Shown piece after piece: positions 1 to 64,000 of a stretch of DNA of 64,000 bases (position 1 is the first letter of the stretch; every line of letters starts with the position of its first letter). The notes beneath the pieces were generated by a model. The model saw only the letters and a program-made list of their open reading frames with translations. It did not search any database and was not told where the DNA came from. Source of the DNA: Mucilaginibacter boryungensis (GTDB lineage: Bacteria; Bacteroidota; Bacteroidia; Sphingobacteriales; Sphingobacteriaceae); the NCBI RefSeq assembly GCF_015221995.1, contig NZ_JADFFM010000001.1:1302001-1366000 (forward strand). The letters run 5' to 3'. Made by a program: the position numbers and the translations under genes.

Positions 1-1
1 T

Positions 2-1417
2 GATTTGCCACAAGCTAAAATCCCCGCATTCCCTGGTGCTGAAGGGGGTGGTATGTATACCTCCGGTGGTCGCGGCGGGAGGGTTATTGTAGTAACCAGC
101 CTGGCCGATCATGGCCCGGGTACCCTGCGCGAAGCCTGCGAACAAGGCGGCCCGCGTATTATTGTTTTTAATGTATCGGGGATTATCCATTTGACCGATC
201 CTATCAGTATCCGTGCGCCTTATATTACTATTGAAGGCCAGTCTGCCCCCGGCGATGGCATCTGTGTGGCGGGTGAATCAACCTGGATAGATACGCACGA
301 TGTGGTGATCCGTTACCTGCGGTTCCGTCGCGGCGCTACTGATGTGGCCCGCCGTGATGACGCTTTGGGCGGTAACCCGGTGGGTAATATTATTATCGAC
401 CATGTAAGCGCAAGCTGGGGCTTAGATGAGAACATGTCCATTTATCGCCATGTATACGATAGAAAAGGCCAGAAACAAGAGAAGATGGCTACTACTAATG
501 TAACTATCCAAAACTCTATCTTCTCGGAAGCACTTGATACTTATAACCACGCTTTCGGCAGTACTATTGGCGGCCATAACAGCACGTTTATGCGCAACCT
601 GTGGGCCAACAATATTGCCCGTAACCCATCCGTTGGTATGGACGAAGATTTTGGCTTCTTCAACAACGTAGTATTTAACTGGTGGAACCGCAGCGCCGAT
701 GGCGGCGATAACAAATCGCTGTTCAACTTCATAAACAACTATTTTAAACCGGGACCTATTACCCCTATGAACGAGCCGATCGGCCACCGGATATTGAAAC
801 CTGAAGCAGGCCGTGACCCGGCAAATAAGAGCCATTACGGGAAAGTATACGTAAGCGGCAATATTATGGAAGGCAACGAGCGTGTAACCAAAAACAACTG
901 GGACGGCGGTGTGCAAATACAGGATATGCCCGATGCCGGCCGCTATACTGACAGCATCCGCGCCGATAAGCCATTGCCGATAATGAACCCGGTTACCATC
1001 ATTCCTGCTAAAGATGCCTGGACCTACGTGCTGGCTAACGCAGGTTGCTCATTACCCAAACGCGACCCGGTTGATGAGCGTATTGTAGAAGATGTGCGCA
1101 CCGGTAAAATTAAATATGCTACCAGCGGGATCATAGAACATATTGGCGCCAAATATGTAAAAGAACGCCTGCCAGATAGTTATAAGCAAGGTATCATCAG
1201 CGATATTAGCCAGGTTGGCGGTTACCCCGAATATAAAGGTATCCCATATAAAGACACGGATAATGACGGTATCCCCGACGCTTATGAAACCGCCCATGGA
1301 CTGAACCCTAAAGATGCGTCTGATTCGCCGAAGCTGGCTAAGAATGGGGGCGGGTATAGCAATATTGAAGTTTACCTGAATAGCCTGGTACCGTTAAAAG
1401 CAGTGTCGCCTAAATAG
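2..1417 (+). CDS. Pectate lyase-like protein, polysaccharide lyase family 1 (5' truncated by window edge)
   Basis: Right-handed beta-helix pectate lyase of the PL1 type, expected to cleave pectic polygalacturonan by beta-elimination outside the cytoplasm. The visible protein opens with AFPGAEGGG, the usual first motif of the mature enzyme, and carries IIIDHVSASWG and an R-N-P motif (NIARNPSVG) typical of the calcium-dependent catalytic face. The C-terminal part holds DTDNDGIPDAYE, a thrombospondin-3-like calcium-binding repeat common in Bacteroidota PL1 enzymes. The frame is open to the left edge, so the signal peptide and true start lie outside; the TTG at 5 is only an internal codon. A terminator follows. 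The family is well supported; the exact substrate is inferred. Confidence 0.9.
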   Translation, partial: DLPQAKIPAFPGAEGGGMYTSGGRGGRVIVVTSLADHGPGTLREACEQGGPRIIVFNVSGIIHLTDPISIRAPYITIEGQSAPGDGICVAGESTWIDTHDVVIRYLRFRRGATDVARRDDALGGNPVGNIIIDHVSASWGLDENMSIYRHVYDRKGQKQEKMATTNVTIQNSIFSEALDTYNHAFGSTIGGHNSTFMRNLWANNIARNPSVGMDEDFGFFNNVVFNWWNRSADGGDNKSLFNFINNYFKPGPITPMNEPIGHRILKPEAGRDPANKSHYGKVYVSGNIMEGNERVTKNNWDGGVQIQDMPDAGRYTDSIRADKPLPIMNPVTIIPAKDAWTYVLANAGCSLPKRDPVDERIVEDVRTGKIKYATSGIIEHIGAKYVKERLPDSYKQGIISDISQVGGYPEYKGIPYKDTDNDGIPDAYETAHGLNPKDASDSPKLAKNGGGYSNIEVYLNSLVPLKAVSPK

Positions 1418-1448
1418 TATAATTTGGTTTATAGTATATAATTGGTAG

Positions 1449-1480
1449 CGCCTCCCGTTTGGTTTCGGGGGGCGTTTTTT
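1449..1480 (+). terminator. Rho-independent terminator after the PL1 gene
   Basis: A 9-bp stem (CGCCTCCCG / CGGGGGGCG, one G-T pair) with an 8-nt loop is followed directly by TTTTTT. It lies 31 bases after the pectate lyase stop codon. Confidence 0.85.
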
Positions 1481-1662
1481 ATTTTTTAGCTGTTCTTCTT
1501 GAGAATGCGATAATCCTGTCGATTTTTATTCCTTATTATTTATAATTATTTATTCTTATTCGTTTTTATCGATTTTTATTAGTTTTTGTCTGCAATTGTG
1601 AATTTAGTTTTGTACCGAATTATTCTTACGTTTATCAGTAATATGTCAGGAAATAAAATACA

Positions 1663-1694
1663 TTGACATATTTCGATATATCTATTTACATTTG
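1663..1694 (+). promoter_or_regulatory. Bacteroidota-type promoter of the arsR-like gene
   Basis: A -33 TTG at 1663-1665 and a -7 TACATTTG (consensus TAnnTTTG) at 1687-1694 are separated by 21 bases, the spacing expected for the Bacteroidota primary sigma factor. The gene start is 22 bases downstream. The stretch from 1481 to 1662 before it is very AT-rich and holds no recognisable gene. Confidence 0.6.
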
Positions 1695-1697
1695 AAT
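1680..1697 (+). promoter_or_regulatory. Candidate ArsR operator box 1
   Basis: ATCTATTTACATTTGAAT overlaps the -7 element of the arsR-like promoter and recurs, minus two T residues and with one substitution, at 2035-2050 ahead of the efflux operon. A shared box in both control regions suggests one regulator for both. This is inference from repetition only. Confidence 0.4.
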
Positions 1698-1715
1698 CGG
1701 AAAAGGAAGTAAGTT

Positions 1716-1991
1716 GTGGATTTAAAAAAATTTGAGCGCATATCTAAAGCCCTCAGCGACCCTAACAGGGTATGTATATTGCAGGAGATCAAAAAGAAGA
1801 ATAACTGCTTGTATTGTACCGAGATACATGATTTTGTCACCCTGGCGCAACCATCTATCTCGCATCACGTAAAGCAGCTTACAGATGCAGATCTGATCAT
1901 CCCTGAAAAAGAAGGGCGCAACCTTAAATATACGCTGAACGAAGAAGTGCTGGACGAATACATCAACTACCTTAATAAATTAAAAGGTTAA
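1716..1991 (+). CDS. ArsR-family winged-helix transcriptional regulator
   Basis: A 91-residue winged helix-turn-helix protein of the ArsR/SmtB family, probably a repressor. The recognition-helix region reads QPSISHHVKQLTDADLI, the usual ArsR SxSxHLxxLxxAGLV pattern, and the wing follows (EGRNLKYTL). Two cysteines in CLYC at about residues 31-34 could sense a metal or a redox signal, but the classical ELCVCDL metal motif is absent. The start is GTG at 1716 behind a purine-rich site (AAAAGGAAGT). The gene lies directly upstream of an RND efflux operon in the same orientation, and similar sequence boxes precede both, so it probably controls that operon and itself. The inducer is unknown. Confidence 0.85.
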   Translation: MDLKKFERISKALSDPNRVCILQEIKKKNNCLYCTEIHDFVTLAQPSISHHVKQLTDADLIIPEKEGRNLKYTLNEEVLDEYINYLNKLKG

Positions 1992-2034
1992 TACTGTCCC
2001 CTGTCTTCCCTGGCGTCAAGCGCAGAATTAATAC

Positions 2035-2050
2035 ATCTATACATTTAAAT
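2035..2050 (+). promoter_or_regulatory. Candidate ArsR operator box 2
   Basis: ATCTATACATTTAAAT matches the box over the arsR promoter. The core ACATTTAAAT appears again at 2161-2170, exactly 120 bases downstream and just before the adaptor start codon. Confidence 0.35.
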
Positions 2051-2060
2051 ACATAAATAT

Positions 2061-2123
2061 ATGAAAAATCAATTACATCAACACCATTACCCGGCAATCA
2101 TTTCAGATACACTTGCTTTATAG
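2061..2123 (+). other. 20-codon micro-ORF, possible leader peptide or remnant of a duplicated gene start
   Basis: ATG at 2061 opens a 20-residue reading frame (begins MKNQLHQHHYPAI, then TAG). Its upstream sequence and first codons resemble the start of the adaptor gene 118 bases later: ACATTTAAAT, a short AT-rich spacer, then ATGAAAAxTCAA. It may be a His-rich leader peptide, the relic of a duplicated adaptor gene start, or chance. No expression evidence can be seen from the sequence. Confidence 0.3.
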
Positions 2124-2178
2124 CTATAGTATCCTGCATTTTTATCAATAATATATTGAAACATTTAAATAATTGAAT

Positions 2179-3270
2179 ATGAAAACTCAACATAACTTCA
2201 TCAATTTTAAAACAGGCTTATTAGCCGTCATTATCCCGGCCATGTTTTTGGGCTGGGTAAGCTGTACTACCGAAGCTAAAAACGCATCTGCAACAAAATC
2301 GCCAGCCGCTGCCCCCGTTGGCGTACCGGTTGACGCTGTTATACTAAAACCGGAAACTATTAAAGACGAAATGGAAGCTACCGGTACCCTGGTGGCCAAC
2401 CAGGCCGTTGATATTGTAAGCGAACTGAACCGCAAAGTTATTAGCGTGAACGTGAAAGAAGGCAGTGTGGTAGGCACGGGTGCTTTATTGTTCCAGTTAG
2501 ATGATGCCGATTTGCAGGCTCAGTTAGAACAGCTTTTACAGCAACAAAAATTGGCCCGCCTGAACGAGCAACGCCTGAAAGACCTGATACAGCACCAGGC
2601 CGTTATCCAGCAGGATTACGACCAGACTTTCACTAACTTAAAAGTGATAGAGGCGCAGGTGCAGCAACTGCGGGTAATGATTGCAAAAACCCGTATCCGC
2701 GCGCCATTTAGCGGCCGTATTGGTATCATTCACGTTTATCCCGGTTCTTTTGTTACCCCGCAAACGGTGCTGACCAACATTGAGGATTATACGCGTTTGA
2801 AGCTTGATTTCACCGTGCCCGAAAAATACGCCGCGGTATTACGCGAAGGCAGCAAGGTAAAGTTCACTGTCGAATCGAACGAGAAAACTTATACCGCTAC
2901 CGTACAGGCGCATGAAAGTAAATTAGATCAAAACACCCGCACGCTGTTGATCCGTGCTGTGAGCGCTAACCCTAAAGAGGAAATTTTACCGGGACAAAGC
3001 GCGCGTTTAAACATCGCCTTAAACTCGGCCCCTAATTCGCTGATGGTGCCGTCGCAGGCGCTAATGCCATCATCGCAAGGATATACGGTTTATGCTATTA
3101 AAAACAACAAAGCCACTATGATCCCTATCCAAACAGGTCAGCGCAGCGACCGTAACGTGCAAGTATTAAGTGGCTTAGCAGCCGGCGATACGCTGATCAC
3201 CAGTAACCTGATGCGCCTTTCACCGGGTGCGGCAGTACAGGTGGCTACTATTAATTCAATCCAAAACTAA
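2179..3270 (+). CDS. RND efflux periplasmic adaptor subunit (membrane fusion protein, HlyD/AcrA type)
   Basis: Periplasmic adaptor that links the inner-membrane RND pump to the TolC-like channel. The protein has an N-terminal hydrophobic segment ending in VSC (Cys at about residue 29), consistent with a lipoprotein signal. It continues with a split biotinyl-lipoyl domain (VISVNVKEGSVVGTGALLFQLD and TRIRAPFSGRIGIIHV), an intervening coiled-coil hairpin rich in Gln and Leu (about residues 100-160), a beta-barrel and a membrane-proximal domain. ATG at 2179 is preferred over the in-frame TTG six bases earlier. The pump gene begins 8 bases after the stop. At 363 residues it has the usual family length. 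The drug or metal substrate cannot be read from the sequence. Confidence 0.92.
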   Translation: MKTQHNFINFKTGLLAVIIPAMFLGWVSCTTEAKNASATKSPAAAPVGVPVDAVILKPETIKDEMEATGTLVANQAVDIVSELNRKVISVNVKEGSVVGTGALLFQLDDADLQAQLEQLLQQQKLARLNEQRLKDLIQHQAVIQQDYDQTFTNLKVIEAQVQQLRVMIAKTRIRAPFSGRIGIIHVYPGSFVTPQTVLTNIEDYTRLKLDFTVPEKYAAVLREGSKVKFTVESNEKTYTATVQAHESKLDQNTRTLLIRAVSANPKEEILPGQSARLNIALNSAPNSLMVPSQALMPSSQGYTVYAIKNNKATMIPIQTGQRSDRNVQVLSGLAAGDTLITSNLMRLSPGAAVQVATINSIQN

Positions 3271-3278
3271 TCATCATC

Positions 3279-6200
3279 ATGAGTGCTATATCACAAATGA
3301 GTATATCCCGGCCGGTGCTGGCAGGAGTAATGTCAGTTTTACTGATACTCTTCGGCATCGTCGGTTATACATTCCTGGGCACACGGGAATATCCCGTTAC
3401 CGATTCGCCCATTGTAACCATAACCACGGTTTACCCTGGTGCCAGCGCCGACATTATTGCGTCGCAGGTAACCAAACCGTTGGAAGAAGCTATTGCCGAA
3501 GCAAACGGCATCCGCGCCATATCATCTGTATCGCGCGAACAAGTAAGTGTTATTACTGTAGAATTTAACCTGAGCACCGACCTGGAAGCCGCCGCTAATG
3601 ATGTGCGCGACAAAGTTTCCAAATCGCGTAATCAGTTACCTACGGATATTGAACCCACAGTTGTAGAAAAATCCGGCCCGCCGGATATATTGGTATTCCT
3701 TACCGTAAAAAGTAAAACCAAAAGTCTGGAAGACGTTACCGATTTTGTAAACATCAATATTAAGGAAAGCCTGCAATCTATCCCCGGCGTAAGGCTTGTT
3801 GATAGTTATGCGGGGCGCAAGCGCTCTATGCGTTTAAGGATGGACCCCGTTAAAATGGCATCGTACGGTTTAACTCCCGGGGATATCCAGGACGCTTTGC
3901 AGCGCGAGAATGTGGATTTGCCAAGCGGCCGTATTGAAGGCCAGAACAGTGAAGTTACCCTGCGTACCCAGGGCAGGCTGGTAACCGAAGAGGATTTTAA
4001 TAATATGATCCTGAGCCAGAAAGATGGCGCTATTGTGCGTTTCCGCGATATTGGAACTGCGGTAATGTCATCGCAAAACGAGCGTACCGCCATGATAGAG
4101 TTTGATGGCAAAACGGCCAGCTATGGTGTAGGTACAGGTGTGCAGCCTCAACGCGGCGCTAACTCGCTGGCTATTGTAGAGGAGTTTAAGAAAAAATTTG
4201 AAGAGATCAAAAAAAGTGCGCCTAAGGAATACGATATCGCTTTGGGTAAAGACTTTACCGTGCCGGTACGTAACTCGCTATCGGAAGTAAAGGAAACGCT
4301 TATTATCGCCTTCGGCTTGGTAGCGCTGATCATTTTCATCTTCCTGCGCGACTGGCGCAGCACCATCATCCCATTAGTGGCTATCCCGGTATCTATCATT
4401 TCAGCCTTCTTTATCATGTATATCGCCGGGTTCTCCATCAACGTGTTAACGCTGTTAGGATTAGTATTGGCCATAGGCCTGGTGGTGGACGACGCGATTG
4501 TAGTGCTGGAGAACATTTACAGCAAGGTAGAAAAAGGTATGTCGCCAATTGAGGCGGCTCGGAAAGGGTCGGACGAGATCTACTTTGCGGTTATCTCAAC
4601 AACTATTACCCTGGCTGCTGTGTTCCTGCCTATCTTGTTCCTTGGCGGCATAACCGGGCGTTTATTCCGCGAGTTTGCTATTGTGGTATCAGGTTCGGTA
4701 CTAATATCGGCTTTTGTAGCATTAACCTTATCGCCAATGATGAGCGCTTACCTGTTGAAGGCCAATGCATCGCATAGTTGGTTATACCGCAAAACCGAGC
4801 CATGGTTTGTGGCTATAAATAACGGTTACGGCAAATCGCTGGCTTTGTTTTTAAAACACCGCTGGTTAGGGTTTGTCCTGCTGTTTGCATCGTTCGGTAT
4901 TGCTTATCTCATCTTACCCAAACTGCCATCAGAACTGGCGCCGCTGGAAGACCGTTCCATGATAGGCCTTGCTGTAATTGCCCCCGAGGGTACATCGTAC
5001 GAAAGTATGGAGAATACCATGAAACAAGTGGGCAATTTTGTAAACGATTCAGTCCCCGATTTAAATGGCGGGCGTACCTATTCGGGTATCGCAGCCTCGG
5101 TTGGTACGCTGGCACAGCCGGTTAACGGTGGTTTCCAATGGATCTTTTTAAAGGACCCTAAAGACCGTAAAAGCGGGCTGACCCAGCAACAGGTATTCCA
5201 GAAACTGGTAGTGGCATCGCAGAAGTTCCGCAATGTGCTGATCATCCCTATACAAATACCAACCATTGGCGGCTTTGCAACCACGCAGCCGGTGCAGTAC
5301 GTAATAAAAGCGCCCGATTTGCAGCAACTGATAAAAGTAATGCCGAAAATAATGGGGGCGGTTTATACCAATCCTAAGTTAACTTTCCAGGATCCCGATT
5401 TTAAGGTGAACCGTCCGGAGATCAGTATTTCTATCGATCGTCAGCGTGCTGCGCAACTGGGCATATCAACCCAGGAGATAGGTAAAACCCTGCAACTGGC
5501 CCTGTCAGGCCGCCGTTATGGCTACTTTATTTATAACGACAGACAGTACGAAGTGATTGGTCAGTTAGACAGGAAAGAGCGTGCGGCGCCTTACGATTTG
5601 CGTTCGCTGTTCCTGAAAGCGGGTAACGCCCAGATGGTATCGCTGGATAACCTGGTGAATTTAAAGGAAGGCATCAGTCCGCCGGCCATTTACAGGTACA
5701 ATCAATCCTACGCGGTAACTATTAGCGCTACGCCTGCAGCAGGTGTAAGTTTAGGCGAAGCACTGCAGGAAATGGACAAAATAGCCGCTAAAGAACTGCC
5801 TAAAGGTTTCACAACCGCACTGGCCGGCCAAAGCCGCGATTTTAGCGAAAGCAGCTCAAGCTTAATATACGCTTTTATATTCGCTATAGTGTTAATTTAC
5901 CTGGTGCTGGCTGCCCAGTTTGAAAGTTTGATCGATCCGTTCATCATCCTTTTAACCGTGCCAATGGCCGTTACCGGGGCAGTGCTTAGTTTATGGGCGA
6001 GCGGGCACACCGTTAATATATTCAGCGAGATAGGTATTATTATGCTGATAGGGCTGATCACTAAAAACGGTATCCTTATCGTAGAGTTTGCCAATCATAA
6101 TAAAGGGGAAGGCCAATCCATTAAGGACGCGGTACGCAATGCGGCTATCTCCCGTTTCCGGCCGATATTAATGACCACACTGGCCATGATATTTGGTACC

Positions 6201-6407
6201 CTGCCTATTGCTTTGGCCAACGGCAGCAGGCAATCGTTAGGTATAGTGGTAGTAGGCGGACTGGTGTTTGCCGGTATCCTTACCCTGTATGTTATCCCGG
6301 CTGTATATTCCTTCTTTGCCCGTCCTGCCCGTAAAAAGGCAGAAGTGGAGGGGCAGGAATTAAAAGCAGCCTCACAAATTCAGTTACAATATGAAGAATC
6401 AATTTAA
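3279..6407 (+). CDS. RND multidrug efflux pump, HAE1 (AcrB/MexB) family
   Basis: Inner-membrane proton antiporter that drives export through the tripartite complex. At 1042 residues it has full AcrB length, with an N-terminal transmembrane helix, a large periplasmic porter loop, a central transmembrane block (about residues 335-530), a second porter loop and a C-terminal block. The proton-relay acidic pair is present as D404-D405 in IGLVVDDAIVVLENI, a hallmark of HAE1 pumps. Heavy-metal CusA-type pumps differ here, so organic substrates are more likely despite the ArsR neighbour. The TolC-like gene starts inside the last codons, a 17-base overlap that indicates translational coupling. Confidence 0.95.
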   Translation: MSAISQMSISRPVLAGVMSVLLILFGIVGYTFLGTREYPVTDSPIVTITTVYPGASADIIASQVTKPLEEAIAEANGIRAISSVSREQVSVITVEFNLSTDLEAAANDVRDKVSKSRNQLPTDIEPTVVEKSGPPDILVFLTVKSKTKSLEDVTDFVNINIKESLQSIPGVRLVDSYAGRKRSMRLRMDPVKMASYGLTPGDIQDALQRENVDLPSGRIEGQNSEVTLRTQGRLVTEEDFNNMILSQKDGAIVRFRDIGTAVMSSQNERTAMIEFDGKTASYGVGTGVQPQRGANSLAIVEEFKKKFEEIKKSAPKEYDIALGKDFTVPVRNSLSEVKETLIIAFGLVALIIFIFLRDWRSTIIPLVAIPVSIISAFFIMYIAGFSINVLTLLGLVLAIGLVVDDAIVVLENIYSKVEKGMSPIEAARKGSDEIYFAVISTTITLAAVFLPILFLGGITGRLFREFAIVVSGSVLISAFVALTLSPMMSAYLLKANASHSWLYRKTEPWFVAINNGYGKSLALFLKHRWLGFVLLFASFGIAYLILPKLPSELAPLEDRSMIGLAVIAPEGTSYESMENTMKQVGNFVNDSVPDLNGGRTYSGIAASVGTLAQPVNGGFQWIFLKDPKDRKSGLTQQQVFQKLVVASQKFRNVLIIPIQIPTIGGFATTQPVQYVIKAPDLQQLIKVMPKIMGAVYTNPKLTFQDPDFKVNRPEISISIDRQRAAQLGISTQEIGKTLQLALSGRRYGYFIYNDRQYEVIGQLDRKERAAPYDLRSLFLKAGNAQMVSLDNLVNLKEGISPPAIYRYNQSYAVTISATPAAGVSLGEALQEMDKIAAKELPKGFTTALAGQSRDFSESSSSLIYAFIFAIVLIYLVLAAQFESLIDPFIILLTVPMAVTGAVLSLWASGHTVNIFSEIGIIMLIGLITKNGILIVEFANHNKGEGQSIKDAVRNAAISRFRPILMTTLAMIFGTLPIALANGSRQSLGIVVVGGLVFAGILTLYVIPAVYSFFARPARKKAEVEGQELKAASQIQLQYEESI

Positions 6408-7743
6408 GGCACACGCGCTTGCATGGGCGGTGCTGCTGATATTTGCTTTGGCGGTGTCCAAAGCGCATGCCCAATCGCATATTGATTTGGGTATAAATGA
6501 TGCCGTGCGATTAGCCGGCATACATAACCGCGAACTAAAAAGCGACTCGCTGAACATAGGCAAGGCGCAACAACAAACTGTAATATCGCGCGCCTTGTTG
6601 CTGCCTAATATCGGTATCACGGGGCAGTACCAAAGGTATTTTCAAAAGCCGGTTTTCTTTGGTTTGGGTGGTGCCCCAGCTACTTCAGGCAGTATACCTT
6701 ATAGCCGCTTTGGTGGCGATGACCAGGTTGGCGCACAGGTGGGTTTGGTACAATCCTTATACAACCCTTCGGCCACAGCCGGGCTAAAGCAAGCAAAGCT
6801 TTACGAAAAACAAGCCGGGCTGCTGTATCGCGATAAAGAAGCCGACATAACCGCTACGGTAAAACAGGTTTACCTGCGCATGCTGGTTTTGGGCAAAAGG
6901 CTGCAATTGCAAAAAGAAAGCATTACCCGAAACAAAAAAGCGCTGGAAGATTCCCGTTCATTACTGGCACAAGGTAAGGCCCTGCGCGTTGATACCCTGC
7001 GCGCCTTCACCAACCTGAAAAACCTGGAACCTGATATTTTGCGGTTAACCTACGCTATTGAGGTGAGCAGGCAGCAGTTAAAAGTTTTGCTTGCGCTGGA
7101 TGAGAAAACGGAAGTGAACCTAACCGACACGTTATCCTACAATGCAGGGGATGTGTTACCGGACGAAGAAGGTTTGTATAAAGAAGCCCTCGCCCAGCGC
7201 CCCGACCTGAAAGCTTTGGAATTAAATAAAACCATTAGCCAAAGCCAGGTTGATATTGCCAAAGCCGGCAAGCTGCCGGTGCTTAATTTGGTGGGCCAGT
7301 ACCAGGTGCAAAGCCAGGCCAATGGTTTCAAATGGTCGGGCAGTAGTTGGCCGCCGGTATCGTTCGCAGGTTTACAGTTTGCTATCCCAATATTCTCTGG
7401 CAATTCCAACAAAGCCAAAGTAGCCCGGGCTAAGATTGAGGTAGAACAATCTACCGTTAACTATACCAACGCGCGGGAGCAACTGCGGGTGGGTGTAAAA
7501 CAGGTGATAGCTAATTTGGCCGAAACCAATCAGCGTATACAAATACAGGCGAAAGTAGCGGAAACCGCTGCCCTGAGTTACAATATTACGCAGTACAGGT
7601 ATGAAAGAGGAGTAGCATCGCGTTTGGAATTGCTTGACGCGGAACTTGGTTTAACTACCGCAAAATCAAACTACCTGGAAGCAATATATGATTATCAGTC
7701 AGCCAAGATCGATCTGGAACGCGTATTGGCCAGTAAGAATTAA
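6391..7743 (+). CDS. TolC-family outer membrane efflux protein
   Basis: Outer-membrane channel of the tripartite efflux system. A clear signal peptide ends at about residue 28 (SKAHAQ), followed by two repeated OEP domains of long alpha-helices with short strands, as in TolC. Recognisable stretches include ITATVKQVYLRMLVLGKRL and the C-terminal ARIxxxxSTVNYTNAREQLRVGVKQ region. The start codon lies within the pump gene, so translation is coupled. At 450 residues it fits the family. A strong terminator follows and closes the arsR-adaptor-pump-channel unit. Confidence 0.93.
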   Translation: MKNQFKAHALAWAVLLIFALAVSKAHAQSHIDLGINDAVRLAGIHNRELKSDSLNIGKAQQQTVISRALLLPNIGITGQYQRYFQKPVFFGLGGAPATSGSIPYSRFGGDDQVGAQVGLVQSLYNPSATAGLKQAKLYEKQAGLLYRDKEADITATVKQVYLRMLVLGKRLQLQKESITRNKKALEDSRSLLAQGKALRVDTLRAFTNLKNLEPDILRLTYAIEVSRQQLKVLLALDEKTEVNLTDTLSYNAGDVLPDEEGLYKEALAQRPDLKALELNKTISQSQVDIAKAGKLPVLNLVGQYQVQSQANGFKWSGSSWPPVSFAGLQFAIPIFSGNSNKAKVARAKIEVEQSTVNYTNAREQLRVGVKQVIANLAETNQRIQIQAKVAETAALSYNITQYRYERGVASRLELLDAELGLTTAKSNYLEAIYDYQSAKIDLERVLASKN

Positions 7744-7761
7744 TAACCAGTATCATAATTT

Positions 7762-7797
7762 AAAAGCCGGGTAAACACAAGTTTGCCCGGCTTTTTA
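7762..7797 (+). terminator. Rho-independent terminator of the efflux operon
   Basis: A 15-bp near-perfect stem (AAAAGCCGGGTAAAC / GTTTGCCCGGCTTTT) around a short loop runs into a T tract, 18 bases after the channel stop codon. Confidence 0.9.
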
Positions 7798-7902
7798 ACG
7801 CAAGCGTAATTGCATATCCATTATAATAAACTGCTCATTTGCTGTAAACCTTCCAACCTAAAGTGTTTTAGTTTTATGTTGATTATCAAACCAGCATCAA
7901 CC

Positions 7903-8763
7903 ATGACTAAACCCTGCCTGAAACTGAAGTTATTGCTATGTGTTTTTATTTTATTTACGGCTTGCACTTTTGTTATCGCGCAAAGCAAAAAAACTAAATT
8001 TAAGGTGATCGCTTTTTACACCGCTAAGCAAGACCTGGCGCATATTAGCTTTGTGCACGAGGCAAACCCATGGTTCGCTAAAATGGCTGACAAATATAAT
8101 TTCCAGTACGATTCAACCACCAACTGGAATAATATGAATGCCAAATTCCTGGCCCAATACCAGGTTGTGCTATTTTTAGATACCCGTCCCGAAGGTGCCG
8201 ATCAGCGTGCTGAATTTCAAAAATATATGGAAAACGGCGGTGGCTGGCTGGGGTTTCACTTCGCTGCATTTGCCATGAACCAATCGGGCGTACCGCAAAA
8301 TTGGGACTGGTACCATAATACGTTCTTAGGTTCGGGGCAATATGTAAGCAACACCTGGCGGCCAACATCAGCTATATTACGGGTAGAGGATAAGCAGCAC
8401 CCGGCAGTAAAAGGCCTGCCCAAAACATTTAAGGCATCGCCGAACGAGTGGTACCGCTGGGAGCGCGACCTGCGCCAAAACCCCGACATCCGCATATTAT
8501 GCGCTATAGATAGCGCCAGCTTCCCCTTGGGTACCGGGCCAAAACAAAGTGAGATATGGCACAGCGGTTATTATCCGGTAGTATGGAGCAACAGTAAGTA
8601 CCGAATGGTATACATTAACATGGGGCACAACGATATGGACTATGAACACAAGTACGATAAAACTAATAAAACCCTGTCAAGCACCTTTGGCAGCGAGATG
8701 GAAAGTAAGCTGATCCTTAACGCGTTGTTATGGTTGGGTGCGGGGAAAGGGAACAGCAAATGA
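7903..8763 (+). CDS. Secreted ThuA-domain protein
   Basis: ThuA-like protein with a class-I-glutamine-amidotransferase-like fold, often found in Bacteroidota carbohydrate loci. The typical block is VVLFLDTRPEGADQ followed by MENGGGWLGFHFAAF, and the C-terminal part holds the conserved VWSNSKYRMVYINMGHN segment. The start at 7903 is chosen because it gives a clean signal peptide (MTKPCLKLKLLLCVF to VIAQ); an in-frame ATG at 7876 and a TTG at 7810 would prepend polar residues. A Cys in LFTACTF could instead be a lipoprotein site. The biochemical role of ThuA proteins is poorly defined; a sugar-related role is only suggested by the GH36 neighbour. Confidence 0.82.
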   Translation: MTKPCLKLKLLLCVFILFTACTFVIAQSKKTKFKVIAFYTAKQDLAHISFVHEANPWFAKMADKYNFQYDSTTNWNNMNAKFLAQYQVVLFLDTRPEGADQRAEFQKYMENGGGWLGFHFAAFAMNQSGVPQNWDWYHNTFLGSGQYVSNTWRPTSAILRVEDKQHPAVKGLPKTFKASPNEWYRWERDLRQNPDIRILCAIDSASFPLGTGPKQSEIWHSGYYPVVWSNSKYRMVYINMGHNDMDYEHKYDKTNKTLSSTFGSEMESKLILNALLWLGAGKGNSK

Positions 8764-8872
8764 TTTTATCCATCCGTACCATGAATTTATCCATTGAATA
8801 AATGATTGATTTGGATTATTATTGCCTTCGCAGATTTACACTGATAAACCATTAACCAATTATTCTTCCGGT

Positions 8873-11035
8873 ATGATAAAAAAGTCCGTTGCCCTGCTTT
8901 TTTTTGCAGCAGGTTTCGTTGCCGCGCAGGCACAAAGTATTAAGCAAATTATTGTTGAAACCAAAGATGTAAGCCTTGTTTTTAAGGTTTATAGTAATAA
9001 CCGGGTGTATCAAACCTATTTTGGTAAAAAACTGGCTAATACTGCAGAGTATGCAGGCTTGCCTACTGGCCGTAAAGAAGCCTATATAACCGGCGGCATG
9101 GAAGACCAGAACGAGCCGGCCATTAAAGTTACCCATACCGATGGCAATCCATCGTTGCTGCTGCAGTACGTAGCCGATAAGCAGGATAAGCAGGGCGACA
9201 TGACCGAAACTACCATCGAACTAAAAGACCCTAAATACCCGGTTGAAGTAGTATTGCATTATCAGGCATACGAGCAGGAGAACGTTATAAAAGCCTGGAC
9301 TGAAATTAAAAACGATGAAAAGGGCGCGCTAACGCTTACCAATTATGCATCGAATATGTTGCACTTTGATGCGGCCAAATATTACCTTACGCAGTTTCAC
9401 GGCGATTGGGCAACTGAAATGAAAGAGCAGGAAAGCCAACTAACCAGCGGCATAAAAGTAATTGACAGCAAACTGGGTACCCGTGCCGATAAGTTCCAGG
9501 CGCCTATGTTTATGCTTGCGCTAAATAAACCTGCCGATGAAGCCAGCGGCGAAGTAGTGGCTGCCACATTGGCGTGGACAGGCAACTTCCAGTTCCAGTT
9601 CGAGATAGATGAGATCAATGGTCTGCGGGTGATATCAGGGATCAACCCGTACGCATCAGAATATCATCTGGCGCAGGGCAAAACGTTTACTACACCGGCT
9701 TTAATATTCACCTACAGCAATACCGGCAAAGGCCAGGCCACCCGTAATATCCATAAATGGGCGCGCAACTATGGCGTAATGGATGGCAAAGGTACCCGTG
9801 TAACCTTGCTGAATAACTGGGAGGCTACCGGCTTTAAATTTGACGAGCAAATGCTGGTAGGCTTGTTTGATGGCGCAAATAAATTAGGTGTCGATCTGTT
9901 TTTGTTAGATGATGGCTGGTTTGGTAACAAATACCCGCGCAGTAACGATAAAGCCGGTCTTGGCGATTGGGAAGCCAACAAAACCATCCTGCCGCATGAT
10001 GTAGAATACCTGGTAAAACAAGCCGAGGCTAAAGGCATTAAGTTTGGGATTTGGCTGGAGCCGGAGATGGTGAACCCCAAAAGCGAACTATACGAAAAGC
10101 ATCCCGAATGGATATTGAAATTACCCAACCGCGAGGAGAACTACCAGCGCAACCAATTGGTGCTTGACCTAACCAACCCTAAGGTACAGGATTATGTATA
10201 TAGCATTGTAGATAACCTGCTCACTAAAAACCCGGGCGTGGCCTATATTAAATGGGACTGCAACCGTACCATGAGTAACACTTACTCGCCGTATTTAAAA
10301 GATAAACAATCGCACCTGTATGTTGATTATACTTTGGGCTTGTATAAAGTGCTGGACAGGGTTCGTGCAAAGTACCCCACCATGCCTATGATGCTTTGCA
10401 GCGGCGGTGGCGGCCGTACCGATTATGCTGCCATGAAGTATTTTACAGAATTTTGGCCAAGCGATAACACCGACCCTGTTGAACGGGTATTCATTCAATG
10501 GGGGTACAGTAACTTCTTTCCCGCGCTTACTGTTTCAAACCATATTACTTCGTGGAATAAAACGGCTTCCCTTAAATTCCGTACAGATGTGGCCATGATG
10601 GGCCGTATGGGTTATGATATGGATGTAAAGAAAATGACCGAAGCAGAGATCAAATTCAGTCACGCTGCTGTGGCCACCTATAATCGTATCAAACCGGTAA
10701 TATTTCAGGGCGACCTTTACCGACTGGTATCCCCCTATGAAGAAAACCGTGCCGATTTGATGTATGTGAGCGATAAAAAAGATAAGGCAATATTATTTAA
10801 CTACGTGCTGAACAAACGCTACAAGGAACCTTTCACCAAAATTAAAATGCAAGGGTTGGATGCACAGAAGCAATACAAAGTTCAGGAAATAAACCTGGTA
10901 GAGGGTGCTAAAGCTGCCTTGCAGGATAACGGCAAAATCTTCAGCGGCGAATACCTGATGACAATAGGCGTTGGCATTACTACGGGCAGCGCGGGTCAGC
11001 AAAGCAGCAATGTGATAGAGGTAACGCAGCAGTAA
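8873..11035 (+). CDS. Alpha-galactosidase, glycoside hydrolase family 36
   Basis: Exo-acting retaining alpha-galactosidase predicted to release terminal alpha-D-galactose from oligosaccharides or galactomannan in the periplasm. A signal peptide (MIKKSVALLFF to AAQAQ) supports the ATG at 8873 over the upstream TTG at 8822. The N-terminal beta-sandwich is followed by a TIM barrel with the family signatures LLDDGWFG and GIWLEPEMVNP. The likely nucleophile is D462 in YIKWDCNR and the acid/base region is SDNTD (residues 530-534). At 720 residues it has the normal GH36 length. The gene ends at a strong terminator. Specificity for alpha-galactose over N-acetylgalactosamine is inferred from these motifs. 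Confidence 0.92.
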   Translation: MIKKSVALLFFAAGFVAAQAQSIKQIIVETKDVSLVFKVYSNNRVYQTYFGKKLANTAEYAGLPTGRKEAYITGGMEDQNEPAIKVTHTDGNPSLLLQYVADKQDKQGDMTETTIELKDPKYPVEVVLHYQAYEQENVIKAWTEIKNDEKGALTLTNYASNMLHFDAAKYYLTQFHGDWATEMKEQESQLTSGIKVIDSKLGTRADKFQAPMFMLALNKPADEASGEVVAATLAWTGNFQFQFEIDEINGLRVISGINPYASEYHLAQGKTFTTPALIFTYSNTGKGQATRNIHKWARNYGVMDGKGTRVTLLNNWEATGFKFDEQMLVGLFDGANKLGVDLFLLDDGWFGNKYPRSNDKAGLGDWEANKTILPHDVEYLVKQAEAKGIKFGIWLEPEMVNPKSELYEKHPEWILKLPNREENYQRNQLVLDLTNPKVQDYVYSIVDNLLTKNPGVAYIKWDCNRTMSNTYSPYLKDKQSHLYVDYTLGLYKVLDRVRAKYPTMPMMLCSGGGGRTDYAAMKYFTEFWPSDNTDPVERVFIQWGYSNFFPALTVSNHITSWNKTASLKFRTDVAMMGRMGYDMDVKKMTEAEIKFSHAAVATYNRIKPVIFQGDLYRLVSPYEENRADLMYVSDKKDKAILFNYVLNKRYKEPFTKIKMQGLDAQKQYKVQEINLVEGAKAALQDNGKIFSGEYLMTIGVGITTGSAGQQSSNVIEVTQQ

Positions 11036-11057
11036 AATCTTATATCTTAATTCCATT

Positions 11058-11100
11058 ATGCCATTTCAAGCGACACACTTCGCTTGAGATGGCATTTTTT
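11058..11100 (+). terminator. Rho-independent terminator after GH36
   Basis: A 15-bp stem (ATGCCATTTCAAGCG / CGCTTGAGATGGCAT, one G-T pair) with an 8-nt loop is followed by TTTTTT. Confidence 0.9.
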
Positions 11101-11170
11101 ATTAGATGATACTCAAATAATCTCGCAGTTTCTCCGTTAAAGTGATCGAAACTAAAACTTAACATTATTT

Positions 11171-11887
11171 ATGAAGCTAAAGGCTATTGGCATTTTATGT
11201 GCTGTTCAATTATCTATCGCCGGGTTTGCACAGGCCCAAACAAACGAATTAACTACCTGGGGCGCATGGTTCCATACACAAAAGTTTAATGACCATTGGG
11301 GCGCCGCTTTCGATGCGCAGTTTCGCTCGGCCCATCATGCCGATTATTTGCGAAACGTGTTATTGCGCCCTTCGGCCAGTTATTATTTTAATAAAAACAA
11401 ACGTGCCGACCTGGGCTATGCTTATATCGCTACCAATGGCCGCAACGCCTCGGGCAAAACCTTCAGGCCCGAACACCGGATCTTCGAGCAGTTCATCATA
11501 TCACAAAAAGCAGGGATAAATACGGCTATAACCCATCGTTTCCGTTTAGAACAACGTTTCCAGGGGCAAACCGCCACTCAGCCCGATGTTTTCTCGCAAC
11601 GCTTCCGCTATTTTGTGCGCGGGGTTATTCCGCTTAATAATAAACCGGTATTTACCCAGGGCACTTTCGTGGCGCTGCAAAACGAGGCATTTGCTAACGT
11701 ACAAAATAAAGACAAGGTTAATAAACATACGCTCGACCAAAATCGCGCCTATGCGGCCTTTGGTTACCGCTTAAACAAAATGATTGATGTGGAGGCCGGT
11801 TATCTCAATCAATATATTAAACAAGCCGAGGCTTATACTATAAACCATGTAATGCAGGTGGCCCTGTATACCAGGTTCGGTAAATAA
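11171..11887 (+). CDS. DUF2490 outer-membrane-type protein
   Basis: A 238-residue exported protein of the DUF2490 family. The signal peptide ends at AQAQ (about residue 23). The rest alternates polar and hydrophobic residues and is rich in aromatic residues, as expected for a small outer-membrane beta-barrel, and it ends in aromatic-rich YTRFGK. Typical family stretches are WGAWFHTQKFNDHWGA and LRNVLLRPSASYYF. The function is unknown. It stands alone between terminators, so it is probably a single-gene unit. Confidence 0.82.
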   Translation: MKLKAIGILCAVQLSIAGFAQAQTNELTTWGAWFHTQKFNDHWGAAFDAQFRSAHHADYLRNVLLRPSASYYFNKNKRADLGYAYIATNGRNASGKTFRPEHRIFEQFIISQKAGINTAITHRFRLEQRFQGQTATQPDVFSQRFRYFVRGVIPLNNKPVFTQGTFVALQNEAFANVQNKDKVNKHTLDQNRAYAAFGYRLNKMIDVEAGYLNQYIKQAEAYTINHVMQVALYTRFGK

Positions 11888-11927
11888 AAAAGAAGGGCGG
11901 CCTGTTAACGGGCCGCCCTTCTTTTTT
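11887..11927. terminator. Bidirectional terminator between convergent genes
   Basis: A perfect 16-bp inverted repeat (AAAAAGAAGGGCGGCC and its complement) around an 8-nt loop has T tracts on both strands, so it can end both the DUF2490 gene (+) and the GIN-domain gene (-). Confidence 0.92.
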
Positions 11928-11939
11928 ATGTTGTTTGCG

Positions 11940-12647
11940 TTATATCCTATGTACTTCGCCGCTGCCCGAGGTGCTTTTGGATACCTCTTTAGGATTACCG
12001 GCATAACGGATGTCACCCGAGCCAGATACCCTGGCTTCAAGTTTTTGCGAGGCATTTACTGTGGCATCACCTGAACCCGAAATACTTATCGTAGTAATGG
12101 CGGTAACAAAGTCGCGGCCCGAAAAATCGCCCGAACCATTCATACGTATGATAGATGTTTGAGCATTGCCGGCCAGTTTAATATCGCCGCTGCCTGATAC
12201 ACGGGTCTCCAGGCTTTTTGCGTTTAGTTTGCCAACAACATCGCCCGAGCCGCTAACAATCAACTCCATTTTATCGGCATTAATGCCTTCTTTAAAGAAA
12301 ACATCGCTTGAGCCAGAAATATTAATAGCGTGGATGCTTTTGATAGTTACATACACAACCATTTTTTTGTGCGAATTGTTAAACCAGCCGCCCCAGCTGA
12401 AGGAGCCGTTTTTTGTCCGGATCTTTAACACGTCGCCGTCTACCTCGGTAATAATACGGTTGATCACGTCGGACGGTGCTTCTACCTTAACCGATTCGGT
12501 TGAACCTTGTGTAATATAAACATCAAAAGATGCGGAAGCACTAATAGCGTGGAAGCCGGATAAGTGGCGGTCTTGCACTTCAGCGAAAGCGCTATTTAAG
12601 CCAATAATCAGTAGTACGGCAAATAAAAATGTGGTCAGTTTTTTCAT
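11940..12647 (-). CDS. GIN-domain (DUF2807) head protein, exported
   Basis: A 235-residue secreted protein with a signal peptide ending at about residue 22 and a beta-helical GIN domain made of repeated SGSGD units (ISGSSD, VSGSGD, NGSGD, ISGSGD and others), each about 20 residues apart. Such proteins are thought to be envelope adhesin-like or scaffold proteins; no enzymatic residues are evident. It shares a terminator with the convergent DUF2490 gene and is divergent from the cytochrome b5-like gene, with a mirror-symmetric leader between them. Confidence 0.85.
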   Translation of the reverse strand: MKKLTTFLFAVLLIIGLNSAFAEVQDRHLSGFHAISASASFDVYITQGSTESVKVEAPSDVINRIITEVDGDVLKIRTKNGSFSWGGWFNNSHKKMVVYVTIKSIHAINISGSSDVFFKEGINADKMELIVSGSGDVVGKLNAKSLETRVSGSGDIKLAGNAQTSIIRMNGSGDFSGRDFVTAITTISISGSGDATVNASQKLEARVSGSGDIRYAGNPKEVSKSTSGSGEVHRI

Positions 12648-12658
12648 GGTTTTATAGT

Positions 12659-12740
12659 TTTTGTAGCAATAAGACGTTAACCCGATGCAATAGGTTACAG
12701 TAAATATCGCTTTTTTTGTGTACTTTAATTAGCTACAAAA
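12659..12740. promoter_or_regulatory. Mirror-symmetric divergent leader region
   Basis: TTTTGTAGC at 12659-12667 and GCTACAAAA at 12732-12740 form a perfect 9-bp inverted repeat, and on each side an AT-rich stretch ends in ACCATG. The two divergent genes therefore have near-identical 5' leaders, which may reflect a shared regulator site or ribosome-binding context. Confidence 0.35.
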
Positions 12741-12746
12741 TAAACC

Positions 12747-12983
12747 ATGACCGACCTGCCCGAATATACCCGCTCTCAACTGGCCCTGCGCAATGGGCAG
12801 GATAAACCCCAAATATGGATTGCCTATCTGGGTATTATATATGATGTGACGGAAAGCCGCCTGTGGCGCAATGGCAAGCATTACGAACACTGGGCCGGGC
12901 AAGACTTAACTCCCGAATTAGTGGATGCACCGCATACCGAAACTGTTTTCGAGAAGTTTAAAAAGGTAGGGGTATTGAAGTAA
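12747..12983 (+). CDS. Cytochrome b5-like heme/steroid-binding domain protein
   Basis: A 78-residue soluble protein made only of a cytochrome b5-type domain, matching the small predicted heme-binding proteins of COG4892. The diagnostic segment is IWIAYLGIIYDVTESRLWRNGKHYEHWAGQDLT, given here as IWIAYLGIIYDV at about residues 25-36 and KHYEHWAGQDLT at about 48-59. Possible axial ligands are the His residues near 49, 52 and 67. There is no signal peptide, so it is probably cytoplasmic. A small hairpin (AACCTG/CAGGTT, 12988-13003) follows the gene but lacks a good T tract. Confidence 0.78.
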   Translation: MTDLPEYTRSQLALRNGQDKPQIWIAYLGIIYDVTESRLWRNGKHYEHWAGQDLTPELVDAPHTETVFEKFKKVGVLK

Positions 12984-13164
12984 CTTTAACCTGTTCCCAG
13001 GTTATTCCTTAAAAACAGTAGCAGCGACAATAGCGTGGACGGGCAAGGTACTTTGGTTGAACTAAATGCCAAAATAAATTTCATTATTGCGAATAATTAT
13101 TCGGTATTTAGTATACCAGCTATTATACCTGTTAACCGTAATTATTACTGCATTTACCTGTATT

Positions 13165-14511
13165 ATGGAGAAACGAAGAGACTTTATTAAAAAAGTGGCT
13201 ATAACATCGGCCAGTGTTGTGGCAGGCAACAGCCTGTTTGGCATGAGCGCTAAAAGCTACCGCAATATTATTGGCGCCAATGAACGTATACATATGGCTA
13301 TTATTGGCCTAAATGGGCGCGGCACCAGTATGGCAGGTACCTTTGCGCGGCAAAAGGACGCGGAGATTCTTACACTGTGTGATGTGGATACCCGCGTATT
13401 TGCCAAAGCCTTAAAATCTGTAGCTGATAATAAACAAATAAACGTCCCAAAAACCGAAGGCGATTGCCGCAAGGTAATGCAGGATAAGAATATTGATGCC
13501 ATTTACATTGCCACGCCCGATCATTGGCATGCACCCCTTACCATTATGGGTTGCAATGCCGGCAAACATGTATATGTAGAGAAACCGCTAAGCCATAACC
13601 CGCACGAGGGTGAACTGGCCATTGCCGCGGCCCGCAAACATAACCGGGTGGTGCAAATGGGCGCACAACGCCGCTCGGCGCCGATACTAACCGAGGGTAT
13701 ACAACAATTACATGAGGGTATAATAGGTAGGGTGTATTATGCCAAAACATGGTATACTAACGAACGTAAAGCCACCTTCTTAAAACCCGGTACCCCACCG
13801 GCAGAACTAAATTACGACCTATGGCAAGGCCCTGCGCCACGCCTGGCTTACCAGGACGGGCTGATCCATTATAACTGGCATTGGGTTTGGCATTGGGGAA
13901 CCGGTGAGGCGTTGAACAATGGCACACACGAAGTTGATGTTGCCCGTTGGGGCTTAGGGGTTGATTATCCTGTGAAAGTAACATCATCTGGCGGGCGCTA
14001 TGCTTTTAAGGATGATTGGCAAACGCCGGATACGCAGGTAGTAACGCTGGAATACCCCGACAGAAAAATGATTATGTGGGAGAGCAGCAGTGTGAATGGA
14101 CGCAAGATAGAGGGAGATGACCGCGGTATTATTTTTTACGGTGAGAACGGCAGTTTAAGCACAGGGAATGATGCCTACAAGGTATTTGACCTGAAGGGTA
14201 AACTGGTAAAAGAAGTGGGCCCGAAAGCTAAAGAAGAAGCACTGCAAGGCCGTAATACCGCCAGCGTGAGCCTTGGAATGGATAGTATGCACGTAGCCGA
14301 TTTCCTGGATGCCATACGCAATAACCGCAAACCTAATTGCGATGTGGAAATAGGGCATAAAAGCATCATCGGTATGCAGCTAAGCAACATTGCCTGGCGC
14401 GTAGGCCGCGAATTACACCTTGACCCAAAGAACGGCCACATCCTGAACGACCCTGAGGCACAAAAACTTTGGAAACGTAGCTACGAACCGGGTTGGGAAC
14501 CTAAAGTTTAA
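13165..14511 (+). CDS. Gfo/Idh/MocA-family oxidoreductase with Tat signal
   Basis: NAD(P)-dependent sugar or polyol dehydrogenase with an N-terminal Rossmann domain and a C-terminal alpha/beta domain. The start at 13165 gives a twin-arginine signal (MEKRRDFIKK followed by a hydrophobic stretch), whereas the upstream TTG frame adds a spurious hydrophobic leader. The catalytic EKP motif is present in VYVEKPLSHNP, and DHWHAPLT and HEVDVARWGLGVDYP are typical of the secreted Bacteroidota subfamily. It is followed at 23 bases by a sugar isomerase-like gene and then a DUF1080 gene, forming an operon. That context suggests oxidation of a glycoside at C3 before cleavage. The exact substrate is inferred. 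Confidence 0.88.
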   Translation: MEKRRDFIKKVAITSASVVAGNSLFGMSAKSYRNIIGANERIHMAIIGLNGRGTSMAGTFARQKDAEILTLCDVDTRVFAKALKSVADNKQINVPKTEGDCRKVMQDKNIDAIYIATPDHWHAPLTIMGCNAGKHVYVEKPLSHNPHEGELAIAAARKHNRVVQMGAQRRSAPILTEGIQQLHEGIIGRVYYAKTWYTNERKATFLKPGTPPAELNYDLWQGPAPRLAYQDGLIHYNWHWVWHWGTGEALNNGTHEVDVARWGLGVDYPVKVTSSGGRYAFKDDWQTPDTQVVTLEYPDRKMIMWESSSVNGRKIEGDDRGIIFYGENGSLSTGNDAYKVFDLKGKLVKEVGPKAKEEALQGRNTASVSLGMDSMHVADFLDAIRNNRKPNCDVEIGHKSIIGMQLSNIAWRVGRELHLDPKNGHILNDPEAQKLWKRSYEPGWEPKV

Positions 14512-14534
14512 TTATCAAAACATCAATTTAAAAC

Positions 14535-15404
14535 ATGATCCATCACCTAAAAAAAACACTACTAACGCTAAGCCTGATAGGCGGCTTAATCAGCAGTCAA
14601 GCCTTTGCCCAAAAACAATTATTCCCCGAAGCGCCGGGAATGGTTTCATTTACCTATCGCAATCAATTTGCTAAGGATGTCCCCGGCACGCTGGATATGA
14701 TCAAAAGCAACGGCGTAACCGATATTGAGTTTTCAAACCTGTTTAAACAAACACCCGAGAACCTGCGCAAAATGTGCGACGAACGGGGGATTAAATGCTC
14801 ATCGTACGGGGTAAGTTATGATGACCTGGTAAATAAAACCGATGAAGTAGGGAAAGCCGCAAAAACATTAGGGGCAACCTATGTCCGGGTAGCCGGTATA
14901 CCCCACAAAGGCGCTTTTACTTTAGATAATGCCAAACAGGCTGTCGCCGATTTTAATAAGTATGGCAAATTGCTGAAAGATAATTATGGACTTACCTTTA
15001 TTTATCATAACCACGGTTTTGAATACCAGCCTTATGAAGACGGCACACTGTACGATTACCTGGTTAAAAACACCGACCCTAAATATGTAAGCCTGGAGCT
15101 GGATATCCTGTGGGCATTTTTCCCGGGACAGGATCCGGCAGCTTTGCTGGCTAAATATGGCAACCGCTACAAAGCCCTGCATATGAAGGACCTGAAAAAA
15201 GGTGTGGAGCGTGGCAGCCTTTCAGGTGGTACCGCGCAGGATAACGACGTGATTTTAGGTACGGGGCAGATAGATATCCCGGCAGTAATAAAAGCCGCGC
15301 GCAAAGCTGGTGTAAAGCACTATTATATTGAAGATGAAAGCAGTGCATCGGTTACACAGGTGCCCGAAAGTATAAAATATCTGAATAGCTTAAAAAAAGA
15401 CTAA
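14535..15404 (+). CDS. Exported sugar phosphate isomerase/epimerase-like TIM-barrel protein
   Basis: A xylose-isomerase-like TIM barrel (AP endonuclease family 2 fold) of 289 residues with a signal peptide ending at QAFAQ (about residue 25). Typical metal-site segments are visible: FIYHNHGFEYQP, SLELDILWAFFPGQDP, ALHMKDLKKG and YYIEDESSA. In the DUF1080 neighbourhood such proteins are candidates for an isomerase, hydratase or epimerase step on 3-keto sugars rather than action on phosphorylated sugars, since the protein is exported. It sits 23 bases after the dehydrogenase and 11 bases before the DUF1080 gene. Confidence 0.82.
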   Translation: MIHHLKKTLLTLSLIGGLISSQAFAQKQLFPEAPGMVSFTYRNQFAKDVPGTLDMIKSNGVTDIEFSNLFKQTPENLRKMCDERGIKCSSYGVSYDDLVNKTDEVGKAAKTLGATYVRVAGIPHKGAFTLDNAKQAVADFNKYGKLLKDNYGLTFIYHNHGFEYQPYEDGTLYDYLVKNTDPKYVSLELDILWAFFPGQDPAALLAKYGNRYKALHMKDLKKGVERGSLSGGTAQDNDVILGTGQIDIPAVIKAARKAGVKHYYIEDESSASVTQVPESIKYLNSLKKD

Positions 15405-15415
15405 CATAAATACAT

Positions 15416-16177
15416 ATGAGAACAAAGACCATATACACTGTAGGTGTTTGCCTGTTAATGATGGGCACGCTGGCTGGTAAAACAGCTTTAGCGCAAAAAA
15501 TGAATACGCTGACCGCGAAAGAAAAAAGTGAGGGCTGGAAACTACTTTTTGATGGAAAATCATCAAATGGCTGGATAGGGGCCGATGCGGGTAAATCACC
15601 ATTTAAGCCTACCGGGTGGGTTGTTAAAGATGGTACTTTAACCATCCTTGGATCGGGCGGCGGCGAAGCGGCCAACGTAGGCGATATTATTACAAAAGAC
15701 GAATACGCGGCGTTTGAACTTACTTTTGATTTCCGGATGAGTCGCGGCGCTAATAGCGGCGTTAAATATTTTGTAACCCTTGATGAAAAAACCAAAGGCT
15801 CGGCTATTGGACTGGAATACCAGGTGCTGGATGATGCAGTACATCCCGACGCCAAATTAGGCCGTGATGGCGACCGCACACTGGCTTCATTATATGATTT
15901 GATCCCGGCTAATAAGCCTGCCAGTATTATCCGCCCGATTGGTGAGTGGAATACCGGCCGTATTGTGGTTTACCCGGATAACAGGGTAGAACATTGGCTT
16001 AATGGGGTCAAAGTATTATCGTATGTACGTAAATCACCTGAATATCGCGATCTGGTAAAAATTAGTAAATATAAAATTTGGAAAGATTTTGGCGAGGCCG
16101 ATAAAGGCCACATCCTTTTGCAGGATCATGGCTTTGAAGTAAATTATCGTAATATTAAGATAAAGGAACTGAAATAA
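15416..16177 (+). CDS. DUF1080 (3-keto-disaccharide hydrolase/lyase type) protein
   Basis: Secreted 253-residue protein with the concanavalin-like DUF1080 fold. The signal peptide ends at TALAQ (about residue 26), followed by the classic opening GWKLLFDGKSSNGW. The core motif SRGANSGVKYFV and the C-terminal DHGFEVNYRNIKIKEL are characteristic. Members act on 3-keto-glycosides produced by Gfo/Idh/MocA dehydrogenases, cleaving the glycosidic bond by an elimination/hydration route. Its two operon partners here encode exactly the companion enzyme types. No terminator is obvious; a palindromic repeat element follows. Confidence 0.85.
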   Translation: MRTKTIYTVGVCLLMMGTLAGKTALAQKMNTLTAKEKSEGWKLLFDGKSSNGWIGADAGKSPFKPTGWVVKDGTLTILGSGGGEAANVGDIITKDEYAAFELTFDFRMSRGANSGVKYFVTLDEKTKGSAIGLEYQVLDDAVHPDAKLGRDGDRTLASLYDLIPANKPASIIRPIGEWNTGRIVVYPDNRVEHWLNGVKVLSYVRKSPEYRDLVKISKYKIWKDFGEADKGHILLQDHGFEVNYRNIKIKELK

Positions 16178-16240
16178 GTAATCACAATCCGGGAAGTGTT
16201 CAACAGGAAATCGCTTTTAAAACAATATCGTATAAGTTTA

Positions 16241-16371
16241 AGGCTAAAGCCATCTTGAATTCGGGCTTATCCCGTTGGCTGAAGCCAATGGCAATTAAAA
16301 ATAAAGTAAACTTTTCATTGCCGTCCCATTTGTGGGACGGTTTAAAGCATAGCAAAAAAAGGCTTTAGCCT
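16241..16371. repeat. Nested palindromic intergenic element (REP/MITE-like)
   Basis: The 409-base gap after DUF1080 holds no gene but a layered palindrome. Outer 11-bp arms AGGCTAAAGCC (16241-16251) and GGCTTTAGCCT (16361-16371) are perfect. Inside are a hairpin at 16272-16291 (CCGTTGGCT/AGCCAATGG) and a perfect 8-bp hairpin at 16321-16340 (CCGTCCCA/TGGGACGG). Weaker complementarity extends outward (AGGAAATCGC near 16205 against GCGATTTTCCT near 16397). It looks like a dispersed repeat, but no second copy lies in the window. Confidence 0.65.
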
Positions 16372-16509
16372 CAAAAATGAATGGAAGGTTGAAACGCGAT
16401 TTTCCTGAAGTATCCCAATCTTTGTTGGTATTGTCATTTTTGAAAGCGGGAGAGAACTATTGATTAAATGACATAAGTGTTACAGGGGTGTGAAACTAAA
16501 ATCAATTTT

Positions 16510-16588
16510 ATAGGTTGAATAGCTATCACAAATTGTAGCAGCTTTGTATTATTAAATGCATTATTGATGCAGAGGCTGTTCAACCTAT
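16510..16588 (+). promoter_or_regulatory. Inverted repeat covering the start codon of the DUF3943 gene
   Basis: ATAGGTTGAATAGC at 16510-16523 is complementary to GCTGTTCAACCTAT at 16575-16588 with one mismatch. The right arm includes the first two bases of the ATG at 16587. In mRNA the pairing would close a 51-base loop and hide the initiation region; in DNA the arms could be operator half-sites. Confidence 0.4.
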
Positions 16589-18023
16589 GAAATTGAAACG
16601 CAAACACGCAAACCGATTAAGGTTTATTTTTTTTATCCTCATCATACTTGCTGAGCCGATAACAAGCTTTGCTCAGGAAACGCCATTTTATACACCACCA
16701 CCGGTAACCAGTCGTGCCCGGCAGCGGGAGATACGCGATAGTTTGCTTAACCATAAACACCTGCAACGCGCTTTTATCGAATTCGGTTTTTCAGAGATTA
16801 CCCCGTGGACTATTGATAAGTTGGCTGGGAAGGATTATGCCAACATTAGTTGGAAAACCGTTGGATATAACTTAAACCCCGGGCATTGGGCCTGGGATAA
16901 CGATCCTTTCCAAACCAATCAGTTTGGTCACCCATACCATGGGAGTTACTTTTTTAATTCGTTCCGTACCAACGGGTATAGTTTTTGGCAATCGGTACCG
17001 GCAACATTTGCCGGCAGTTATCTTTGGGAAACTTTTGCCGAGAACCAGGCGCCTGCGCCTAACGATTTTATTAACACCAGTTTTGGCGGTATAGTGCTTG
17101 GTGAAATGACCTATCGCTTATCTAACAAAATGGTGAACAACCATACCCACGGGATTCACCGGCAAATGAGCGAGCTGTTTGCCTTTATTGTTTGCCCTAC
17201 TAATGGTATAAATCGCATTTTAGACGGGAAATGGGGCAAGGTTGCCCGTAATACACAAGAGGTAGACTCATCAAAAGTGAATGCCGAATTTGATTTAGGC
17301 TACCGTAAATTTAATTCAGGCACCGAAAGTTTATTTGGTGCAAGCGGGCAATCGGGCTGGTACGCACATGCTAAACTTTTATATGGTACGCCGTATGAAA
17401 ATTTCAGGAAGCCGTTTAGTAACATCATTATCAATGCCGAAATAGGCAGGGATGATAGCACCGCGCTAAACATCGTTTCAGTTTATGGCTCTATAGTTGG
17501 CTGGCAGTTAGATAATCATAGTGATGATATTAAGCATTTGCTGGTGATATCGGCAAATTATGATTACATCCATAATGTATCATTTTTTTACGGCGGCGAG
17601 AGTGTAAAAGCAAATTTATACTCGCTGTTTCAGCCCTTTAAAAAATTGAAAATAAATACTACGTTGGGCATAGGGCCAATTTTGCTGGCAGCGATACCAA
17701 GTCCATACCTTGTCAATGGTCGTAATTACGATTATGGATCGGGTTTAGGTATCAATGGCGGGGCCATAGTAAACCTGGCCGATAAATTGAAGTTTACGTG
17801 GAACTATCGAGGTGGCTGGACAAAAACAATGAACGGTAACCACTCGCACTATTTCCTGCATGCCGTATCCGGCGAGTTTAGTTACGCGCCTGTAAAAGGT
17901 TTTTCAGCCAATTTTGAGCCTGGTTATTTTACCCTGCGTGGGTATTATAAAGACCATCCCGATGTAGATAGAAGCTACCCTTATTTTAAATTATCGGCGC
18001 GTTACTCGGTTGATATTAAATAA
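16587..18023 (+). CDS. DUF3943 domain outer-membrane-associated protein
   Basis: A 478-residue exported protein of the DUF3943 family with a signal peptide ending at SFAQ (about residue 29). The conserved block runs from NLNPGHWAWDNDPFQTNQFGHPYHGS through a helical GYSFWQSVPATFAGSYLWE segment, and the C-terminal half reads as beta-strands of a membrane-barrel type. The function is unknown; members are often annotated as envelope proteins. The gene is convergent with the GH53 gene, with stop codons only 2 bases apart and no terminator between them. It is otherwise isolated. Confidence 0.8.
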   Translation: MKLKRKHANRLRFIFFILIILAEPITSFAQETPFYTPPPVTSRARQREIRDSLLNHKHLQRAFIEFGFSEITPWTIDKLAGKDYANISWKTVGYNLNPGHWAWDNDPFQTNQFGHPYHGSYFFNSFRTNGYSFWQSVPATFAGSYLWETFAENQAPAPNDFINTSFGGIVLGEMTYRLSNKMVNNHTHGIHRQMSELFAFIVCPTNGINRILDGKWGKVARNTQEVDSSKVNAEFDLGYRKFNSGTESLFGASGQSGWYAHAKLLYGTPYENFRKPFSNIIINAEIGRDDSTALNIVSVYGSIVGWQLDNHSDDIKHLLVISANYDYIHNVSFFYGGESVKANLYSLFQPFKKLKINTTLGIGPILLAAIPSPYLVNGRNYDYGSGLGINGGAIVNLADKLKFTWNYRGGWTKTMNGNHSHYFLHAVSGEFSYAPVKGFSANFEPGYFTLRGYYKDHPDVDRSYPYFKLSARYSVDIK

Positions 18024-18025
18024 CC

Positions 18026-19066
18026 TCAATTCAACAGGAATGCATCCATAGCGATGGTTGGCTTACCACTGCTGTCGAACGCACCCATGGGATAGTTTTT
18101 CCAGTTATAGGCTTCGGGTTCCCAGTAAAACACACCAACCCCATTTGCACCTAACGATGCTGTTTTGGTCAGAACATCGGTCAGCATATCTTTGGATGCC
18201 TTGGCGGCGTCGGCATTCATGCCAACTTCCGATATCACTATGGGTTTACCATAACGGGCAATCATATCCTGCATATTACTAAGCAGGTTGGCGGTATAGG
18301 TTTGCCACGAGTCAACCGGCGGGTATAACGACATGCCTATCATATCAAACTTAGCGCCATTGGTCACCATGTTATCAAAATGCCAGCGGAAAAGTTTATT
18401 ATCATAACCGTTAGATACATGCACAATTACTTTTATGGCCGGGTTAACGGCTTTAACCGCGTCGTAACCGCTATTGGTTAACATAGCGTAATTAGCCCCA
18501 TTATTGGTTGACATATCTCCAAGCGGATACATAAAGCCGGTATTGCTTTCATTGCCTACCTGTACCCATTCGGGGGTGATGCCATTGGCCTTTAAGATAC
18601 TTAGTACATCATAAGTATGCTCATAAACTGCTTTTTGCAGCGCAGGCAGGTCATAATTTTTCCAGGCGGCGGGGGTAACCTGTTTGCCGGGGTCGGCCCA
18701 GTTATCACTGTAGTGGAAATCTATCATCAGCCGCATGCCTTTGTTTTTGGCACGAATAGCCAGGGCCAGCACATCTGCCTTGCTGCTGTATTTCGTAGCC
18801 GGGTTTACCCATACCCGGAGGCGAATAGAATTAATGCCTTTGCTTTTCAGTAGATCGATACAATCCATGGCATTGCCCTTGTTATCATTAAACTTACGTC
18901 CCGCGTCCTCCATTTCAGATAGCCAGCCAATATCAGCCCCTTTGGCAAAACCTGCAGGTAAAACAGACGGTGGTTGTCCTTCAATTGCGGTAGTATCACT
19001 TTTTTCCTTACCGCAGGCTATTAAAGCGATGCATATGGTGATTATAAATATATATAGTGTTCTCAT
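18026..19066 (-). CDS. Endo-beta-1,4-galactanase, glycoside hydrolase family 53 (lipoprotein)
   Basis: Arabinogalactan endo-beta-1,4-galactanase predicted to cut beta-1,4-galactan side chains of pectic rhamnogalacturonan I. A lipoprotein signal with Cys18 (ALIAC) suggests anchoring in the envelope, possibly on the cell surface. The TIM-barrel family signatures are GADIGWLSEMEDAG, SIRLRVWVNP, MIDFHYSDNWADP and WVQVGNESNTG. The catalytic pair is E173 (acid/base, in VGNES) and E280 (nucleophile, in VISEVG). At 346 residues it has the usual GH53 length. It is divergent from an esterase gene across a 149-base region. Confidence 0.93.
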   Translation of the reverse strand: MRTLYIFIITICIALIACGKEKSDTTAIEGQPPSVLPAGFAKGADIGWLSEMEDAGRKFNDNKGNAMDCIDLLKSKGINSIRLRVWVNPATKYSSKADVLALAIRAKNKGMRLMIDFHYSDNWADPGKQVTPAAWKNYDLPALQKAVYEHTYDVLSILKANGITPEWVQVGNESNTGFMYPLGDMSTNNGANYAMLTNSGYDAVKAVNPAIKVIVHVSNGYDNKLFRWHFDNMVTNGAKFDMIGMSLYPPVDSWQTYTANLLSNMQDMIARYGKPIVISEVGMNADAAKASKDMLTDVLTKTASLGANGVGVFYWEPEAYNWKNYPMGAFDSSGKPTIAMDAFLLN

Positions 19067-19215
19067 ACCGGATGGTTGTATAGACTAAGTTATGAACTTA
19101 TTTATTCATTAATCACTTATGGATATATTTAGCCCCATCAAAGTATTTGCTAACAAAAGTTTTATTATTAAAAATTATTGGTTTTACTATTTTTGCTATT
19201 CAGCCCACCTGTTAA

Positions 19216-20058
19216 ATGAAAAAAATATTCCGCCTTAGCATCGTTATATTGCATCTGCTGTTAATAAGCAAGCTATCTGTAGCCGCCATTGTAGATACCG
19301 TTGAGACGACCAGCCAGGCAATGCACAAAAAAATAAAAGCGGTAATTATTAAGCCTAATGATTACGATAAGTTATCCGTAATGCCGACAGTTTACCTTTT
19401 GCATGGCTATGGCGGCAACTATTCGGATTGGGTTAGAAACGCGCCCGCGGTGCAAAGCCTGGCCGACGAATACCATATGCTGATAGTTTGCCCCGATGGC
19501 AACATATCAAGCTGGTACCTGGATAGCCCGGTAAACCCTGATTGGAAATATGAGACCTATGTAGGTACCGAACTGGTAGCCTGGGTTGATGCGCGTTATA
19601 AAACAATAAAAAACCGTAGTGGACGTGCCATAACCGGTTTAAGTATGGGCGGGCATGGGGCGCTTTATCTTGCTTTTAAACATCAGGATACTTTTGGCGC
19701 AGCAGGCAGCACCAGCGGCGGGGTGGATATCCGCCCGTTTCCCAATAACTGGAAGATGGCTAACATATTGGGCACTTATGCAGAGCATCCCGAAAACTGG
19801 GAGAAGAATACGATCATTAATATGACCCACCTGCTGACACCGGGTAAATTGGCTTTAATTATCGACTGCGGTACCGAGGATTTCTTTTATAAAGTGAACG
19901 TAAACCTGCACGACCTGCTGTTACTGCGCAATATTCCTCACGATTTTTACGTGCGGCCAGGAGGGCACAATTCTGCATATTGGGCAAATTCTATTAAATA
20001 CCAGTTGCTGTTCTTCCACGACTATTTTATTGCGCAGCAAAAGCTGGCTGTAAAGTAA
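19216..20058 (+). CDS. Secreted esterase, alpha/beta hydrolase of the esterase D / CE1-like family
   Basis: Serine esterase of the PF00756 type, related to feruloyl and acetyl xylan esterases and to S-formylglutathione hydrolases. A signal peptide (to about residue 24) points to export. The oxyanion region is LLHGYGGNYSDW and the nucleophile is S143 in GLSMGG; a Cys-Gly-Thr-Glu-Asp stretch (IIDCGTEDFF) probably holds the acid and GGHNSAYW the catalytic His. In this cell-wall glycan cluster, removal of feruloyl or acetyl groups from side chains is plausible but not shown. A TATTTTTG -7-like element at 19188-19195 lies 20 bases before the start. Confidence 0.83.
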   Translation: MKKIFRLSIVILHLLLISKLSVAAIVDTVETTSQAMHKKIKAVIIKPNDYDKLSVMPTVYLLHGYGGNYSDWVRNAPAVQSLADEYHMLIVCPDGNISSWYLDSPVNPDWKYETYVGTELVAWVDARYKTIKNRSGRAITGLSMGGHGALYLAFKHQDTFGAAGSTSGGVDIRPFPNNWKMANILGTYAEHPENWEKNTIINMTHLLTPGKLALIIDCGTEDFFYKVNVNLHDLLLLRNIPHDFYVRPGGHNSAYWANSIKYQLLFFHDYFIAQQKLAVK

Positions 20059-20087
20059 TTGTTTCCCTTTTGCAATTTGTCTTAACG

Positions 20088-20897
20088 TTATTTCAATTGA
20101 AATGTCGCGACAACGGGCCTATGGTCCGAGGCGTACGTTTCGGGAACAACTGTGTGTTCTAATACAGGCCAATCTACATTTTTTATAGCGATGTAATCAA
20201 TGGTTTTATTAGGTCGCATTTCCGGGATAGTAAACGCACAACCATTCACGCAAGTGCGGCGAAAATGCTGGTCGAGTATACGGATAGGCTCCTTACTGGC
20301 TTCACTGTTAAAATCGCCAACGATAATTACCGGCCCTTGTTTGCTGCTTAACTCCGCTATAATACGCTTCATCTGTACAATACGATTGCTATCGGGGTGG
20401 GTAGCATCAAGATGAGTATTTGCAAAAGTTAGTTTGCCCTTACCGGGGATATTTACAGTAATATACGATAAGATGCGCGCTTCGCCTTTCATCGCCTGCG
20501 GCAGGTTTACCTTGCTAAAAGATTGAATAGGATAATGACTTAGAATAGTCAGGCCGTAGTCGCCGCCATCATAATCAATTGCTTTGAAAAACTGTGCGTG
20601 CATGCCGGTTTTCTGACCTAATAAAGCCGCCTCGTCAACATTGCCGCTTCTTTTAGTCCCTTTGTCTGTTTCCTGAATCCCCACCAGATCTGGCTTTTGC
20701 TTTAGGATGACTGCCGCTACCGCATCAATGTCAATAAGGCCCTCTTTTGCTTTTGATGGTGGATTGGCATGATGGATATTGTAACTCATTACTTTTAGTA
20801 CACGCTCCCCATAAACCGTTTGTTTTTTTGAAACAACTTTGGGCGAACAGGCGCTTAGCAACAAGCCAGCCAGTATAATTTTAATATTGTTATTCAT
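20088..20897 (-). CDS. Endonuclease/exonuclease/phosphatase-family lipoprotein
   Basis: A 269-residue EEP-superfamily phosphodiesterase or phosphatase with a lipoprotein signal (LLLSAC, Cys17), so it acts in the envelope. Motifs in order: MSYNIHHANPP, VGIQETD (metal-binding Glu), FANTHLDATHPDSNR (catalytic His), IIVGDFNSEA (D and N), IDYIAI and ASDHRPVVATF (general base His). The set is complete, so the enzyme should be active. Substrates of envelope EEP proteins in Bacteroidota are mostly unknown (phospholipids, sugar phosphates or nucleic acid). It is the last gene of a leftward group with the epimerase and serine hydrolase genes. Confidence 0.85.
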   Translation of the reverse strand: MNNNIKIILAGLLLSACSPKVVSKKQTVYGERVLKVMSYNIHHANPPSKAKEGLIDIDAVAAVILKQKPDLVGIQETDKGTKRSGNVDEAALLGQKTGMHAQFFKAIDYDGGDYGLTILSHYPIQSFSKVNLPQAMKGEARILSYITVNIPGKGKLTFANTHLDATHPDSNRIVQMKRIIAELSSKQGPVIIVGDFNSEASKEPIRILDQHFRRTCVNGCAFTIPEMRPNKTIDYIAIKNVDWPVLEHTVVPETYASDHRPVVATFQLK

Positions 20898-20988
20898 TGT
20901 ACAGCCGTATTTTGTTTGGTTTAAATGGTATTGGTTTGATGGTATTATACTTATCCAATTGTTTAAAGGATATTTAAATATAAGTATT

Positions 20989-22008
20989 CTAAGTTAAGGG
21001 AACGTCAACCCATTTAAATGTAAATTGGGTGCAGCTTTCCCATTGTTCGCCTGCTTTAAGTAGGCTACCGGGAAAATCCCTGTGGTTTGGCGTATCAGGG
21101 AAAAATTGAGTTTCCAGGCACAAGCCGCTATTTTTTGAAAACTGACCACCAAGATAATCACCGCTGTAAAAAAGCAATCCGGGCATGTCCGTTTCAACAA
21201 TAACCTGGCGTCCGGTAGTATCATCACTTAATATAGCGGCAGGTTTCCCTGTATCAACATTAAGTACATAACACTCGTTATAGTAGCCATTAGGTTTGCT
21301 ATCAGCAATAGTATGCGGGTTCCTGAAATCGTATGGCGTATTCGTAACAGGTTTCAGTTCACCTGTGGGGATATAGTTGTTGTCGGTTACTACATATTTG
21401 TCACCGTTAATAAACAGTTTATGGGTTAGTGCGCTTTTCGTGTTACCACTTAAATTAAAATAACAGTGATTAGTTAAATTAACATGTGTATCCCTATCGG
21501 TAAGGCACTGGTATCGTATGTTTAAATAATTATCAATGGTCAATTCAAAGGTAACCCATACGTCTAAATTACCCGGATAACCTTCCTCTAAATGTGGACT
21601 GCGATAATTAAACGTTACAGACGCGGTATCATCTGTGGTTTTTTCGGAGGCAACATCAAAAACCTGTTTATTGAAACCTTTATTACCACCGTGCAAATGA
21701 ATGTTTTTACCACCATCGTTAGCGGCAAGGGGATAAACTACCTCATTAATTTCCACCCGGGCGTTGGCAATACGACCGGCAAAACGGCCTACGGTACAAC
21801 CCATGTAATAATTATCGTTTACATAGCCTGACAGGTCGGGATAGTTTAAAACAATATTATCCCGACTGCCATTTTTATCCGGCACGAATATGCTCGTTAT
21901 CGTAGCACCGAAATTGCTTACACTGATCTCCATTTTATCATTCGATAAATGGAATAAGTATACATCCTTCCCCTCATGCCTGCCCCAAAGCTTTTTGGTG
22001 AGTTTCAT
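20989..22008 (-). CDS. galM: Aldose 1-epimerase (mutarotase)
   Basis: Galactose mutarotase family enzyme that interconverts alpha and beta anomers of aldoses such as galactose or arabinose. The beta-sandwich motifs are GATITSIFVPDKNG, CTVGRFAGRIANARV, IHLHGGNKGFNKQVF, VNLTNHCYFNLSGN (catalytic His region) and the base Glu in GLCLETQFFPDTPNHRDFP. It has 339 residues and no signal peptide, so it is probably cytoplasmic. It is 16 bases downstream of the serine hydrolase gene and fits with use of galactose and arabinose released by neighbouring hydrolases. Confidence 0.92.
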   Translation of the reverse strand: MKLTKKLWGRHEGKDVYLFHLSNDKMEISVSNFGATITSIFVPDKNGSRDNIVLNYPDLSGYVNDNYYMGCTVGRFAGRIANARVEINEVVYPLAANDGGKNIHLHGGNKGFNKQVFDVASEKTTDDTASVTFNYRSPHLEEGYPGNLDVWVTFELTIDNYLNIRYQCLTDRDTHVNLTNHCYFNLSGNTKSALTHKLFINGDKYVVTDNNYIPTGELKPVTNTPYDFRNPHTIADSKPNGYYNECYVLNVDTGKPAAILSDDTTGRQVIVETDMPGLLFYSGDYLGGQFSKNSGLCLETQFFPDTPNHRDFPGSLLKAGEQWESCTQFTFKWVDVPLT

Positions 22009-22024
22009 CAGCAGCTAACAGCCG

Positions 22025-23167
22025 TTACTTTATAAAATCGTTATATAAACTATTTATACTTGCTTTAATTAAGGCGTTAAAACCATCAGTTTCAGGGGCG
22101 CTGGTACCATTGGTGATCACCACTATGCCAAACTTTTTATCGGGCTGGAAAAACATGCCGCTAAATAACCCATATGCCGAGCCTGTGTGCCCTTTCATAG
22201 TTACGCCGGGTATCAGATCATCTACCGTGCGGATAGCCAGGCCATAGCCGTCTTTTTCGGTAACCTTAGTTTGCATAATTTTCGAGTATTTCTTTTCGAT
22301 GATACGGTTACCACCCGGGTACTTACCATAGTTCATATGCATCATCATGTATTTGGCCAAGTCGGTAGCTGATATTTTCATACCGCCAGTTGGAGAAAAT
22401 ATAGGGGTACTATAACCCATCACATAGTTTTTAATTTCCTCGCGTCGCGGGTTATAAGCACCCGGATCTGGTGTAAACTGTTTAGTTTTAGCATCGTATT
22501 CATATATGGTAACGAAACGGCTGTTATCCAGCGAGTCGACACAGTAACCGGCATACAAGCCCAGCGGATCAAGCACATGGTGTTTCACATACTGATCAAA
22601 CCGTTCGCCCGATATTTTTTCAATAACAGTACCTATCATATTATAATCCAGGTTGCAGTATTGGTAATCGGTGCCGGGTTCGTAATTATTGTAACATTTT
22701 GCCCAGTTTACGCCTTTATCGGGGTTTATGCCATCTAAACTAAAGTAACCCTGGCTATCGTTAAGACTGGCCGTGTGCGACATTACCATTTTTAAAGTGA
22801 TCACCTTATCAGGGAACTTAGGATTGCGTACTTTAAAGCCAATCAGTTTGCTGAAATCCTCATCCAGCGAAAGTTTGCCCGCGGCCGCCAATTGCATGAT
22901 TGATGTAGCCGAGAAAGATTTAGAGATAGAGGCGATGCGGAAAATATCGTTGTCGCTTAACGGTGTGTTATGTTCTATATTTTTTAACCCGAATGAATGG
23001 GTATAAATGATCTTGTTATTTTTCACCACCGCAACCGACAAACCTACTGCGTCATATTGTTTCATCACCTCCCGGATATTAGCCTCGGCTTTTTCGTTTT
23101 GGGCGAAGGAACTTAAAGAAGTAAATATTATCAATAAGGCGATAAGGAAATGTTTAAATAGGATCAT
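22025..23167 (-). CDS. Serine hydrolase, beta-lactamase family (class C/DD-peptidase type)
   Basis: Exported penicillin-binding-protein-like hydrolase of PF00144. A signal peptide ends at SFAQ (about residue 23). The catalytic SxxK is S80-I-S-K83, the YxN motif is in QYCNLDYNMIG, and the third motif is HTGSAYG. All three are present, so it is probably an active peptidase or esterase; a true beta-lactamase role is not implied. The 380-residue length is normal. It opens a leftward operon with the epimerase and EEP genes and is divergent from GH127. Confidence 0.85.
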   Translation of the reverse strand: MILFKHFLIALLIIFTSLSSFAQNEKAEANIREVMKQYDAVGLSVAVVKNNKIIYTHSFGLKNIEHNTPLSDNDIFRIASISKSFSATSIMQLAAAGKLSLDEDFSKLIGFKVRNPKFPDKVITLKMVMSHTASLNDSQGYFSLDGINPDKGVNWAKCYNNYEPGTDYQYCNLDYNMIGTVIEKISGERFDQYVKHHVLDPLGLYAGYCVDSLDNSRFVTIYEYDAKTKQFTPDPGAYNPRREEIKNYVMGYSTPIFSPTGGMKISATDLAKYMMMHMNYGKYPGGNRIIEKKYSKIMQTKVTEKDGYGLAIRTVDDLIPGVTMKGHTGSAYGLFSGMFFQPDKKFGIVVITNGTSAPETDGFNALIKASINSLYNDFIK

Positions 23168-23314
23168 AATAGATGTATTGAAAAAGTGAAGATAAAAATT
23201 TCAAGATAAAACTTTATCATAACACAGATTATCACATCACTATTGTAAATCAAAAAATAAATGTATTTTTAACATTAATTCCCAATTGAACCTGTTTTAC
23301 CAAGTATTACCTAT

Positions 23315-26008
23315 ATGAAAAGACTGATCTGTTTAGCCATTTTCCTATCGGCTTTAAGCCAAAATATATTCGCCCAACAAGCAAATAATCAACCTAATCT
23401 TGCCAATATTGCTACTGCCACAGGGCAGGGGGGCGGCTACGGTAGATTGAATGATGGCCAAATGCCGGTAAATAATAACCAGCGCCCTAATGGCCGCCCG
23501 GTAAAATACCTGGACAAACAATGGGTACAGTACGAATGGCAACAGCCCATTGCAACCAGGCAAATTGGTCTTTATTGGCATAACTTTAATGGCAGCATCC
23601 GCTTGCCTAAAGCTTATCGTATTGAATATTGGGATGGTAACGCTTTTGTGCCGGTAAAACACTTATCAGGCGCAGAGATACAGAATGATAAATTAAGTAC
23701 AGTTAGCTTTGACGAAATAACTACCAGCAAACTTAGGCTGGAAGCCGATTCAACCGACAGGCAAATAACCCCGTTGCAGGAATGGATCGTTTACCAAACA
23801 GAAGGCTCCGCTGGTTATGCGCCCGTAGTAATTGCGGGTGTAGACAGGGATGTGATGCTGAACGGCAAAACTTATTTAAGCGGGCGGGTGCGCTCTGCTA
23901 CGCCGGTACAAAGTATGGTATGGACAAAAGTATCTGGCCCCGGTAACGTTACTTTTAGTGATGTGAATGCTAAGGAAGGCTCGGCCACATTTTCCGCCCC
24001 CGGCAATTACCAGCTAAGCTTTACCGCAACCAACGCTACTACCAAATCTGCATCAACATTAAAGGTAAAAGTATGCCTGCCGCCACCGGCTAAAAGGCTG
24101 GATGTGGTGTATACCCGTCGTTATAAAATTGATAGCAAATTATGGAACGACCGGGCCAAGGCCATGATCGTAAATTGGATACCTTTTTGTATTGACCAAT
24201 GCGAACGTACCGACCTGAAAGAAGGCGAGGGGGGCATTGATAACTTTATTGAAGCTGCAAAAGCGTTACATGGCCAGCCACATGGCAAACATAAGGGCTA
24301 TGTATTTAGCAACGCCTGGGTTCATCAAACAGTAGAGGCCATTTGCGAAGCTTTGATGGTTGACCCGCAAGGTGACAAAGAAATTATTGCCGCGCAGGAA
24401 AAAATGCAGCGCACGCTTGACAAGTGGATACCTATTATTTTAGCTGCGCAGGAACCGGACGGCTATTTGCAAACCGCTTATACCCTGCGAGATACCAGTC
24501 GCTGGCATGATAGATGGTCGCCACGCGAAAGCCGTGGGAATCACGAAGGATATACCGCGGGATACTTTATTGAATCAGCCATTAACCATTATACATTGAC
24601 CGAAGGAAAGGACAAACGCCTGTACAATGCTGCTAAAAAACTGGCTGATTGCTGGGTAGCCAACCTTGGTCCGGGTAAAAAAGAGTGGTACGATGGTCAT
24701 CAGGAGATGGAGCAGGCGCTGGTGCGTTTCGGTCGTTTTGTGAACGATCAGGAAGGGCACCAAAGTCACGGCGATAGCTATGTAAAGCTGGCCAAATTCC
24801 TGCTGGATAGCCGCAAGGGTGGTAGTGAATACGATCAAAGTCATGTGCCTGTACAACAGCAATATGAAGCGGTTGGGCATGCCGTGCGCGCCACATATAA
24901 CTATTCGGGTATGGCCGATGTAGCCGCCGAGACGGGCGATGTGGATTACCAAAGCGCGGTAATGTCTATCTGGGATAATTTGGTAAATAAAAAATATTAC
25001 TTAACAGGCGGCATCGGCAGCGGTGAAACATCTGAAGGATTTGGCGGTAACTACTCGTTAGGAAATGGCGCCTATTGCGAATCATGCTCAAGTTGCGGAC
25101 TGATATTTTTTGAATATAAAATGAACCTGGCTTATCATGATGCCAAATATGCCGACCTCTACGAAGAAACGATGTACAACGCGCTGTTGGGTTCGCTTGA
25201 TCTGGATGGTAAAAACTTTCTGTATACCAATCCATTGGCCGCTGCCGAACCGCGTTATCAATGGCATGTTTGTCCGTGCTGCGTGGGCAATATCCCGCGT
25301 ACCTTGTTAATGATGCCGACCTGGACGTACGTACGTGGCGATAACGGTTTGTACGTGAACCTGTTTGTTGGTAGTACTATTAAGGTTGATAAAATTGCCG
25401 GTACTGATGTAGAGATGATCCAACGAACAAATTACCCTTGGAGCGGTAAAGTAACCATGATAGTAAACCCGCAGCAAAGCAAGGAATTTACCGTTTATAT
25501 ACGTGTGCCTAACCGTACCACCAGTAATTTGTATACTACTGTACCACAGGTTAATGGGTTGAAATCTATCAGTGTAAACGGAAAACCATTAACCCCTAAA
25601 ATTGTGAATGGCTACGCGATTGTAAGGCGCCTTTGGAAAAAAGGTGACCGTATCGATCTGGAATTGCCCATGGAAGTGCAGCGTGTCACCGCCGATGAAA
25701 AAATTGCCGCTGACAGGGGCAAAGTGGCCCTGCGTTACGGCCCGCTGTTGTACAACGTGGAAACTGCCGATAATAAAGATATAACAAAAGCTATTAGTAA
25801 CCAGCCGCTTACGTTGAAATGGAATAACGACTTTTTACACGGGATAATGACCATTAATGGTACCTGGAGCGATGGCTCGCCATTATTGGCCATTCCTAAT
25901 TACAGCAGACTTAACCGGGTGCCAACCACACCGACACCCGAATCTGAAAAACCAAAATATGTAGAAGGTGCACCAGTCTCTACCGTTTGGATGAATAAAA
26001 ACGAATAA
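23315..26008 (+). CDS. Beta-L-arabinofuranosidase-type enzyme, glycoside hydrolase family 127
   Basis: Large secreted enzyme (897 residues, signal peptide to about residue 20). The N-terminal region reads as a discoidin/F5-8-like carbohydrate-binding sandwich (about 25-165), then a PKD/Ig-like domain (about 170-255), then the (alpha/alpha)6 GH127 catalytic domain. The zinc-cysteine centre of this family is visible: E589 and C591 in CESC, and C655-C656 in VCPCCVGN, where one cysteine acts as nucleophile in characterised relatives. The substrate is probably beta-L-arabinofuranosides of pectic or extensin-type glycans. It is followed after 54 bases by a GH43 gene, forming an arabinan-directed pair. 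Confidence 0.9.
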   Translation: MKRLICLAIFLSALSQNIFAQQANNQPNLANIATATGQGGGYGRLNDGQMPVNNNQRPNGRPVKYLDKQWVQYEWQQPIATRQIGLYWHNFNGSIRLPKAYRIEYWDGNAFVPVKHLSGAEIQNDKLSTVSFDEITTSKLRLEADSTDRQITPLQEWIVYQTEGSAGYAPVVIAGVDRDVMLNGKTYLSGRVRSATPVQSMVWTKVSGPGNVTFSDVNAKEGSATFSAPGNYQLSFTATNATTKSASTLKVKVCLPPPAKRLDVVYTRRYKIDSKLWNDRAKAMIVNWIPFCIDQCERTDLKEGEGGIDNFIEAAKALHGQPHGKHKGYVFSNAWVHQTVEAICEALMVDPQGDKEIIAAQEKMQRTLDKWIPIILAAQEPDGYLQTAYTLRDTSRWHDRWSPRESRGNHEGYTAGYFIESAINHYTLTEGKDKRLYNAAKKLADCWVANLGPGKKEWYDGHQEMEQALVRFGRFVNDQEGHQSHGDSYVKLAKFLLDSRKGGSEYDQSHVPVQQQYEAVGHAVRATYNYSGMADVAAETGDVDYQSAVMSIWDNLVNKKYYLTGGIGSGETSEGFGGNYSLGNGAYCESCSSCGLIFFEYKMNLAYHDAKYADLYEETMYNALLGSLDLDGKNFLYTNPLAAAEPRYQWHVCPCCVGNIPRTLLMMPTWTYVRGDNGLYVNLFVGSTIKVDKIAGTDVEMIQRTNYPWSGKVTMIVNPQQSKEFTVYIRVPNRTTSNLYTTVPQVNGLKSISVNGKPLTPKIVNGYAIVRRLWKKGDRIDLELPMEVQRVTADEKIAADRGKVALRYGPLLYNVETADNKDITKAISNQPLTLKWNNDFLHGIMTINGTWSDGSPLLAIPNYSRLNRVPTTPTPESEKPKYVEGAPVSTVWMNKNE

Positions 26009-26062
26009 AACGAATAATTATAAATAAGAATAAATAATAATCGCACTTTTTAAAACGATAAA

Positions 26063-27016
26063 TTGAAAATTAAAATAATTATCCTGTTAATAAGCTTGTG
26101 TCCTGCATTACCGGCAATGGCGCAGACAACCGATACGCTTAATGCGCCTCCTCCAGTACTGAATGGTTTGTACGCCGACCCGAATATCGCGGTATTTGGC
26201 AACAAGTTTTATATCTACCCCACAACCGATGGTACTAAAGGATGGCTGTCTACCAGTTTTACTTGTTGGTCGTCGAACAATCTGGTGAATTGGAAAAACG
26301 AAGGGGTAATACTCGACCTGCCGCACGACCTTACCTGGGCTGCCGAGCGCGCCTGGGCGCCGACCATCGCCCGCAAAAACAACAAATACTATTACTACTA
26401 TTCGGCTAATGTAAATATTGGGGTGGCTGTGGCCGATAAGCCTACAGGGCCATTTAAAGACCCTTTGGGCAAACCGCTGATCCCTAAAGGTACCAAACGC
26501 GGCCAGATGATAGACCCCATGGTGTTTGTTGATGACGACGGTACAGCCTACCTATACTTCGGGCAGGGGCAATGCAATATTGTAAAACTGAACGATGATA
26601 TGGTTAGCTGCGATACTTCGAAGATCATCTCTTTTAAGCCGCAGGGGTATAACGAAGGCCCGTTCATGATCAAACGCAAGGAAGTGTATTACCTGATGTG
26701 GTCGGAATATGATACCCGAGACCCACGCTATTCTATAGCATATGCTACATCCAGTTCGCCAACGGGGCCGTTTAAAAAAGCAGTAGGTTACCCGGTGTTG
26801 AAAGGTAAAGGTGTGGTAAAAGGGGCAGGGCACCACTCGGTAGTGCAGGTGCCCGGTAAAGATGAATGGTATATTGCCTATCACCGCTTTAAAATACCCG
26901 GTGGCGATGGCTACAACCGCGAAACCTGTATCTCGCCCATGCGTTTCGACGCGCAGGGGAATATTATGCCTGTGGATGTTTTTGAAAAGGTAAAACCGGT
27001 GAAGGTTAAGAAGTAG
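26063..27016 (+). CDS. Glycoside hydrolase family 43 (arabinofuranosidase/xylosidase type)
   Basis: Five-bladed beta-propeller hydrolase with the GH43 catalytic triad visible: D39 in YADPNI, D151 in MIDPMVF and E198 in NEGPFM. The start is TTG at 26063; no in-frame ATG precedes the signal peptide (KIKIIILLISL to AMAQ), so TTG is needed to keep the export signal. At 317 residues it consists of the catalytic propeller only. It probably removes L-arabinose or D-xylose side residues in concert with the upstream GH127 enzyme. A palindromic repeat follows the stop codon. Confidence 0.9.
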   Translation: MKIKIIILLISLCPALPAMAQTTDTLNAPPPVLNGLYADPNIAVFGNKFYIYPTTDGTKGWLSTSFTCWSSNNLVNWKNEGVILDLPHDLTWAAERAWAPTIARKNNKYYYYYSANVNIGVAVADKPTGPFKDPLGKPLIPKGTKRGQMIDPMVFVDDDGTAYLYFGQGQCNIVKLNDDMVSCDTSKIISFKPQGYNEGPFMIKRKEVYYLMWSEYDTRDPRYSIAYATSSSPTGPFKKAVGYPVLKGKGVVKGAGHHSVVQVPGKDEWYIAYHRFKIPGGDGYNRETCISPMRFDAQGNIMPVDVFEKVKPVKVKK

Positions 27017-27051
27017 AAAAACGCATCTGCTATCAGCGTAATCATAACTAA

Positions 27052-27161
27052 TGTCATTTCGAACGAACATGCGTTTGGTAGTGCTGGGCGTGAGGAGAAA
27101 TCTTCTACGTCATGCTGGCTGCGAGCATAAGATTTCTCCTCGTACCTCGTTCGAAATGACA
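27052..27161. repeat. Palindromic repeat element with two nested inverted repeats
   Basis: Perfect 15-bp outer arms TGTCATTTCGAACGA (27052-27066) and TCGTTCGAAATGACA (27147-27161) enclose perfect 13-bp inner arms GAGGAGAAATCTT (27092-27104) and AAGATTTCTCCTC (27129-27141). It resembles a family of intergenic palindromes seen in Sphingobacteriaceae genomes (from memory, not searched). Short ORFs on both strands start inside it with the same MSFRT codons only because of the symmetry. Confidence 0.75.
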
Positions 27162-27179
27162 CGACTAATAAATATGTTA

Positions 27180-27422
27180 CTACACCTTAGCCGCAGGTGG
27201 CGGGCCTTTTGGGCCGCGGGTGTAAATAATCAGGCCGTTTAAAAAGTTACGCAGTATCTGGTCGCCGCAGGGCTTAAAGTTGGGATGGTCATCAGCACGG
27301 AAAATGGCGCTGATCTCGGTCTTGGTTACCCTGAAGTTGGCCAGGTCTAACACTTTAATAATATCATCATCGGTAAACTTCATAGCTACCCGCAGCTTTT
27401 TCATGATGTCGTTATTGCTCAT
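27180..27422 (-). CDS. DUF1456 family protein (YehS-like)
   Basis: An 80-residue cytoplasmic protein with one DUF1456 unit. The diagnostic parts are NDIMKKLRVAMKFTDDDIIKVLDLA and FKPCGDQILRNFLNGLIIY, cited here as MKKLRVAMKF and KPCGDQILRNFLNGL. E. coli YehS has two such repeats, so this is a half-length form, as often seen in Bacteroidota. The function is unknown. It lies 17 bases downstream of the helicase gene on the same strand and is probably cotranscribed. Confidence 0.82.
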   Translation of the reverse strand: MSNNDIMKKLRVAMKFTDDDIIKVLDLANFRVTKTEISAIFRADDHPNFKPCGDQILRNFLNGLIIYTRGPKGPPPAAKV

Positions 27423-27439
27423 GTGGTATTGTTTTTTAT

Positions 27440-28741
27440 TTAACGGGAAATATCTATCCTGATCTTCCGGCCTTTTATTTTTTCGTTTTTAACTAATTGT
27501 ACGGTACGCTCAATTTTGTTGCGCTTCACAGCCGCATAAGCCGAATTATCCAGCACTTCTATCAGGCCAAGGTCTTCTTTGTCCAGTCCCCCCTTTTTTA
27601 GCAGCAGACCAACAATATCAACCTTGTTTATCTTGTCCTTTTTGCCGGCTGCGATATACAGCGTGGCCCAGGGCGAAAGCGGTGGCAGCTTCACTTTTTC
27701 AGGCAGTTGTTCAACTTCCGGCATCGTGGTTAAATACGATGGTTTTTCATCGGGCGTTAGTAATAAGTACGATGTGCCTTTGGCATGCATGCGCGCCGTG
27801 CGTCCGTTGCGGTGTAAAAAAGCTTCCTCGTTATGCGGTAACTGGTAGTGCACCACGTGCTCAATTTCGGGGATATCCAACCCGCGCGATGCCAGGTCGG
27901 TTGTAATTAATATCCGGTGACTGCCATTTCTGAATTTCAGTAGTGCCCGCTCGCGGTCGTCCTGTTCCATACCACCATGGAAAATATCGTGGGGCAGACC
28001 GCGGTCGTAAAGCAGGTCGCTAATGCGTTCCACGGCATCGCGGTGGTTGCAAAATATCAGGGTGGGCTTATCGGCTATTTTACATACCAGGGCAAACAGG
28101 GCGTCCAGTTTATCGGCGGCTTCAGCTATCACTACTTTCTGTATTAGGTCGGGAGTTGATGCCGCGTTGCCCAGGTAATCAAGTGTTTGCGGTTTATTTA
28201 TCCCCGTAAAGGCGGGTATCTGGTCCATTTGCGTGGCCGACGTAAGTACCCGCTTATTAATGGCCGGCATTTGTTTAATAATAAAGGCCATATCTTCCTG
28301 AAAACCGAATTCAAGCGCCTTGTCAAATTCATCCAGTATCAGGGTTTTAATAGTGGCGGTATCAAAACTTCCACGGCGCAGATGGTGGGCAATACGGCCG
28401 GGGGTGCCAATTAACACAGCAGGCGGCTGCGACAGGTTGTTCAGTTCGGTTTTAACCGGGTGGCCGCCATAGCAGCAGTTCACTTTAAAGCCGCTGCCAA
28501 TGGTGCGGAACACCTGTTCTATCTGCAAAGCCAATTCGCGCGAGGGTACCAGTATTATGGCCTGCACAGTAGGAATAGCAGGGTTTAGCAATCCCAGTAA
28601 TGGTAACAGGAACGCCAGCGTTTTCCCCGAGCCCGTAGGCGAAAGCAAAATAACATCAGCCTGTTTAACCGCAGCAATGGCCGCCTGCTGCATAGGGTTA
28701 AGGGCCTGTATCTTTAATTTTTCGAGCGCTTCTTTTATCAT
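27440..28741 (-). CDS. DEAD-box ATP-dependent RNA helicase with DbpA-type RNA-binding domain
   Basis: RNA helicase of 433 residues. Walker A is SPTGSGKT (34-41), motif Ia PSRELA, motif Ib TPGR, motif II DEFD (136-139) in place of DEAD, motif III SAT (167-169), and the C-terminal RecA domain shows DLASRGLDIPEIEHVVHY and HRNGRTAR. The last about 70 residues (DKINKVDIVGLLLKKGG to KIRIDI) form a DbpA-type RNA-binding domain, which in E. coli DbpA recognises 23S rRNA hairpin 92. A role in large-subunit assembly is therefore likely. The Phe in motif II is unusual for DEAD-box proteins but keeps both acidic residues. Confidence 0.9.
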   Translation of the reverse strand: MIKEALEKLKIQALNPMQQAAIAAVKQADVILLSPTGSGKTLAFLLPLLGLLNPAIPTVQAIILVPSRELALQIEQVFRTIGSGFKVNCCYGGHPVKTELNNLSQPPAVLIGTPGRIAHHLRRGSFDTATIKTLILDEFDKALEFGFQEDMAFIIKQMPAINKRVLTSATQMDQIPAFTGINKPQTLDYLGNAASTPDLIQKVVIAEAADKLDALFALVCKIADKPTLIFCNHRDAVERISDLLYDRGLPHDIFHGGMEQDDRERALLKFRNGSHRILITTDLASRGLDIPEIEHVVHYQLPHNEEAFLHRNGRTARMHAKGTSYLLLTPDEKPSYLTTMPEVEQLPEKVKLPPLSPWATLYIAAGKKDKINKVDIVGLLLKKGGLDKEDLGLIEVLDNSAYAAVKRNKIERTVQLVKNEKIKGRKIRIDISR

Positions 28742-28991
28742 TACCGGGATGTATTGGCCGTAAAGATACGCTTTGTAGTTTTGGTGTACGATTATTCCTT
28801 TTTGTGCAAAAAACTATGGCGAATATTTATCCGGCTGTATTAAAATATGCAATGTTTTAATAATTTAGGGCTCCCTTATTAAAATTGACCAGTCGCAGCT
28901 TTGCGGTTTACATTACCTATTATGGTCAAATTTATATGCCGTGTATTTTTCTAATAATTCAAATTATAAACAACCTTAACAAATTAAAACA

Positions 28992-29618
28992 ATGAAAAAA
29001 ATCTTTTTTGGTATCGCTATTTCTGTACTTGCAGGACTATCTGCCCAGGCACAACTAATTGCAAATCCCGATAACGTTAAAGAGGAAGTTTTTAACCAGG
29101 TGCCCAACTTGTCAAATATCAAGGGTACTATCATTACCAATATAAGAATAGCCAAAGAGTATTTTATGAACTCGACCGATCAGGCAGCGGGGCATAGCTA
29201 CCAGGAGCGATGGAGCAATTTACTTAATGAAGTACGGCGTAATTTTTCTGGCTTTAAATCGAGTAGGACGTCGGATTATGGTAAAGTCTCATACACTTTT
29301 ACCGACCATATTGAATGTAAGAAAAGCGGGCACGACGGGAATTTAAAACTATGCGGGCACACCATGCCTATAAACGAGGGCTGCACCATTACCAGCATAG
29401 AAAAAACACAAAACGGGAACTTGAAAAAGTGGGAGCGTAGGGGAAACACTTTCATTTACGCAGCAGGTAAAACAAAGCCTGGCACAGCGAGGATAGATGT
29501 TAAAATAAAGGCAGTTTATTCGCCCGAATATATAGCCAAAACGCTTTTAGAAAACGACTTAAACCGAATAAGGGCGGAACTGAATTCACTAAACCTGCCT
29601 ACCGATCTTTCTATTTAA
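28992..29618 (+). CDS. Exported protein of unknown function with a Cys/His cluster
   Basis: I do not recognise a family. The 208-residue protein has a clear signal peptide (MKKIFFGIAISVLAG to AQAQ, about residue 22) and no further membrane helix. The centre holds a cluster of His and Cys residues (HIECKKSGHDGNLKLCGHTM, about 112-131) plus another Cys shortly after, which could bind a metal or form disulfides. It is alone between the divergent helicase gene and a transporter gene. The start codon ATG at 28992 is well placed and codon use resembles its neighbours, so it is probably a real gene. Confidence 0.6.
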   Translation: MKKIFFGIAISVLAGLSAQAQLIANPDNVKEEVFNQVPNLSNIKGTIITNIRIAKEYFMNSTDQAAGHSYQERWSNLLNEVRRNFSGFKSSRTSDYGKVSYTFTDHIECKKSGHDGNLKLCGHTMPINEGCTITSIEKTQNGNLKKWERRGNTFIYAAGKTKPGTARIDVKIKAVYSPEYIAKTLLENDLNRIRAELNSLNLPTDLSI

Positions 29619-29694
29619 CTTACACCAAATATTAAACGCTGGCCCATCTTTTATAATTATAAGGTGCTGCTTGTGGTAAAATGGACAATAACAG

Positions 29695-29713
29695 CCCGGC
29701 ACATATTGCCGGG
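29695..29713 (+). terminator. Weak hairpin, possible terminator in the 29619-30000 gap
   Basis: CCCGGCA/TGCCGGG form a 7-bp stem with a 5-nt loop followed by TTTGTTGT, and weaker complementarity (TGCTGC near 29666 with GGCAGCA near 29735) extends it. It is about 75 bases after the preceding stop. The rest of this 382-base gap holds no supported gene; a 69-codon minus-strand frame at 29632-29841 has no recognisable features. Confidence 0.35.
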
Positions 29714-30000
29714 TTTGTTGTATTCACAATAAAAGGCAGCAGGGCAAAAAAAATATTTCGACTAACCATTCTCCTTTCAAAATAGATGTTAGTTTTGAGT
29801 AACGATGCACCAGCTACCGCAAGCATTCTTTGCTTGTACATCAGGATACTTATTTTGACGCCAAATCGATCATTTACGAAATCGTTTAAGCAAAAATCAA
29901 GAGGGATAATTTCGTGATCCCGTAAATACTTATCACATTTAAGATAAATTACTTAATATAGGCTCAGATTTATAAACCAGCCATATAAACCCTTTTACGA

Positions 30001-31689
30001 ATGCACACGATCTCTACAGCCGACCTACTGGTGTTTTTCATTTATTTCATTATCGTATCGGTTTACGGGTATATGATATACCGGCGTAAAAAAACCGAGA
30101 CCAACTCCAGTTCGCACAGCTTTTTCCTGGCCGAGGGTTCGCTTACCTGGTGGGCCATTGGCGCGTCTATTATTGCCTCCAATATATCGGCCGAACAATT
30201 TATAGGTATGAGCGGCGATGGCTTTTTCGCGGGGATAGCCGTAGCCGTGTACGAGTGGCTTGGCGCCGCGGCCCTGATCATTGTTGCGGTGTTTTTTATG
30301 CCTATCTACATCAAAAACAAAATATATACCATGCCGCAGTTTTTGCAGGACAGGTATAATAGTGGGGTGGCTTTGGTGATGTCTATCTTCTGGTTGTTTT
30401 TGTATGTGTTTATAAACCTTACGGCTATTTTGTACCTGGGTACTTTGGCTATTAACACTTTATTAGGCGGGGAGTATTTCCACCAGATATTAATTGGCCT
30501 GGCCATTTTCGCTGTAATTATAGCGCTTGGCGGCATGCAGGTGGTGGGCTATACCGATGTGATACAGGTAGCAGTACTGATTATAGGCGGACTGGCGATT
30601 ACCTACCTTTCGCTTACCATTGTGAGCGATAAGTTTGGGTTCGGGCAGAATGCACTGGCGGGTTTTAAAGTACTGTTAAAAGATTCGCCCGATCACTTCC
30701 ATCTCATCTTTAAAAAGCCGTTGCCAACCGCATCAGTCGAGAAAATAAGCAAGTACCTGATACTGCCCGGCTTTGCCATGTACGCCGGTGGCCAGTGGAT
30801 AAGCAACCTTAATTATTGGGGCTGTAACCAATATATCACCCAGCGTGCTTTGGGCGCCAATTTACATACCGCGCGTACCGGTATCTTATTTGCCAGCTTG
30901 TTAAAAATACTGATGCCGGTAATAGTAATGCTGCCTGGCATAGTAGCCTTTGTGCTATACAGGCACGGGCATTTGCCGCAATTACTTAACGGAAGTAAAG
31001 ACAGCGCTTATTCGGCCATGCTATCCTTTTTGCCGTCTGGATTAAAGGGCTTATCGTTAGCGGTGCTTACTGCTGCCATTGTAGCATCGTTAGCGGGTAA
31101 GGTGAATAGTATCGCTACCATTTTTACTTTAGATATCTACAAAAAGTACATGCAAAGCGCCGCCGGTGAACGCAGGATGGTTTGGGTTGGGCGCGCCGCT
31201 ATTATTGTAAGCTTGCTTACCGCCATACTGCTAACCTGGCACGATACCCTGGGCATTGGCAGCGCGGGTGGGTATACCTTTGTACAAAAGTATTCGGCAT
31301 TTGTTAGTCCGGGTGTGCTGGCTACATTTTTACTGGGTATGTTCTGGAAACGCACAACCGGGACGGCCGCTGTTGTAGGTATTATTGCGGGCTTTGCAGC
31401 ATCGGTATTTTTTAACCAGTTTGCCATTACCGTTTTCGGCCCTGAAACATGGCTTTATACCGCGTTTAAAAACCCAGCCGGGGTTTACGAGATCCCTTTC
31501 TTTATCTCGTTGAGTTGGTCGTTTTTGATAACCTTCCTGTTAATGATAGGCATCAGCCTGTTCGGACAAAAAACAAATGGCAAGGCCATACAGGTTGATG
31601 CAGGTATGTTTAAACTAAAACCATCATCGGTGATGATGATAGCGGTAATATTGTTATTGCTTTCGGCTATTTATATCAGGTTCTGGTAA
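30001..31689 (+). CDS. Sodium/solute symporter (SSS family, SGLT-type sugar transporter)
   Basis: Inner-membrane Na+-coupled symporter of 562 residues with about 14 hydrophobic helices. Family features include FFLAEGSLTWWAIGASIIASNISAEQFIGMSG near the N terminus (the segment around residues 40-70), the long helix pair that follows, and YTFVQKYSAFVSPGVLATFLLGMFWKR toward the end. This arrangement is the vSGLT-like branch that carries galactose, glucose or related sugars. The neighbouring galactan and arabinan hydrolases suggest uptake of released monosaccharides. A strong bidirectional terminator follows. Confidence 0.9.
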   Translation: MHTISTADLLVFFIYFIIVSVYGYMIYRRKKTETNSSSHSFFLAEGSLTWWAIGASIIASNISAEQFIGMSGDGFFAGIAVAVYEWLGAAALIIVAVFFMPIYIKNKIYTMPQFLQDRYNSGVALVMSIFWLFLYVFINLTAILYLGTLAINTLLGGEYFHQILIGLAIFAVIIALGGMQVVGYTDVIQVAVLIIGGLAITYLSLTIVSDKFGFGQNALAGFKVLLKDSPDHFHLIFKKPLPTASVEKISKYLILPGFAMYAGGQWISNLNYWGCNQYITQRALGANLHTARTGILFASLLKILMPVIVMLPGIVAFVLYRHGHLPQLLNGSKDSAYSAMLSFLPSGLKGLSLAVLTAAIVASLAGKVNSIATIFTLDIYKKYMQSAAGERRMVWVGRAAIIVSLLTAILLTWHDTLGIGSAGGYTFVQKYSAFVSPGVLATFLLGMFWKRTTGTAAVVGIIAGFAASVFFNQFAITVFGPETWLYTAFKNPAGVYEIPFFISLSWSFLITFLLMIGISLFGQKTNGKAIQVDAGMFKLKPSSVMMIAVILLLLSAIYIRFW

Positions 31690-31707
31690 GGCAACTACAT
31701 TAAATAT

Positions 31708-31744
31708 AAAAAACGCCGCTAAGTGTTTGCTTAGCGGCGTTTTA
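31708..31744. terminator. Bidirectional terminator between symporter and NTF2-like genes
   Basis: A perfect stem of about 14 bp (AAAACGCCGCTAAG / CTTAGCGGCGTTTT) with a 6-nt loop has A/T tracts on both sides and separates convergent genes. Confidence 0.92.
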
Positions 31745-31762
31745 CATCATGGCAGTTTATCT

Positions 31763-32146
31763 TCAGGATGCTATCAGGCTGGCTTCACCGCCAAATGCAT
31801 GGTCTATAGCAATCTTCCAGGTGCCATCTGCCTGTTGCTTCATTACTTCAATACCTTTGGCGCTTATTTTTACTTCGCTGCCATCGGTAATGCTCCATTC
31901 AGACCGGCCTACGGCAATGTTGCCGGTTTGCAGGCAATAAACTGTTTTTATTTCCATTTTGCCTTTAATAGCTAATATGGCTTTTACTGCTTCTTCAAAC
32001 GCCGCCTTGCCCGATACCGGTTCGCCCGGCCCGGCTACAATAATACCGGTAACATCATACATGTTCATTACGGTGGCAACATCGCCGGTGTTGTAGGCAG
32101 CTGCAAGTGCGGTGTGGGCATCTTCGGCCCTTTTTGGTAGGTTCAT
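31763..32146 (-). CDS. NTF2-like / SnoaL-type small cytosolic protein (YybH-like)
   Basis: A 127-residue protein with the nuclear-transport-factor-2-like cone fold often annotated as SnoaL or DUF4440. It shows the typical pattern of an N-terminal helix (AHTALAAAYNTGDVATVMNMY), a GKAAFEEAV helix and C-terminal strands ending DGTWKIAIDHAFGG. There is no signal peptide. Functions in this fold vary widely (isomerase, hydrolase or ligand binding), so none is assigned. It lies 49 bases after a PEP-mutase-like gene on the same strand and is probably cotranscribed. Confidence 0.8.
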   Translation of the reverse strand: MNLPKRAEDAHTALAAAYNTGDVATVMNMYDVTGIIVAGPGEPVSGKAAFEEAVKAILAIKGKMEIKTVYCLQTGNIAVGRSEWSITDGSEVKISAKGIEVMKQQADGTWKIAIDHAFGGEASLIAS

Positions 32147-32195
32147 TTTTTTTGAATTTATGTTATTGATTTAATTAAATACTTCCGATGACAGA

Positions 32196-32966
32196 TCAGG
32201 AAAACATTGATGAGAAATTGGCATCGTCCATCACTGTTTTTGCCAGTTGGCCGGCTTGCTGATATACTTTGTTGAAAAGAAAAGGCCCCATACTTATCCT
32301 TTTTACCCCTAATCGTTCCAGGGCGTGAAAGCCCGGTAAATTGGGCATGCACATTACATTTATAGGCAGACTGGTGGCTTTAACTACACTTGCAATATCG
32401 GCGCTATTGGTAATGCAGGGCACAAATATCCCGTCGGCGCCCAAACTTTCGTAGCTTTTAATGCGGGTAAGCGTTTCGCTTAGCGCTGTCGGCATTCCCA
32501 ACAGAAAAACGTCGGTACGGATATTTAAAAACATTTGCAGGTTATTCCGGCTGATATAATCGGCCACAGCCACAAGTATTTTTTGAAACCCCGCAATTGG
32601 TTGTAATTCACGGGTTGCAGCAGGGATGGTATCTTCCAGGTTCAGGCCAACCACACCCGCATCGTGCAGTTTGCTAATGTTTTCTAAAATGCCATCAATA
32701 CTGCGGCTGTAACCACCTTCCATATCTACCGAAAAGGGAATGTTAACTACCTGTACCACTCTTTTAGCCACGCTAAGCAATACATCAAACGGCAGGTTTT
32801 CGCCATCGTCATAACCCATAGCGTTTGATAGCGCCTGGCTGGAAACGCCTATGGCCTGATAGCCATTAGCTTCAAATACCTTAGCGCTGTTTACATCCCA
32901 GATATTTCCTAAAAGAAAAGGTTTGGTGCTTTGATGCAGCTGTTTAAATTTTTGAAATGAGTTCAT
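32196..32966 (-). CDS. Isocitrate lyase / PEP mutase superfamily protein
   Basis: A 256-residue TIM-barrel enzyme of the PEP mutase/isocitrate lyase group. Conserved blocks are LLGNIWDVNSAKVFEANGYQAIG, here cited as GNIWDVNSAKVFE, then FSVDMEGGYS (Mg-binding Asp and Glu), GVVGLNLEDT (metal Glu and Asp) and INVMCMPNLPG. It lacks the KKCGH signature of isocitrate lyases, so a lyase or mutase on another oxo-acid is more likely. The real substrate cannot be stated. It is preceded by a divergent-style gap next to an AraC-family gene on the same strand. Confidence 0.85.
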   Translation of the reverse strand: MNSFQKFKQLHQSTKPFLLGNIWDVNSAKVFEANGYQAIGVSSQALSNAMGYDDGENLPFDVLLSVAKRVVQVVNIPFSVDMEGGYSRSIDGILENISKLHDAGVVGLNLEDTIPAATRELQPIAGFQKILVAVADYISRNNLQMFLNIRTDVFLLGMPTALSETLTRIKSYESLGADGIFVPCITNSADIASVVKATSLPINVMCMPNLPGFHALERLGVKRISMGPFLFNKVYQQAGQLAKTVMDDANFSSMFS

Positions 32967-33050
32967 ATGCTTTGTTTATTAATTTTTAATAAAACAAAGG
33001 TATCCCTGTGCTAAACCCGGAAATTGTATGAATCGGAACAGTGAGAAAAA

Positions 33051-33863
33051 TTATTGGAGCAGCAGTTGGTTAACCGGCGTAAGGTTGTCCATATAGGCAG
33101 ATGGGGTAAGCCCGGTAAACGATTTAAAATCCCTGATAAAGTGCGATTGATCGAAATAACCGCAGTGGTAAGCTATAGAAGTAAAAGGCAGGTTGTTTTT
33201 TGCAATAAGCTTTAAACTAAACTGAAAGCGGTTGATCTTATTAAAAGATGAAGGTGAAAGGCCGGTGTTTTGATAAATGAGCTTGTGCAGGTAACGGGTA
33301 GTAACGCCATATTTGGAGGCAATAAGCCCCAGGTTATCCTCGGCTGGATTGGTTTTAATAGTGGTTAAAATGTTGGCTACCTTATCAATTTTGAAATGCT
33401 TTTTTTCGTTCGAAATTAATCTTTTCAACAGGAAACCCTCTATAAGGGCTATCCGGCCTTGCTCGTCCTTTGTATCTAAAAGTTGTGCGTGAAGGATTTT
33501 TACCGGGCTTCCTATAACAGCGCTTAAATCGGTGATCTGATCGTTAAACAGGTTAATGCCATCATTAAAAAAATAGGCGGCCGAATGGGTGAAAAACTTT
33601 ATACCAAGCATAGTATGCCTGCCTTTTGATTTAATGGCAAGCGGTTTGGTGATCTGTCCCCACAGTTCAATTTTAGGGGTTTGCAGGAAAGTGTCGTTAA
33701 CTGCCGATTCCCAGGTACCTTCTCCCAAATTAAATATCACTTCCATATCGCCGCTTGGGAAAACAGTGTCTTCAAACTCAGTATCTTCATCAGATTGAAA
33801 GAGGTAGTAGTGCCTTACATAAGGCTTTAATACAGATGATGGAAGAAAGTGCTTGAATTCCAT
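33051..33863 (-). CDS. AraC-family transcriptional regulator
   Basis: A 270-residue regulator. The N-terminal half is a ligand-binding cupin-like region of the type common in Bacteroidota (PSSVLKPYVRHYYLFQS, FPSGDMEVIFNLG). The C-terminal half has two helix-turn-helix motifs (LGLIASKYGVTTRYLHKLIYQNTGLSP and the signature IAYHCGYFDQSHFIRDFKSFTGLTPSAY, about residues 226-253). It lies 84 bases upstream of the PEP-mutase-like gene on the same strand, so it may control it, but this is inferred only from position. Confidence 0.88.
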   Translation of the reverse strand: MEFKHFLPSSVLKPYVRHYYLFQSDEDTEFEDTVFPSGDMEVIFNLGEGTWESAVNDTFLQTPKIELWGQITKPLAIKSKGRHTMLGIKFFTHSAAYFFNDGINLFNDQITDLSAVIGSPVKILHAQLLDTKDEQGRIALIEGFLLKRLISNEKKHFKIDKVANILTTIKTNPAEDNLGLIASKYGVTTRYLHKLIYQNTGLSPSSFNKINRFQFSLKLIAKNNLPFTSIAYHCGYFDQSHFIRDFKSFTGLTPSAYMDNLTPVNQLLLQ

Positions 33864-34028
33864 ATAGTGAAATTACAGTTCTTTACAGTTTATTTGAAGT
33901 TATTTCCAAAAATAATATGCAGTTGAACTTTAAGATTGTACAAATCGGAACCAGGTTTTAATTATTTATTAAAAAAAAACTGATATTACCACATATTCTA
34001 AAATGCCTGAAACTTATAAATAACATTC

Positions 34029-35057
34029 ATGAACCGGAAAAACTTCATCACTTCATTGGCAGCAGCCGGGGCGGCATTAACCACACTGGATAGCTGGGCT
34101 TTATCAACCGAAAATGCCGGTTTCAGGAAACATAAATTACCGCCTTATTTAAAACCAGGCGATACAATAGGCATTACCAGTCCGGCAAGTTATATCAGTT
34201 TAGCCGATGTGCAGCCATCGGTGCAGTTAATGGAAAGCTGGGGTTTTAAAATAGTAATGGGCAGTACCATAGGCAAAAAGGATTTCACCTACGGTGGTAC
34301 CGACGATGAGCGCACGGCCGACTTTCAGCAAATGCTGGATAACCCCGATGTTAAAGCTATTATGTGCGCCCGCGGTGGCTATGGCTTTGTGCGGATCATC
34401 GACAGGTTAAACTTTAAGCAGTTTGCCAAACACCCCAAATGGCTGATAGGCTTTAGCGATATTACCGTGCTGCATTGCCATATTAACCGGCACCTTGGCA
34501 TTGCTACGCTGCATTCAAAGATGTGCAACAGTTTCCCCAGCGATTGGGCCAAAGCCGAACCCATACAGGTAACTACTATTGAATCTATTAAACAAGCGCT
34601 GACCGGCGAAGCTTTAAAATACGCTGCGCCGGTATCAACTTATAACAGGCTGGGCAAAACCGAAGGGCAACTGGTAGGTGGTAACCTGAGCATGATCGCT
34701 ACCTTATCGGGAACTAAATCCGATTTGGAGACCAAAGGCAAAATACTGTTTATTGAGGATACGGATGAATACCTGTACAGTATTGACCGGATGTTCTGGA
34801 ACCTGAAACGTACGGGTAAACTGGATAAACTGGCCGGATTGATCATAGGCGGCTTTAAACTAAAACCCGATACCCCCGGCGAAGAATTTGGCAAAACCAT
34901 TTACGATATCGTAATGGAGAAAGTTAAAGATTATGATTATCCGGTTTGCTTCGATTTCCCGGTAGGCCACCAGCGTAATAATGTTGCCCTGAGATGCGGT
35001 GTGCCGCATGTGCTGGAGGTAGGGGATAAGGGGAGTACCTTGGAAACGATTTATTAA
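34029..35057 (+). CDS. LD-carboxypeptidase, peptidase family S66 (exported)
   Basis: Muramoyltetrapeptide carboxypeptidase-type enzyme that trims the terminal D-alanine from peptidoglycan stem peptides. The catalytic Ser is S143 in GFSDIT; the Glu is in LFIEDTDEYLYSIDRM and the His in VGHQRNN, completing the Ser-Glu-His triad of the family. An N-terminal hydrophobic segment (MNRKNFITSLAAAGAAL) indicates export; its RK pair resembles a Tat signal but the second Arg is replaced. At 342 residues it has the expected length. It appears to be a single gene. Confidence 0.9.
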   Translation: MNRKNFITSLAAAGAALTTLDSWALSTENAGFRKHKLPPYLKPGDTIGITSPASYISLADVQPSVQLMESWGFKIVMGSTIGKKDFTYGGTDDERTADFQQMLDNPDVKAIMCARGGYGFVRIIDRLNFKQFAKHPKWLIGFSDITVLHCHINRHLGIATLHSKMCNSFPSDWAKAEPIQVTTIESIKQALTGEALKYAAPVSTYNRLGKTEGQLVGGNLSMIATLSGTKSDLETKGKILFIEDTDEYLYSIDRMFWNLKRTGKLDKLAGLIIGGFKLKPDTPGEEFGKTIYDIVMEKVKDYDYPVCFDFPVGHQRNNVALRCGVPHVLEVGDKGSTLETIY

Positions 35058-35136
35058 TAACATTTCCGTATCGGTAGAGTCATCGTATTTGCGCTGTTTT
35101 TCTCGAAAGTGTTTTCTGTGTGGAATTAGTAGGGAT

Positions 35137-35157
35137 TTTTCCGCATTGTGCGGAAAA
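35137..35157. other. Perfect hairpin in the gap before the small lipoprotein gene
   Basis: TTTTCCGCA and TGCGGAAAA pair perfectly around a 3-nt TTG loop. There is no T tract on either exit, so it is not a convincing terminator; it could be an operator or part of a leader. Nothing else is evident in the 225-base gap. Confidence 0.35.
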
Positions 35158-35282
35158 GACGCCCTGTTACTTTGCCTGATTGCGGCTTTGCTTAGTGAGT
35201 TTTAGTTGGATTGCTTTTTGTTAAGGAAAAATAGCGGCGGTATAAACCGATAGCCATAATCAACCCAAGCAAACACTGAACT

Positions 35283-35723
35283 GTGAAACCGATATATCTT
35301 ATCTTACTATCTTTACTATTAGCCAGCTGTATAAAGGAAAGCATAACACCAACCTCTGGAAAAAACAATACCAGCGTTATTAAAGCAGATACCTTAAGCC
35401 GCAATACGGGCGCCATACAAAGCACCACCCCAAATACTTACGATTGGTATAATGGAACCACCGGCACCGCATTGATACAGGTTACCTGTAATAACTGCAC
35501 GGCAATAGCCACTATAGGCAATATTACTACCCCATTTATATTTAACGAACAAGGGGTAGGGCAGCTTAAATATACACCAGCACCAGGCCTGATGATTTAT
35601 ATTGCTGTTTGTCCCGGCAGTGTTAAGGCAATTAAAGCTACTATCTTCGATGCTGCAAACACTTCGCTATACACTTATTCGGGCATCAGCGGTAATTGGA
35701 ATGACACTTATATTGTTAAATAA
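35283..35723 (+). CDS. Small lipoprotein of unknown function
   Basis: A 146-residue predicted lipoprotein starting at GTG (35283), with a lipobox LLLASC (Cys16). The mature part is Thr/Asn-rich and contains CNNC plus a later Cys, which could form a disulfide. Alternation of short hydrophobic segments suggests a beta-sandwich such as an Ig-like fold. I do not recognise a family. The gene seems to stand alone. A minus-strand frame over the same bases is considered a shadow. Confidence 0.6.
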   Translation: MKPIYLILLSLLLASCIKESITPTSGKNNTSVIKADTLSRNTGAIQSTTPNTYDWYNGTTGTALIQVTCNNCTAIATIGNITTPFIFNEQGVGQLKYTPAPGLMIYIAVCPGSVKAIKATIFDAANTSLYTYSGISGNWNDTYIVK

Positions 35724-35841
35724 GTTAATTTTCAATGGCTTAAATACCCCTGCTATGTTAGCCGTTGAATACAATCCTTCATACTGATCCTTACTCTCTT
35801 TTAGCTGCATTTGTCACCCCAATTCAAGATTTTAACATTTT

Positions 35842-35855
35842 GGAATAATCATTCC
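35842..35855. promoter_or_regulatory. TetR-type operator copy 1 (upstream of SDR gene)
   Basis: GGAATAATCATTCC, a near-palindrome matching two more copies at 35874 and 36659 (consensus GGAAyrwTCATTCC). It lies upstream of the -7 element of the SDR promoter. Confidence 0.65.
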
Positions 35856-35866
35856 GTTATTGTATC

Positions 35867-35874
35867 TATATTTG
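35867..35874 (+). promoter_or_regulatory. Putative -7 element of the SDR gene promoter
   Basis: TATATTTG fits the Bacteroidota TAnnTTTG consensus and sits between two operator copies, touching the second. The spacing to an upstream TTTG (35839-35842) is 24 bases, slightly long. Confidence 0.5.
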
Positions 35875-35887
35875 GAACGTTCATTCC
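35874..35887. promoter_or_regulatory. TetR-type operator copy 2 (overlapping SDR promoter)
   Basis: GGAACGTTCATTCC begins at the last base of the -7 element, so a bound repressor would block transcription start. It is 18 bases before the SDR start codon. Confidence 0.65.
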
Positions 35888-35905
35888 TAAATATAAAAAC
35901 AAAAA

Positions 35906-36655
35906 ATGAAAAAATTAAGCAATAAAGTAGCAGTAGTAACCGGCGCCTCAAAAGGGATTGGCGCTGGCATAGCTAAAAGTTTAGCCGCCGAAGGCGCAGC
36001 AGTAGTTGTAAATTATGCCTCGGCCAAAGAAGGCGCAGAGAAAGTAGTAGCCGATATTGTAGCAGCCGGTGGTAAAGCCGTGGCAATACAAGGCGATGTA
36101 GCCAAACAAGATGATGTTAACCGTTTATTTGCCGAAACGAAAGCCGCTTTTGGTGAGGTGGATATATTGGTAAATAATGCCGGCGTTTACCAGTTTGGCA
36201 CTATTGAACAAATTAATGAAGAGGAGTTTCACCGCCAGTTTAACACCAACGTGTTAGGTTTATTGCTGGTAACCCAGGGCGCAGTAAAAAGCTTTGGCGA
36301 CCGCGGCGGAAGTGTAATCAACATAAGCTCTACCGTAACCCGTATTACGCCTCCGGGAAGCAGTATTTACACCGCGACAAAAGGCGCTGTGGATTCCATT
36401 ACCCAGGTACTATCTAAAGAACTTGGGCCGAAAAAGATCCGTGTAAACGCTATTAACCCGGGCATGGTGGAAACTGAAGGGGCGCATGCTGCAGGTTTTA
36501 TTGGCAGCGATTTTCAAACCAGTATTGAACAGCAGGTACCGCTTGGCCGTATCGGCCAGGTTGATGACATTGCACCTATTGCCGTGTTCCTGGCTTCTGA
36601 CGATTCTGGCTGGCTGACTGGCGAAACTATTATCGCCAGCGGCGGTATGCGTTAA
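35906..36655 (+). CDS. Short-chain dehydrogenase/reductase (SDR, FabG-like)
   Basis: Classical SDR of 249 residues. The cofactor motif is TGASKGIG (12-19), NNAG is at 90-93, and the catalytic Ser-Tyr-Lys are S141/142, Y155 and K159 (YTATK). The C-terminal [13 protein letters not shown] is typical of FabG or glucose-1-dehydrogenase-like members. The substrate is unknown; control by the adjacent TetR regulator suggests an inducible detoxification or carbonyl-reduction role. Two operator palindromes flank its promoter and a third separates it from the regulator gene. Confidence 0.92.
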
Positions 36656-36658
36656 GCC

Positions 36659-36672
36659 GGAACAATCATTCC
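36659..36672. promoter_or_regulatory. TetR-type operator copy 3 (upstream of the TetR gene)
   Basis: GGAACAATCATTCC matches the two copies at the SDR promoter and lies 48 bases before the regulator start codon, consistent with autoregulation. Confidence 0.65.
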
Positions 36673-36719
36673 TGAAAATTTAATAGCTTTGTCCTTTTAC
36701 AGGACAAGGCTTTTCTGCT

Positions 36720-37301
36720 ATGGCACGTACAAAAGATTTTAACGAAGAAGAAGTTTTAAAAAAGGCGGTCTGCCTTTTTTGGGACAAAGGCTATAACGGC
36801 ACGTCCATGCAGGATTTGGTTGATGGCCTGGGCATTAGCCGTTCCAGTTTGTACGATACTTTTGGCGATAAACACCAGCTATACCTTAAAGCTTTGGAAA
36901 CTTACCAGCAAGGTTATGGGCAACAACTATGCGCACTTATTGGCAAAGCGCCGTCAGCCAAAGCCGCTATCAGGGAACTGCTTGAACTGGTAGCCCGCGA
37001 CCTGTTGGGCGATAAGCAGCGCAAAGGCTGTTTTGTGGTGAATGCAGGTATTGAAATGGCATCGCACGATAAGGAGGTGAACGGTATGATCTGCCAAAGC
37101 GAACAACAATTGGAGCAGGCATTTTTAAAAGTTATTCAAAACGGTCAGCAAAGTGGCGAACTTGATAAAAAACAGGATGCACAGGCCATAGCACGTTTTT
37201 TTAATAACACGGTTAAAGGTATGCAGGTGTCGGTAAAATCAACCAGCAATGCCCGGTTCTTCCAGGATATTATCGACACGGCGCTTAGCGTGCTTGGATA
37301 A
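36720..37301 (+). CDS. TetR/AcrR-family transcriptional repressor
   Basis: A 193-residue repressor with an N-terminal TetR helix-turn-helix: VLKKAVCLFWDKGYNGTSMQDLV and GISRSSLYDTFGDKHQLYLKAL (about residues 14-56). The C-terminal ligand domain is all helical and includes a Cys near residue 102 (KGCFVVN). This FWDKGYNGTSMQDLV type belongs to the large AcrR/YxaF-like subgroup that usually controls an adjacent oxidoreductase. Three matching 14-bp palindromes around the SDR promoter and before this gene are the likely binding sites. Confidence 0.9.
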   Translation: MARTKDFNEEEVLKKAVCLFWDKGYNGTSMQDLVDGLGISRSSLYDTFGDKHQLYLKALETYQQGYGQQLCALIGKAPSAKAAIRELLELVARDLLGDKQRKGCFVVNAGIEMASHDKEVNGMICQSEQQLEQAFLKVIQNGQQSGELDKKQDAQAIARFFNNTVKGMQVSVKSTSNARFFQDIIDTALSVLG

Positions 37302-37333
37302 TAATTACAGCTTTAAGCAAAACAATATAAATA

Positions 37334-37364
37334 AAGCATGCCCCATAACAGGGCATGCTTTTTT
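37334..37364. terminator. Terminator after the TetR gene
   Basis: A perfect 10-bp stem (AAGCATGCCC / GGGCATGCTT) with a 7-nt loop is followed by TTTT on the + strand and by an AT-rich stretch on the - strand, between convergent genes. Confidence 0.88.
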
Positions 37365-37374
37365 GTCATGTTTA

Positions 37375-38556
37375 TCACGGTACGTTATGATGTGTGTATG
37401 ATGTCCAGCCCAGGAAGCCTACATCGCCGCCAGGCAAGCCATAGGGGTCTTGCAGGTTGCGGATATAGCCGGTTTCGGTAGTATGCCAGTGGCGGTCGGC
37501 AATCTCTATACCGGGCCATATCGGGTTAGACGGGCTTCCGCTTGGCGAGCAAGGCGGGAAAACCGTACCCTTTATCAGCTTGTACTGATAGTTATAACCA
37601 GTCAATAAACGCGAGCTGCTGCCATCGTATACCGATTGGTCGCCAAATTGTATCACCGCCAGGTTTGCCGCATAAGTAAAACCTGTAAGCGAATATTGGA
37701 AGTGCACATAATCATTATGCGAGCCGCATATCTCGCCATTCATTGAACCATCCGATGCGATGACCAGTGGGAGCATGTTTTTAATAATGGTAAGTCCGTT
37801 GTCGTAAACGGTTTGGCTATCCTCAAAAATACCAATAGCCATTTTAGCATACCCCTGGGATACATTCCAGTTGTTGTTGTAATTGGGTGTGTTATTGATA
37901 TAGTTGTCTTTTAATTTGTTGATAAACACCTTGAACTGGTTGTCCTCGGCAGTGGTCCAGCCGCCGGTTTGGCCATTAGGCAGGTGGTAGTACTTAATAA
38001 TTTCAGCTGCCGCACAAAAAGTTGGTGTGGCCCACGATGCTTCCAGCGCGCCCTGGTTGGGGTTCGGGTTGGTGCCGCCCACAACAATATTCTGGAATGC
38101 ATTTGCCCAGCCGTCGAGCATTTGTTTTACGGTAGTGGCGTAGGCGCTGTTGCCTGTTTTAGCCCAGCGGAGCGCCAGCGCGTACGATAGTAAGGCATCA
38201 CCTTTAAAGTTGGTCTCATCCTGCGTGCCTGCGCTTGATGCAACGGTAATTGTAGCTTTATAACCATTGCTTGGGCTATGGGTATCGCAATAATTGGTGA
38301 CCAAATTATAGGCCGCCACCCTGTCGGGGTTGGTATTGTTATTTACTTCGTTGGCAATATAGGCCAGGCTGGCCTGGGTATTCAGGATACCGGGGTGTAC
38401 AAAAGCTGTAGCCTGTGTTTTTAATGCTGGTGGGTTTTCGGTGCTGGCAGCCGGCTGTGCGGCCTCGCCTTTTTTGGTGCACTTAGTTAAAAGCAGTCCT
38501 GCCGATAACAGCGCCAGGCAGCATAATGAAAAGTAAGACAATTGTTTTTTTCTCAT
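37375..38556 (-). CDS. Alginate lyase-family lipoprotein ((alpha/alpha)-toroid polysaccharide lyase)
   Basis: A 393-residue lipoprotein with an N-terminal hydrophobic segment ending LLLTKC (Cys26). The body resembles the alginate lyase domain PF05426 and related uronic-acid lyases: a helical toroid with NNNWNVSQG (about 225-235) and CGSHNDYVHFQYSLTG (about 278-293), where Asn, His and Tyr would line the catalytic groove. It probably cleaves a uronate-containing polysaccharide; alginate, glucuronan and pectic polymers remain possible. No neighbouring gene shares its strand, so it is a single transcription unit. Confidence 0.78.
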   Translation of the reverse strand: MRKKQLSYFSLCCLALLSAGLLLTKCTKKGEAAQPAASTENPPALKTQATAFVHPGILNTQASLAYIANEVNNNTNPDRVAAYNLVTNYCDTHSPSNGYKATITVASSAGTQDETNFKGDALLSYALALRWAKTGNSAYATTVKQMLDGWANAFQNIVVGGTNPNPNQGALEASWATPTFCAAAEIIKYYHLPNGQTGGWTTAEDNQFKVFINKLKDNYINNTPNYNNNWNVSQGYAKMAIGIFEDSQTVYDNGLTIIKNMLPLVIASDGSMNGEICGSHNDYVHFQYSLTGFTYAANLAVIQFGDQSVYDGSSSRLLTGYNYQYKLIKGTVFPPCSPSGSPSNPIWPGIEIADRHWHTTETGYIRNLQDPYGLPGGDVGFLGWTSYTHHNVP

Positions 38557-38709
38557 AATGGTAAAAGTTAGTTATTGGTTAATAAAAAATTTAGCACACG
38601 GTTCCCTGGTTAAAGGGTTGGAGCGGTTCTAAATACTTATAAATTGGTTTATGAGAGCAGGCTGCCCGAATACAAATCTATTGTAATTGATTGACTAATA
38701 GCAAATTGT

Positions 38710-38814
38710 ATTTTAACTGATACGCTTGAAACACAAAATGTATTTGTACTAAACGGTCATTTTAAAAGCGGTTACCAAGAAAAAAAAATGAAAATATTTT
38801 AACCGATACGCCTG
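38710..38814. repeat. Pair of 19-bp direct repeats in the 38557-38989 gap
   Basis: ATTTTAACTGATACGCTTG (38710-38728) and ATTTTAACCGATACGCCTG (38796-38814) differ at two C/T positions and start 86 bases apart. They lie between the divergent alginate-lyase-like and HD-domain genes and could be operator sites. The rest of the gap is AT-rich with no supported gene. Confidence 0.5.
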
Positions 38815-38868
38815 GTGCGCATATAGTTGATAGCTGAACCCATTGTGCATAACTTAAATGCCGGGGGC

Positions 38869-38894
38869 GCTGTTTTTATAAAACAGCATTTTTT
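38869..38894 (+). terminator. Orphan terminator-like hairpin
   Basis: GCTGTTTT and AAAACAGC form a perfect 8-bp stem with a 3-nt loop followed by ATTTTTT. No rightward gene precedes it within 1.5 kb, so it may end a small RNA or be a relic. Confidence 0.45.
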
Positions 38895-38950
38895 GGCGTT
38901 AAAGCATCCGGGTTTTGTAATAAAAACGGCTTCCGGGGCCTGCAGCTAAA

Positions 38951-38992
38951 CATTTTAAATATTTATATGTAGTAATAGAAATATTTAAAATG
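38951..38992 (+). promoter_or_regulatory. Perfect inverted repeat ending in the start codon of the HD/Pycsar-type gene
   Basis: CATTTTAAATATTT (38951-38964) and AAATATTTAAAATG (38979-38992) are perfect complements around a 14-nt spacer, and the last three bases are the ATG of the next gene. In RNA this would sequester the initiation site; in DNA it could be a repressor site. Confidence 0.6.
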
Positions 38993-40222
38993 GTAAACAC
39001 TATAGTTGATTTTGATAAACTGTTGCGTCAGGTAAAAAAGTTTGTAATATCCTATTACAGATCTTACGCCGACCCACGATACGTATATCATAACGTTGGG
39101 CATACGCGCGATGTAGTGGCAGCGGCAAAGCAGATAGCCGACCACTATCAATTAAACGAAACCGATTATTTTGCTGTGATGACCGCAGCCTGGTTTCATG
39201 ATACCGGCTATGTTACCGGCACAACCGAACATGAAGAGAAAAGTGCTGTAACCGCGATGGATTTTTTACGCGGATTTGAATTGGATGAGCCCATTTTAAA
39301 AAATATTACCGATTGTATTTTAGCTACGAAATTACCGCAAGCGCCCCAAAACCTTTTGCAAAGCATTATTTGCGATGCTGATCTGTTCCACTTTGGAACA
39401 AGTGATTTTGAACGCAAAAGCAAATTACTGCGCCAGGAATTTAAAGAATTGCATAACGAGGATATCAGTAAAAATGACTGGCGTATAAAAAGCGTGGAAA
39501 TGATGGAAGCGCACGAATACCATACCGATTATTGCCGGGTGCTGTTAAATGAAGGTAAGGAACGGAACCTGCAACTGTTAAAAGATAAAATTGAAAAGGT
39601 TGAGGACAAAAAACAAAAGCAAGCACCGGCACAAAAGGCAACGGGCTTAGCCCCTGATGATAAACAGATATTCTCGGGGGAGGGGAATGATAAGCAGGAA
39701 CTGAGCAAGGGCGTGGAAACTATGTTCAGGCTAACATCAACCAACCATCAGCGCTTAAGCAACATGGCAGATAGTAAAGCGCATATTATGATATCGGTTA
39801 ATGCCATTATTATCTCCCTGCTGTTAAGTTTATTACTGCGAAATATCGGCGCGCACCATAACCAGCTGATACCGGCTATTATGCTGCTCACCGTTAACCT
39901 GGTTACAATCGTATTCTCTATTTTGGCCACCCGGCCAAACATATCCGAAGGAACATTTACCCAAAAGAATATTGAAGAACGCGATGTTAACCTGTTGTTT
40001 TTTGGCAACTTTTACAAAATGGCGCTTGATGACTATAAAGCAGGCATGGTCACCATGATAAAGGATAACGAGTTTTTATACAGCAGCCTTATTATCGATG
40101 TATATTCGCAAGGGATTGTGCTGGGGCGTAAATATCGCTTATTACATATAGCCTATAATGTGTTTATGTTTGGGTTAGTTATTTCTGTTATCGCATTTGT
40201 AATTTCTGCTTCTATAAAATAA
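38990..40222 (+). CDS. HD-domain phosphohydrolase fused to a Pycsar effector-type membrane domain (DUF5706)
   Basis: Two-part protein of 410 residues. Residues 1-200 form an HD-type metal phosphohydrolase with H34/H38, H70-D71 (AWFHDTGY), H81 and D129/D131. Residues about 240-410 match the Pycsar effector (PycTM, DUF5706) domain: a soluble lead-in ETMFRLTSTNHQRLSNMADSK region, transmembrane helices at about 265-285, 293-314 and 386-408, and an intervening cytoplasmic part. In Pycsar defence, PycTM-type proteins respond to cyclic CMP or UMP by damaging the membrane; the HD half could degrade a nucleotide signal. No cyclase gene is in the window. It heads a tight operon with a start-codon inverted repeat. 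Confidence 0.85.
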   Translation: MVNTIVDFDKLLRQVKKFVISYYRSYADPRYVYHNVGHTRDVVAAAKQIADHYQLNETDYFAVMTAAWFHDTGYVTGTTEHEEKSAVTAMDFLRGFELDEPILKNITDCILATKLPQAPQNLLQSIICDADLFHFGTSDFERKSKLLRQEFKELHNEDISKNDWRIKSVEMMEAHEYHTDYCRVLLNEGKERNLQLLKDKIEKVEDKKQKQAPAQKATGLAPDDKQIFSGEGNDKQELSKGVETMFRLTSTNHQRLSNMADSKAHIMISVNAIIISLLLSLLLRNIGAHHNQLIPAIMLLTVNLVTIVFSILATRPNISEGTFTQKNIEERDVNLLFFGNFYKMALDDYKAGMVTMIKDNEFLYSSLIIDVYSQGIVLGRKYRLLHIAYNVFMFGLVISVIAFVISASIK

Positions 40223-40277
40223 ATCAGGTTCACACAATAATTCAGGCTATCCGGATCACATCAAACCCCTATTAAAA

Positions 40278-41138
40278 ATGAAAACAAAGTTTATTTTTAG
40301 CGTAATAACCCTCACAAGTTTTATAACGCTGTTATCCTGCATTCAAAAACAAATCAGCAGCAGTCCTATAGGTTACAATTTTGCAAAGCCGGTTAAGTAT
40401 AATGTGCCCGCGCAGCTAAGCGAGATATCGGGTATAGCCTTTAACAAGGGGAAAAGTAATATCATTTACGCTGAAGATGACGAGAATGGGCGCGTGTACT
40501 TTTTCCGCGAAGGCGATAAAAACGTAAAGTTCACAGAGTTTAAAGAGACAGGCGATTTCGAAGACATCGCTATTTGTAATAACCAGGTGATTATGCTGCA
40601 AAGCAAGGGAGTATTATTCACTATCCCGCTAACCGAAATTGGTAAACCTGTAACTGAAAAAGCCCACAAAAATAAAGATCTGTTACCCGATGGTGAATAT
40701 GAAGGTATGTATGCCGACGAGAATACCAGTGAAGTGTATGTTTTGTGTAAACATTGCACTACAGACAAAACAAGCAAGGAAAGCAGCGGGTTTATTTTTA
40801 AGTTAGCCAGTGATGGCACACTAAAGCAAAGCGGCGATTTTAAGATAAATGTAAAGCACATTGAGGGGTTGCTGGGTGTGGATAAAATCAGCTTTCATCC
40901 ATCGGCTTTGGCGCGTAGCCCGCTTAGTAACGATTGGTATATCCTGTCGTCGGTTAATAAGATATTGGTGGTGGCCGATGCTAAATGGAAAATACGTGAG
41001 GTTTATAAACTCGATCAAAACCTGTTCACTCAGCCGGAAGGTATGGCTTTTGATAGCGCGAACAATTTATATATATCAAACGAAGGGCACGCGCCGCAGC
41101 CAGGCAACATCCTGAAGTTTATGTATAAGAAGCAATAG
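40278..41138 (+). CDS. SdiA-regulated-domain lipoprotein (beta-propeller type)
   Basis: A 286-residue lipoprotein with lipobox LLSC (Cys21). The mature part matches the SdiA-regulated family (PF06977), a propeller-like fold: ISGIAFNKGKSNIIYAEDDENG, FEDIAICNNQVIML, EYEGMYADENTSEVYVLCKHC and QPEGMAFDSANNLYISNEGH are its repeated blades (each quoted in part at about residues 50, 95, 145 and 255). Its function is not established; related propellers bind ligands or act as phosphodiesterase-like proteins. It is 55 bases after the HD/Pycsar gene and 9 before the large fusion gene, so it belongs to the same operon. Confidence 0.82.
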   Translation: MKTKFIFSVITLTSFITLLSCIQKQISSSPIGYNFAKPVKYNVPAQLSEISGIAFNKGKSNIIYAEDDENGRVYFFREGDKNVKFTEFKETGDFEDIAICNNQVIMLQSKGVLFTIPLTEIGKPVTEKAHKNKDLLPDGEYEGMYADENTSEVYVLCKHCTTDKTSKESSGFIFKLASDGTLKQSGDFKINVKHIEGLLGVDKISFHPSALARSPLSNDWYILSSVNKILVVADAKWKIREVYKLDQNLFTQPEGMAFDSANNLYISNEGHAPQPGNILKFMYKKQ

Positions 41139-41147
41139 TTATTTTTA

Positions 41148-44100
41148 ATGAAGAGACTGGTCCTATTTCCCCTGTTATTATTAGTATTTTCCCTGCACGC
41201 CCAGGATTCTGTTAAGTACCGTATTATCCTGATAGGCGATGCCGGCGAACTTGGTAAGCAGCAAAAAGGCGTACTAAGCAGTGCTGCCGCTAATGTGCTG
41301 GAAAATAAAACCACAGTGCTTTACCTTGGCGATAATATCTATCCCACAGGTATTGGACTGCCGGGCAGTAAAGAGGAAGAAACAACTAAAAATATCCTGC
41401 GGTCGCAGTACCAGCCTATGCGCGCTGCCGGGGCGCCGGTTTATTTTATACCCGGTAACCACGATTGGGACCGGATGGGCCCAAAAGGCCTGGCTAAAGT
41501 AAAACGCGCGGGCGAGTTTTTGGCTGAACAAAAAGATACCCTGCTTAAAATGGCGCCGGCAAAGGGTTGCCCAGATCCCACGGAAATAAAGATTAACGAC
41601 GATTTGGTAGTTATTGCTTTCGATTCGGAATGGTGGCTTTACATTTATAACAAGGATAACCCCGATGCTGATTGCGATTGCAAAACCAATGATGAAGTTA
41701 TTGGCCGGTTTAAAGAATTGCTGTATAAAAACCGCGATAAGATCATCATCCTGGCCGACCATCATCCCTTTGATACCTACGGGCACCATGGCGGCAGCTA
41801 TATTTGGCAGGATTACCTGTTCCCGCTAACCTCTGTAAAAAGCAGCTTGTATATACCTCTGCCGGTAATAGGCGCTTTATATCCGTTTTTACGAAGTACT
41901 TTTGATAACCCCGAGGATAACGGGCACCCCTTGTACAAAACGATGATCAAGGGGATAGACCGCGTATTTACGCTCGATTCAAACGTGGTGCGTGTTGCCG
42001 GGCATGAACATGGCCTGCAATTTATAAATGATGAAGGGGTAATACAGGTGGTAAGCGGTTCGGGCGCTAAACGGGCGGTAGTAAAAAAGGGCAAACATTC
42101 GTTATTTGCCCTAAGGGAAGCCGGTTATGTTACCCTTGATTTAATGCTGAACAAAAGTATGCGCTTTACCTACTATGCAAATAACGCCAAGGATAGCGTT
42201 TTTAAAAAGGTGTACACCTACAGCAAGCCATTTATCCCGGTACATATTCCTGTTGAAAAAAGTGACGTGGTAATGAAAGAGGATAGTATTACCGTATCGG
42301 CACACCCGTCTTTTAATAAAGTAAGTAAACTGCACCGCCTGGTTTATGGTGAAAACTACCGAAAGGAGTGGGCCGTAAACGCACGCCTGCCTATCATAAA
42401 ACTGCACTCGTACCAGGGCGGGCTAACCCCGGTAAGGCTTGGCGGCGGCCACCAAACTGAATCGCTTTTATTGAAAAATAAAGAAGGTAAAAACTATATT
42501 TTAAGCAATATTGAAAAATATCCATACATGCTGTTGCCGCAACAATTAAGGCAAACCTTCTCAAAATCGTGGTTAAAAGATGCCATGTCGGCACAATTTC
42601 CGTATGGCGCTGTTGTAGCTGCAGAAATTGCCCGGGCTGTTAAAGTAAACCATACTACACCAACCATAGGCTGGGTAGCACCCGATGCACATTTTGGTTA
42701 TTATGAGACACAGTTTGCCGGCAAAATATGCCTGATAGAGGAACGCGAACCGGGCGATAGTTCTATCAATACAGGTAATATGATAAAGTTGCTTAATGCC
42801 AGCGATAACAACCGTATTGATAGCGTGGAATTTTTTAAAGCCCGTTTGCTGGATTGGTTTTTGGGCGACTGGGATGAACACGAAGACCAATGGCGCTGGC
42901 AATACAAGCGAAGGGGCAATGTTAACTATTATACCGCAGTACCGCACGATAGGGCCGAAATGTTCTTCATTAACCAGGGGGTTATCCCAAGTATTGCATC
43001 GCGGCGGTGGGTGGCGCGATATTTAAAAGGGTATAATGGCGGCTACAGGACGATAAACGATTTTTTTGAGAACGACCATACCCTGAATACACGGTTCATG
43101 ACCCAGATAGGTTATGATCAATGGATGCAGGTTACCCGCAGCTTTGCTGCCGCGCTTACCGACGATGTTTTAGAAAACTCATTAAAAAAACTGCCGCTGG
43201 CGGTATACCGCATCAGGCATAGGCAGTTAATGGCCCTGATGCGCGAAAGACGTGATAAGCTTGTTGCAGCAGCCGAAACCTATTACCGCTTTTTTAATCA
43301 CCGGGTTGATGTTAAACTTTCAGATCAGGGCCAGGTTGTATCTGTAAAAGATACGCTTAACGGCGCTTTGGTAATTACTGCACGCAGGGCCAGGTACCGC
43401 GGTAAAAGTGTTTTGTTTTCAAGGGTGTTCGACCCGAAAATAACCAAAGAAGTAAGGCTGTATATTTCAAAAGGCGATGATAGTGTGCTGGTAGATCAGA
43501 AAGTATCCAAAATAAAGGTTAGGATTATTGGGGGTAACGGGCATAAATTATATAATATAGTTAATGCTGGTCCAAAGGTTAATGTATACGAAAAGCTGAA
43601 CACCGCAACCTTTACGGGGCCGGCCCAGGACAGGGTAGATAAGCATCTGTCAAACGATACTTCAAACATTGGTTACGTGCCAACTAATTTATACCATACT
43701 ATATTGCCGCTATTTCAAACAGGCTATAATTTTGATGATGGCTATTATTTTAATGTGGGCTTTAAATATATCCATCAGGGTTTCCGTAAATTTCCCACCA
43801 GCACGCAGGAGGCTGTTTACGGGCATTCTGTTGCCAGCGGCGAATCAAGGCTTAGCTATAACGGCAGTTGGGTTAACGCTTTTGGTAAAGCCGATGCTGA
43901 GATTGCCGTGAATGCTTATTTCCCCAAAGTGATCAACTTTTTTGGGCGCAGCAACCAGCCTGAATTTAATAAGGTTGGCGATTACAATAATTATTACCGT
44001 GCTAAATTTAATTTTTACACGGTAGATGCTACCGTCCGTTTTCAAAACCTTGATGGTACTATTATTTTAAGGCTGGGCCCTTCTGTGCAATATTATCACC

Positions 44101-44747
44101 CCGTTAGCGAAAATCTGGGGCGTTTAGTATCAAACCCCAATTTGATCCACACTTATGATAGCGCGACGGTGAACAACGATAAAGTGCACGCGGGCATAGT
44201 TGCTACCTACATTGATGATAAGCGTAACAATAAGGTATTGACAGATTGGGGCGTATATGTAAATGTGCGTATCCAGGCTTATGCCGGGGTTGGCGGTAAC
44301 AGCCGCTCGTTCATTCAGGCCATACCTGAAGCCCGTTTGTATAAAAGTGTCGATACCAAATCTAACTTTGTAATAACCGAACGGATAGGCGGCGGTTTAA
44401 CATATGGTAGAACAACTTACTATCAATCGTTGTTTTTAGGGGGCGAGGATAATCTTCCCGGATTTAAACAGGATAGGTTTGCCGGACAGCAAATGATGTT
44501 TAACAACCTGGAAGCAAGGATAAAACTAACTGATTTTTTACCATACATCCTGCCCGGTCAGTTTGGGTTAACAGCCGCCCATAATATTGGGCGTGTGTGG
44601 GTTAAGCGTGAGTTTTCTACCGAGTGGCATAACAGCTTCAGCGGGGGCATTTACATATCGCCATCAGATATGGCCTTGTTTCAGTTAAAAGGCGGTTATT
44701 CTAAGGAAGGCTTTTATCCGTATGTTAATTTTAGTTTGACTTTTTAA
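41148..44747 (+). CDS. Metallophosphoesterase - kinase-like - Omp85-type barrel fusion protein
   Basis: A 1199-residue exported protein. After the signal peptide (to about 19), residues 25-330 form a calcineurin-like phosphoesterase with D31, GDN 61-63, GNHD 103-106, HH 205-206 and GHEHG 285-289. Residues about 385-800 show a pattern reminiscent of HipA/Fam20/PI-kinase-like folds: a Gly-rich hairpin (GGLTPVRLGGG), KICLIEERE, then GDWDEHEDQW (573-582) and VPHDRAEMF (598-606). The last 350 residues form a beta-barrel with LPGFKQDRFAG and a following N-x-E-x-R, the Omp85 surface-antigen pattern, ending in FSLTF. The kinase reading is inferred. It sits 9 bases after the propeller gene and 2 before the GAF gene. 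Confidence 0.78.
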   Translation: MKRLVLFPLLLLVFSLHAQDSVKYRIILIGDAGELGKQQKGVLSSAAANVLENKTTVLYLGDNIYPTGIGLPGSKEEETTKNILRSQYQPMRAAGAPVYFIPGNHDWDRMGPKGLAKVKRAGEFLAEQKDTLLKMAPAKGCPDPTEIKINDDLVVIAFDSEWWLYIYNKDNPDADCDCKTNDEVIGRFKELLYKNRDKIIILADHHPFDTYGHHGGSYIWQDYLFPLTSVKSSLYIPLPVIGALYPFLRSTFDNPEDNGHPLYKTMIKGIDRVFTLDSNVVRVAGHEHGLQFINDEGVIQVVSGSGAKRAVVKKGKHSLFALREAGYVTLDLMLNKSMRFTYYANNAKDSVFKKVYTYSKPFIPVHIPVEKSDVVMKEDSITVSAHPSFNKVSKLHRLVYGENYRKEWAVNARLPIIKLHSYQGGLTPVRLGGGHQTESLLLKNKEGKNYILSNIEKYPYMLLPQQLRQTFSKSWLKDAMSAQFPYGAVVAAEIARAVKVNHTTPTIGWVAPDAHFGYYETQFAGKICLIEEREPGDSSINTGNMIKLLNASDNNRIDSVEFFKARLLDWFLGDWDEHEDQWRWQYKRRGNVNYYTAVPHDRAEMFFINQGVIPSIASRRWVARYLKGYNGGYRTINDFFENDHTLNTRFMTQIGYDQWMQVTRSFAAALTDDVLENSLKKLPLAVYRIRHRQLMALMRERRDKLVAAAETYYRFFNHRVDVKLSDQGQVVSVKDTLNGALVITARRARYRGKSVLFSRVFDPKITKEVRLYISKGDDSVLVDQKVSKIKVRIIGGNGHKLYNIVNAGPKVNVYEKLNTATFTGPAQDRVDKHLSNDTSNIGYVPTNLYHTILPLFQTGYNFDDGYYFNVGFKYIHQGFRKFPTSTQEAVYGHSVASGESRLSYNGSWVNAFGKADAEIAVNAYFPKVINFFGRSNQPEFNKVGDYNNYYRAKFNFYTVDATVRFQNLDGTIILRLGPSVQYYHPVSENLGRLVSNPNLIHTYDSATVNNDKVHAGIVATYIDDKRNNKVLTDWGVYVNVRIQAYAGVGGNSRSFIQAIPEARLYKSVDTKSNFVITERIGGGLTYGRTTYYQSLFLGGEDNLPGFKQDRFAGQQMMFNNLEARIKLTDFLPYILPGQFGLTAAHNIGRVWVKREFSTEWHNSFSGGIYISPSDMALFQLKGGYSKEGFYPYVNFSLTF

Positions 44748-44749
44748 AC

Positions 44750-47083
44750 ATGCATAACAAGTTAATTAATATTAAGGCATTTTTAAAACTGGAGGATATG
44801 ATAGCACATCAGCTATCCTTCAGGCCCTTTATTAGTTATCTTAAACACAGGGTAGAGGTTGAAAAAACCATCAAATCGGAATTTTACCGTTTTGTATTAA
44901 ATAAATTCAGGGCATATCCGCAATTTGAAACCGACTGCATAGGGGCGGAGGAAGCGGCAGGGTATACCAATTTGCTTGAATTGGTTTATACCGTACTATC
45001 ACCGACAATTGAGGATGAAGGCTCTTTATTCTGGGCTATCGGAAACCCATTCCGTTCTAAAATAGTTTTTAGTACCGATGCCTTTTACACTTTTATAGAA
45101 GGCCGTAACCAACACGATCAGAAAAATATTTTAAGCGATTCGGCCCTCAAACAGCGACAGATAGATTTCCTTTACAGGTTAATACTGCAAAAATTATACA
45201 ATTTCCCACCCGATACCGGGCACGATAATGTTTATGCGCTGCCTGATAAAAAGAACGGGCTGATAAAATATTACCGCGTACATAACGATGTAAGGTTTAT
45301 TGATGTAATAGCCAAGGGTAAACTGCCCGAGATAAATCCTGAAATGATAGAGCCTTTTTTGTATGAAGGGGCGGATATGAGCATACTGAAGGATATTATT
45401 CCCTTAGACATGTTCCGGCTGGAGGGCTTTACCGTGATCACTATACACGATATCACAGCCAAACATTCAATAGAAACCATCAGGCATGCTTTGATTAACA
45501 ATACGCCTAAAACAAAAGATCTTTACAAGAATATATTAAGCGCGTTGCAAACTTTATCGGGTAACCCATCGGTACAGTTTGGGTTAATGCCCTTTATCAG
45601 GGTTAACAACCAATTAGTTTTTGACCCGCCCGAGTGTAAAAACAGTATGCTGGTAAGAACAGGTAAAAAGCGCGGCGTTTTTACCTGCGAGTTCCTTTCG
45701 TTTATTAAAGATTATATTCAGAAGCCCGAGGCGATGTTTTTTATCACCCTGTCTGATAAGAAAATTGCCCAATACCCATTTCTAAAGCGGCTGAAGGATG
45801 CAAACATCAGGTCGTACGTTATCATCCCGGTTTATTATAACCGTCATTTGGCCGGCGCATTAGAGATATTTTCCGAGCAAAAAGTTGTTTTTTACGAGAA
45901 GCTTTTATCGCGCCTGCAAAACGCCATACCATTATTGTCGCAATTGCTGCATAATACATCCGAACAGTTCACCGAAAGGCTGCAGCGTATTATAAAAACA
46001 AGCTTTACAAACCTGCAACCAGCGGTTGAATGGAAGTTTAACGAGGCTGCCTGGCATTACCTGATAGCCGGGCAAAAAAACAGTAAGTCGGAAATGGAAC
46101 TGGTATCCTTTCATAATGTGCACCCGCTATACGGCGCTATTGATATCAGAGATTCCACTATACAGCATAATAAAGCGTTGAAGCAGGATATAAAAATATT
46201 GATAGATAAAATTGCTGACCTGCTGAAGCATTTAAAACAGGTAATACCAAATAAACGCGCAACCGCAGATTTGGTAAAAAAACATACGCAATGGCTTTCG
46301 GACATACGTGTATTTGAAAGGGCTAACGATGAGGCCATGCTTAACGAACTGCTAAAAGGTACTATTAACCCATACTTTTTTGCTTTACGCCACAAATACC
46401 CGGTTGCTGAAAAACTGATATGCGACTATGAAAAGGCTGTTGATGAAACAGGATTGGTATATCAGCACCGCAGTGCTGTAGAAAAATCTATAAAGATGAT
46501 CAATAGGGCTATGGGCAATTATTTTGATGCTGCACAGGTTAAACTGCAAAAAATATATCCCTGCTATTTTGAAAAATTCAGATCGGACGGGATAGAATAC
46601 GACGTATATACCGGGCAAAGCCTGGCCCCCGATTTGCCATTTAAGGATAAGTACTTAACCAATTTTAGGAAATGGCAATTAAAAGCTATGATAGATGTAG
46701 CTAAAATAACCCGTAAGCTTGAAACTAAAATGCCTGTTCCGTTGCAAACCGCTTCGCTGATATTTGTGCACTCAAGCCAGATAGACATTTGTTTCAGGAA
46801 TGACGAACGCCACTTTGATGTAGAGGGGTATTACAATATAAGGTATGAGGTGATAAAAAAACGGATAGATAAAGTTCATTTAAAAAGCACAAAGGAAAGA
46901 TTGACACAGCCGGGGAAAATTGCCTTGGTTTACTTTAACAATACCGAGGCCGAGGAATACATTGCTTTAATAAAACAATTTCAAAAAGACGGGAGCCTGA
47001 AAAAGGACATGGAGTTTGTTGAATTAGAAAATTTGCAGGGCGTAACCGGGCTTAAAGCCTTGCGGGTGAGCATACAATTGTAG
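44750..47083 (+). CDS. GAF-domain-containing cytosolic protein of unknown function
   Basis: A 777-residue soluble protein without signal peptide or membrane helices. Residues about 310-400 read as a GAF-like sensory domain (for example SYVIIPVYYNRHLAGALEIF). The flanking regions are mostly helical with conserved-looking but unassigned blocks (LLELVYTVLSPTIEDEGSLFWA near 65-85, INRAMGNYFDAA near 582-595). No HTH, kinase or cyclase motif is seen. It starts 2 bases after the large fusion gene, so the two are translationally linked. A sensory or scaffold role inside the cell for the envelope proteins around it is inferred. Confidence 0.65.
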   Translation: MHNKLINIKAFLKLEDMIAHQLSFRPFISYLKHRVEVEKTIKSEFYRFVLNKFRAYPQFETDCIGAEEAAGYTNLLELVYTVLSPTIEDEGSLFWAIGNPFRSKIVFSTDAFYTFIEGRNQHDQKNILSDSALKQRQIDFLYRLILQKLYNFPPDTGHDNVYALPDKKNGLIKYYRVHNDVRFIDVIAKGKLPEINPEMIEPFLYEGADMSILKDIIPLDMFRLEGFTVITIHDITAKHSIETIRHALINNTPKTKDLYKNILSALQTLSGNPSVQFGLMPFIRVNNQLVFDPPECKNSMLVRTGKKRGVFTCEFLSFIKDYIQKPEAMFFITLSDKKIAQYPFLKRLKDANIRSYVIIPVYYNRHLAGALEIFSEQKVVFYEKLLSRLQNAIPLLSQLLHNTSEQFTERLQRIIKTSFTNLQPAVEWKFNEAAWHYLIAGQKNSKSEMELVSFHNVHPLYGAIDIRDSTIQHNKALKQDIKILIDKIADLLKHLKQVIPNKRATADLVKKHTQWLSDIRVFERANDEAMLNELLKGTINPYFFALRHKYPVAEKLICDYEKAVDETGLVYQHRSAVEKSIKMINRAMGNYFDAAQVKLQKIYPCYFEKFRSDGIEYDVYTGQSLAPDLPFKDKYLTNFRKWQLKAMIDVAKITRKLETKMPVPLQTASLIFVHSSQIDICFRNDERHFDVEGYYNIRYEVIKKRIDKVHLKSTKERLTQPGKIALVYFNNTEAEEYIALIKQFQKDGSLKKDMEFVELENLQGVTGLKALRVSIQL

Positions 47084-47104
47084 GCTTGCTGAAAATATAA
47101 ATTT

Positions 47105-47141
47105 GCATAATACTAACATTTAATAAATATTAGTGTTATGC
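47105..47141. other. Long AT-rich hairpin between the GAF gene and the second kinase-like/barrel gene
   Basis: GCATAATACTAACATTT (47105-47121) and AAATATTAGTGTTATGC (47125-47141) pair over 17 positions with two mismatches (possible G-U pairs) around a 3-nt loop. No T tract follows, so it may attenuate or process the transcript rather than end it. Confidence 0.5.
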
Positions 47142-47203
47142 ATTAATATTTACACACTGGGCAAATTGGGCAGCAATTAGTGGGTAAATAACAACAAATA
47201 ACC

Positions 47204-49789
47204 ATGTTTACAAAAAAAACCTATTCTGCGTTCATATTAACTTTATCCATTATCGGCATTGCAGGTGTTGCTTTTGCACAGCAAAAGGTTTTGGGCGATA
47301 GTATTAAAATTGCCGTTTACCCGCCCTATAACAAGGTAAGTGCCCTACATAGAACGTTTTGGGGCAAAAACTACCGCACGCTTTGGGCTACACCAGTTAA
47401 CATGAAGGTGTTTTATCTTGAAAAAGAAAAGGGGGGCTTAACCATAACTGATATGGGCGGCGGTAAGCAAACCCGTTCGCTGCAATTAACCGATGCCGCA
47501 GGACACCAATGGGCTTTACGTTCTGTACAAAAATTCCCCGAAAGGGCATTGCCTAAAGATCAGCGGCATACCGTATTAAAAGCTATTTTACAGGACGAGG
47601 TAACTACATCTAACCCATACGCCGCGCTTGCGGTACCGCCACTGGCTGATGCCCTTAACATTCCGCATAGCAACCCGGTATTTGTTTACCTGCCAGACGA
47701 CCCTGCCTTAGGCCAATACCGTAAAGAATTTGCCAACCATGTTTACCTGTTTGAAGAACGTGAACCGCTTGATGGCACAAAAACATACAAAACAGAAAAG
47801 GTACAGGAAAAGCTACAGGATGATAACGATAACCGCATTGACCAAAAGCAACTGCTGCGCGCCCGCCTGCTGGATATGATTATGGGTGACTGGGACAGGC
47901 ACGGCGACCAATGGCGCTGGGAAAAGGAAGATAGTGGCAAAATTAATTTATATCAACCTATTCCAAAAGACAGGGATAAGGTTTTCTATTCAACATCGGG
48001 TGTCTTCCCATTCTTTGCCGCTCTGGCCAACCCGCAACTGCAGCCTTTTAAAAACCATATCAGCAAAATAGAATTCTGGAATAAAAACGCCATTTACTTT
48101 GATTTTTATTTCCTTAACCAATTAAGCAAAACCGACTGGGAAGAACAAATAGCTTACGTGCAAAGCAAACTTACCAATGAATTGCTGGCTAGCGCTGTGA
48201 AAAAACTACCTGCCGATATTTACAAATTGACCGGCAGGGAAACAACTGAAAAACTGATAGCGCGCCGTAATAATATCAAGCACGACGCATTGGAATATTA
48301 TCTTTTCCTCGCTAAAAATGTAGATGTATCAGCATCGGATAAAAAGGAACAATTTACAGTTAACGAACTGGATAACGGCAGCCTCGATGTTACCATGCGT
48401 GCAGTTAAAAAAGATGACAGCCTGGGCAAAGTTGTTTACCACCGCATTTTACAACCGGGTGAGACCAAAAGTGTGCGCCTGTATGGCATGGGCGGTAAGG
48501 ATGTATTTATGGTAAAGGGCCATGTGCCCTCGCCAATAAAGGTACGGATGATTGGTGGTGATGGAGAAGACCGTTTTATAATAGACAGTACTTTGTTTAA
48601 CCGGCGCAAACTGGTTGTTTTTGATAGGTCGGATGAGAAAAATGAACTGCCGCCGCACCGTTTAGCCAGTGTAATGACTTCCAAAGATACCAGTGTAAAT
48701 ACATACGATAAGTATAACTTTAAATACGATTTGTACCTGCCTAAGGTAGGCATAGGTTATAATACTGAAGATGGTGTGCGGCTGCAGGTTGGCTATGCTA
48801 TTGAAAAGCATGGCTTCAGGGATAGCCCGTATGTTTATAAACAAGAACTTAGCGCGGGTTATACACTATCAAAAAGCTCGTTTATTTTCACTTATGCGGG
48901 CGATTTTAAAAATTTCATTGGTACAAGCGGCCTTAACGTCAACGTCATCGGCCGTGGCCCAAACAATGTAAACAGTTTTTTTGGTTACGGCAACAATTCG
49001 GTATTTGTGAATGAAGGGACAAAGGAGTTTAATTACTACCGCAACCGGTACGATCATATCGACGCCGACATCAGGATATACCAGCAACATAAAAAATGGA
49101 AGATCAGCGAAGGGGTGATAGGGCAGTATTATACCAGCAATTTGGCTACCAACGTAAACCACTATTTTTTTGAATATAACCAGCAACACCCGGCAGATGA
49201 TTTTTTTGCCACCAAGGCATACGGCGGCTTGGTATTAGGTGCCGAATTTGATACCAGGGACAACACAACCTGGCCCACTAAAGGGATATACTGGACCACC
49301 AAAATAACGGGTTTAACGGGTATAAATATAAAAGATCACACCAACGGGCAAATATTTACCACCTTCAACTTTTACTTAAATCCCGGCGGCGACTCTACAT
49401 TTGTAATAGCTAACCGTATTGGCGGCGGGGTATTTATCGGGCATGGCGAGTTTTTTCAGATGATGAATTTAGGTGGCCCATTCAGCTTGCAGGGATACCA
49501 TACCAGCAGGTTTATAGGTAAACAAATGGCATTTAACAATACTGAATTACGTTTAAAGCTATTTAAATTTAACACCTACATATTCCCGGGTACATTAGGG
49601 CTTATAGCTTACAATGATGCCGGCAGGGTATGGTTACCCGGCGAAAGTTCGGACACCATACACGATGCTTTTGGCGGCGGGTTATTCATCACCCCATATA
49701 ACAAAGTGATGCTATCGGCAGTAATAGGGCAAACTACTACCGGTGCCGATGGCAGCTTGCTTTACCTCTCGGCCGGCGTAAGGTTTTAA
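47204..49789 (+). CDS. Kinase-like - Omp85-type barrel protein (paralogue of the upstream fusion without phosphoesterase)
   Basis: An 861-residue exported protein (signal peptide to about residue 26) that parallels residues 385-1199 of the gene at 41148. Shared landmarks: VYPPYNKVSALHRTFWGKNYRTLWA against SAHPSFNKVSKLHRLVYGENYRKEWA (quoted in part), GGLTITDMGGGKQTRSL, VYLFEEREP, the loop GDWDRHGDQW (228-237) and IPKDRDKVF (253-261). Here the canonical DRH of PI-kinase/Fam20-like enzymes is intact. The C-terminal barrel shows FSLQGYHTSRFIG and NNTELRLKL, as in Omp85 proteins, and ends LSAGVRF. An outer-membrane-anchored phosphotransferase is inferred. It lies 120 bases after the GAF gene, behind a hairpin. 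Confidence 0.78.
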   Translation: MFTKKTYSAFILTLSIIGIAGVAFAQQKVLGDSIKIAVYPPYNKVSALHRTFWGKNYRTLWATPVNMKVFYLEKEKGGLTITDMGGGKQTRSLQLTDAAGHQWALRSVQKFPERALPKDQRHTVLKAILQDEVTTSNPYAALAVPPLADALNIPHSNPVFVYLPDDPALGQYRKEFANHVYLFEEREPLDGTKTYKTEKVQEKLQDDNDNRIDQKQLLRARLLDMIMGDWDRHGDQWRWEKEDSGKINLYQPIPKDRDKVFYSTSGVFPFFAALANPQLQPFKNHISKIEFWNKNAIYFDFYFLNQLSKTDWEEQIAYVQSKLTNELLASAVKKLPADIYKLTGRETTEKLIARRNNIKHDALEYYLFLAKNVDVSASDKKEQFTVNELDNGSLDVTMRAVKKDDSLGKVVYHRILQPGETKSVRLYGMGGKDVFMVKGHVPSPIKVRMIGGDGEDRFIIDSTLFNRRKLVVFDRSDEKNELPPHRLASVMTSKDTSVNTYDKYNFKYDLYLPKVGIGYNTEDGVRLQVGYAIEKHGFRDSPYVYKQELSAGYTLSKSSFIFTYAGDFKNFIGTSGLNVNVIGRGPNNVNSFFGYGNNSVFVNEGTKEFNYYRNRYDHIDADIRIYQQHKKWKISEGVIGQYYTSNLATNVNHYFFEYNQQHPADDFFATKAYGGLVLGAEFDTRDNTTWPTKGIYWTTKITGLTGINIKDHTNGQIFTTFNFYLNPGGDSTFVIANRIGGGVFIGHGEFFQMMNLGGPFSLQGYHTSRFIGKQMAFNNTELRLKLFKFNTYIFPGTLGLIAYNDAGRVWLPGESSDTIHDAFGGGLFITPYNKVMLSAVIGQTTTGADGSLLYLSAGVRF

Positions 49790-49936
49790 CATAAACCCCT
49801 ACAGGCTTTAACACATTTATTGTAGTTTAGCTTTGAATATACCAGTGCATCAAAACCATTGGTTCAGGTGCTACAATGGCCGTGGAATGGTAGGTGGCAC
49901 CTGCAACAGATAGTGCGGCCTATGTTTTTTAACATA

Positions 49937-51475
49937 ATGACTATTTCTATAAAAAAAATTATTTCGGCTATTTGGCTGCTGATGTTGTGTTGCGCCTTTG
50001 CAAAAGGACAGGACAGTGCGATTTCGGTAAAGATCAACCTGTCGAAGAGCTATCAGCACATCAATAACTTTGGCGCGTCCGATGCCTGGTTGTGCCAGTT
50101 CATCGGTAATTGGCCCGATGAGAAGAAAAATAAAATTGCCGATCTGCTTTTCAGCGCTGATATGCTCGCTAATGGATCGCCCAAAGGTATTGCTTTATCA
50201 TTATGGCGGTTTAATATAGGCGCGGGCAGTGCACAGCAGGACCAGCAAAGCGGTATTAAGGACGAATGGCGCCGGGCAGAATCATTTTTAAATACCGACG
50301 GTAGTTATAACTGGCAAAAGCAAGCTGGGCAAATATGGTTTTTAAAAGCCGCCAAAGCGCGCGGCGTCAATCAGTTTTTGGGTTTTGCCAATAGCCCGCC
50401 AACGCAGTTTACCATTAACGGTAAAGCCTTTGCCAATGCCGGAAAAACAAACCTATCTACGGATAAGTACAAAGCTTTCGCCGAATATCTCTCAAGCATT
50501 GTAAAAGGCATTGCACAGGCAAGCAAGGTTAAGTTAAATTACATTAGTCCGGTAAACGAACCACAATGGGATTGGAGTGATGGCGGACAAGAAGGCTGCC
50601 CTTATAACAATATAGAAATAGCAGGCTTGGTGAGGGCGATTGACAAGGCTTTTATAAAAAATAAAACAGGGGCAAAAGTGCTTATAGCAGAGGCGGGAAA
50701 TATTAATTATTTGCTTGCCAGTGGCGATAAACCCGGGAAAGGTAACCAGTTAAATGATTTTTTCCATCCCGCATCGGTCAATTATATAGGCAATTTGCCA
50801 AGTGTGAATAAAGCCATTGCAGGGCATAGTTACTTCACTACTTCGCCTAAAGCCCTGGCAATAAAAAAACGCCTGGCCCTGGCCGATAGCATTGCTGCTC
50901 GCAATATAGATTTCTGGCAATCTGAATATTGTATTTTAGGCGATAATGCCGGCGAGATTGATGGCAGGAAACGCGACCTGGGTATTGATGCAGCCTTGTA
51001 CCTTGCAAGCGTAATCCATACTGATCTGACGGTGGCTAATGCATCGGCCTGGCACTGGTGGACTGCCATCTCGGCCTACAATTATAAAGATGGGCTTATA
51101 TATGTAGATAAGAACAAAACAGACGGGAATTATTACGATAGCAAAATGCTTTGGGTCCTGGGCAATTATAGCAGGTTTATAAGGCCAGGCGCTGTAAGGG
51201 TTGATGCTACAGTAAAGGGAAACATGGCCTTAAAGGAACCACTGTTAGTTTCGGCATTTAAAAATGGCAAAAATATCACAGTGGTTATCGTTAATCAAAA
51301 CATGAATAATGCACTGGTTAACTTAAACATTAATGATAATATTGGGCTGTTAAAAAGCTATACAACATCGCAAACCAAAAACCTGGAAGCAAATAATATT
51401 GCTTACGGAAAAAATAAAGATACAATGTTAATACTGGCCCGCTCTGTAACTACTTTAACAGGGGTTACTAAATAA
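49937..51475 (+). CDS. Glycoside hydrolase family 30 (endo-beta-1,6-galactanase-like)
   Basis: Secreted TIM-barrel plus beta-sandwich enzyme of 512 residues. ATG at 49937 gives a clean signal peptide (MTISIKKIISAIW to AKGQ); an alternative ATG at 49922 adds five residues. The barrel shows NNFGASDAWLCQFIG at the start, the acid/base Glu in SPVNEPQWDWSDGGQEGCPY and the nucleophile Glu in FWQSEYCILG. The motifs resemble the GH30 branch with endo-beta-1,6-galactanases, which cut type II arabinogalactan; other GH30 activities cannot be excluded. The next gene is a decayed beta-galactosidase, which would have been its natural partner. Confidence 0.85.
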   Translation: MTISIKKIISAIWLLMLCCAFAKGQDSAISVKINLSKSYQHINNFGASDAWLCQFIGNWPDEKKNKIADLLFSADMLANGSPKGIALSLWRFNIGAGSAQQDQQSGIKDEWRRAESFLNTDGSYNWQKQAGQIWFLKAAKARGVNQFLGFANSPPTQFTINGKAFANAGKTNLSTDKYKAFAEYLSSIVKGIAQASKVKLNYISPVNEPQWDWSDGGQEGCPYNNIEIAGLVRAIDKAFIKNKTGAKVLIAEAGNINYLLASGDKPGKGNQLNDFFHPASVNYIGNLPSVNKAIAGHSYFTTSPKALAIKKRLALADSIAARNIDFWQSEYCILGDNAGEIDGRKRDLGIDAALYLASVIHTDLTVANASAWHWWTAISAYNYKDGLIYVDKNKTDGNYYDSKMLWVLGNYSRFIRPGAVRVDATVKGNMALKEPLLVSAFKNGKNITVVIVNQNMNNALVNLNINDNIGLLKSYTTSQTKNLEANNIAYGKNKDTMLILARSVTTLTGVTK

Positions 51476-51525
51476 TGCCTGCCAAATGAATATACCAACT
51501 TTAGATATCCAATTTAACCATCACC

Positions 51526-51996
51526 ATGACTGCTAAAGAACTATTTACACTTTCAGTTATCCTGCTATTGCATTTTGGCCTTAAAGCCCAGCAACACATC
51601 TTTAACTTAAGCGATTCGGTTTTTGTGCTGGATGGTAAGCCTTTCCAGATGAAGCATTTATAATTGGGCCATGTATTCCCTGCCTTTTAGTAATGTAAAT
51701 AAAATTGTTTACAGCGCTAAAAAGGCAGGCGATATGCCGGTGGTAAAAAAGGGGACATTCAATCTTTCAGCCGTTGCAAATACTTACCTTGATATGAGCC
51801 ATTACGGAAAAGGAGTAGTTTGGGTTAACGGCCATAATTTAGGCAGGTATTGGTCGGTAGGGCCACAGCAGACGCTTTAAGTACCGGCTGAATGGCTAAA
51901 AAAGGACAAAACGATATTGTAGTATTTGAACAGCTGAAAAACGATATTTATACTTTAAACAGTATTAAAACACTGATATTGAATAAGCTACAGTAA
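51526..51996 (+). pseudogene. Degraded GH35 beta-galactosidase (internal deletion, stop and frameshift)
   Basis: The 5' part encodes a signal peptide and the GH35 N-terminal strand ([18 protein letters not shown]) and then hits TAA at 51661. The reading resumes in another frame with the family's C-terminal domain ([39 protein letters not shown] in part, GPQQTL). Most of the catalytic barrel, several hundred residues, is gone. A second TAA at 51878-51880 replaces the Tyr usually following QTL, and one A is missing in the A run near 51900, shifting the last KKGQNDIVVFE segment. It lies directly downstream of the GH30 gene and clearly cannot make an active enzyme. Confidence 0.88.
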
Positions 51997-52026
51997 GTAT
52001 ATTTACAATTGATTATTGAACGGAAT

Positions 52027-52389
52027 ATGAACAACACTAATTCACACGATGAGCGTATCGCCAAAATGGTTTTTGCCTCGGTCTACCCGTTGTATCTTAC
52101 CAAAGTGGAAAAGAAAGGCCGAACGAAAGCAGAGTTGGATGAGGTGATTACATGGCTAACGGGCTTCAATCAGAAACAACTCGCAGAGTTTATGGAGAAG
52201 AAGGTAACTTTTGAAACTTTTTTCGGACAGGCTACACTAAACCCTAACGCAGGTCTTATTACGGGTACTATCTGCGGGTACCGTGTAGAGGAGATCAGCA
52301 ACCCTTTGACACAGCAGGTACGGTATTTGGATAAGCTGGTAGATGAGTTAGCCAAAGGAAAAAAGATGGAGAAAATACTGCGTAAATAA
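52027..52389 (+). CDS. DUF2200 family protein
   Basis: A 120-residue cytoplasmic protein of the DUF2200 family (COG4898). The conserved core reads [29 protein letters not shown], quoted here as [19 protein letters not shown], followed by VITWLTGF and [30 protein letters not shown], in part GYRVEEI and MQ-like [13 protein letters not shown] at 52027 is preferred to the TTG at 52009 because family members start just before the DERIAKM block. The function is unknown. The gene ends at a strong terminator shared with the fucosidase gene. Confidence 0.88.
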
Positions 52390-52407
52390 GCGCATTCCCT
52401 CATATAA

Positions 52408-52446
52408 AAAAATGCCGTAAGTCATGGTTAACTTACGGCATTTAAT
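52408..52446. terminator. Bidirectional terminator between DUF2200 and fucosidase genes
   Basis: A perfect 13-bp stem (AAATGCCGTAAGT / ACTTACGGCATTT) around a short loop is flanked by A and T tracts and separates convergent genes. Confidence 0.9.
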
Positions 52447-52476
52447 TTACGTGTGGTTCACAGGATCGCTGTCCAC

Positions 52477-53979
52477 TTATTTAAATGCAATTTTATAACC
52501 GGAAACCTTCCATCCCGGAGAACTTTCGGGCTTTGAGATGACCAAAGCATCGCCTTCCTGTACCCATTTTAACTTTTCCTTACTGCCCAGCAGCGTAACC
52601 GATGCGATGGGCTTATCCAGGTACTTTGAATTTCTGCCAAGTGAAGTGATCCGGACCTCGCCTGCAGGCGTATTCATGCAGAACGCGTACAGATTACCAT
52701 CCTTGGTTGTAAAACGGATATCGGTTGCTTGATAAGCACGGGTATCGCTTAAGCCGCCAAACCTTCCCTTGGTTTGATTCGTTTTTACCGTAGAAGGCCC
52801 TTCTCCATAAATTTTCCAGGGTCGTGTAGCATAAATTCCCTCCCCGTTCGCCGTGGTCCAGTCACCTATTTTATTTACAATAGTCAATACATCTGGTTCC
52901 AGATCGCCCTCAGGGGTTTGCACTACGTTGATGAGCAGGTTGCCATTTTTACTGATAATGTCTATCAATAATTGAGCGATATCATCAGCACTCTTATATT
53001 TCTGTCCGGTTTTGTAAAACCAGTCGCCTATTGAAGTATCGGTTTGCCACGGAAACGGGCTGATCGAATCCAACACGCCTCGCTCCACATCTTGCGCCCA
53101 TTTACCCTCCGAAGGCTGTTTTGGCGTGTACACGCCGGTCAATTTACCGCTATTGTGCCGGATGTTATCGTTATAAAAATGCGCGACCATCGTACGACCA
53201 ACGTCGCCAAATGGCAGCGGACTGTCAGAATAAAGCAGATCAGGATGGTAAAGATCGATAAGTTCATTGACATCGATCAACCATTCCTGCTGCCACGCGG
53301 AATTACCGGTGATCCATTTTTTTATATCCGAAGAATCGGGGTTGGGCTGATGATAAAGGTCGGCATATTTGGGATCTGTGCCGTCATAAGGAATTCCCGC
53401 GTAGGGGCCGGTCTTATCCGCCCCGTGGCTGGGCTGGAACCAGTTAAAACTCGCCGCTAAATGTTCCGAAACACCGAACTTAAGGCCTTCTTTTTTGGCC
53501 GCTTTTTGCCACAGGCCTACGACATCCTTGTGTGGTCCCATGTTCACAGAATTCCATTGATGCACCTTTGAGTGCCACAAAAAGAAATTGTCGTGATGGG
53601 ATCCCATACTGACGAAATATTTCGCCCCAGCTTTTTTGTAAAGCGCCATGAGTTTTTCAGGATCCCATTTTTCCGCTTTCCATAGGGGGATGATATCCTT
53701 ATATCCGAACTTGGAAGGTGGACCGTAATTGGCGATATGGTATTTGTTTTGGCCGCTGCCCTGCATGTACATATTTTTGGCATACCAATCGCCCTGGCGC
53801 GGTACCGCCTGGGGACCCCAGTGAGACCATATACCAAATTTGGCATCGCGAAACCATTCCGGGTATGCATACTGCTTTAGTGATTCATCGTATGGTTGAA
53901 ATCTACCACTGGTTTGCGAACGGGCCTGGAGTACCAAAATAAAAGCTGCTACAGCAATAAGTAATACTTCTTTTTTCAT
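52477..53979 (-). CDS. Alpha-L-fucosidase, glycoside hydrolase family 29
   Basis: Retaining alpha-L-fucosidase of 500 residues with a signal peptide ending at about residue 21. The GH29 barrel begins EWFRDAKFGIWSHWGPQAVP and continues with the HH of SMGSHHDNFFLW (about 125-136). The nucleophile is D252 in LLYSDSPLPF. A C-terminal beta-sandwich follows. It probably removes terminal fucose from plant xyloglucan, rhamnogalacturonan II or arabinogalactan glycans. It is a single gene upstream of a terminator, with no regulator beside it. Confidence 0.92.
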   Translation of the reverse strand: MKKEVLLIAVAAFILVLQARSQTSGRFQPYDESLKQYAYPEWFRDAKFGIWSHWGPQAVPRQGDWYAKNMYMQGSGQNKYHIANYGPPSKFGYKDIIPLWKAEKWDPEKLMALYKKAGAKYFVSMGSHHDNFFLWHSKVHQWNSVNMGPHKDVVGLWQKAAKKEGLKFGVSEHLAASFNWFQPSHGADKTGPYAGIPYDGTDPKYADLYHQPNPDSSDIKKWITGNSAWQQEWLIDVNELIDLYHPDLLYSDSPLPFGDVGRTMVAHFYNDNIRHNSGKLTGVYTPKQPSEGKWAQDVERGVLDSISPFPWQTDTSIGDWFYKTGQKYKSADDIAQLLIDIISKNGNLLINVVQTPEGDLEPDVLTIVNKIGDWTTANGEGIYATRPWKIYGEGPSTVKTNQTKGRFGGLSDTRAYQATDIRFTTKDGNLYAFCMNTPAGEVRITSLGRNSKYLDKPIASVTLLGSKEKLKWVQEGDALVISKPESSPGWKVSGYKIAFK

Positions 53980-54096
53980 TATATTTTTTGATAGCTATAT
54001 TTCATTGAGACGTTGATCATTTCCAGCCGGGTTTCGACAAAGCCCTATATAATTGGTTGTCGATTTTATAGTGGTTCAAAGGTGTTTTTAAAAGAG

Positions 54097-54132
54097 TAAA
54101 GCCTTAACAATCAGCATGTTAAGGCTTTAAAT
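54097..54132. terminator. Hairpin downstream of tRNA-Leu
   Basis: A perfect 12-bp stem (TAAAGCCTTAAC / GTTAAGGCTTTA) with a 9-nt loop lies 12 bases beyond the tRNA 3' end on the minus strand. The T tract is weak in that direction (ACTCTTTT). Confidence 0.6.
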
Positions 54133-54143
54133 TTTACTCTCGG

Positions 54144-54223
54144 TACCCAGCGCCGGAGTCGAACCGGCACGGTTTCCCACAGGTGTTTGAGACCAGCGCG
54201 TCTACCAATTCCGCCAGCTGGGC
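54144..54223 (-). tRNA. tRNA-Leu (anticodon CAA)
   Basis: On the minus strand the gene starts GCCCAGCTGGCGGAATTGG and folds as a class II tRNA. Acceptor GCCCAGC pairs with GCTGGGT (one G-U), the D arm has the leucine-type GCGGAATTGGTAGACGC, the T arm is GCCGG-TTCGACT-CCGGC, and a short variable arm is present. The anticodon loop CTCAAAC gives CAA, reading UUG. The anticodon stem CTGGT/ACCTG has a T-T mismatch at positions 28-42. CCA is not encoded (the genome continues CCG). Confidence 0.9.
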
Positions 54224-54246
54224 ATTCCGTAGAACAAGTCTTTTGT

Positions 54247-54771
54247 TCAGAATCGGGTTGCAAATGTATCTAAACTCTCTTTAATCCGCAACAAATATTT
54301 CAATCTGTAATAAATATCTGCAATCTTGTTCAGCCTGTCTTCTTTTGCGGTATCGCTTAGCGTTTCATAATCAGCGGTTAATACATCAAGGGCGCTTTGC
54401 AGGTCGTTCTCAACGGCCAATGCTTCGGCAGTTATATCGCCCAGTTGTTCCGCATTTTCAACTTCCATTAAGCGCTCGTTAATATCCATCATCTCCATTA
54501 AAAAGTCGGCGGGTAGTTGGGGTTTAGCACCTTCCGAGATCAGGTTGTGTGTGCGCAATATGTATTCCAAGCGTTTAGCCGGGTCGTTCAGGGTATAATA
54601 AGCTTTATTGTTCAGGGTAGATAGTTCCAGTATCTCTTGTTGGCGTTCATCACTTTCGGTAGCATAAAAATCGGGGTGATATTCCTTGCTCAGGCGATAG
54701 AACTGCTTCTTCAGCAAAGCCAGGTCGGGGTTAAATGATTCCGGTATATTGTAAAACTCAAAATAGTTCAT
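54247..54771 (-). CDS. hscB: Fe-S cluster assembly co-chaperone HscB
   Basis: J-domain co-chaperone that stimulates the Hsp70 protein HscA during iron-sulfur cluster transfer from the IscU scaffold. The J domain covers about residues 1-70 with the HPD tripeptide at 32-34 (KEYHPDFYA). The C-terminal part is the three-helix HSCB oligomerisation and IscU-binding domain (DFLMEMMDINERLMEVENAEQ, in part). The 174-residue length is exactly that of the family. It lies just upstream of tRNA-Leu on the same strand and is divergent from kdsA. No other isc or suf gene is in the window. Confidence 0.92.
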   Translation of the reverse strand: MNYFEFYNIPESFNPDLALLKKQFYRLSKEYHPDFYATESDERQQEILELSTLNNKAYYTLNDPAKRLEYILRTHNLISEGAKPQLPADFLMEMMDINERLMEVENAEQLGDITAEALAVENDLQSALDVLTADYETLSDTAKEDRLNKIADIYYRLKYLLRIKESLDTFATRF

Positions 54772-54921
54772 AGTCAGGCAAAGTTAAGGAAAGAAGTCGG
54801 TAAGTCAGAAAGCCCGCCAAGCTGAAAGTATGTATCTTATCCGCTGGTTACTTTCTGGCTCCGGGCCTTGCGCACTTCCTGACTGAAAAAAAATCCCCAT
54901 CTTTGCACCAAATGCTACTAT

Positions 54922-55698
54922 ATGTTGTTTGACCAAATGCGGCAGAAGCCGTTTTTTATATTAGGCCCTTGTGTAATGGAAAACCAGGACCTGCTGTTCA
55001 CCGTTGGTGAAAAAGTAGCCGAAATAGGGCAGAAGTACCAGGTGCCGGTTATCTTCAAATCATCGTTTGATAAAGCTAACCGCACATCTATCCACTCGTA
55101 CCGCGGCCCGGGTATTGAAAAGGGCATGGAAATGCTACAATTGGTAAAAGAAAAGTTCAACTTACCAACCACTACCGATATACATGAACCGGGCCAGGCC
55201 GCAATTGCTGCACAGGTAGTTGATATTTTACAAATACCGGCTTTTTTATGCCGGCAAACAGACCTGCTTGTAGCAGCGGCGCAAACCGGAAAGATCGTCA
55301 ATGTAAAGAAAGCCCAGTTCCTATCCGGGCAGGATATGTTTTATCCGGCGCAAAAAGTAGTTGAGGTTGGCAATAACCAAATAATATTAACCGAGCGTGG
55401 CAACATGTATGGTTATAATAACCTGGCGGTTGATTTCAGGAATATATATGATATGAAAGCCTTTGGGTATCCTGTTTGTATGGATTGCACCCATTCGGTT
55501 CAGCGCCCTGGTGCTGCGGGCGGCAAAACCGGCGGTGACCGCACTTTTGTACCTATGATGGCCCTGGCGGCTAAAGCATTTGGTGCCAGTGGTTATTTTA
55601 TGGAGGTACATCCTGATCCGGATAACGCGCTGAGCGATGGCCCTAATATGGTCAGATTGCAGGATATTGAAAAGGTAATTGTACCATTATTGGGTTAA
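54922..55698 (+). CDS. kdsA: 3-deoxy-8-phosphooctulonate synthase
   Basis: Condenses phosphoenolpyruvate with arabinose-5-phosphate to Kdo-8-phosphate, the precursor of the lipopolysaccharide inner-core sugar. The TIM-barrel blocks are FILGPCVMEN, VIFKSSFDKANRTSIHSYRGPG, TDIHEPGQAA, FLCRQTDLL and DCTHSVQRPG (each partly quoted). C17 in GPC marks the metal-dependent class; the metal-independent E. coli enzyme has Asn there. At 258 residues it has the expected length. It is followed 18 bases later by kdsD, whose product makes its substrate. Confidence 0.95.
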   Translation: MLFDQMRQKPFFILGPCVMENQDLLFTVGEKVAEIGQKYQVPVIFKSSFDKANRTSIHSYRGPGIEKGMEMLQLVKEKFNLPTTTDIHEPGQAAIAAQVVDILQIPAFLCRQTDLLVAAAQTGKIVNVKKAQFLSGQDMFYPAQKVVEVGNNQIILTERGNMYGYNNLAVDFRNIYDMKAFGYPVCMDCTHSVQRPGAAGGKTGGDRTFVPMMALAAKAFGASGYFMEVHPDPDNALSDGPNMVRLQDIEKVIVPLLG

Positions 55699-55716
55699 TT
55701 TTACTGCGCGTACCAT

Positions 55717-56655
55717 ATGAAAGAGATTGCCAAAAGAGTATTTGATACCGAGATAGCATCATTACAGTATGTAGCTGCTGCTATTAGCGATGCCGATTTT
55801 ACCGGTATAGTAAATACCATATTAAATGCAAAGGGCAAACTGATTATAGCCGGTGTAGGGAAATCAGGCATTATAGGGCAAAAAATAGCAGCCACCCTTA
55901 CCAGTACCGGCACACCAAGTTACTTTTTGCACCCAGGCGAAGCTTTTCATGGCGATTTGGGTATGGTGGGAAGGCAGGTACCGGTATTATTGCTGTCTTA
56001 CTCAGGTGAAACGGATGAGGTGCTGCAGATTATTCCATTTTTAAAATGGAACGAAAATATAATTATGAGCATTACAGGGAACCCGGCATCAACCCTGGCA
56101 AAAAACAGTGAATATCATTTAAATATTAATGTACTGCACGAGGCCTGCCCGCTTAAATTGGCACCTACATCATCTACAACCGCAGCATTAGTTATGGGCG
56201 ATGCTATTGCAGTAGCATTAATGGAAGCCAGGCAGTTTCAGCACGAAGATTTTGCCCGCTTCCATCCCGGCGGCAGCCTGGGCCGTAAATTGCTGGTGAA
56301 GGTTAAGGATATGATGCGTACTGACAATTTACCATTTATTGATGAGGATGCCCCATTTACCGAATTGTTGTTACGTATGAGTGAAGGAAAGCTAGGTTTA
56401 GTAATAGTTGGTACGCCCAGCTATCTGAAAGGGATTGTTACTGATGGCGACCTGCGCCGTGCGCTTTTAAAAAATAATGATATAGCCAGTATCCAAATTA
56501 CTGAGATAATGACTGCCAACCCGATTATAGTTGATGCGGCCGAATATATTAACCAGGCCGAACATATTATGATGGAGAAAAAAATAACAACTATTTTGGT
56601 AGGTACGCCAGAAAAACGATCTGTGAGCGGAGTGTATCAAATTTATACAATCTGA
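55717..56655 (+). CDS. kdsD: Arabinose-5-phosphate isomerase (KpsF/GutQ type)
   Basis: Interconverts ribulose-5-phosphate and arabinose-5-phosphate, feeding KdsA. The N-terminal SIS domain (about 1-190) has AGVGKSGIIGQKIAATL, HPGEAFHGDLGM and SYSGETDEVLQI, and the hinge FHPGGSLGRKLL. Two CBS domains follow (about 205-312: VKDMMRTDNLPFI, VTDGDLRRAL and ITEIMTANPIIV). The 312-residue length fits the family. It is cotranscribed with kdsA. A perfect 18-bp palindrome begins 2 bases after the stop and separates it from the polysaccharide locus. Confidence 0.94.
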   Translation: MKEIAKRVFDTEIASLQYVAAAISDADFTGIVNTILNAKGKLIIAGVGKSGIIGQKIAATLTSTGTPSYFLHPGEAFHGDLGMVGRQVPVLLLSYSGETDEVLQIIPFLKWNENIIMSITGNPASTLAKNSEYHLNINVLHEACPLKLAPTSSTTAALVMGDAIAVALMEARQFQHEDFARFHPGGSLGRKLLVKVKDMMRTDNLPFIDEDAPFTELLLRMSEGKLGLVIVGTPSYLKGIVTDGDLRRALLKNNDIASIQITEIMTANPIIVDAAEYINQAEHIMMEKKITTILVGTPEKRSVSGVYQIYTI

Positions 56656-56657
56656 TA

Positions 56658-56675
56658 AAACAACTATAGTTGTTT
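56658..56675. promoter_or_regulatory. Perfect 18-bp palindrome between kdsD and the polysaccharide operon
   Basis: AAACAACTATAGTTGTTT is its own reverse complement. It sits 2 bases after the kdsD stop and about 35 bases before a -7-like element, so it could be an operator for the downstream operon or a short transcription-end signal. Confidence 0.5.
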
Positions 56676-56709
56676 GGTGTTTAACCTGCGTGCTTAAAAT
56701 TTAATAACA

Positions 56710-56717
56710 TATATTTG
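56710..56717 (+). promoter_or_regulatory. Putative -7 element of the surface polysaccharide operon
   Basis: TATATTTG matches TAnnTTTG exactly, 20 bases before the UDP-sugar dehydrogenase start codon. No convincing -33 TTTG at the usual distance was found. Confidence 0.45.
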
Positions 56718-56737
56718 TCCCTGTTAATTAAAACCTA

Positions 56738-58072
56738 ATGTCTGCCCTTACAGCTACCTCATCATATAATGTGTTTTCATTACCTACAAATATTAACATC
56801 GCTGTAATTGGCTTAGGCTACATAGGGTTACCTTTGGCAGTTGAATTTGCTAAAAAAGTAAAAGTTATTGGGTTTGACATTAAACAAGCCCGTCTTGATG
56901 AATTAAAACAGGGGTACGACCGTACGCTTGAAATAGATGCTGAAAGCTTGCTGGATGTAATAAGTGTAAAAGATAACCATAAGGGATTATCATTTACATC
57001 GATAATGACAGAAATAACTTTTTGTAATGTATATATTATTGCCGTACCAACTCCAACCGATCAACATAACCGCCCAGATCTAAATCTGCTTAAAAATGCC
57101 AGTGAAATGGTAGCAGGTGTACTAAAAAAGGGCGATGTAGTAATTTATGAATCTACTGTATATCCCGGTGTTACAGAGGAGGTGTGTGTGCCAATTTTGG
57201 AAAGGATATCGGGACTAACATTTAATCATGATTTTTTTGTGGGGTATTCACCCGAACGTATAAACCCAGGCGATAAGGTGCATACGCTAACCAATATTTT
57301 GAAGGTAACGTCGGGTTCTACGCCGGAAGTTGCTAATTTTATTGATGATCTTTACCGCCTGATAGTACTTGCCGGCACACACAAAGCACCCAGTATTAAA
57401 GTTGCAGAGGCTTGTAAAGTAATAGAAAATGCACAGCGCGACATTAATATTGCCTTTGTAAATGAATTAGCCAAAATATTCAATATTATGAATATTGATA
57501 CCCAGGCCGTTTTGGAAGCAGCAGGTACCAAATGGAATTTTTTGAAGTTTAAACCAGGCTTAGTAGGCGGGCATTGCACTGGGGTCGACCCATATTATCT
57601 GGCGCAAAAAGCACAGGAAGTAGGTTATCATCCCGAGATTATATTAGCCGGGCGCAGGCTTAACGATAGCATGGGGACTTATGTGGCACAACAGGTAATT
57701 AAATTAATGATAAAAAAGGATATTGCTGTAAAAAATGCAGATATTTTAATATTGGGTTTTACGTTTAAAGAGAATTGCCCTGATGTAAGGAATACCAGGG
57801 TAATAGATATTGTGAACACTTTGCACGAATATAATACCAAGTGTGAAATATATGACTCCTGGGCTGATCCGGATGAAGTGTATAATGAATACCAGGTAAG
57901 TACGATTAAAGATTTTGATGCGTTAAAGGGAAATTATGATGCAATTATAATAGCTGTAGGGCACCAAGAGTTTTTTGATTTAAATTATGAGCGTTTGAAG
58001 AAAAAAACCGGGGCAGTTGTATATGATTTAAAAGGGATATTAAATTCAGCATTAGTTGACGAGCGATTATAG
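56738..58072 (+). CDS. UDP-sugar 6-dehydrogenase (UDP-N-acetyl-hexosamine dehydrogenase type, TviB/WbpO-like)
   Basis: NAD-dependent enzyme that oxidises the C6 of a UDP-sugar to a uronic acid for surface polysaccharide. The Rossmann motif is GLGYIG (25-30), EST-PG is in YESTVYPGVTEE, and the catalytic Cys is C280 in GGHCTGVDPYYLA (most relatives have Ile after Cys-x). The C-terminal domain has ILGFTFKENCPDVRNTR. The length and sequence are closest to the branch acting on UDP-GlcNAc or UDP-GalNAc, which is inferred. It is the first gene of the polysaccharide locus. Confidence 0.9.
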   Translation: MSALTATSSYNVFSLPTNINIAVIGLGYIGLPLAVEFAKKVKVIGFDIKQARLDELKQGYDRTLEIDAESLLDVISVKDNHKGLSFTSIMTEITFCNVYIIAVPTPTDQHNRPDLNLLKNASEMVAGVLKKGDVVIYESTVYPGVTEEVCVPILERISGLTFNHDFFVGYSPERINPGDKVHTLTNILKVTSGSTPEVANFIDDLYRLIVLAGTHKAPSIKVAEACKVIENAQRDINIAFVNELAKIFNIMNIDTQAVLEAAGTKWNFLKFKPGLVGGHCTGVDPYYLAQKAQEVGYHPEIILAGRRLNDSMGTYVAQQVIKLMIKKDIAVKNADILILGFTFKENCPDVRNTRVIDIVNTLHEYNTKCEIYDSWADPDEVYNEYQVSTIKDFDALKGNYDAIIIAVGHQEFFDLNYERLKKKTGAVVYDLKGILNSALVDERL

Positions 58073-58168
58073 CTGTTTTTGTGATTGTGTGAAAATTTAT
58101 TTACTTATTATTGCACCAAATTTGAGAGCAATTATGTTTTTGTAAAACATGGCTGTAGCATTTTATAT

Positions 58169-60655
58169 ATGAAATATCATAGAATTTTATTAATAGTATT
58201 AACATTTACGATTTACTTTGGCGGCTATTCAATTGCCGTAGTAGCACAAACTATTCCTGCCGGGACTAATGTTGATCAGTATTCTGACGCACAGATCAAA
58301 CAATTGCTTCAACAAGCACAGGCCCAAGGGCTTTCTGATGCACAAATAGTACAGCAAGCACAAGCAAGGGGTTTGTCTGCTGATCAGGCTGCGCACTTAC
58401 AGCAACGTATAAGTGCTATCCGAAAAACTCAGGGCAGTGGTACATTTTATGCAGATACCTCACAGAATCAGCCCCGCGGATTAAATTACACCCCCGATAC
58501 CCTAAGTTCAAATAAGCAAAACACTGATATATTTAAAAATTTAAGGCCTAAAATATTTGGCGCCGACCTTTTTAGAAATTCCAATATTGGCGCGACTCCT
58601 AATTTAAATATTGCAACACCAGTAAATTATATACTGGGCCCAACAGATCAATTAAATATTGATGTTTATGGTAATTCGTTAGCCAGTTGGCGTCTTAAGG
58701 TTTCACCAGAAGGAAATATTAATATACCCGGCGTGGGCCCATTAAATGTAGCCGGCAAAACTGTTGAACAAGCCACGGCGAATATTAAAAGCAAACTGGC
58801 GGCCAATAATTATGCTATTGGCCGGGGCACCAGCGTTGATGTTAATTTAGGTAACATAAAAAGTATTAGTGTTGTTGTTGTTGGTGAAGTGCTTAGGCCC
58901 AATACCTACATATTGCCGTCATTATCTACAGTTTTTGGCGCTTTGAATAAAGCGGGCGGACCAAGTGATAATGGTACATTCCGCCAAATAGATATCATCA
59001 GAAATGGTAAAATATTCAGGCACCTGGATTTGTATGACTTTTTAACTAAAGGAGATCAAAAAGATAATATCATGTTAAAAGATCAAGATATTATTAGGGT
59101 GCCTACCTATCGCACACGGATAGAACTGGCTGGTGAAGTAAAAATCCCGGCATTATTTGAAACACTGCCTGGCGAAACTTTGCAGGATATTATAAAATAT
59201 GCCGGCGGCTTTACCGATCAAGCTTATACTGATAGGATTAAAGTAATACAAATAAGTGGTCAGCAGTATCGTATTAGCGATGTGGTTGAAAGCGATTATA
59301 AAAACTATGTTCCGTTGCGTGGCGATAAATATATTGTTGAGCATATTTTAAATAGGTTTGAAAACCGTGTTACCATAAATGGCGCTGTTTTTAGACCGGG
59401 CGAATACGAATTACAAAATGGCTTAACATTATCACAATTAATAAAAAATGCCGCAGGTTTAAAAGAAGATGCCTTTACTGGCAGGGGAAGTATCACACGT
59501 TTAAAACCGGACAATACCACCGAGCAACTTTCTTTTGATGTATTAGGAATAGTTAATAAAACTGTGCCGGATATTGTGTTACAGCGCGAGGATATCGTTG
59601 AAATATCATCGATGTTTGATTTGAGAGATAAATATACTGTAGATATAAAAGGTGAAGTGAGAAGGCCCGGCCAATTTGCGTATGCTGATAAAATGACTAT
59701 CCAGGATTTGATCATTAAGGCAGGTGGATTTGCTGAGGGGGCCAGCCCAAAACGTATTGAAGTGGCACGCCGGGTAAACAACAGTAATCCGTTGGCATCA
59801 AATAGTGCTGTAGCGCAGGTGTTCACTCAAAATGTTGATGCCAACTTAAAAACAGGCGGCGCATCATTTGTATTGAAACCTTATGATATTGTATCTATAT
59901 ATACATTACCGGGGTACGAACCTCAAAAAACTGTTAAAGTGGAAGGAGAGGTGCTTTATCCTGGAAATTACACTATAAAAACAAAGAACGAAAAAATATC
60001 AGATATAATAACCCGAGCAGGTGGCTTAACCGCGTCGGCAGATGTGGACGGGGGTACACTAAAACGTAGTAACATAGCCATACTTGGAGTAGACAAAAAT
60101 AAAGTTGATACCACCGGAATAGAAAAAGAACGTACCATACGTTTAAACCGTTTGCAAAAAGGCTATAATGATACCACAGTTAACAAAACAAATAGCGATG
60201 CGCAACTGCGTAACGATTATGTTGGTATTGATCTTAAAAAGATATTAGAGCAACCCGGCAGTAATATTGATTTGATATTAGAAGACGGCGACAATATTAG
60301 GATACCAAAGCAACAACAAATTGTACGTGTTAATGGTGAAGTACTATACCCGAGTGCCGTGGTTTTTGAAAAAGGGAAAACATTTTCCAGTTACGTATCA
60401 AATGCGGGGGGATTTTCGCCAAAGGCATTAAAGAGGGGTGCTTACGTTGTATACCCTAATGGAACGGTTAAAGGCACACGCAAGTTTTTGTTTTTCAATA
60501 GCCACCCAGCGGTAAAGGCGGGTAGTGAAATATATGTGCCAGTAAAGCCTGAAAAGAAAGGGCTTGGAGCGACGGAGCTTGTGGGTATAAGCACAGGTAT
60601 TGCATCATTAGGTGCGATAATATTAGGTATATTAAGCTTACATAAAAGTAACTAG
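58169..60655 (+). CDS. Multi-SLBB polysaccharide export protein (Wza-like OPX)
   Basis: Outer-membrane polysaccharide export protein of 828 residues. ATG at 58169 gives the signal peptide (MKYHRILLIVL to VVAQ). Next is a Gln/Ala-rich tandem motif (QQAQAQGLSDAQI, QQAQARGLSADQA, about residues 40-75), then the export domain (NYILGPTDQLNIDVYG) and about six SLBB units marked by GEV-x-P and AGG (for example VVVGEVLRPNTY, ELAGEVKIPALF, IKGEVRRPGQF, VEGEVLYPGNY, VNGEVLYPSAV). A C-terminal transmembrane segment (STGIASLGAIILGILSL) closes it. It exports polymer made by the downstream genes. Confidence 0.93.
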   Translation: MKYHRILLIVLTFTIYFGGYSIAVVAQTIPAGTNVDQYSDAQIKQLLQQAQAQGLSDAQIVQQAQARGLSADQAAHLQQRISAIRKTQGSGTFYADTSQNQPRGLNYTPDTLSSNKQNTDIFKNLRPKIFGADLFRNSNIGATPNLNIATPVNYILGPTDQLNIDVYGNSLASWRLKVSPEGNINIPGVGPLNVAGKTVEQATANIKSKLAANNYAIGRGTSVDVNLGNIKSISVVVVGEVLRPNTYILPSLSTVFGALNKAGGPSDNGTFRQIDIIRNGKIFRHLDLYDFLTKGDQKDNIMLKDQDIIRVPTYRTRIELAGEVKIPALFETLPGETLQDIIKYAGGFTDQAYTDRIKVIQISGQQYRISDVVESDYKNYVPLRGDKYIVEHILNRFENRVTINGAVFRPGEYELQNGLTLSQLIKNAAGLKEDAFTGRGSITRLKPDNTTEQLSFDVLGIVNKTVPDIVLQREDIVEISSMFDLRDKYTVDIKGEVRRPGQFAYADKMTIQDLIIKAGGFAEGASPKRIEVARRVNNSNPLASNSAVAQVFTQNVDANLKTGGASFVLKPYDIVSIYTLPGYEPQKTVKVEGEVLYPGNYTIKTKNEKISDIITRAGGLTASADVDGGTLKRSNIAILGVDKNKVDTTGIEKERTIRLNRLQKGYNDTTVNKTNSDAQLRNDYVGIDLKKILEQPGSNIDLILEDGDNIRIPKQQQIVRVNGEVLYPSAVVFEKGKTFSSYVSNAGGFSPKALKRGAYVVYPNGTVKGTRKFLFFNSHPAVKAGSEIYVPVKPEKKGLGATELVGISTGIASLGAIILGILSLHKSN

Positions 60656-60677
60656 CAATTTAAGTTTTTTCGCTATT

Positions 60678-61745
60678 ATGAATGAAAATTATCAACCTCT
60701 AAATCACGAAAATGGACTATCATATATCGAAGTTTTATCGAAAATAAAAAATGCTTGGAGATATCTTTTAAGTAAATGGTTTATTATTTTAATTGCAAGC
60801 TTTATAGGAGGGGCGGGCGGATTCATCTATGGATATGTTAAGAAGCCTATTTTTATAGCTCAGTTAAGTTTTGCTTTACAGGATGACAAATCAGTAGGAG
60901 GATTTAGTGGTGCTTTGAGTTTAGCCAGTCAATTTGGTATAGATTTAGGTGGCGGCGGGGCGGGAGGTGAATTTAGCGGCGATAATTTATTAGAGCTAAT
61001 GAAATCCCGACTTATAATAGAAAAAACGTTACTATCTCCTGTATATGTAGATGGTAAAAAGGAGACATTGATCGATTTATATATAAATTTTAATAAATTT
61101 AGAGATAATTGGATAGGAAAGCCGGGCTTAGAAAGTATCAAGTTTTCACCAGGTGCAGATCTGGATAAATTTACGTTAAAACAAGATAGTATTATAGGTG
61201 TTTTTCACAGAAATATTATAAAAAACAATTTATCAGTAGATAAACTAGATAAGAAGTTAAGTATAGTTTCTATTAAGGTTACTTCAACTAACGAGCTTTT
61301 TTCTAAATATTTTGCAGAAGTATTGGAAAAAGTAGTGTCTGATTTTTATATACAAACCAAGACGACAAAATCTGCCAAAAATGTCAGTATATTGCAGTAT
61401 CAGGTAGATTCTGTTCGCACGTTATTAAATGCAGCAATTCTAGGCGTGGCTTCATCAACAGATGCTAACCCTAACCCTAATCCATTATTTCAAACATTAC
61501 GCGTACCCTCACAACGCAAATCTGTTGATATTCAATTTAACACTGTAATATTAACTGAGCTGGTTAAAAATTTAGCTATAGCTAAAATGTCCTTACTGCA
61601 AGAAACACCTTTAATTCAAGTAATTGATAAACCCATATTACCATTAGAAAGAATAAAAGTTAGTAAGTTATATTCAGGAATTAAAGGTGCATTCATTGCA
61701 GGATTTATTATTTCTGTGATACTTTTTATTAAAAAAATAAAGTAG
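60678..61745 (+). CDS. Wzz-type polysaccharide chain-length determinant (no kinase domain)
   Basis: Inner-membrane polysaccharide co-polymerase of 355 residues. The N-terminal transmembrane helix is WFIILIASFIGGAGGFIYGY (about 36-55) and the C-terminal one GAFIAGFIISVILFI (about 335-352), with a periplasmic region between containing the Wzz fold and a helical part. No tyrosine-kinase domain follows, unlike Wzc, so length control probably works without the autokinase. It is 22 bases after the export gene. Base composition becomes AT-rich here. Confidence 0.86.
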   Translation: MNENYQPLNHENGLSYIEVLSKIKNAWRYLLSKWFIILIASFIGGAGGFIYGYVKKPIFIAQLSFALQDDKSVGGFSGALSLASQFGIDLGGGGAGGEFSGDNLLELMKSRLIIEKTLLSPVYVDGKKETLIDLYINFNKFRDNWIGKPGLESIKFSPGADLDKFTLKQDSIIGVFHRNIIKNNLSVDKLDKKLSIVSIKVTSTNELFSKYFAEVLEKVVSDFYIQTKTTKSAKNVSILQYQVDSVRTLLNAAILGVASSTDANPNPNPLFQTLRVPSQRKSVDIQFNTVILTELVKNLAIAKMSLLQETPLIQVIDKPILPLERIKVSKLYSGIKGAFIAGFIISVILFIKKIK

Positions 61746-61801
61746 TGGTTTAATTTCGACGATATATTATATGCATCGTTTAAACCTGCAAATTTGGCAA
61801 C

Positions 61802-63277
61802 ATGAGTAATCAAAGTGCACTTAAATCTGACACGCTTAAATACCTCCCTGTAAAAATATTTCCGGCAGTATCTGGACTTCTCACAATTTATTTTTTAACA
61901 CGTAGTTTATCTACGGCATTATACGCTACATATTCTTTTGTTATAGCAAGCGTATTACTATTTATGCAATTATCGGGGGGGTGGATCAATAGTTCTATTA
62001 TCTACTTTTATCCAGATTTTTATAATAAAAAAAATGAGGACGATTTGAAAATTAATATTATTGGTCTTCAAATAATATTGTTTCTTGTTGCCTCGATAGG
62101 TTTTATAATAATATGTTTTTTTGGTAAAATAAGCATAGAGATAATAATAAGTGCGCTATTACTTATGTTTTTTCAGATTTTCATAAATTTATTGTATAGT
62201 TTTTTACAAGCCGAACGTGCTATTACAGTTCAGATTACATCTACCGTTATACAAAGTATTATACAAATATTAAGTGTTGGAATATGCTTTGTGTTTTTCC
62301 CGCAACAATTATGGCTGATTCTGTTTATGCTTTTTTTTAGCTATTTTATAGCTACTATATATGTTTTGTTTTGCACGAAAATTATCAAGATGCTTACTTT
62401 TAATAACATAAAGGAAAAATTTAGTGCAGAGTTAGCAAAAAAGATACTTTTATATGGACTGCCTATATGCGTATGGTTCTTTGCTTCACAATTTTATACC
62501 GTTGGTGACAGGGTATTATTTAAATATTTTAATGTGGTTCAATATGTAGGTAATTACGCATCGTTTAGAGATTTGGCCGTTGGTTTGTCGGGCTTTTTAA
62601 CTATGCCGTTATTATTAGCATCGCATCCCATTATTATAACCATGTGGAAAAATGGCGACGAGAAATATAAGATAGAACAGCTAATAGAACAAAATATAAG
62701 GATATTGATCCTTTTTTTTTTCGTATCGTTTGTGCTTACAATATTATCGGGTAAATGGATTATGACTACAATAGTATCTGTTAAATATTTGCTGAATACA
62801 ACCTTAATGTGTTTAGTTCTATTATCTATATTTATCGGGACAATTTCAATGTATATTCACAAAGCACTTGAAGTTACAGGCAAAACACTTTTAATGAGCA
62901 AAATATCAATTTGTGTAGCTATATTAAGCTTTGTTTTAAATTTTGTGATATTACCATTATATGGCGTAACAGGTGCAGTTATTGTTAATCTTGTTTGCCA
63001 GGTTACTTATTTAATAGCAGTATATTATTATTCAAAGAGCATTTTAAAGCCAAAACTTAAAATCAAATTCATAGCATCTGTGTTACTGTGTGTAACAGTT
63101 ATATTTACAATAGATTTATTGTTACGCAAAACATTAAAAAATCATTATACAAACTTGTATGAATTTGTATATACATGTATAATGTGCTTGATTTTTTTAA
63201 GCCGTTCTCAAGATATTAAATTGTTATTCGCTCCCCTTTTTAAAAAGAGGCCACTTAGTAATACCGATAATATATAA
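61802..63277 (+). CDS. Oligosaccharide flippase (Wzx-like, MATE/MOP superfamily)
   Basis: Inner-membrane protein of 491 residues with about 12-14 hydrophobic helices, predicted to flip undecaprenol-linked repeat units to the periplasmic side. Family-like parts include an N-terminal LKYLPVKIFPAVSGLLTIYFLTRSLS helix pair (in part), QAERAITVQITSTVIQSIIQ and the central GLPICVWFFASQFYTVGDRVLFKYF segment. The sequence is strongly AT-rich, typical of variable surface polysaccharide loci. It lies 56 bases after the Wzz-like gene and 2 before the polymerase-like gene. Confidence 0.85.
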   Translation: MSNQSALKSDTLKYLPVKIFPAVSGLLTIYFLTRSLSTALYATYSFVIASVLLFMQLSGGWINSSIIYFYPDFYNKKNEDDLKINIIGLQIILFLVASIGFIIICFFGKISIEIIISALLLMFFQIFINLLYSFLQAERAITVQITSTVIQSIIQILSVGICFVFFPQQLWLILFMLFFSYFIATIYVLFCTKIIKMLTFNNIKEKFSAELAKKILLYGLPICVWFFASQFYTVGDRVLFKYFNVVQYVGNYASFRDLAVGLSGFLTMPLLLASHPIIITMWKNGDEKYKIEQLIEQNIRILILFFFVSFVLTILSGKWIMTTIVSVKYLLNTTLMCLVLLSIFIGTISMYIHKALEVTGKTLLMSKISICVAILSFVLNFVILPLYGVTGAVIVNLVCQVTYLIAVYYYSKSILKPKLKIKFIASVLLCVTVIFTIDLLLRKTLKNHYTNLYEFVYTCIMCLIFLSRSQDIKLLFAPLFKKRPLSNTDNI

Positions 63278-63279
63278 AG

Positions 63280-64000
63280 ATGAGTTATCTGCTTTTAATA
63301 GGCTTATTGGTTATTGTTTCGCAAATGCGAAAGATGTTTGCAACTAGCTATTTATCACCTACAGGTGTTTTTTGTGGGATATGGATTATTATTTTACTAT
63401 TAATGAGAATAATGGCACCTGATTTTTATTTTAGTTTTGAAGCCGCATTTTACATTTCAGTTTTTGTGTGCTGTTTGTTTATCGGCGAGTTAATAGCCTA
63501 TGGGATATTAAGAAAAGAGTGGGTACCCACTGTAAGCTACACTTATTACACAAGCGATGATTATAAAAAAAGGCTAAAAAAATACACAATATTAATAAGC
63601 TTGATGTCATTAATAGGCTCAATAATTTATTTAAAAGCATTTATTGATTTTTTTGGATCTTTTGCACAATTCTTAATCGCTGGTTCACTTATTCGTGAAT
63701 CATTATATGCTGGAAGCATAAGTATACCTGTTATTTCATTGATATTGGGTTTACTTAGCTATACGGCAATTAATTTATCAATGACATATTATACGAAGTT
63801 TGGATTTAACTGGATCCAAATTATCCCATTCCTGAGCGTGGTAATAATGTCATTTAGTCAAGCTGCAAGGGCGGGGTTAGTAATATTGATATTTCAATTG
63901 TTCGCTGGTAAAATATTTAGATTATTTACTAAAAAGTCAAAAAACATTGAATTGAAATTATTTAAGCCAATTTTAATAATTGTACCGATTTTGATAACCG
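63280..64000 (+). CDS. Oligosaccharide repeat-unit polymerase-like membrane protein (Wzy-like, 3' truncated by window end)
   Basis: An open frame from ATG 63280 runs to the window edge, giving 240 codons without a stop. The product starts MSYLLLIGLLVIVSQMRK and contains at least six hydrophobic helices with short charged loops, and QAARAGLVILIFQLF, a loop resembling the R-x-G region seen in O-antigen polymerases. No other family is evident. Position directly after the flippase supports a Wzy role, but the conserved large periplasmic loop lies outside the window, so the call is inferred. The 2-base gap suggests cotranscription. Confidence 0.65.
   Translation, partial: MSYLLLIGLLVIVSQMRKMFATSYLSPTGVFCGIWIIILLLMRIMAPDFYFSFEAAFYISVFVCCLFIGELIAYGILRKEWVPTVSYTYYTSDDYKKRLKKYTILISLMSLIGSIIYLKAFIDFFGSFAQFLIAGSLIRESLYAGSISIPVISLILGLLSYTAINLSMTYYTKFGFNWIQIIPFLSVVIMSFSQAARAGLVILIFQLFAGKIFRLFTKKSKNIELKLFKPILIIVPILIT

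Follow-up and report, generated by a model that had tools for sequence, protein, structure and literature searches.

We describe a 1199-residue protein of Mucilaginibacter boryungensis in which a purple-acid-phosphatase-type phosphoesterase and a predicted kinase-fold domain are joined to an Omp85-type barrel. Its gene, an ATG-started open reading frame (41148..44747, forward strand), lies in the 64,000-nucleotide stretch of DNA analyzed here, the window. Since full-length relatives occur in other genomes of the family (29 proteins of 1196 to 1223 aa, 43 to 61% identity, the best among the matches listed) and 107 of the 151 family genomes searched contain a match, we do not regard this ORF as a chance one. 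Pfam assigned Metallophos (PF00149) to residues 25 to 223 (E 5e-7) and Omp85 (PF01103) to residues 957 to 1154 (E 4.3e-6), with no significant family between these two matches. The three-part protein claimed in an earlier note on this DNA is thus encoded by a genuine ORF, and each part is backed by predicted structure (Table 1). In the reading to which we give an even chance, the fusion protein and a paralogue two genes downstream would reversibly phosphorylate an envelope substrate on the periplasmic side of the outer membrane, in a module that also has a cytoplasmic arm.

Table 1. Domains of the fusion protein and neighboring genes, with positions in the window
Feature	Residues	Positions	Strand	Basis or remarks
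Signal peptide	1-19	41148..41204	+	Read from sequence; helix 2-17 in model
Metallophosphoesterase, purple acid phosphatase type	20-366	41205..42245	+	Pfam, VIA, motif conservation
Kinase-fold domain	377-716	42276..43295	+	Predicted model, Foldseek, VIA
Catalytic-loop-like motif GDWDEHEDQWRW	573-584	42864..42899	+	Family consensus GDWDRHEDQWRW; D576 invariant
Metal-loop (DFG-like) motif VPHDRAEMF	598-606	42939..42965	+	Consensus VPRDRDQVF; D601 kept, D603 to A
All-beta linker domain	719-835	43302..43652	+	DSSP of models
16-strand Omp85 barrel	849-1199	43692..44747	+	Strand count, VIA, Pfam PF01103
HD-PycTM membrane protein, recurrent neighbor		38990..40222	+	Pfam PF18967 E 1.6e-30, PF01966 E 1e-5
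Lipoprotein-like SdiA-regulated (propeller) protein, recurrent neighbor		40278..41138	+	Pfam PF06977 E 2.9e-7; conserved in loci
777-aa protein, cytoplasmic type		44750..47083	+	No Pfam family over cut-off; conserved in loci
861-aa bipartite paralogue, kinase fold and Omp85, without phosphoesterase		47204..49789	+	Near-canonical active-site motifs (row L003)

The N-terminal signal peptide is, judging from its sequence, probably cleaved after HAQ. The phosphoesterase that follows it was modeled with a fold close to that of human TRAP (2bq8; VIA Z 27.8, rmsd 2.7, 270 aligned residues, 18% identity). Its metal motifs, which the earlier note had called complete, are all present, starting at residues 30 (GDAG), 61 (GDNIYP), 103 (GNHDW), 205 (HHP), and 285 (GHEHG). 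D31, D62, Y65, N104, H205, H286, and H288, which we take to be the seven metal-ligand positions of purple acid phosphatases, are each found in the window protein and in 33 to 35 of the 36 tripartite proteins aligned, with the tyrosine of GDN-x-Y (Y65) in 35 of them. The model and motifs together suggest a purple-acid-phosphatase fold with all seven ligand residues. A metallophosphoesterase of Riemerella reportedly has phosphatase activity, according to a 2021 paper.

For the middle region, a fold search placed kinase folds on top (CtkA, PI4KII, CotH, and HipA), in line with the kinase-like module proposed from the sequence. The predicted model (mean pLDDT 91.2) returned 16 Foldseek matches in the PDB at E ≤ 0.001, every one a kinase fold, led by HipA-like CtkA (4.2e-7) and PI4KIIalpha (1.1e-5); the LPS kinase WaaP also appeared among the rows (E 1.5e-3). 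VIA scores were 15.4 for PI4KII, 13.7 for CotH, 13.2 for CtkA, and 10.7 for HipA (Z, rmsd 4 to 5 Å), and the model thus points to a two-lobe kinase fold, which spans residues 413 to 716. Neither HipA (PF07804) nor CotH (PF08757) gave a Pfam match in this region. An hhalign comparison with 8 CotH and 13 HipA relatives, taken from the same taxonomic order, gave probabilities under 1%, a weak negative from small alignments without a positive control, and when PDB sequences were searched by profile, only a match at chance level came back (E 0.058). Since these profile searches gave nothing, we base the kinase assignment on the predicted structure.

Conservation within the family was assessed in an 83-row alignment, in which 81 rows were typed as tripartite (36) or bipartite (45, without an intact fused phosphatase); bipartite denotes proteins shorter than 1100 aa, a class that includes one tripartite gene split between frames (L076). 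D576 and D601 were chosen as the catalytic and metal Asp by motif and secondary-structure position. The two motifs singled out in the earlier note, GDWDEHEDQW (residues 573 to 582 of the translation) and VPHDRAEMF, proved to contain strongly conserved residues: D576 occurs in 83/83 rows, as do D569, D574, W575, D478, and E531, and D601, Q581, and K457 occur in 82/83. The window protein retains all of D576, Q581, D601, K457, D478, and E531. The position +5 from the loop Asp, where kinases usually have N, is Q in 82/83 rows. Three positions conserved in more than 95% of the rows are altered in the window copy (R453S, R577E, and D603A). Among the 36 tripartite proteins, 33 have R at 453, 33 have R at 577, and 34 have D at 603; the three positions are also changed in three close relatives (L004, L005, and L033), with two of the three changed in a fourth (L034). 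Position 453, R in 80/83 rows, would in our own register be the equivalent of the beta3 Lys that holds the nucleotide phosphates in atypical kinases; K457, directly after the strand, is the other candidate for this role. An active kinase in the window copy is a prediction that has to accommodate three altered near-invariant positions; its kinase part may be weak or act as a regulator, with the paralogue as the catalyst.

The C-terminal region was modeled as 16 strands at residues 851 to 1197. A fold check recovered Omp85 barrels (VIA Z 27.8 for TamA and 27.5 for BamA; Foldseek E 1.1e-10 for BamA), and the L-x-G-F/Y and N-x-E-x-R pattern reported earlier is present as LPGF at 1103 to 1106 (the L6 pattern) and NLEAR at 1120 to 1124. 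By its BamA/TamA-type fold, the modeled barrel belongs to the Omp85 superfamily. No POTRA was found ahead of the barrel, the segment from 719 to 835 being all beta in the model and not a beta-alpha-alpha-beta-beta unit. The portion of the 2014 survey available to us already places POTRA-less proteins within the superfamily as "noNterm" (Heinz and Lithgow 2014, PMC4104836).

Three kinase-fold-Omp85 proteins, including that of the window, were found in the M. boryungensis genome, and genomes possessing the family carry one to five matches. A second cluster in the same genome includes the polyphosphate kinase PPK1; the window's own cluster is without it. A relative of the 777-aa protein elsewhere in the genome (L115) has a GAF_2 match under the cut-off (E 0.001), and a relative of the SdiA-regulated neighbor in another locus (L064) shows a weak phytase-like match that falls below the threshold (E 0.0012). 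Barrel-less family members in genome G221 start with lipobox-like signal sequences, as read from their residues, which speaks for a periplasmic placement of the enzyme domains. Unfused phosphatases lay 0.2 to 2.6 kb from a kinase-Omp85 ORF in 10 of 18 phosphatase-only rows (10 genomes), and the other 8 were not near any listed kinase gene, both counts being among the matches listed.

We measured partner linkage across the phylum in 80 Bacteroidota genomes, 28 with a kinase-Omp85 gene and 52 without. PycTM membrane proteins were found in 24 of the 28 compared with 3 of the 52 (Fisher p 3e-13, with genomes treated as independent), and lay within 5 kb of the kinase-Omp85 gene in 16/28 genomes from nine families. 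The nine-family count is the safer figure, since the Fisher test treats related genomes as independent. PycTM was absent from 4/28 kinase-Omp85 genomes, and 6 of the 24 genomes that carry both genes do not have them close together. Many loci close to the lineage of the window also have PPK1 in the cluster (38 of the 80 fetched by similarity to the window); being the top matches to the window family, these loci favor near relatives, and because 17/80 hold less than 17 kb, neighbors may have been missed. Phylum-wide, PPK1 lay within 5 kb in 3/28 kinase-Omp85 genomes, which weakens it as a defining partner, and within 20 kb in 10/28, seven of them from one family at 12.5 to 15.4 kb. Given that PPK1 is rarely near, we take PycTM as the more constant partner. 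Its recurrence beside the kinase-Omp85 gene in several families hints at an unstudied envelope phosphorylation system.

In the module that we favor, the POTRA-less barrel would anchor the phosphatase and the divergent atypical-kinase domain in the outer membrane, with both enzyme domains on the periplasmic side, a location that PlpD and other Omp85 proteins suggest by analogy. The fusion protein and its kinase-Omp85 paralogue (47204-49789) would act as a write/erase pair, adding phosphate to a protein or lipid head group of the envelope and removing it again where the outer membrane faces the periplasm. Inner-membrane HD-PycTM, joined in relatives by PPK1 and a SixA-like phosphatase, could serve as a cytoplasmic arm that links the module to the nucleotide or polyphosphate state of the cell. 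We infer catalysis, the opposition of kinase and phosphatase, and the functions of the neighbors. The periplasm is not known to have a supply of ATP, which weighs against this reading. A more elaborate form of this idea, in which these proteins are the outer-membrane half of a trans-envelope system, with HD-PycTM sensing or turning over a nucleotide signal, PPK1 supplying or sensing polyphosphate, and the fused phosphatase erasing the work of the kinase, strikes us as unlikely. In that form, given the lack of a known periplasmic ATP supply, the kinase may take polyphosphate or another exported phosphate carrier as its donor.

The altered positions raise the question of whether the window domain is instead a pseudokinase, a binder of nucleotide, polyphosphate, or phospho-substrate that controls the fused phosphatase. 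The phosphatase would then be the sole active enzyme, and kinase catalysis in the locus would fall to the bipartite paralogue or to no protein at all. S, E, and A at 453, 577, and 603, positions also altered in close relatives, and a near-canonical kinase-Omp85 gene two genes downstream speak for this. However, the six retained active-site residues, and drift confined to a small clade rather than family-wide, argue the other way, and we hold the idea to be doubtful, if the most serious of the rivals. The domain might also transfer a group other than phosphate, such as AMP, as does SelO, or phosphorylate an outer-membrane lipid or sugar head group and not proteins. The lipid kinases PI4KII as top VIA matches, WaaP among the Foldseek rows, and the near-universal Q at +5 are consistent with this. 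Because CotH and HipA-like protein kinases match nearly as well as PI4KII, however, the fold leaves the substrate undecided, and we consider such a transfer rather improbable.

Two further readings give the barrel or the phosphatase the leading part. In nutrient scavenging, the phosphatase would free periplasmic phosphate from organic phosphates or polyphosphate, with the barrel as anchor, the middle domain as substrate binder, and PPK1 linkage as a sign of phosphate storage. This would suit the purple-acid-phosphatase type, the PPK1 neighbors, and the weak phytase-like match, but the 45 bipartite rows of the 81 typed keep kinase active-site motifs, and PycTM is the partner that recurred most steadily; we see a slim chance for it. 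Envelope quality control or secretion, in which the barrel would fold proteins or move them across the membrane, with the enzyme domains working on the passengers, accords with the Omp85 fold and lies near the 2014 views on the "Metallo" subfamily, as far as the available text conveys them (PMC4104836). With no POTRA in the model, and PF00149 being a phosphoesterase and not a protease family, it is highly improbable.

If the favored module is correct, a kinase and a phosphatase on one outer-membrane anchor would bring reversible phosphorylation outside the cytoplasm to a large phylum. The family is testable, with separable domains, barrel-less versions, and a defined membrane partner, and gives a definite starting point for asking from what source kinases outside the cytoplasm obtain their phosphate. 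"Pycsar effector" annotations in Bacteroidota also gain another likely context.

Several known systems resemble parts of this one. The kinase-fold domain is like HipA/CtkA, CotH, and PI4KII in overall fold and, by eye, in its catalytic-loop and metal-loop motifs, but is Omp85-anchored and without profile similarity to HipA or CotH. The phosphoesterase shares the TRAP fold and motif residues, including GDN-x-Y, but is bacterial and fused to a kinase fold and barrel. In the secretory pathway, phosphorylation by Fam20C is reversed by TRAP, and the trans-envelope reading would make the window system a bacterial counterpart. Pycsar consists of a PycC cyclase and a PycTM effector. The window locus likewise has a partner with a PycTM domain (PF18967), but here and in L115 PycTM is fused to HD; with no match to the pyrimidine cyclase PF00211 at E ≤ 1e-5 in the genome, we set a Pycsar-defense reading aside. 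A class III cyclase-like ORF adjoins the fusion gene in family f21. PlpD, a patatin-POTRA-Omp85 protein with a periplasmic N-terminal enzyme domain in the account available to us (PMC11116518), likewise carries its enzyme on an Omp85 barrel, but has a patatin-like domain and POTRA where the window protein has a phosphatase and kinase fold without POTRA. The arrangement called unusual in the earlier note is partly in print: a metallophosphoesterase-Omp85 fusion was listed as the "Metallo" subfamily, with PF00149 called a metalloprotease (Heinz and Lithgow 2014, PMC4104836, as available to us). The main text of that paper did not yield the word "kinase," and a limited literature search found neither the kinase fold and gene context of the fusion nor a kinase and phosphatase pair on one outer-membrane anchor. 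Because PF00149 is a phosphoesterase family, the protease reading of the "Metallo" group, as given in the portion available, is corrected here. Sharing PF00149 and the Omp85 barrel, "Metallo" members are probably the same proteins as the window family or close relatives, as far as their description there allows; the window family differs in its bipartite members without PF00149, which make up 45 of the 81 typed rows.

The tripartite protein of the window, the product of a single unbroken open reading frame (ORF) of 1,199 codons in a 4.88-Mb genome, was assigned by Pfam to the calcineurin-like phosphoesterases at residues 25 to 223 and to Omp85 at residues 957 to 1154, with no significant Pfam match between residues 223 and 957. 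NCBIfam returned the Omp85 match alone, far below its cutoff. The named records most similar to the middle domain belong to Mucilaginibacter, namely, a metagenome-assembled genome (MAG; locus L077) at 76% over the first 180 residues and strain PPCGB 2223 (locus L033) at 61% across the entire domain. An AlphaFold2 model of residues 366 to 860, built with 83 aligned sequences, had a mean pLDDT of 91.2 and a pTM of 0.91. Foldseek searches of this model against the PDB returned 16 matches at E ≤ 0.001, every one of them a kinase fold, led by CtkA of Helicobacter pylori (best E value, 4.2e-7), with PI4KIIα at 1.1e-5 and further matches to Rio2, the HipS-HipT complex, a bacterial Ser/Thr kinase and its complex, and PI4KIIβ. 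VIA-align gave Z scores of 15.4 for PI4KIIβ (rmsd 4.5 Å, 255 residues aligned), 13.7 for CotH (4.2 Å, 243 aligned), 13.2 for CtkA (4.6 Å, 236 aligned), and 10.7 for HipA (4.1 Å, 212 aligned), all exceeding the 7 to 8 that the tool itself states is typical of models without a clear match. The CtkA and CotH alignments span approximately model positions 48 to 349 (residues 413 to 714), and all 50 VIA-align rows, judged by title or by the known fold of the protein, are kinase folds. The kinase-like middle region claimed in the earlier note is therefore supported at the level of the predicted fold, including the proposed resemblance to HipA and PI-kinase-like enzymes. Since rmsd values are 4 to 5 Å, kinship to known kinases would be distant; sequence profiles gave no link of the family to HipA or CotH in a comparison run without a positive control.

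In a model of the whole protein (pLDDT 87.4, pTM 0.73), the barrel has 16 strands, from residue 851 to 1197, and residues 719 to 835 form an all-beta domain where POTRA would stand. The barrel matched TamA (Z 27.8, rmsd 2.8 Å, 291 aligned) and BamA (Z 27.5), in agreement with the Omp85-type C terminus that had been proposed, and the phosphatase part matched human purple acid phosphatase (Z 27.8, rmsd 2.7 Å, 270 aligned). The phosphoesterase metal motifs, described earlier as complete, are so: D31, D62, N63, Y65, N104, H105, H205, H206, H286, and H288 are all present. Each is kept in 33 to 35 of 36 tripartite rows; a few relatives have lost some of these residues. An 83-row family alignment holds 36 tripartite rows, 45 bipartite rows (under 1,100 amino acids [aa]), and 2 untyped ones. 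The GDN-x-Y motif (Y65 in GDNIY) aligns with human TRAP, and Y65 is the counterpart of the ligand tyrosine of purple acid phosphatases.

In the kinase fold, D478, E531, D569, D574, W575, and D576 are identical in all 83 rows, and K457, Q581, and D601 are kept in 82. Judged by eye, the catalytic loop appears to lie at D-x-H-x-D-Q-W (576 to 582), and the P-x-D-R motif appears to supply the counterpart of the DFG aspartate, D601; PI4KII has equivalents of both. The family residues R453, R577, R600, and D603 are replaced in the window protein by S, E, H, and A, respectively, a deviation found in only 3 of 30 tripartite proteins, the window copy included; L033 shares these deviations in the alignment, and a further locus, L034, does so in part. 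The bipartite paralogue downstream carries the motifs GDWDRHGDQWRW and PKDRDKVF. Together, these observations suggest that the kinase part of the window protein may be impaired, while the neighboring paralogue looks intact.

Coordinates of the features discussed
Source	Feature	Position	Strand
Window	HD-PycTM gene	38990-40222	+
Window	Tripartite gene	41148-44747	+
Window	Bipartite paralogue	47204-49789	
L139	SixA-type histidine phosphatase (PF00300)	4539-5036	
L140	SixA-type histidine phosphatase (PF00300)	12405-12953	
L141 (G221 C27)	Barrel-less kinase-fold protein	4129-5682	-
L141 (G221 C27)	Barrel-less kinase-fold protein	5759-7378	-
L141 (G221 C27)	Barrel-less kinase-fold protein	7469-9148	+
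L076	Broken tripartite gene	6890-10439	
G025	Tripartite relative	C19:861576-865052	

The window's genome holds three kinase-fold-Omp85 members: the tripartite protein and two lacking the phosphoesterase, one in the window and another 437 kb away. Matches were present in 107 of 151 genomes searched within the bacterial family and in 28 of 80 across the phylum, in four architectures: tripartite, bipartite, phosphoesterase alone, and kinase-fold proteins without a barrel. The last are three clustered proteins of 518 to 560 aa; inspected by eye, two of them, and perhaps the third as well, start with lipobox-like signals. Among the family-search matches listed, 18 were phosphatase only; 10 of these, from 10 genomes and one of them interrupted by an internal stop, have a kinase-Omp85 ORF at a distance of 0.2 to 2.6 kb, and 8 are not near any listed one. 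Fusion in some genomes and adjacency in others suggest that phosphatase and kinase-Omp85 act jointly. In one MAG (L076), the tripartite gene is broken across frames and that for polyphosphate kinase (PPK1) is also in pieces, perhaps through sequencing errors. The G025 relative lies within a 1,856-aa open frame, the longest among the family-search matches listed, and a Bacteroidota-type cluster (L060) sits on a contig labeled as a Williamsia MAG, perhaps mislabeled or a mixed bin.

The window genes run on one strand in the order HD-PycTM, SdiA-regulated lipoprotein-like protein, tripartite protein, 777-aa protein, and bipartite paralogue. PycTM is the PF18967 membrane domain, formerly named DUF5706. 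PPK1 is absent from this cluster. By Pfam, the L033 cluster is of the window type with PPK1 between HD-PycTM and the lipoprotein, and a second cluster in the window's genome (L115) comprises HD-PycTM, PPK1, lipoprotein, and a bipartite gene, joined by a relative of the 777-aa protein in convergent orientation. PPK1 was found in 38 of the 80 loci best matching the window family, including 24 of 35 intact tripartite loci, and in two more distant clusters (L139 and L140), a SixA-type histidine phosphatase lies near it.

We surveyed these partners by profile matches in 80 Bacteroidota genomes, in which kinase-Omp85 occurred in 28, PPK1 in 74, and PycTM in 27. PycTM and kinase-Omp85 occurred together in 24 genomes versus 9.5 expected (Fisher P = 3e-13, ignoring relatedness), with PycTM ≤5 kb from the kinase gene in 16 of 28 kinase genomes, spanning nine families, and ≤12 kb in 18. 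Against this linkage, four kinase genomes lack PycTM, three PycTM genomes lack the kinase, and in 6 of the 24 the two lie farther apart or on separate contigs. PPK1 was ≤5 kb from the kinase gene in 3 of 28 kinase genomes and ≤20 kb in 10, seven of these from one family (f21) at 12.5 to 15.4 kb. All seven kinase-bearing f21 genomes (G175, G187, G195, G203, G214, G218, and G226) carry, some 1.1 to 1.3 kb from the kinase match, an ORF that resembles class III cyclases and is about 650 aa long, and their PycTM ORF is short (about 200 aa). A PF00211 profile search of the window's genome found no cyclase. Pfam names PycTM "Pycsar effector"; the three examined (window, L064, and L115) are HD fusions.

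On the best-supported reading, phosphorylation would be reversible in a module that sits on the inner face of the outer membrane and has a linked membrane partner, the passage from fold to catalysis, donor, and substrate being an inference. In the open-licence literature, we found no description of an Omp85-metallophosphoesterase-kinase arrangement, nor of such an arrangement in work on polyphosphate kinase with Omp85 or on DUF5706. The folds are known, and the arrangement and gene context are, as far as we could find, undescribed. The phosphoesterase-Omp85 fusion itself has been published as the "Metallo" subfamily, interpreted there as a metalloprotease (PMC4104836). In PlpD, another enzyme-Omp85 fusion, the N-terminal enzyme is reported to be periplasmic (PMC11116518), and by this analogy the phosphatase and kinase fold of the window protein would be periplasmic as well.
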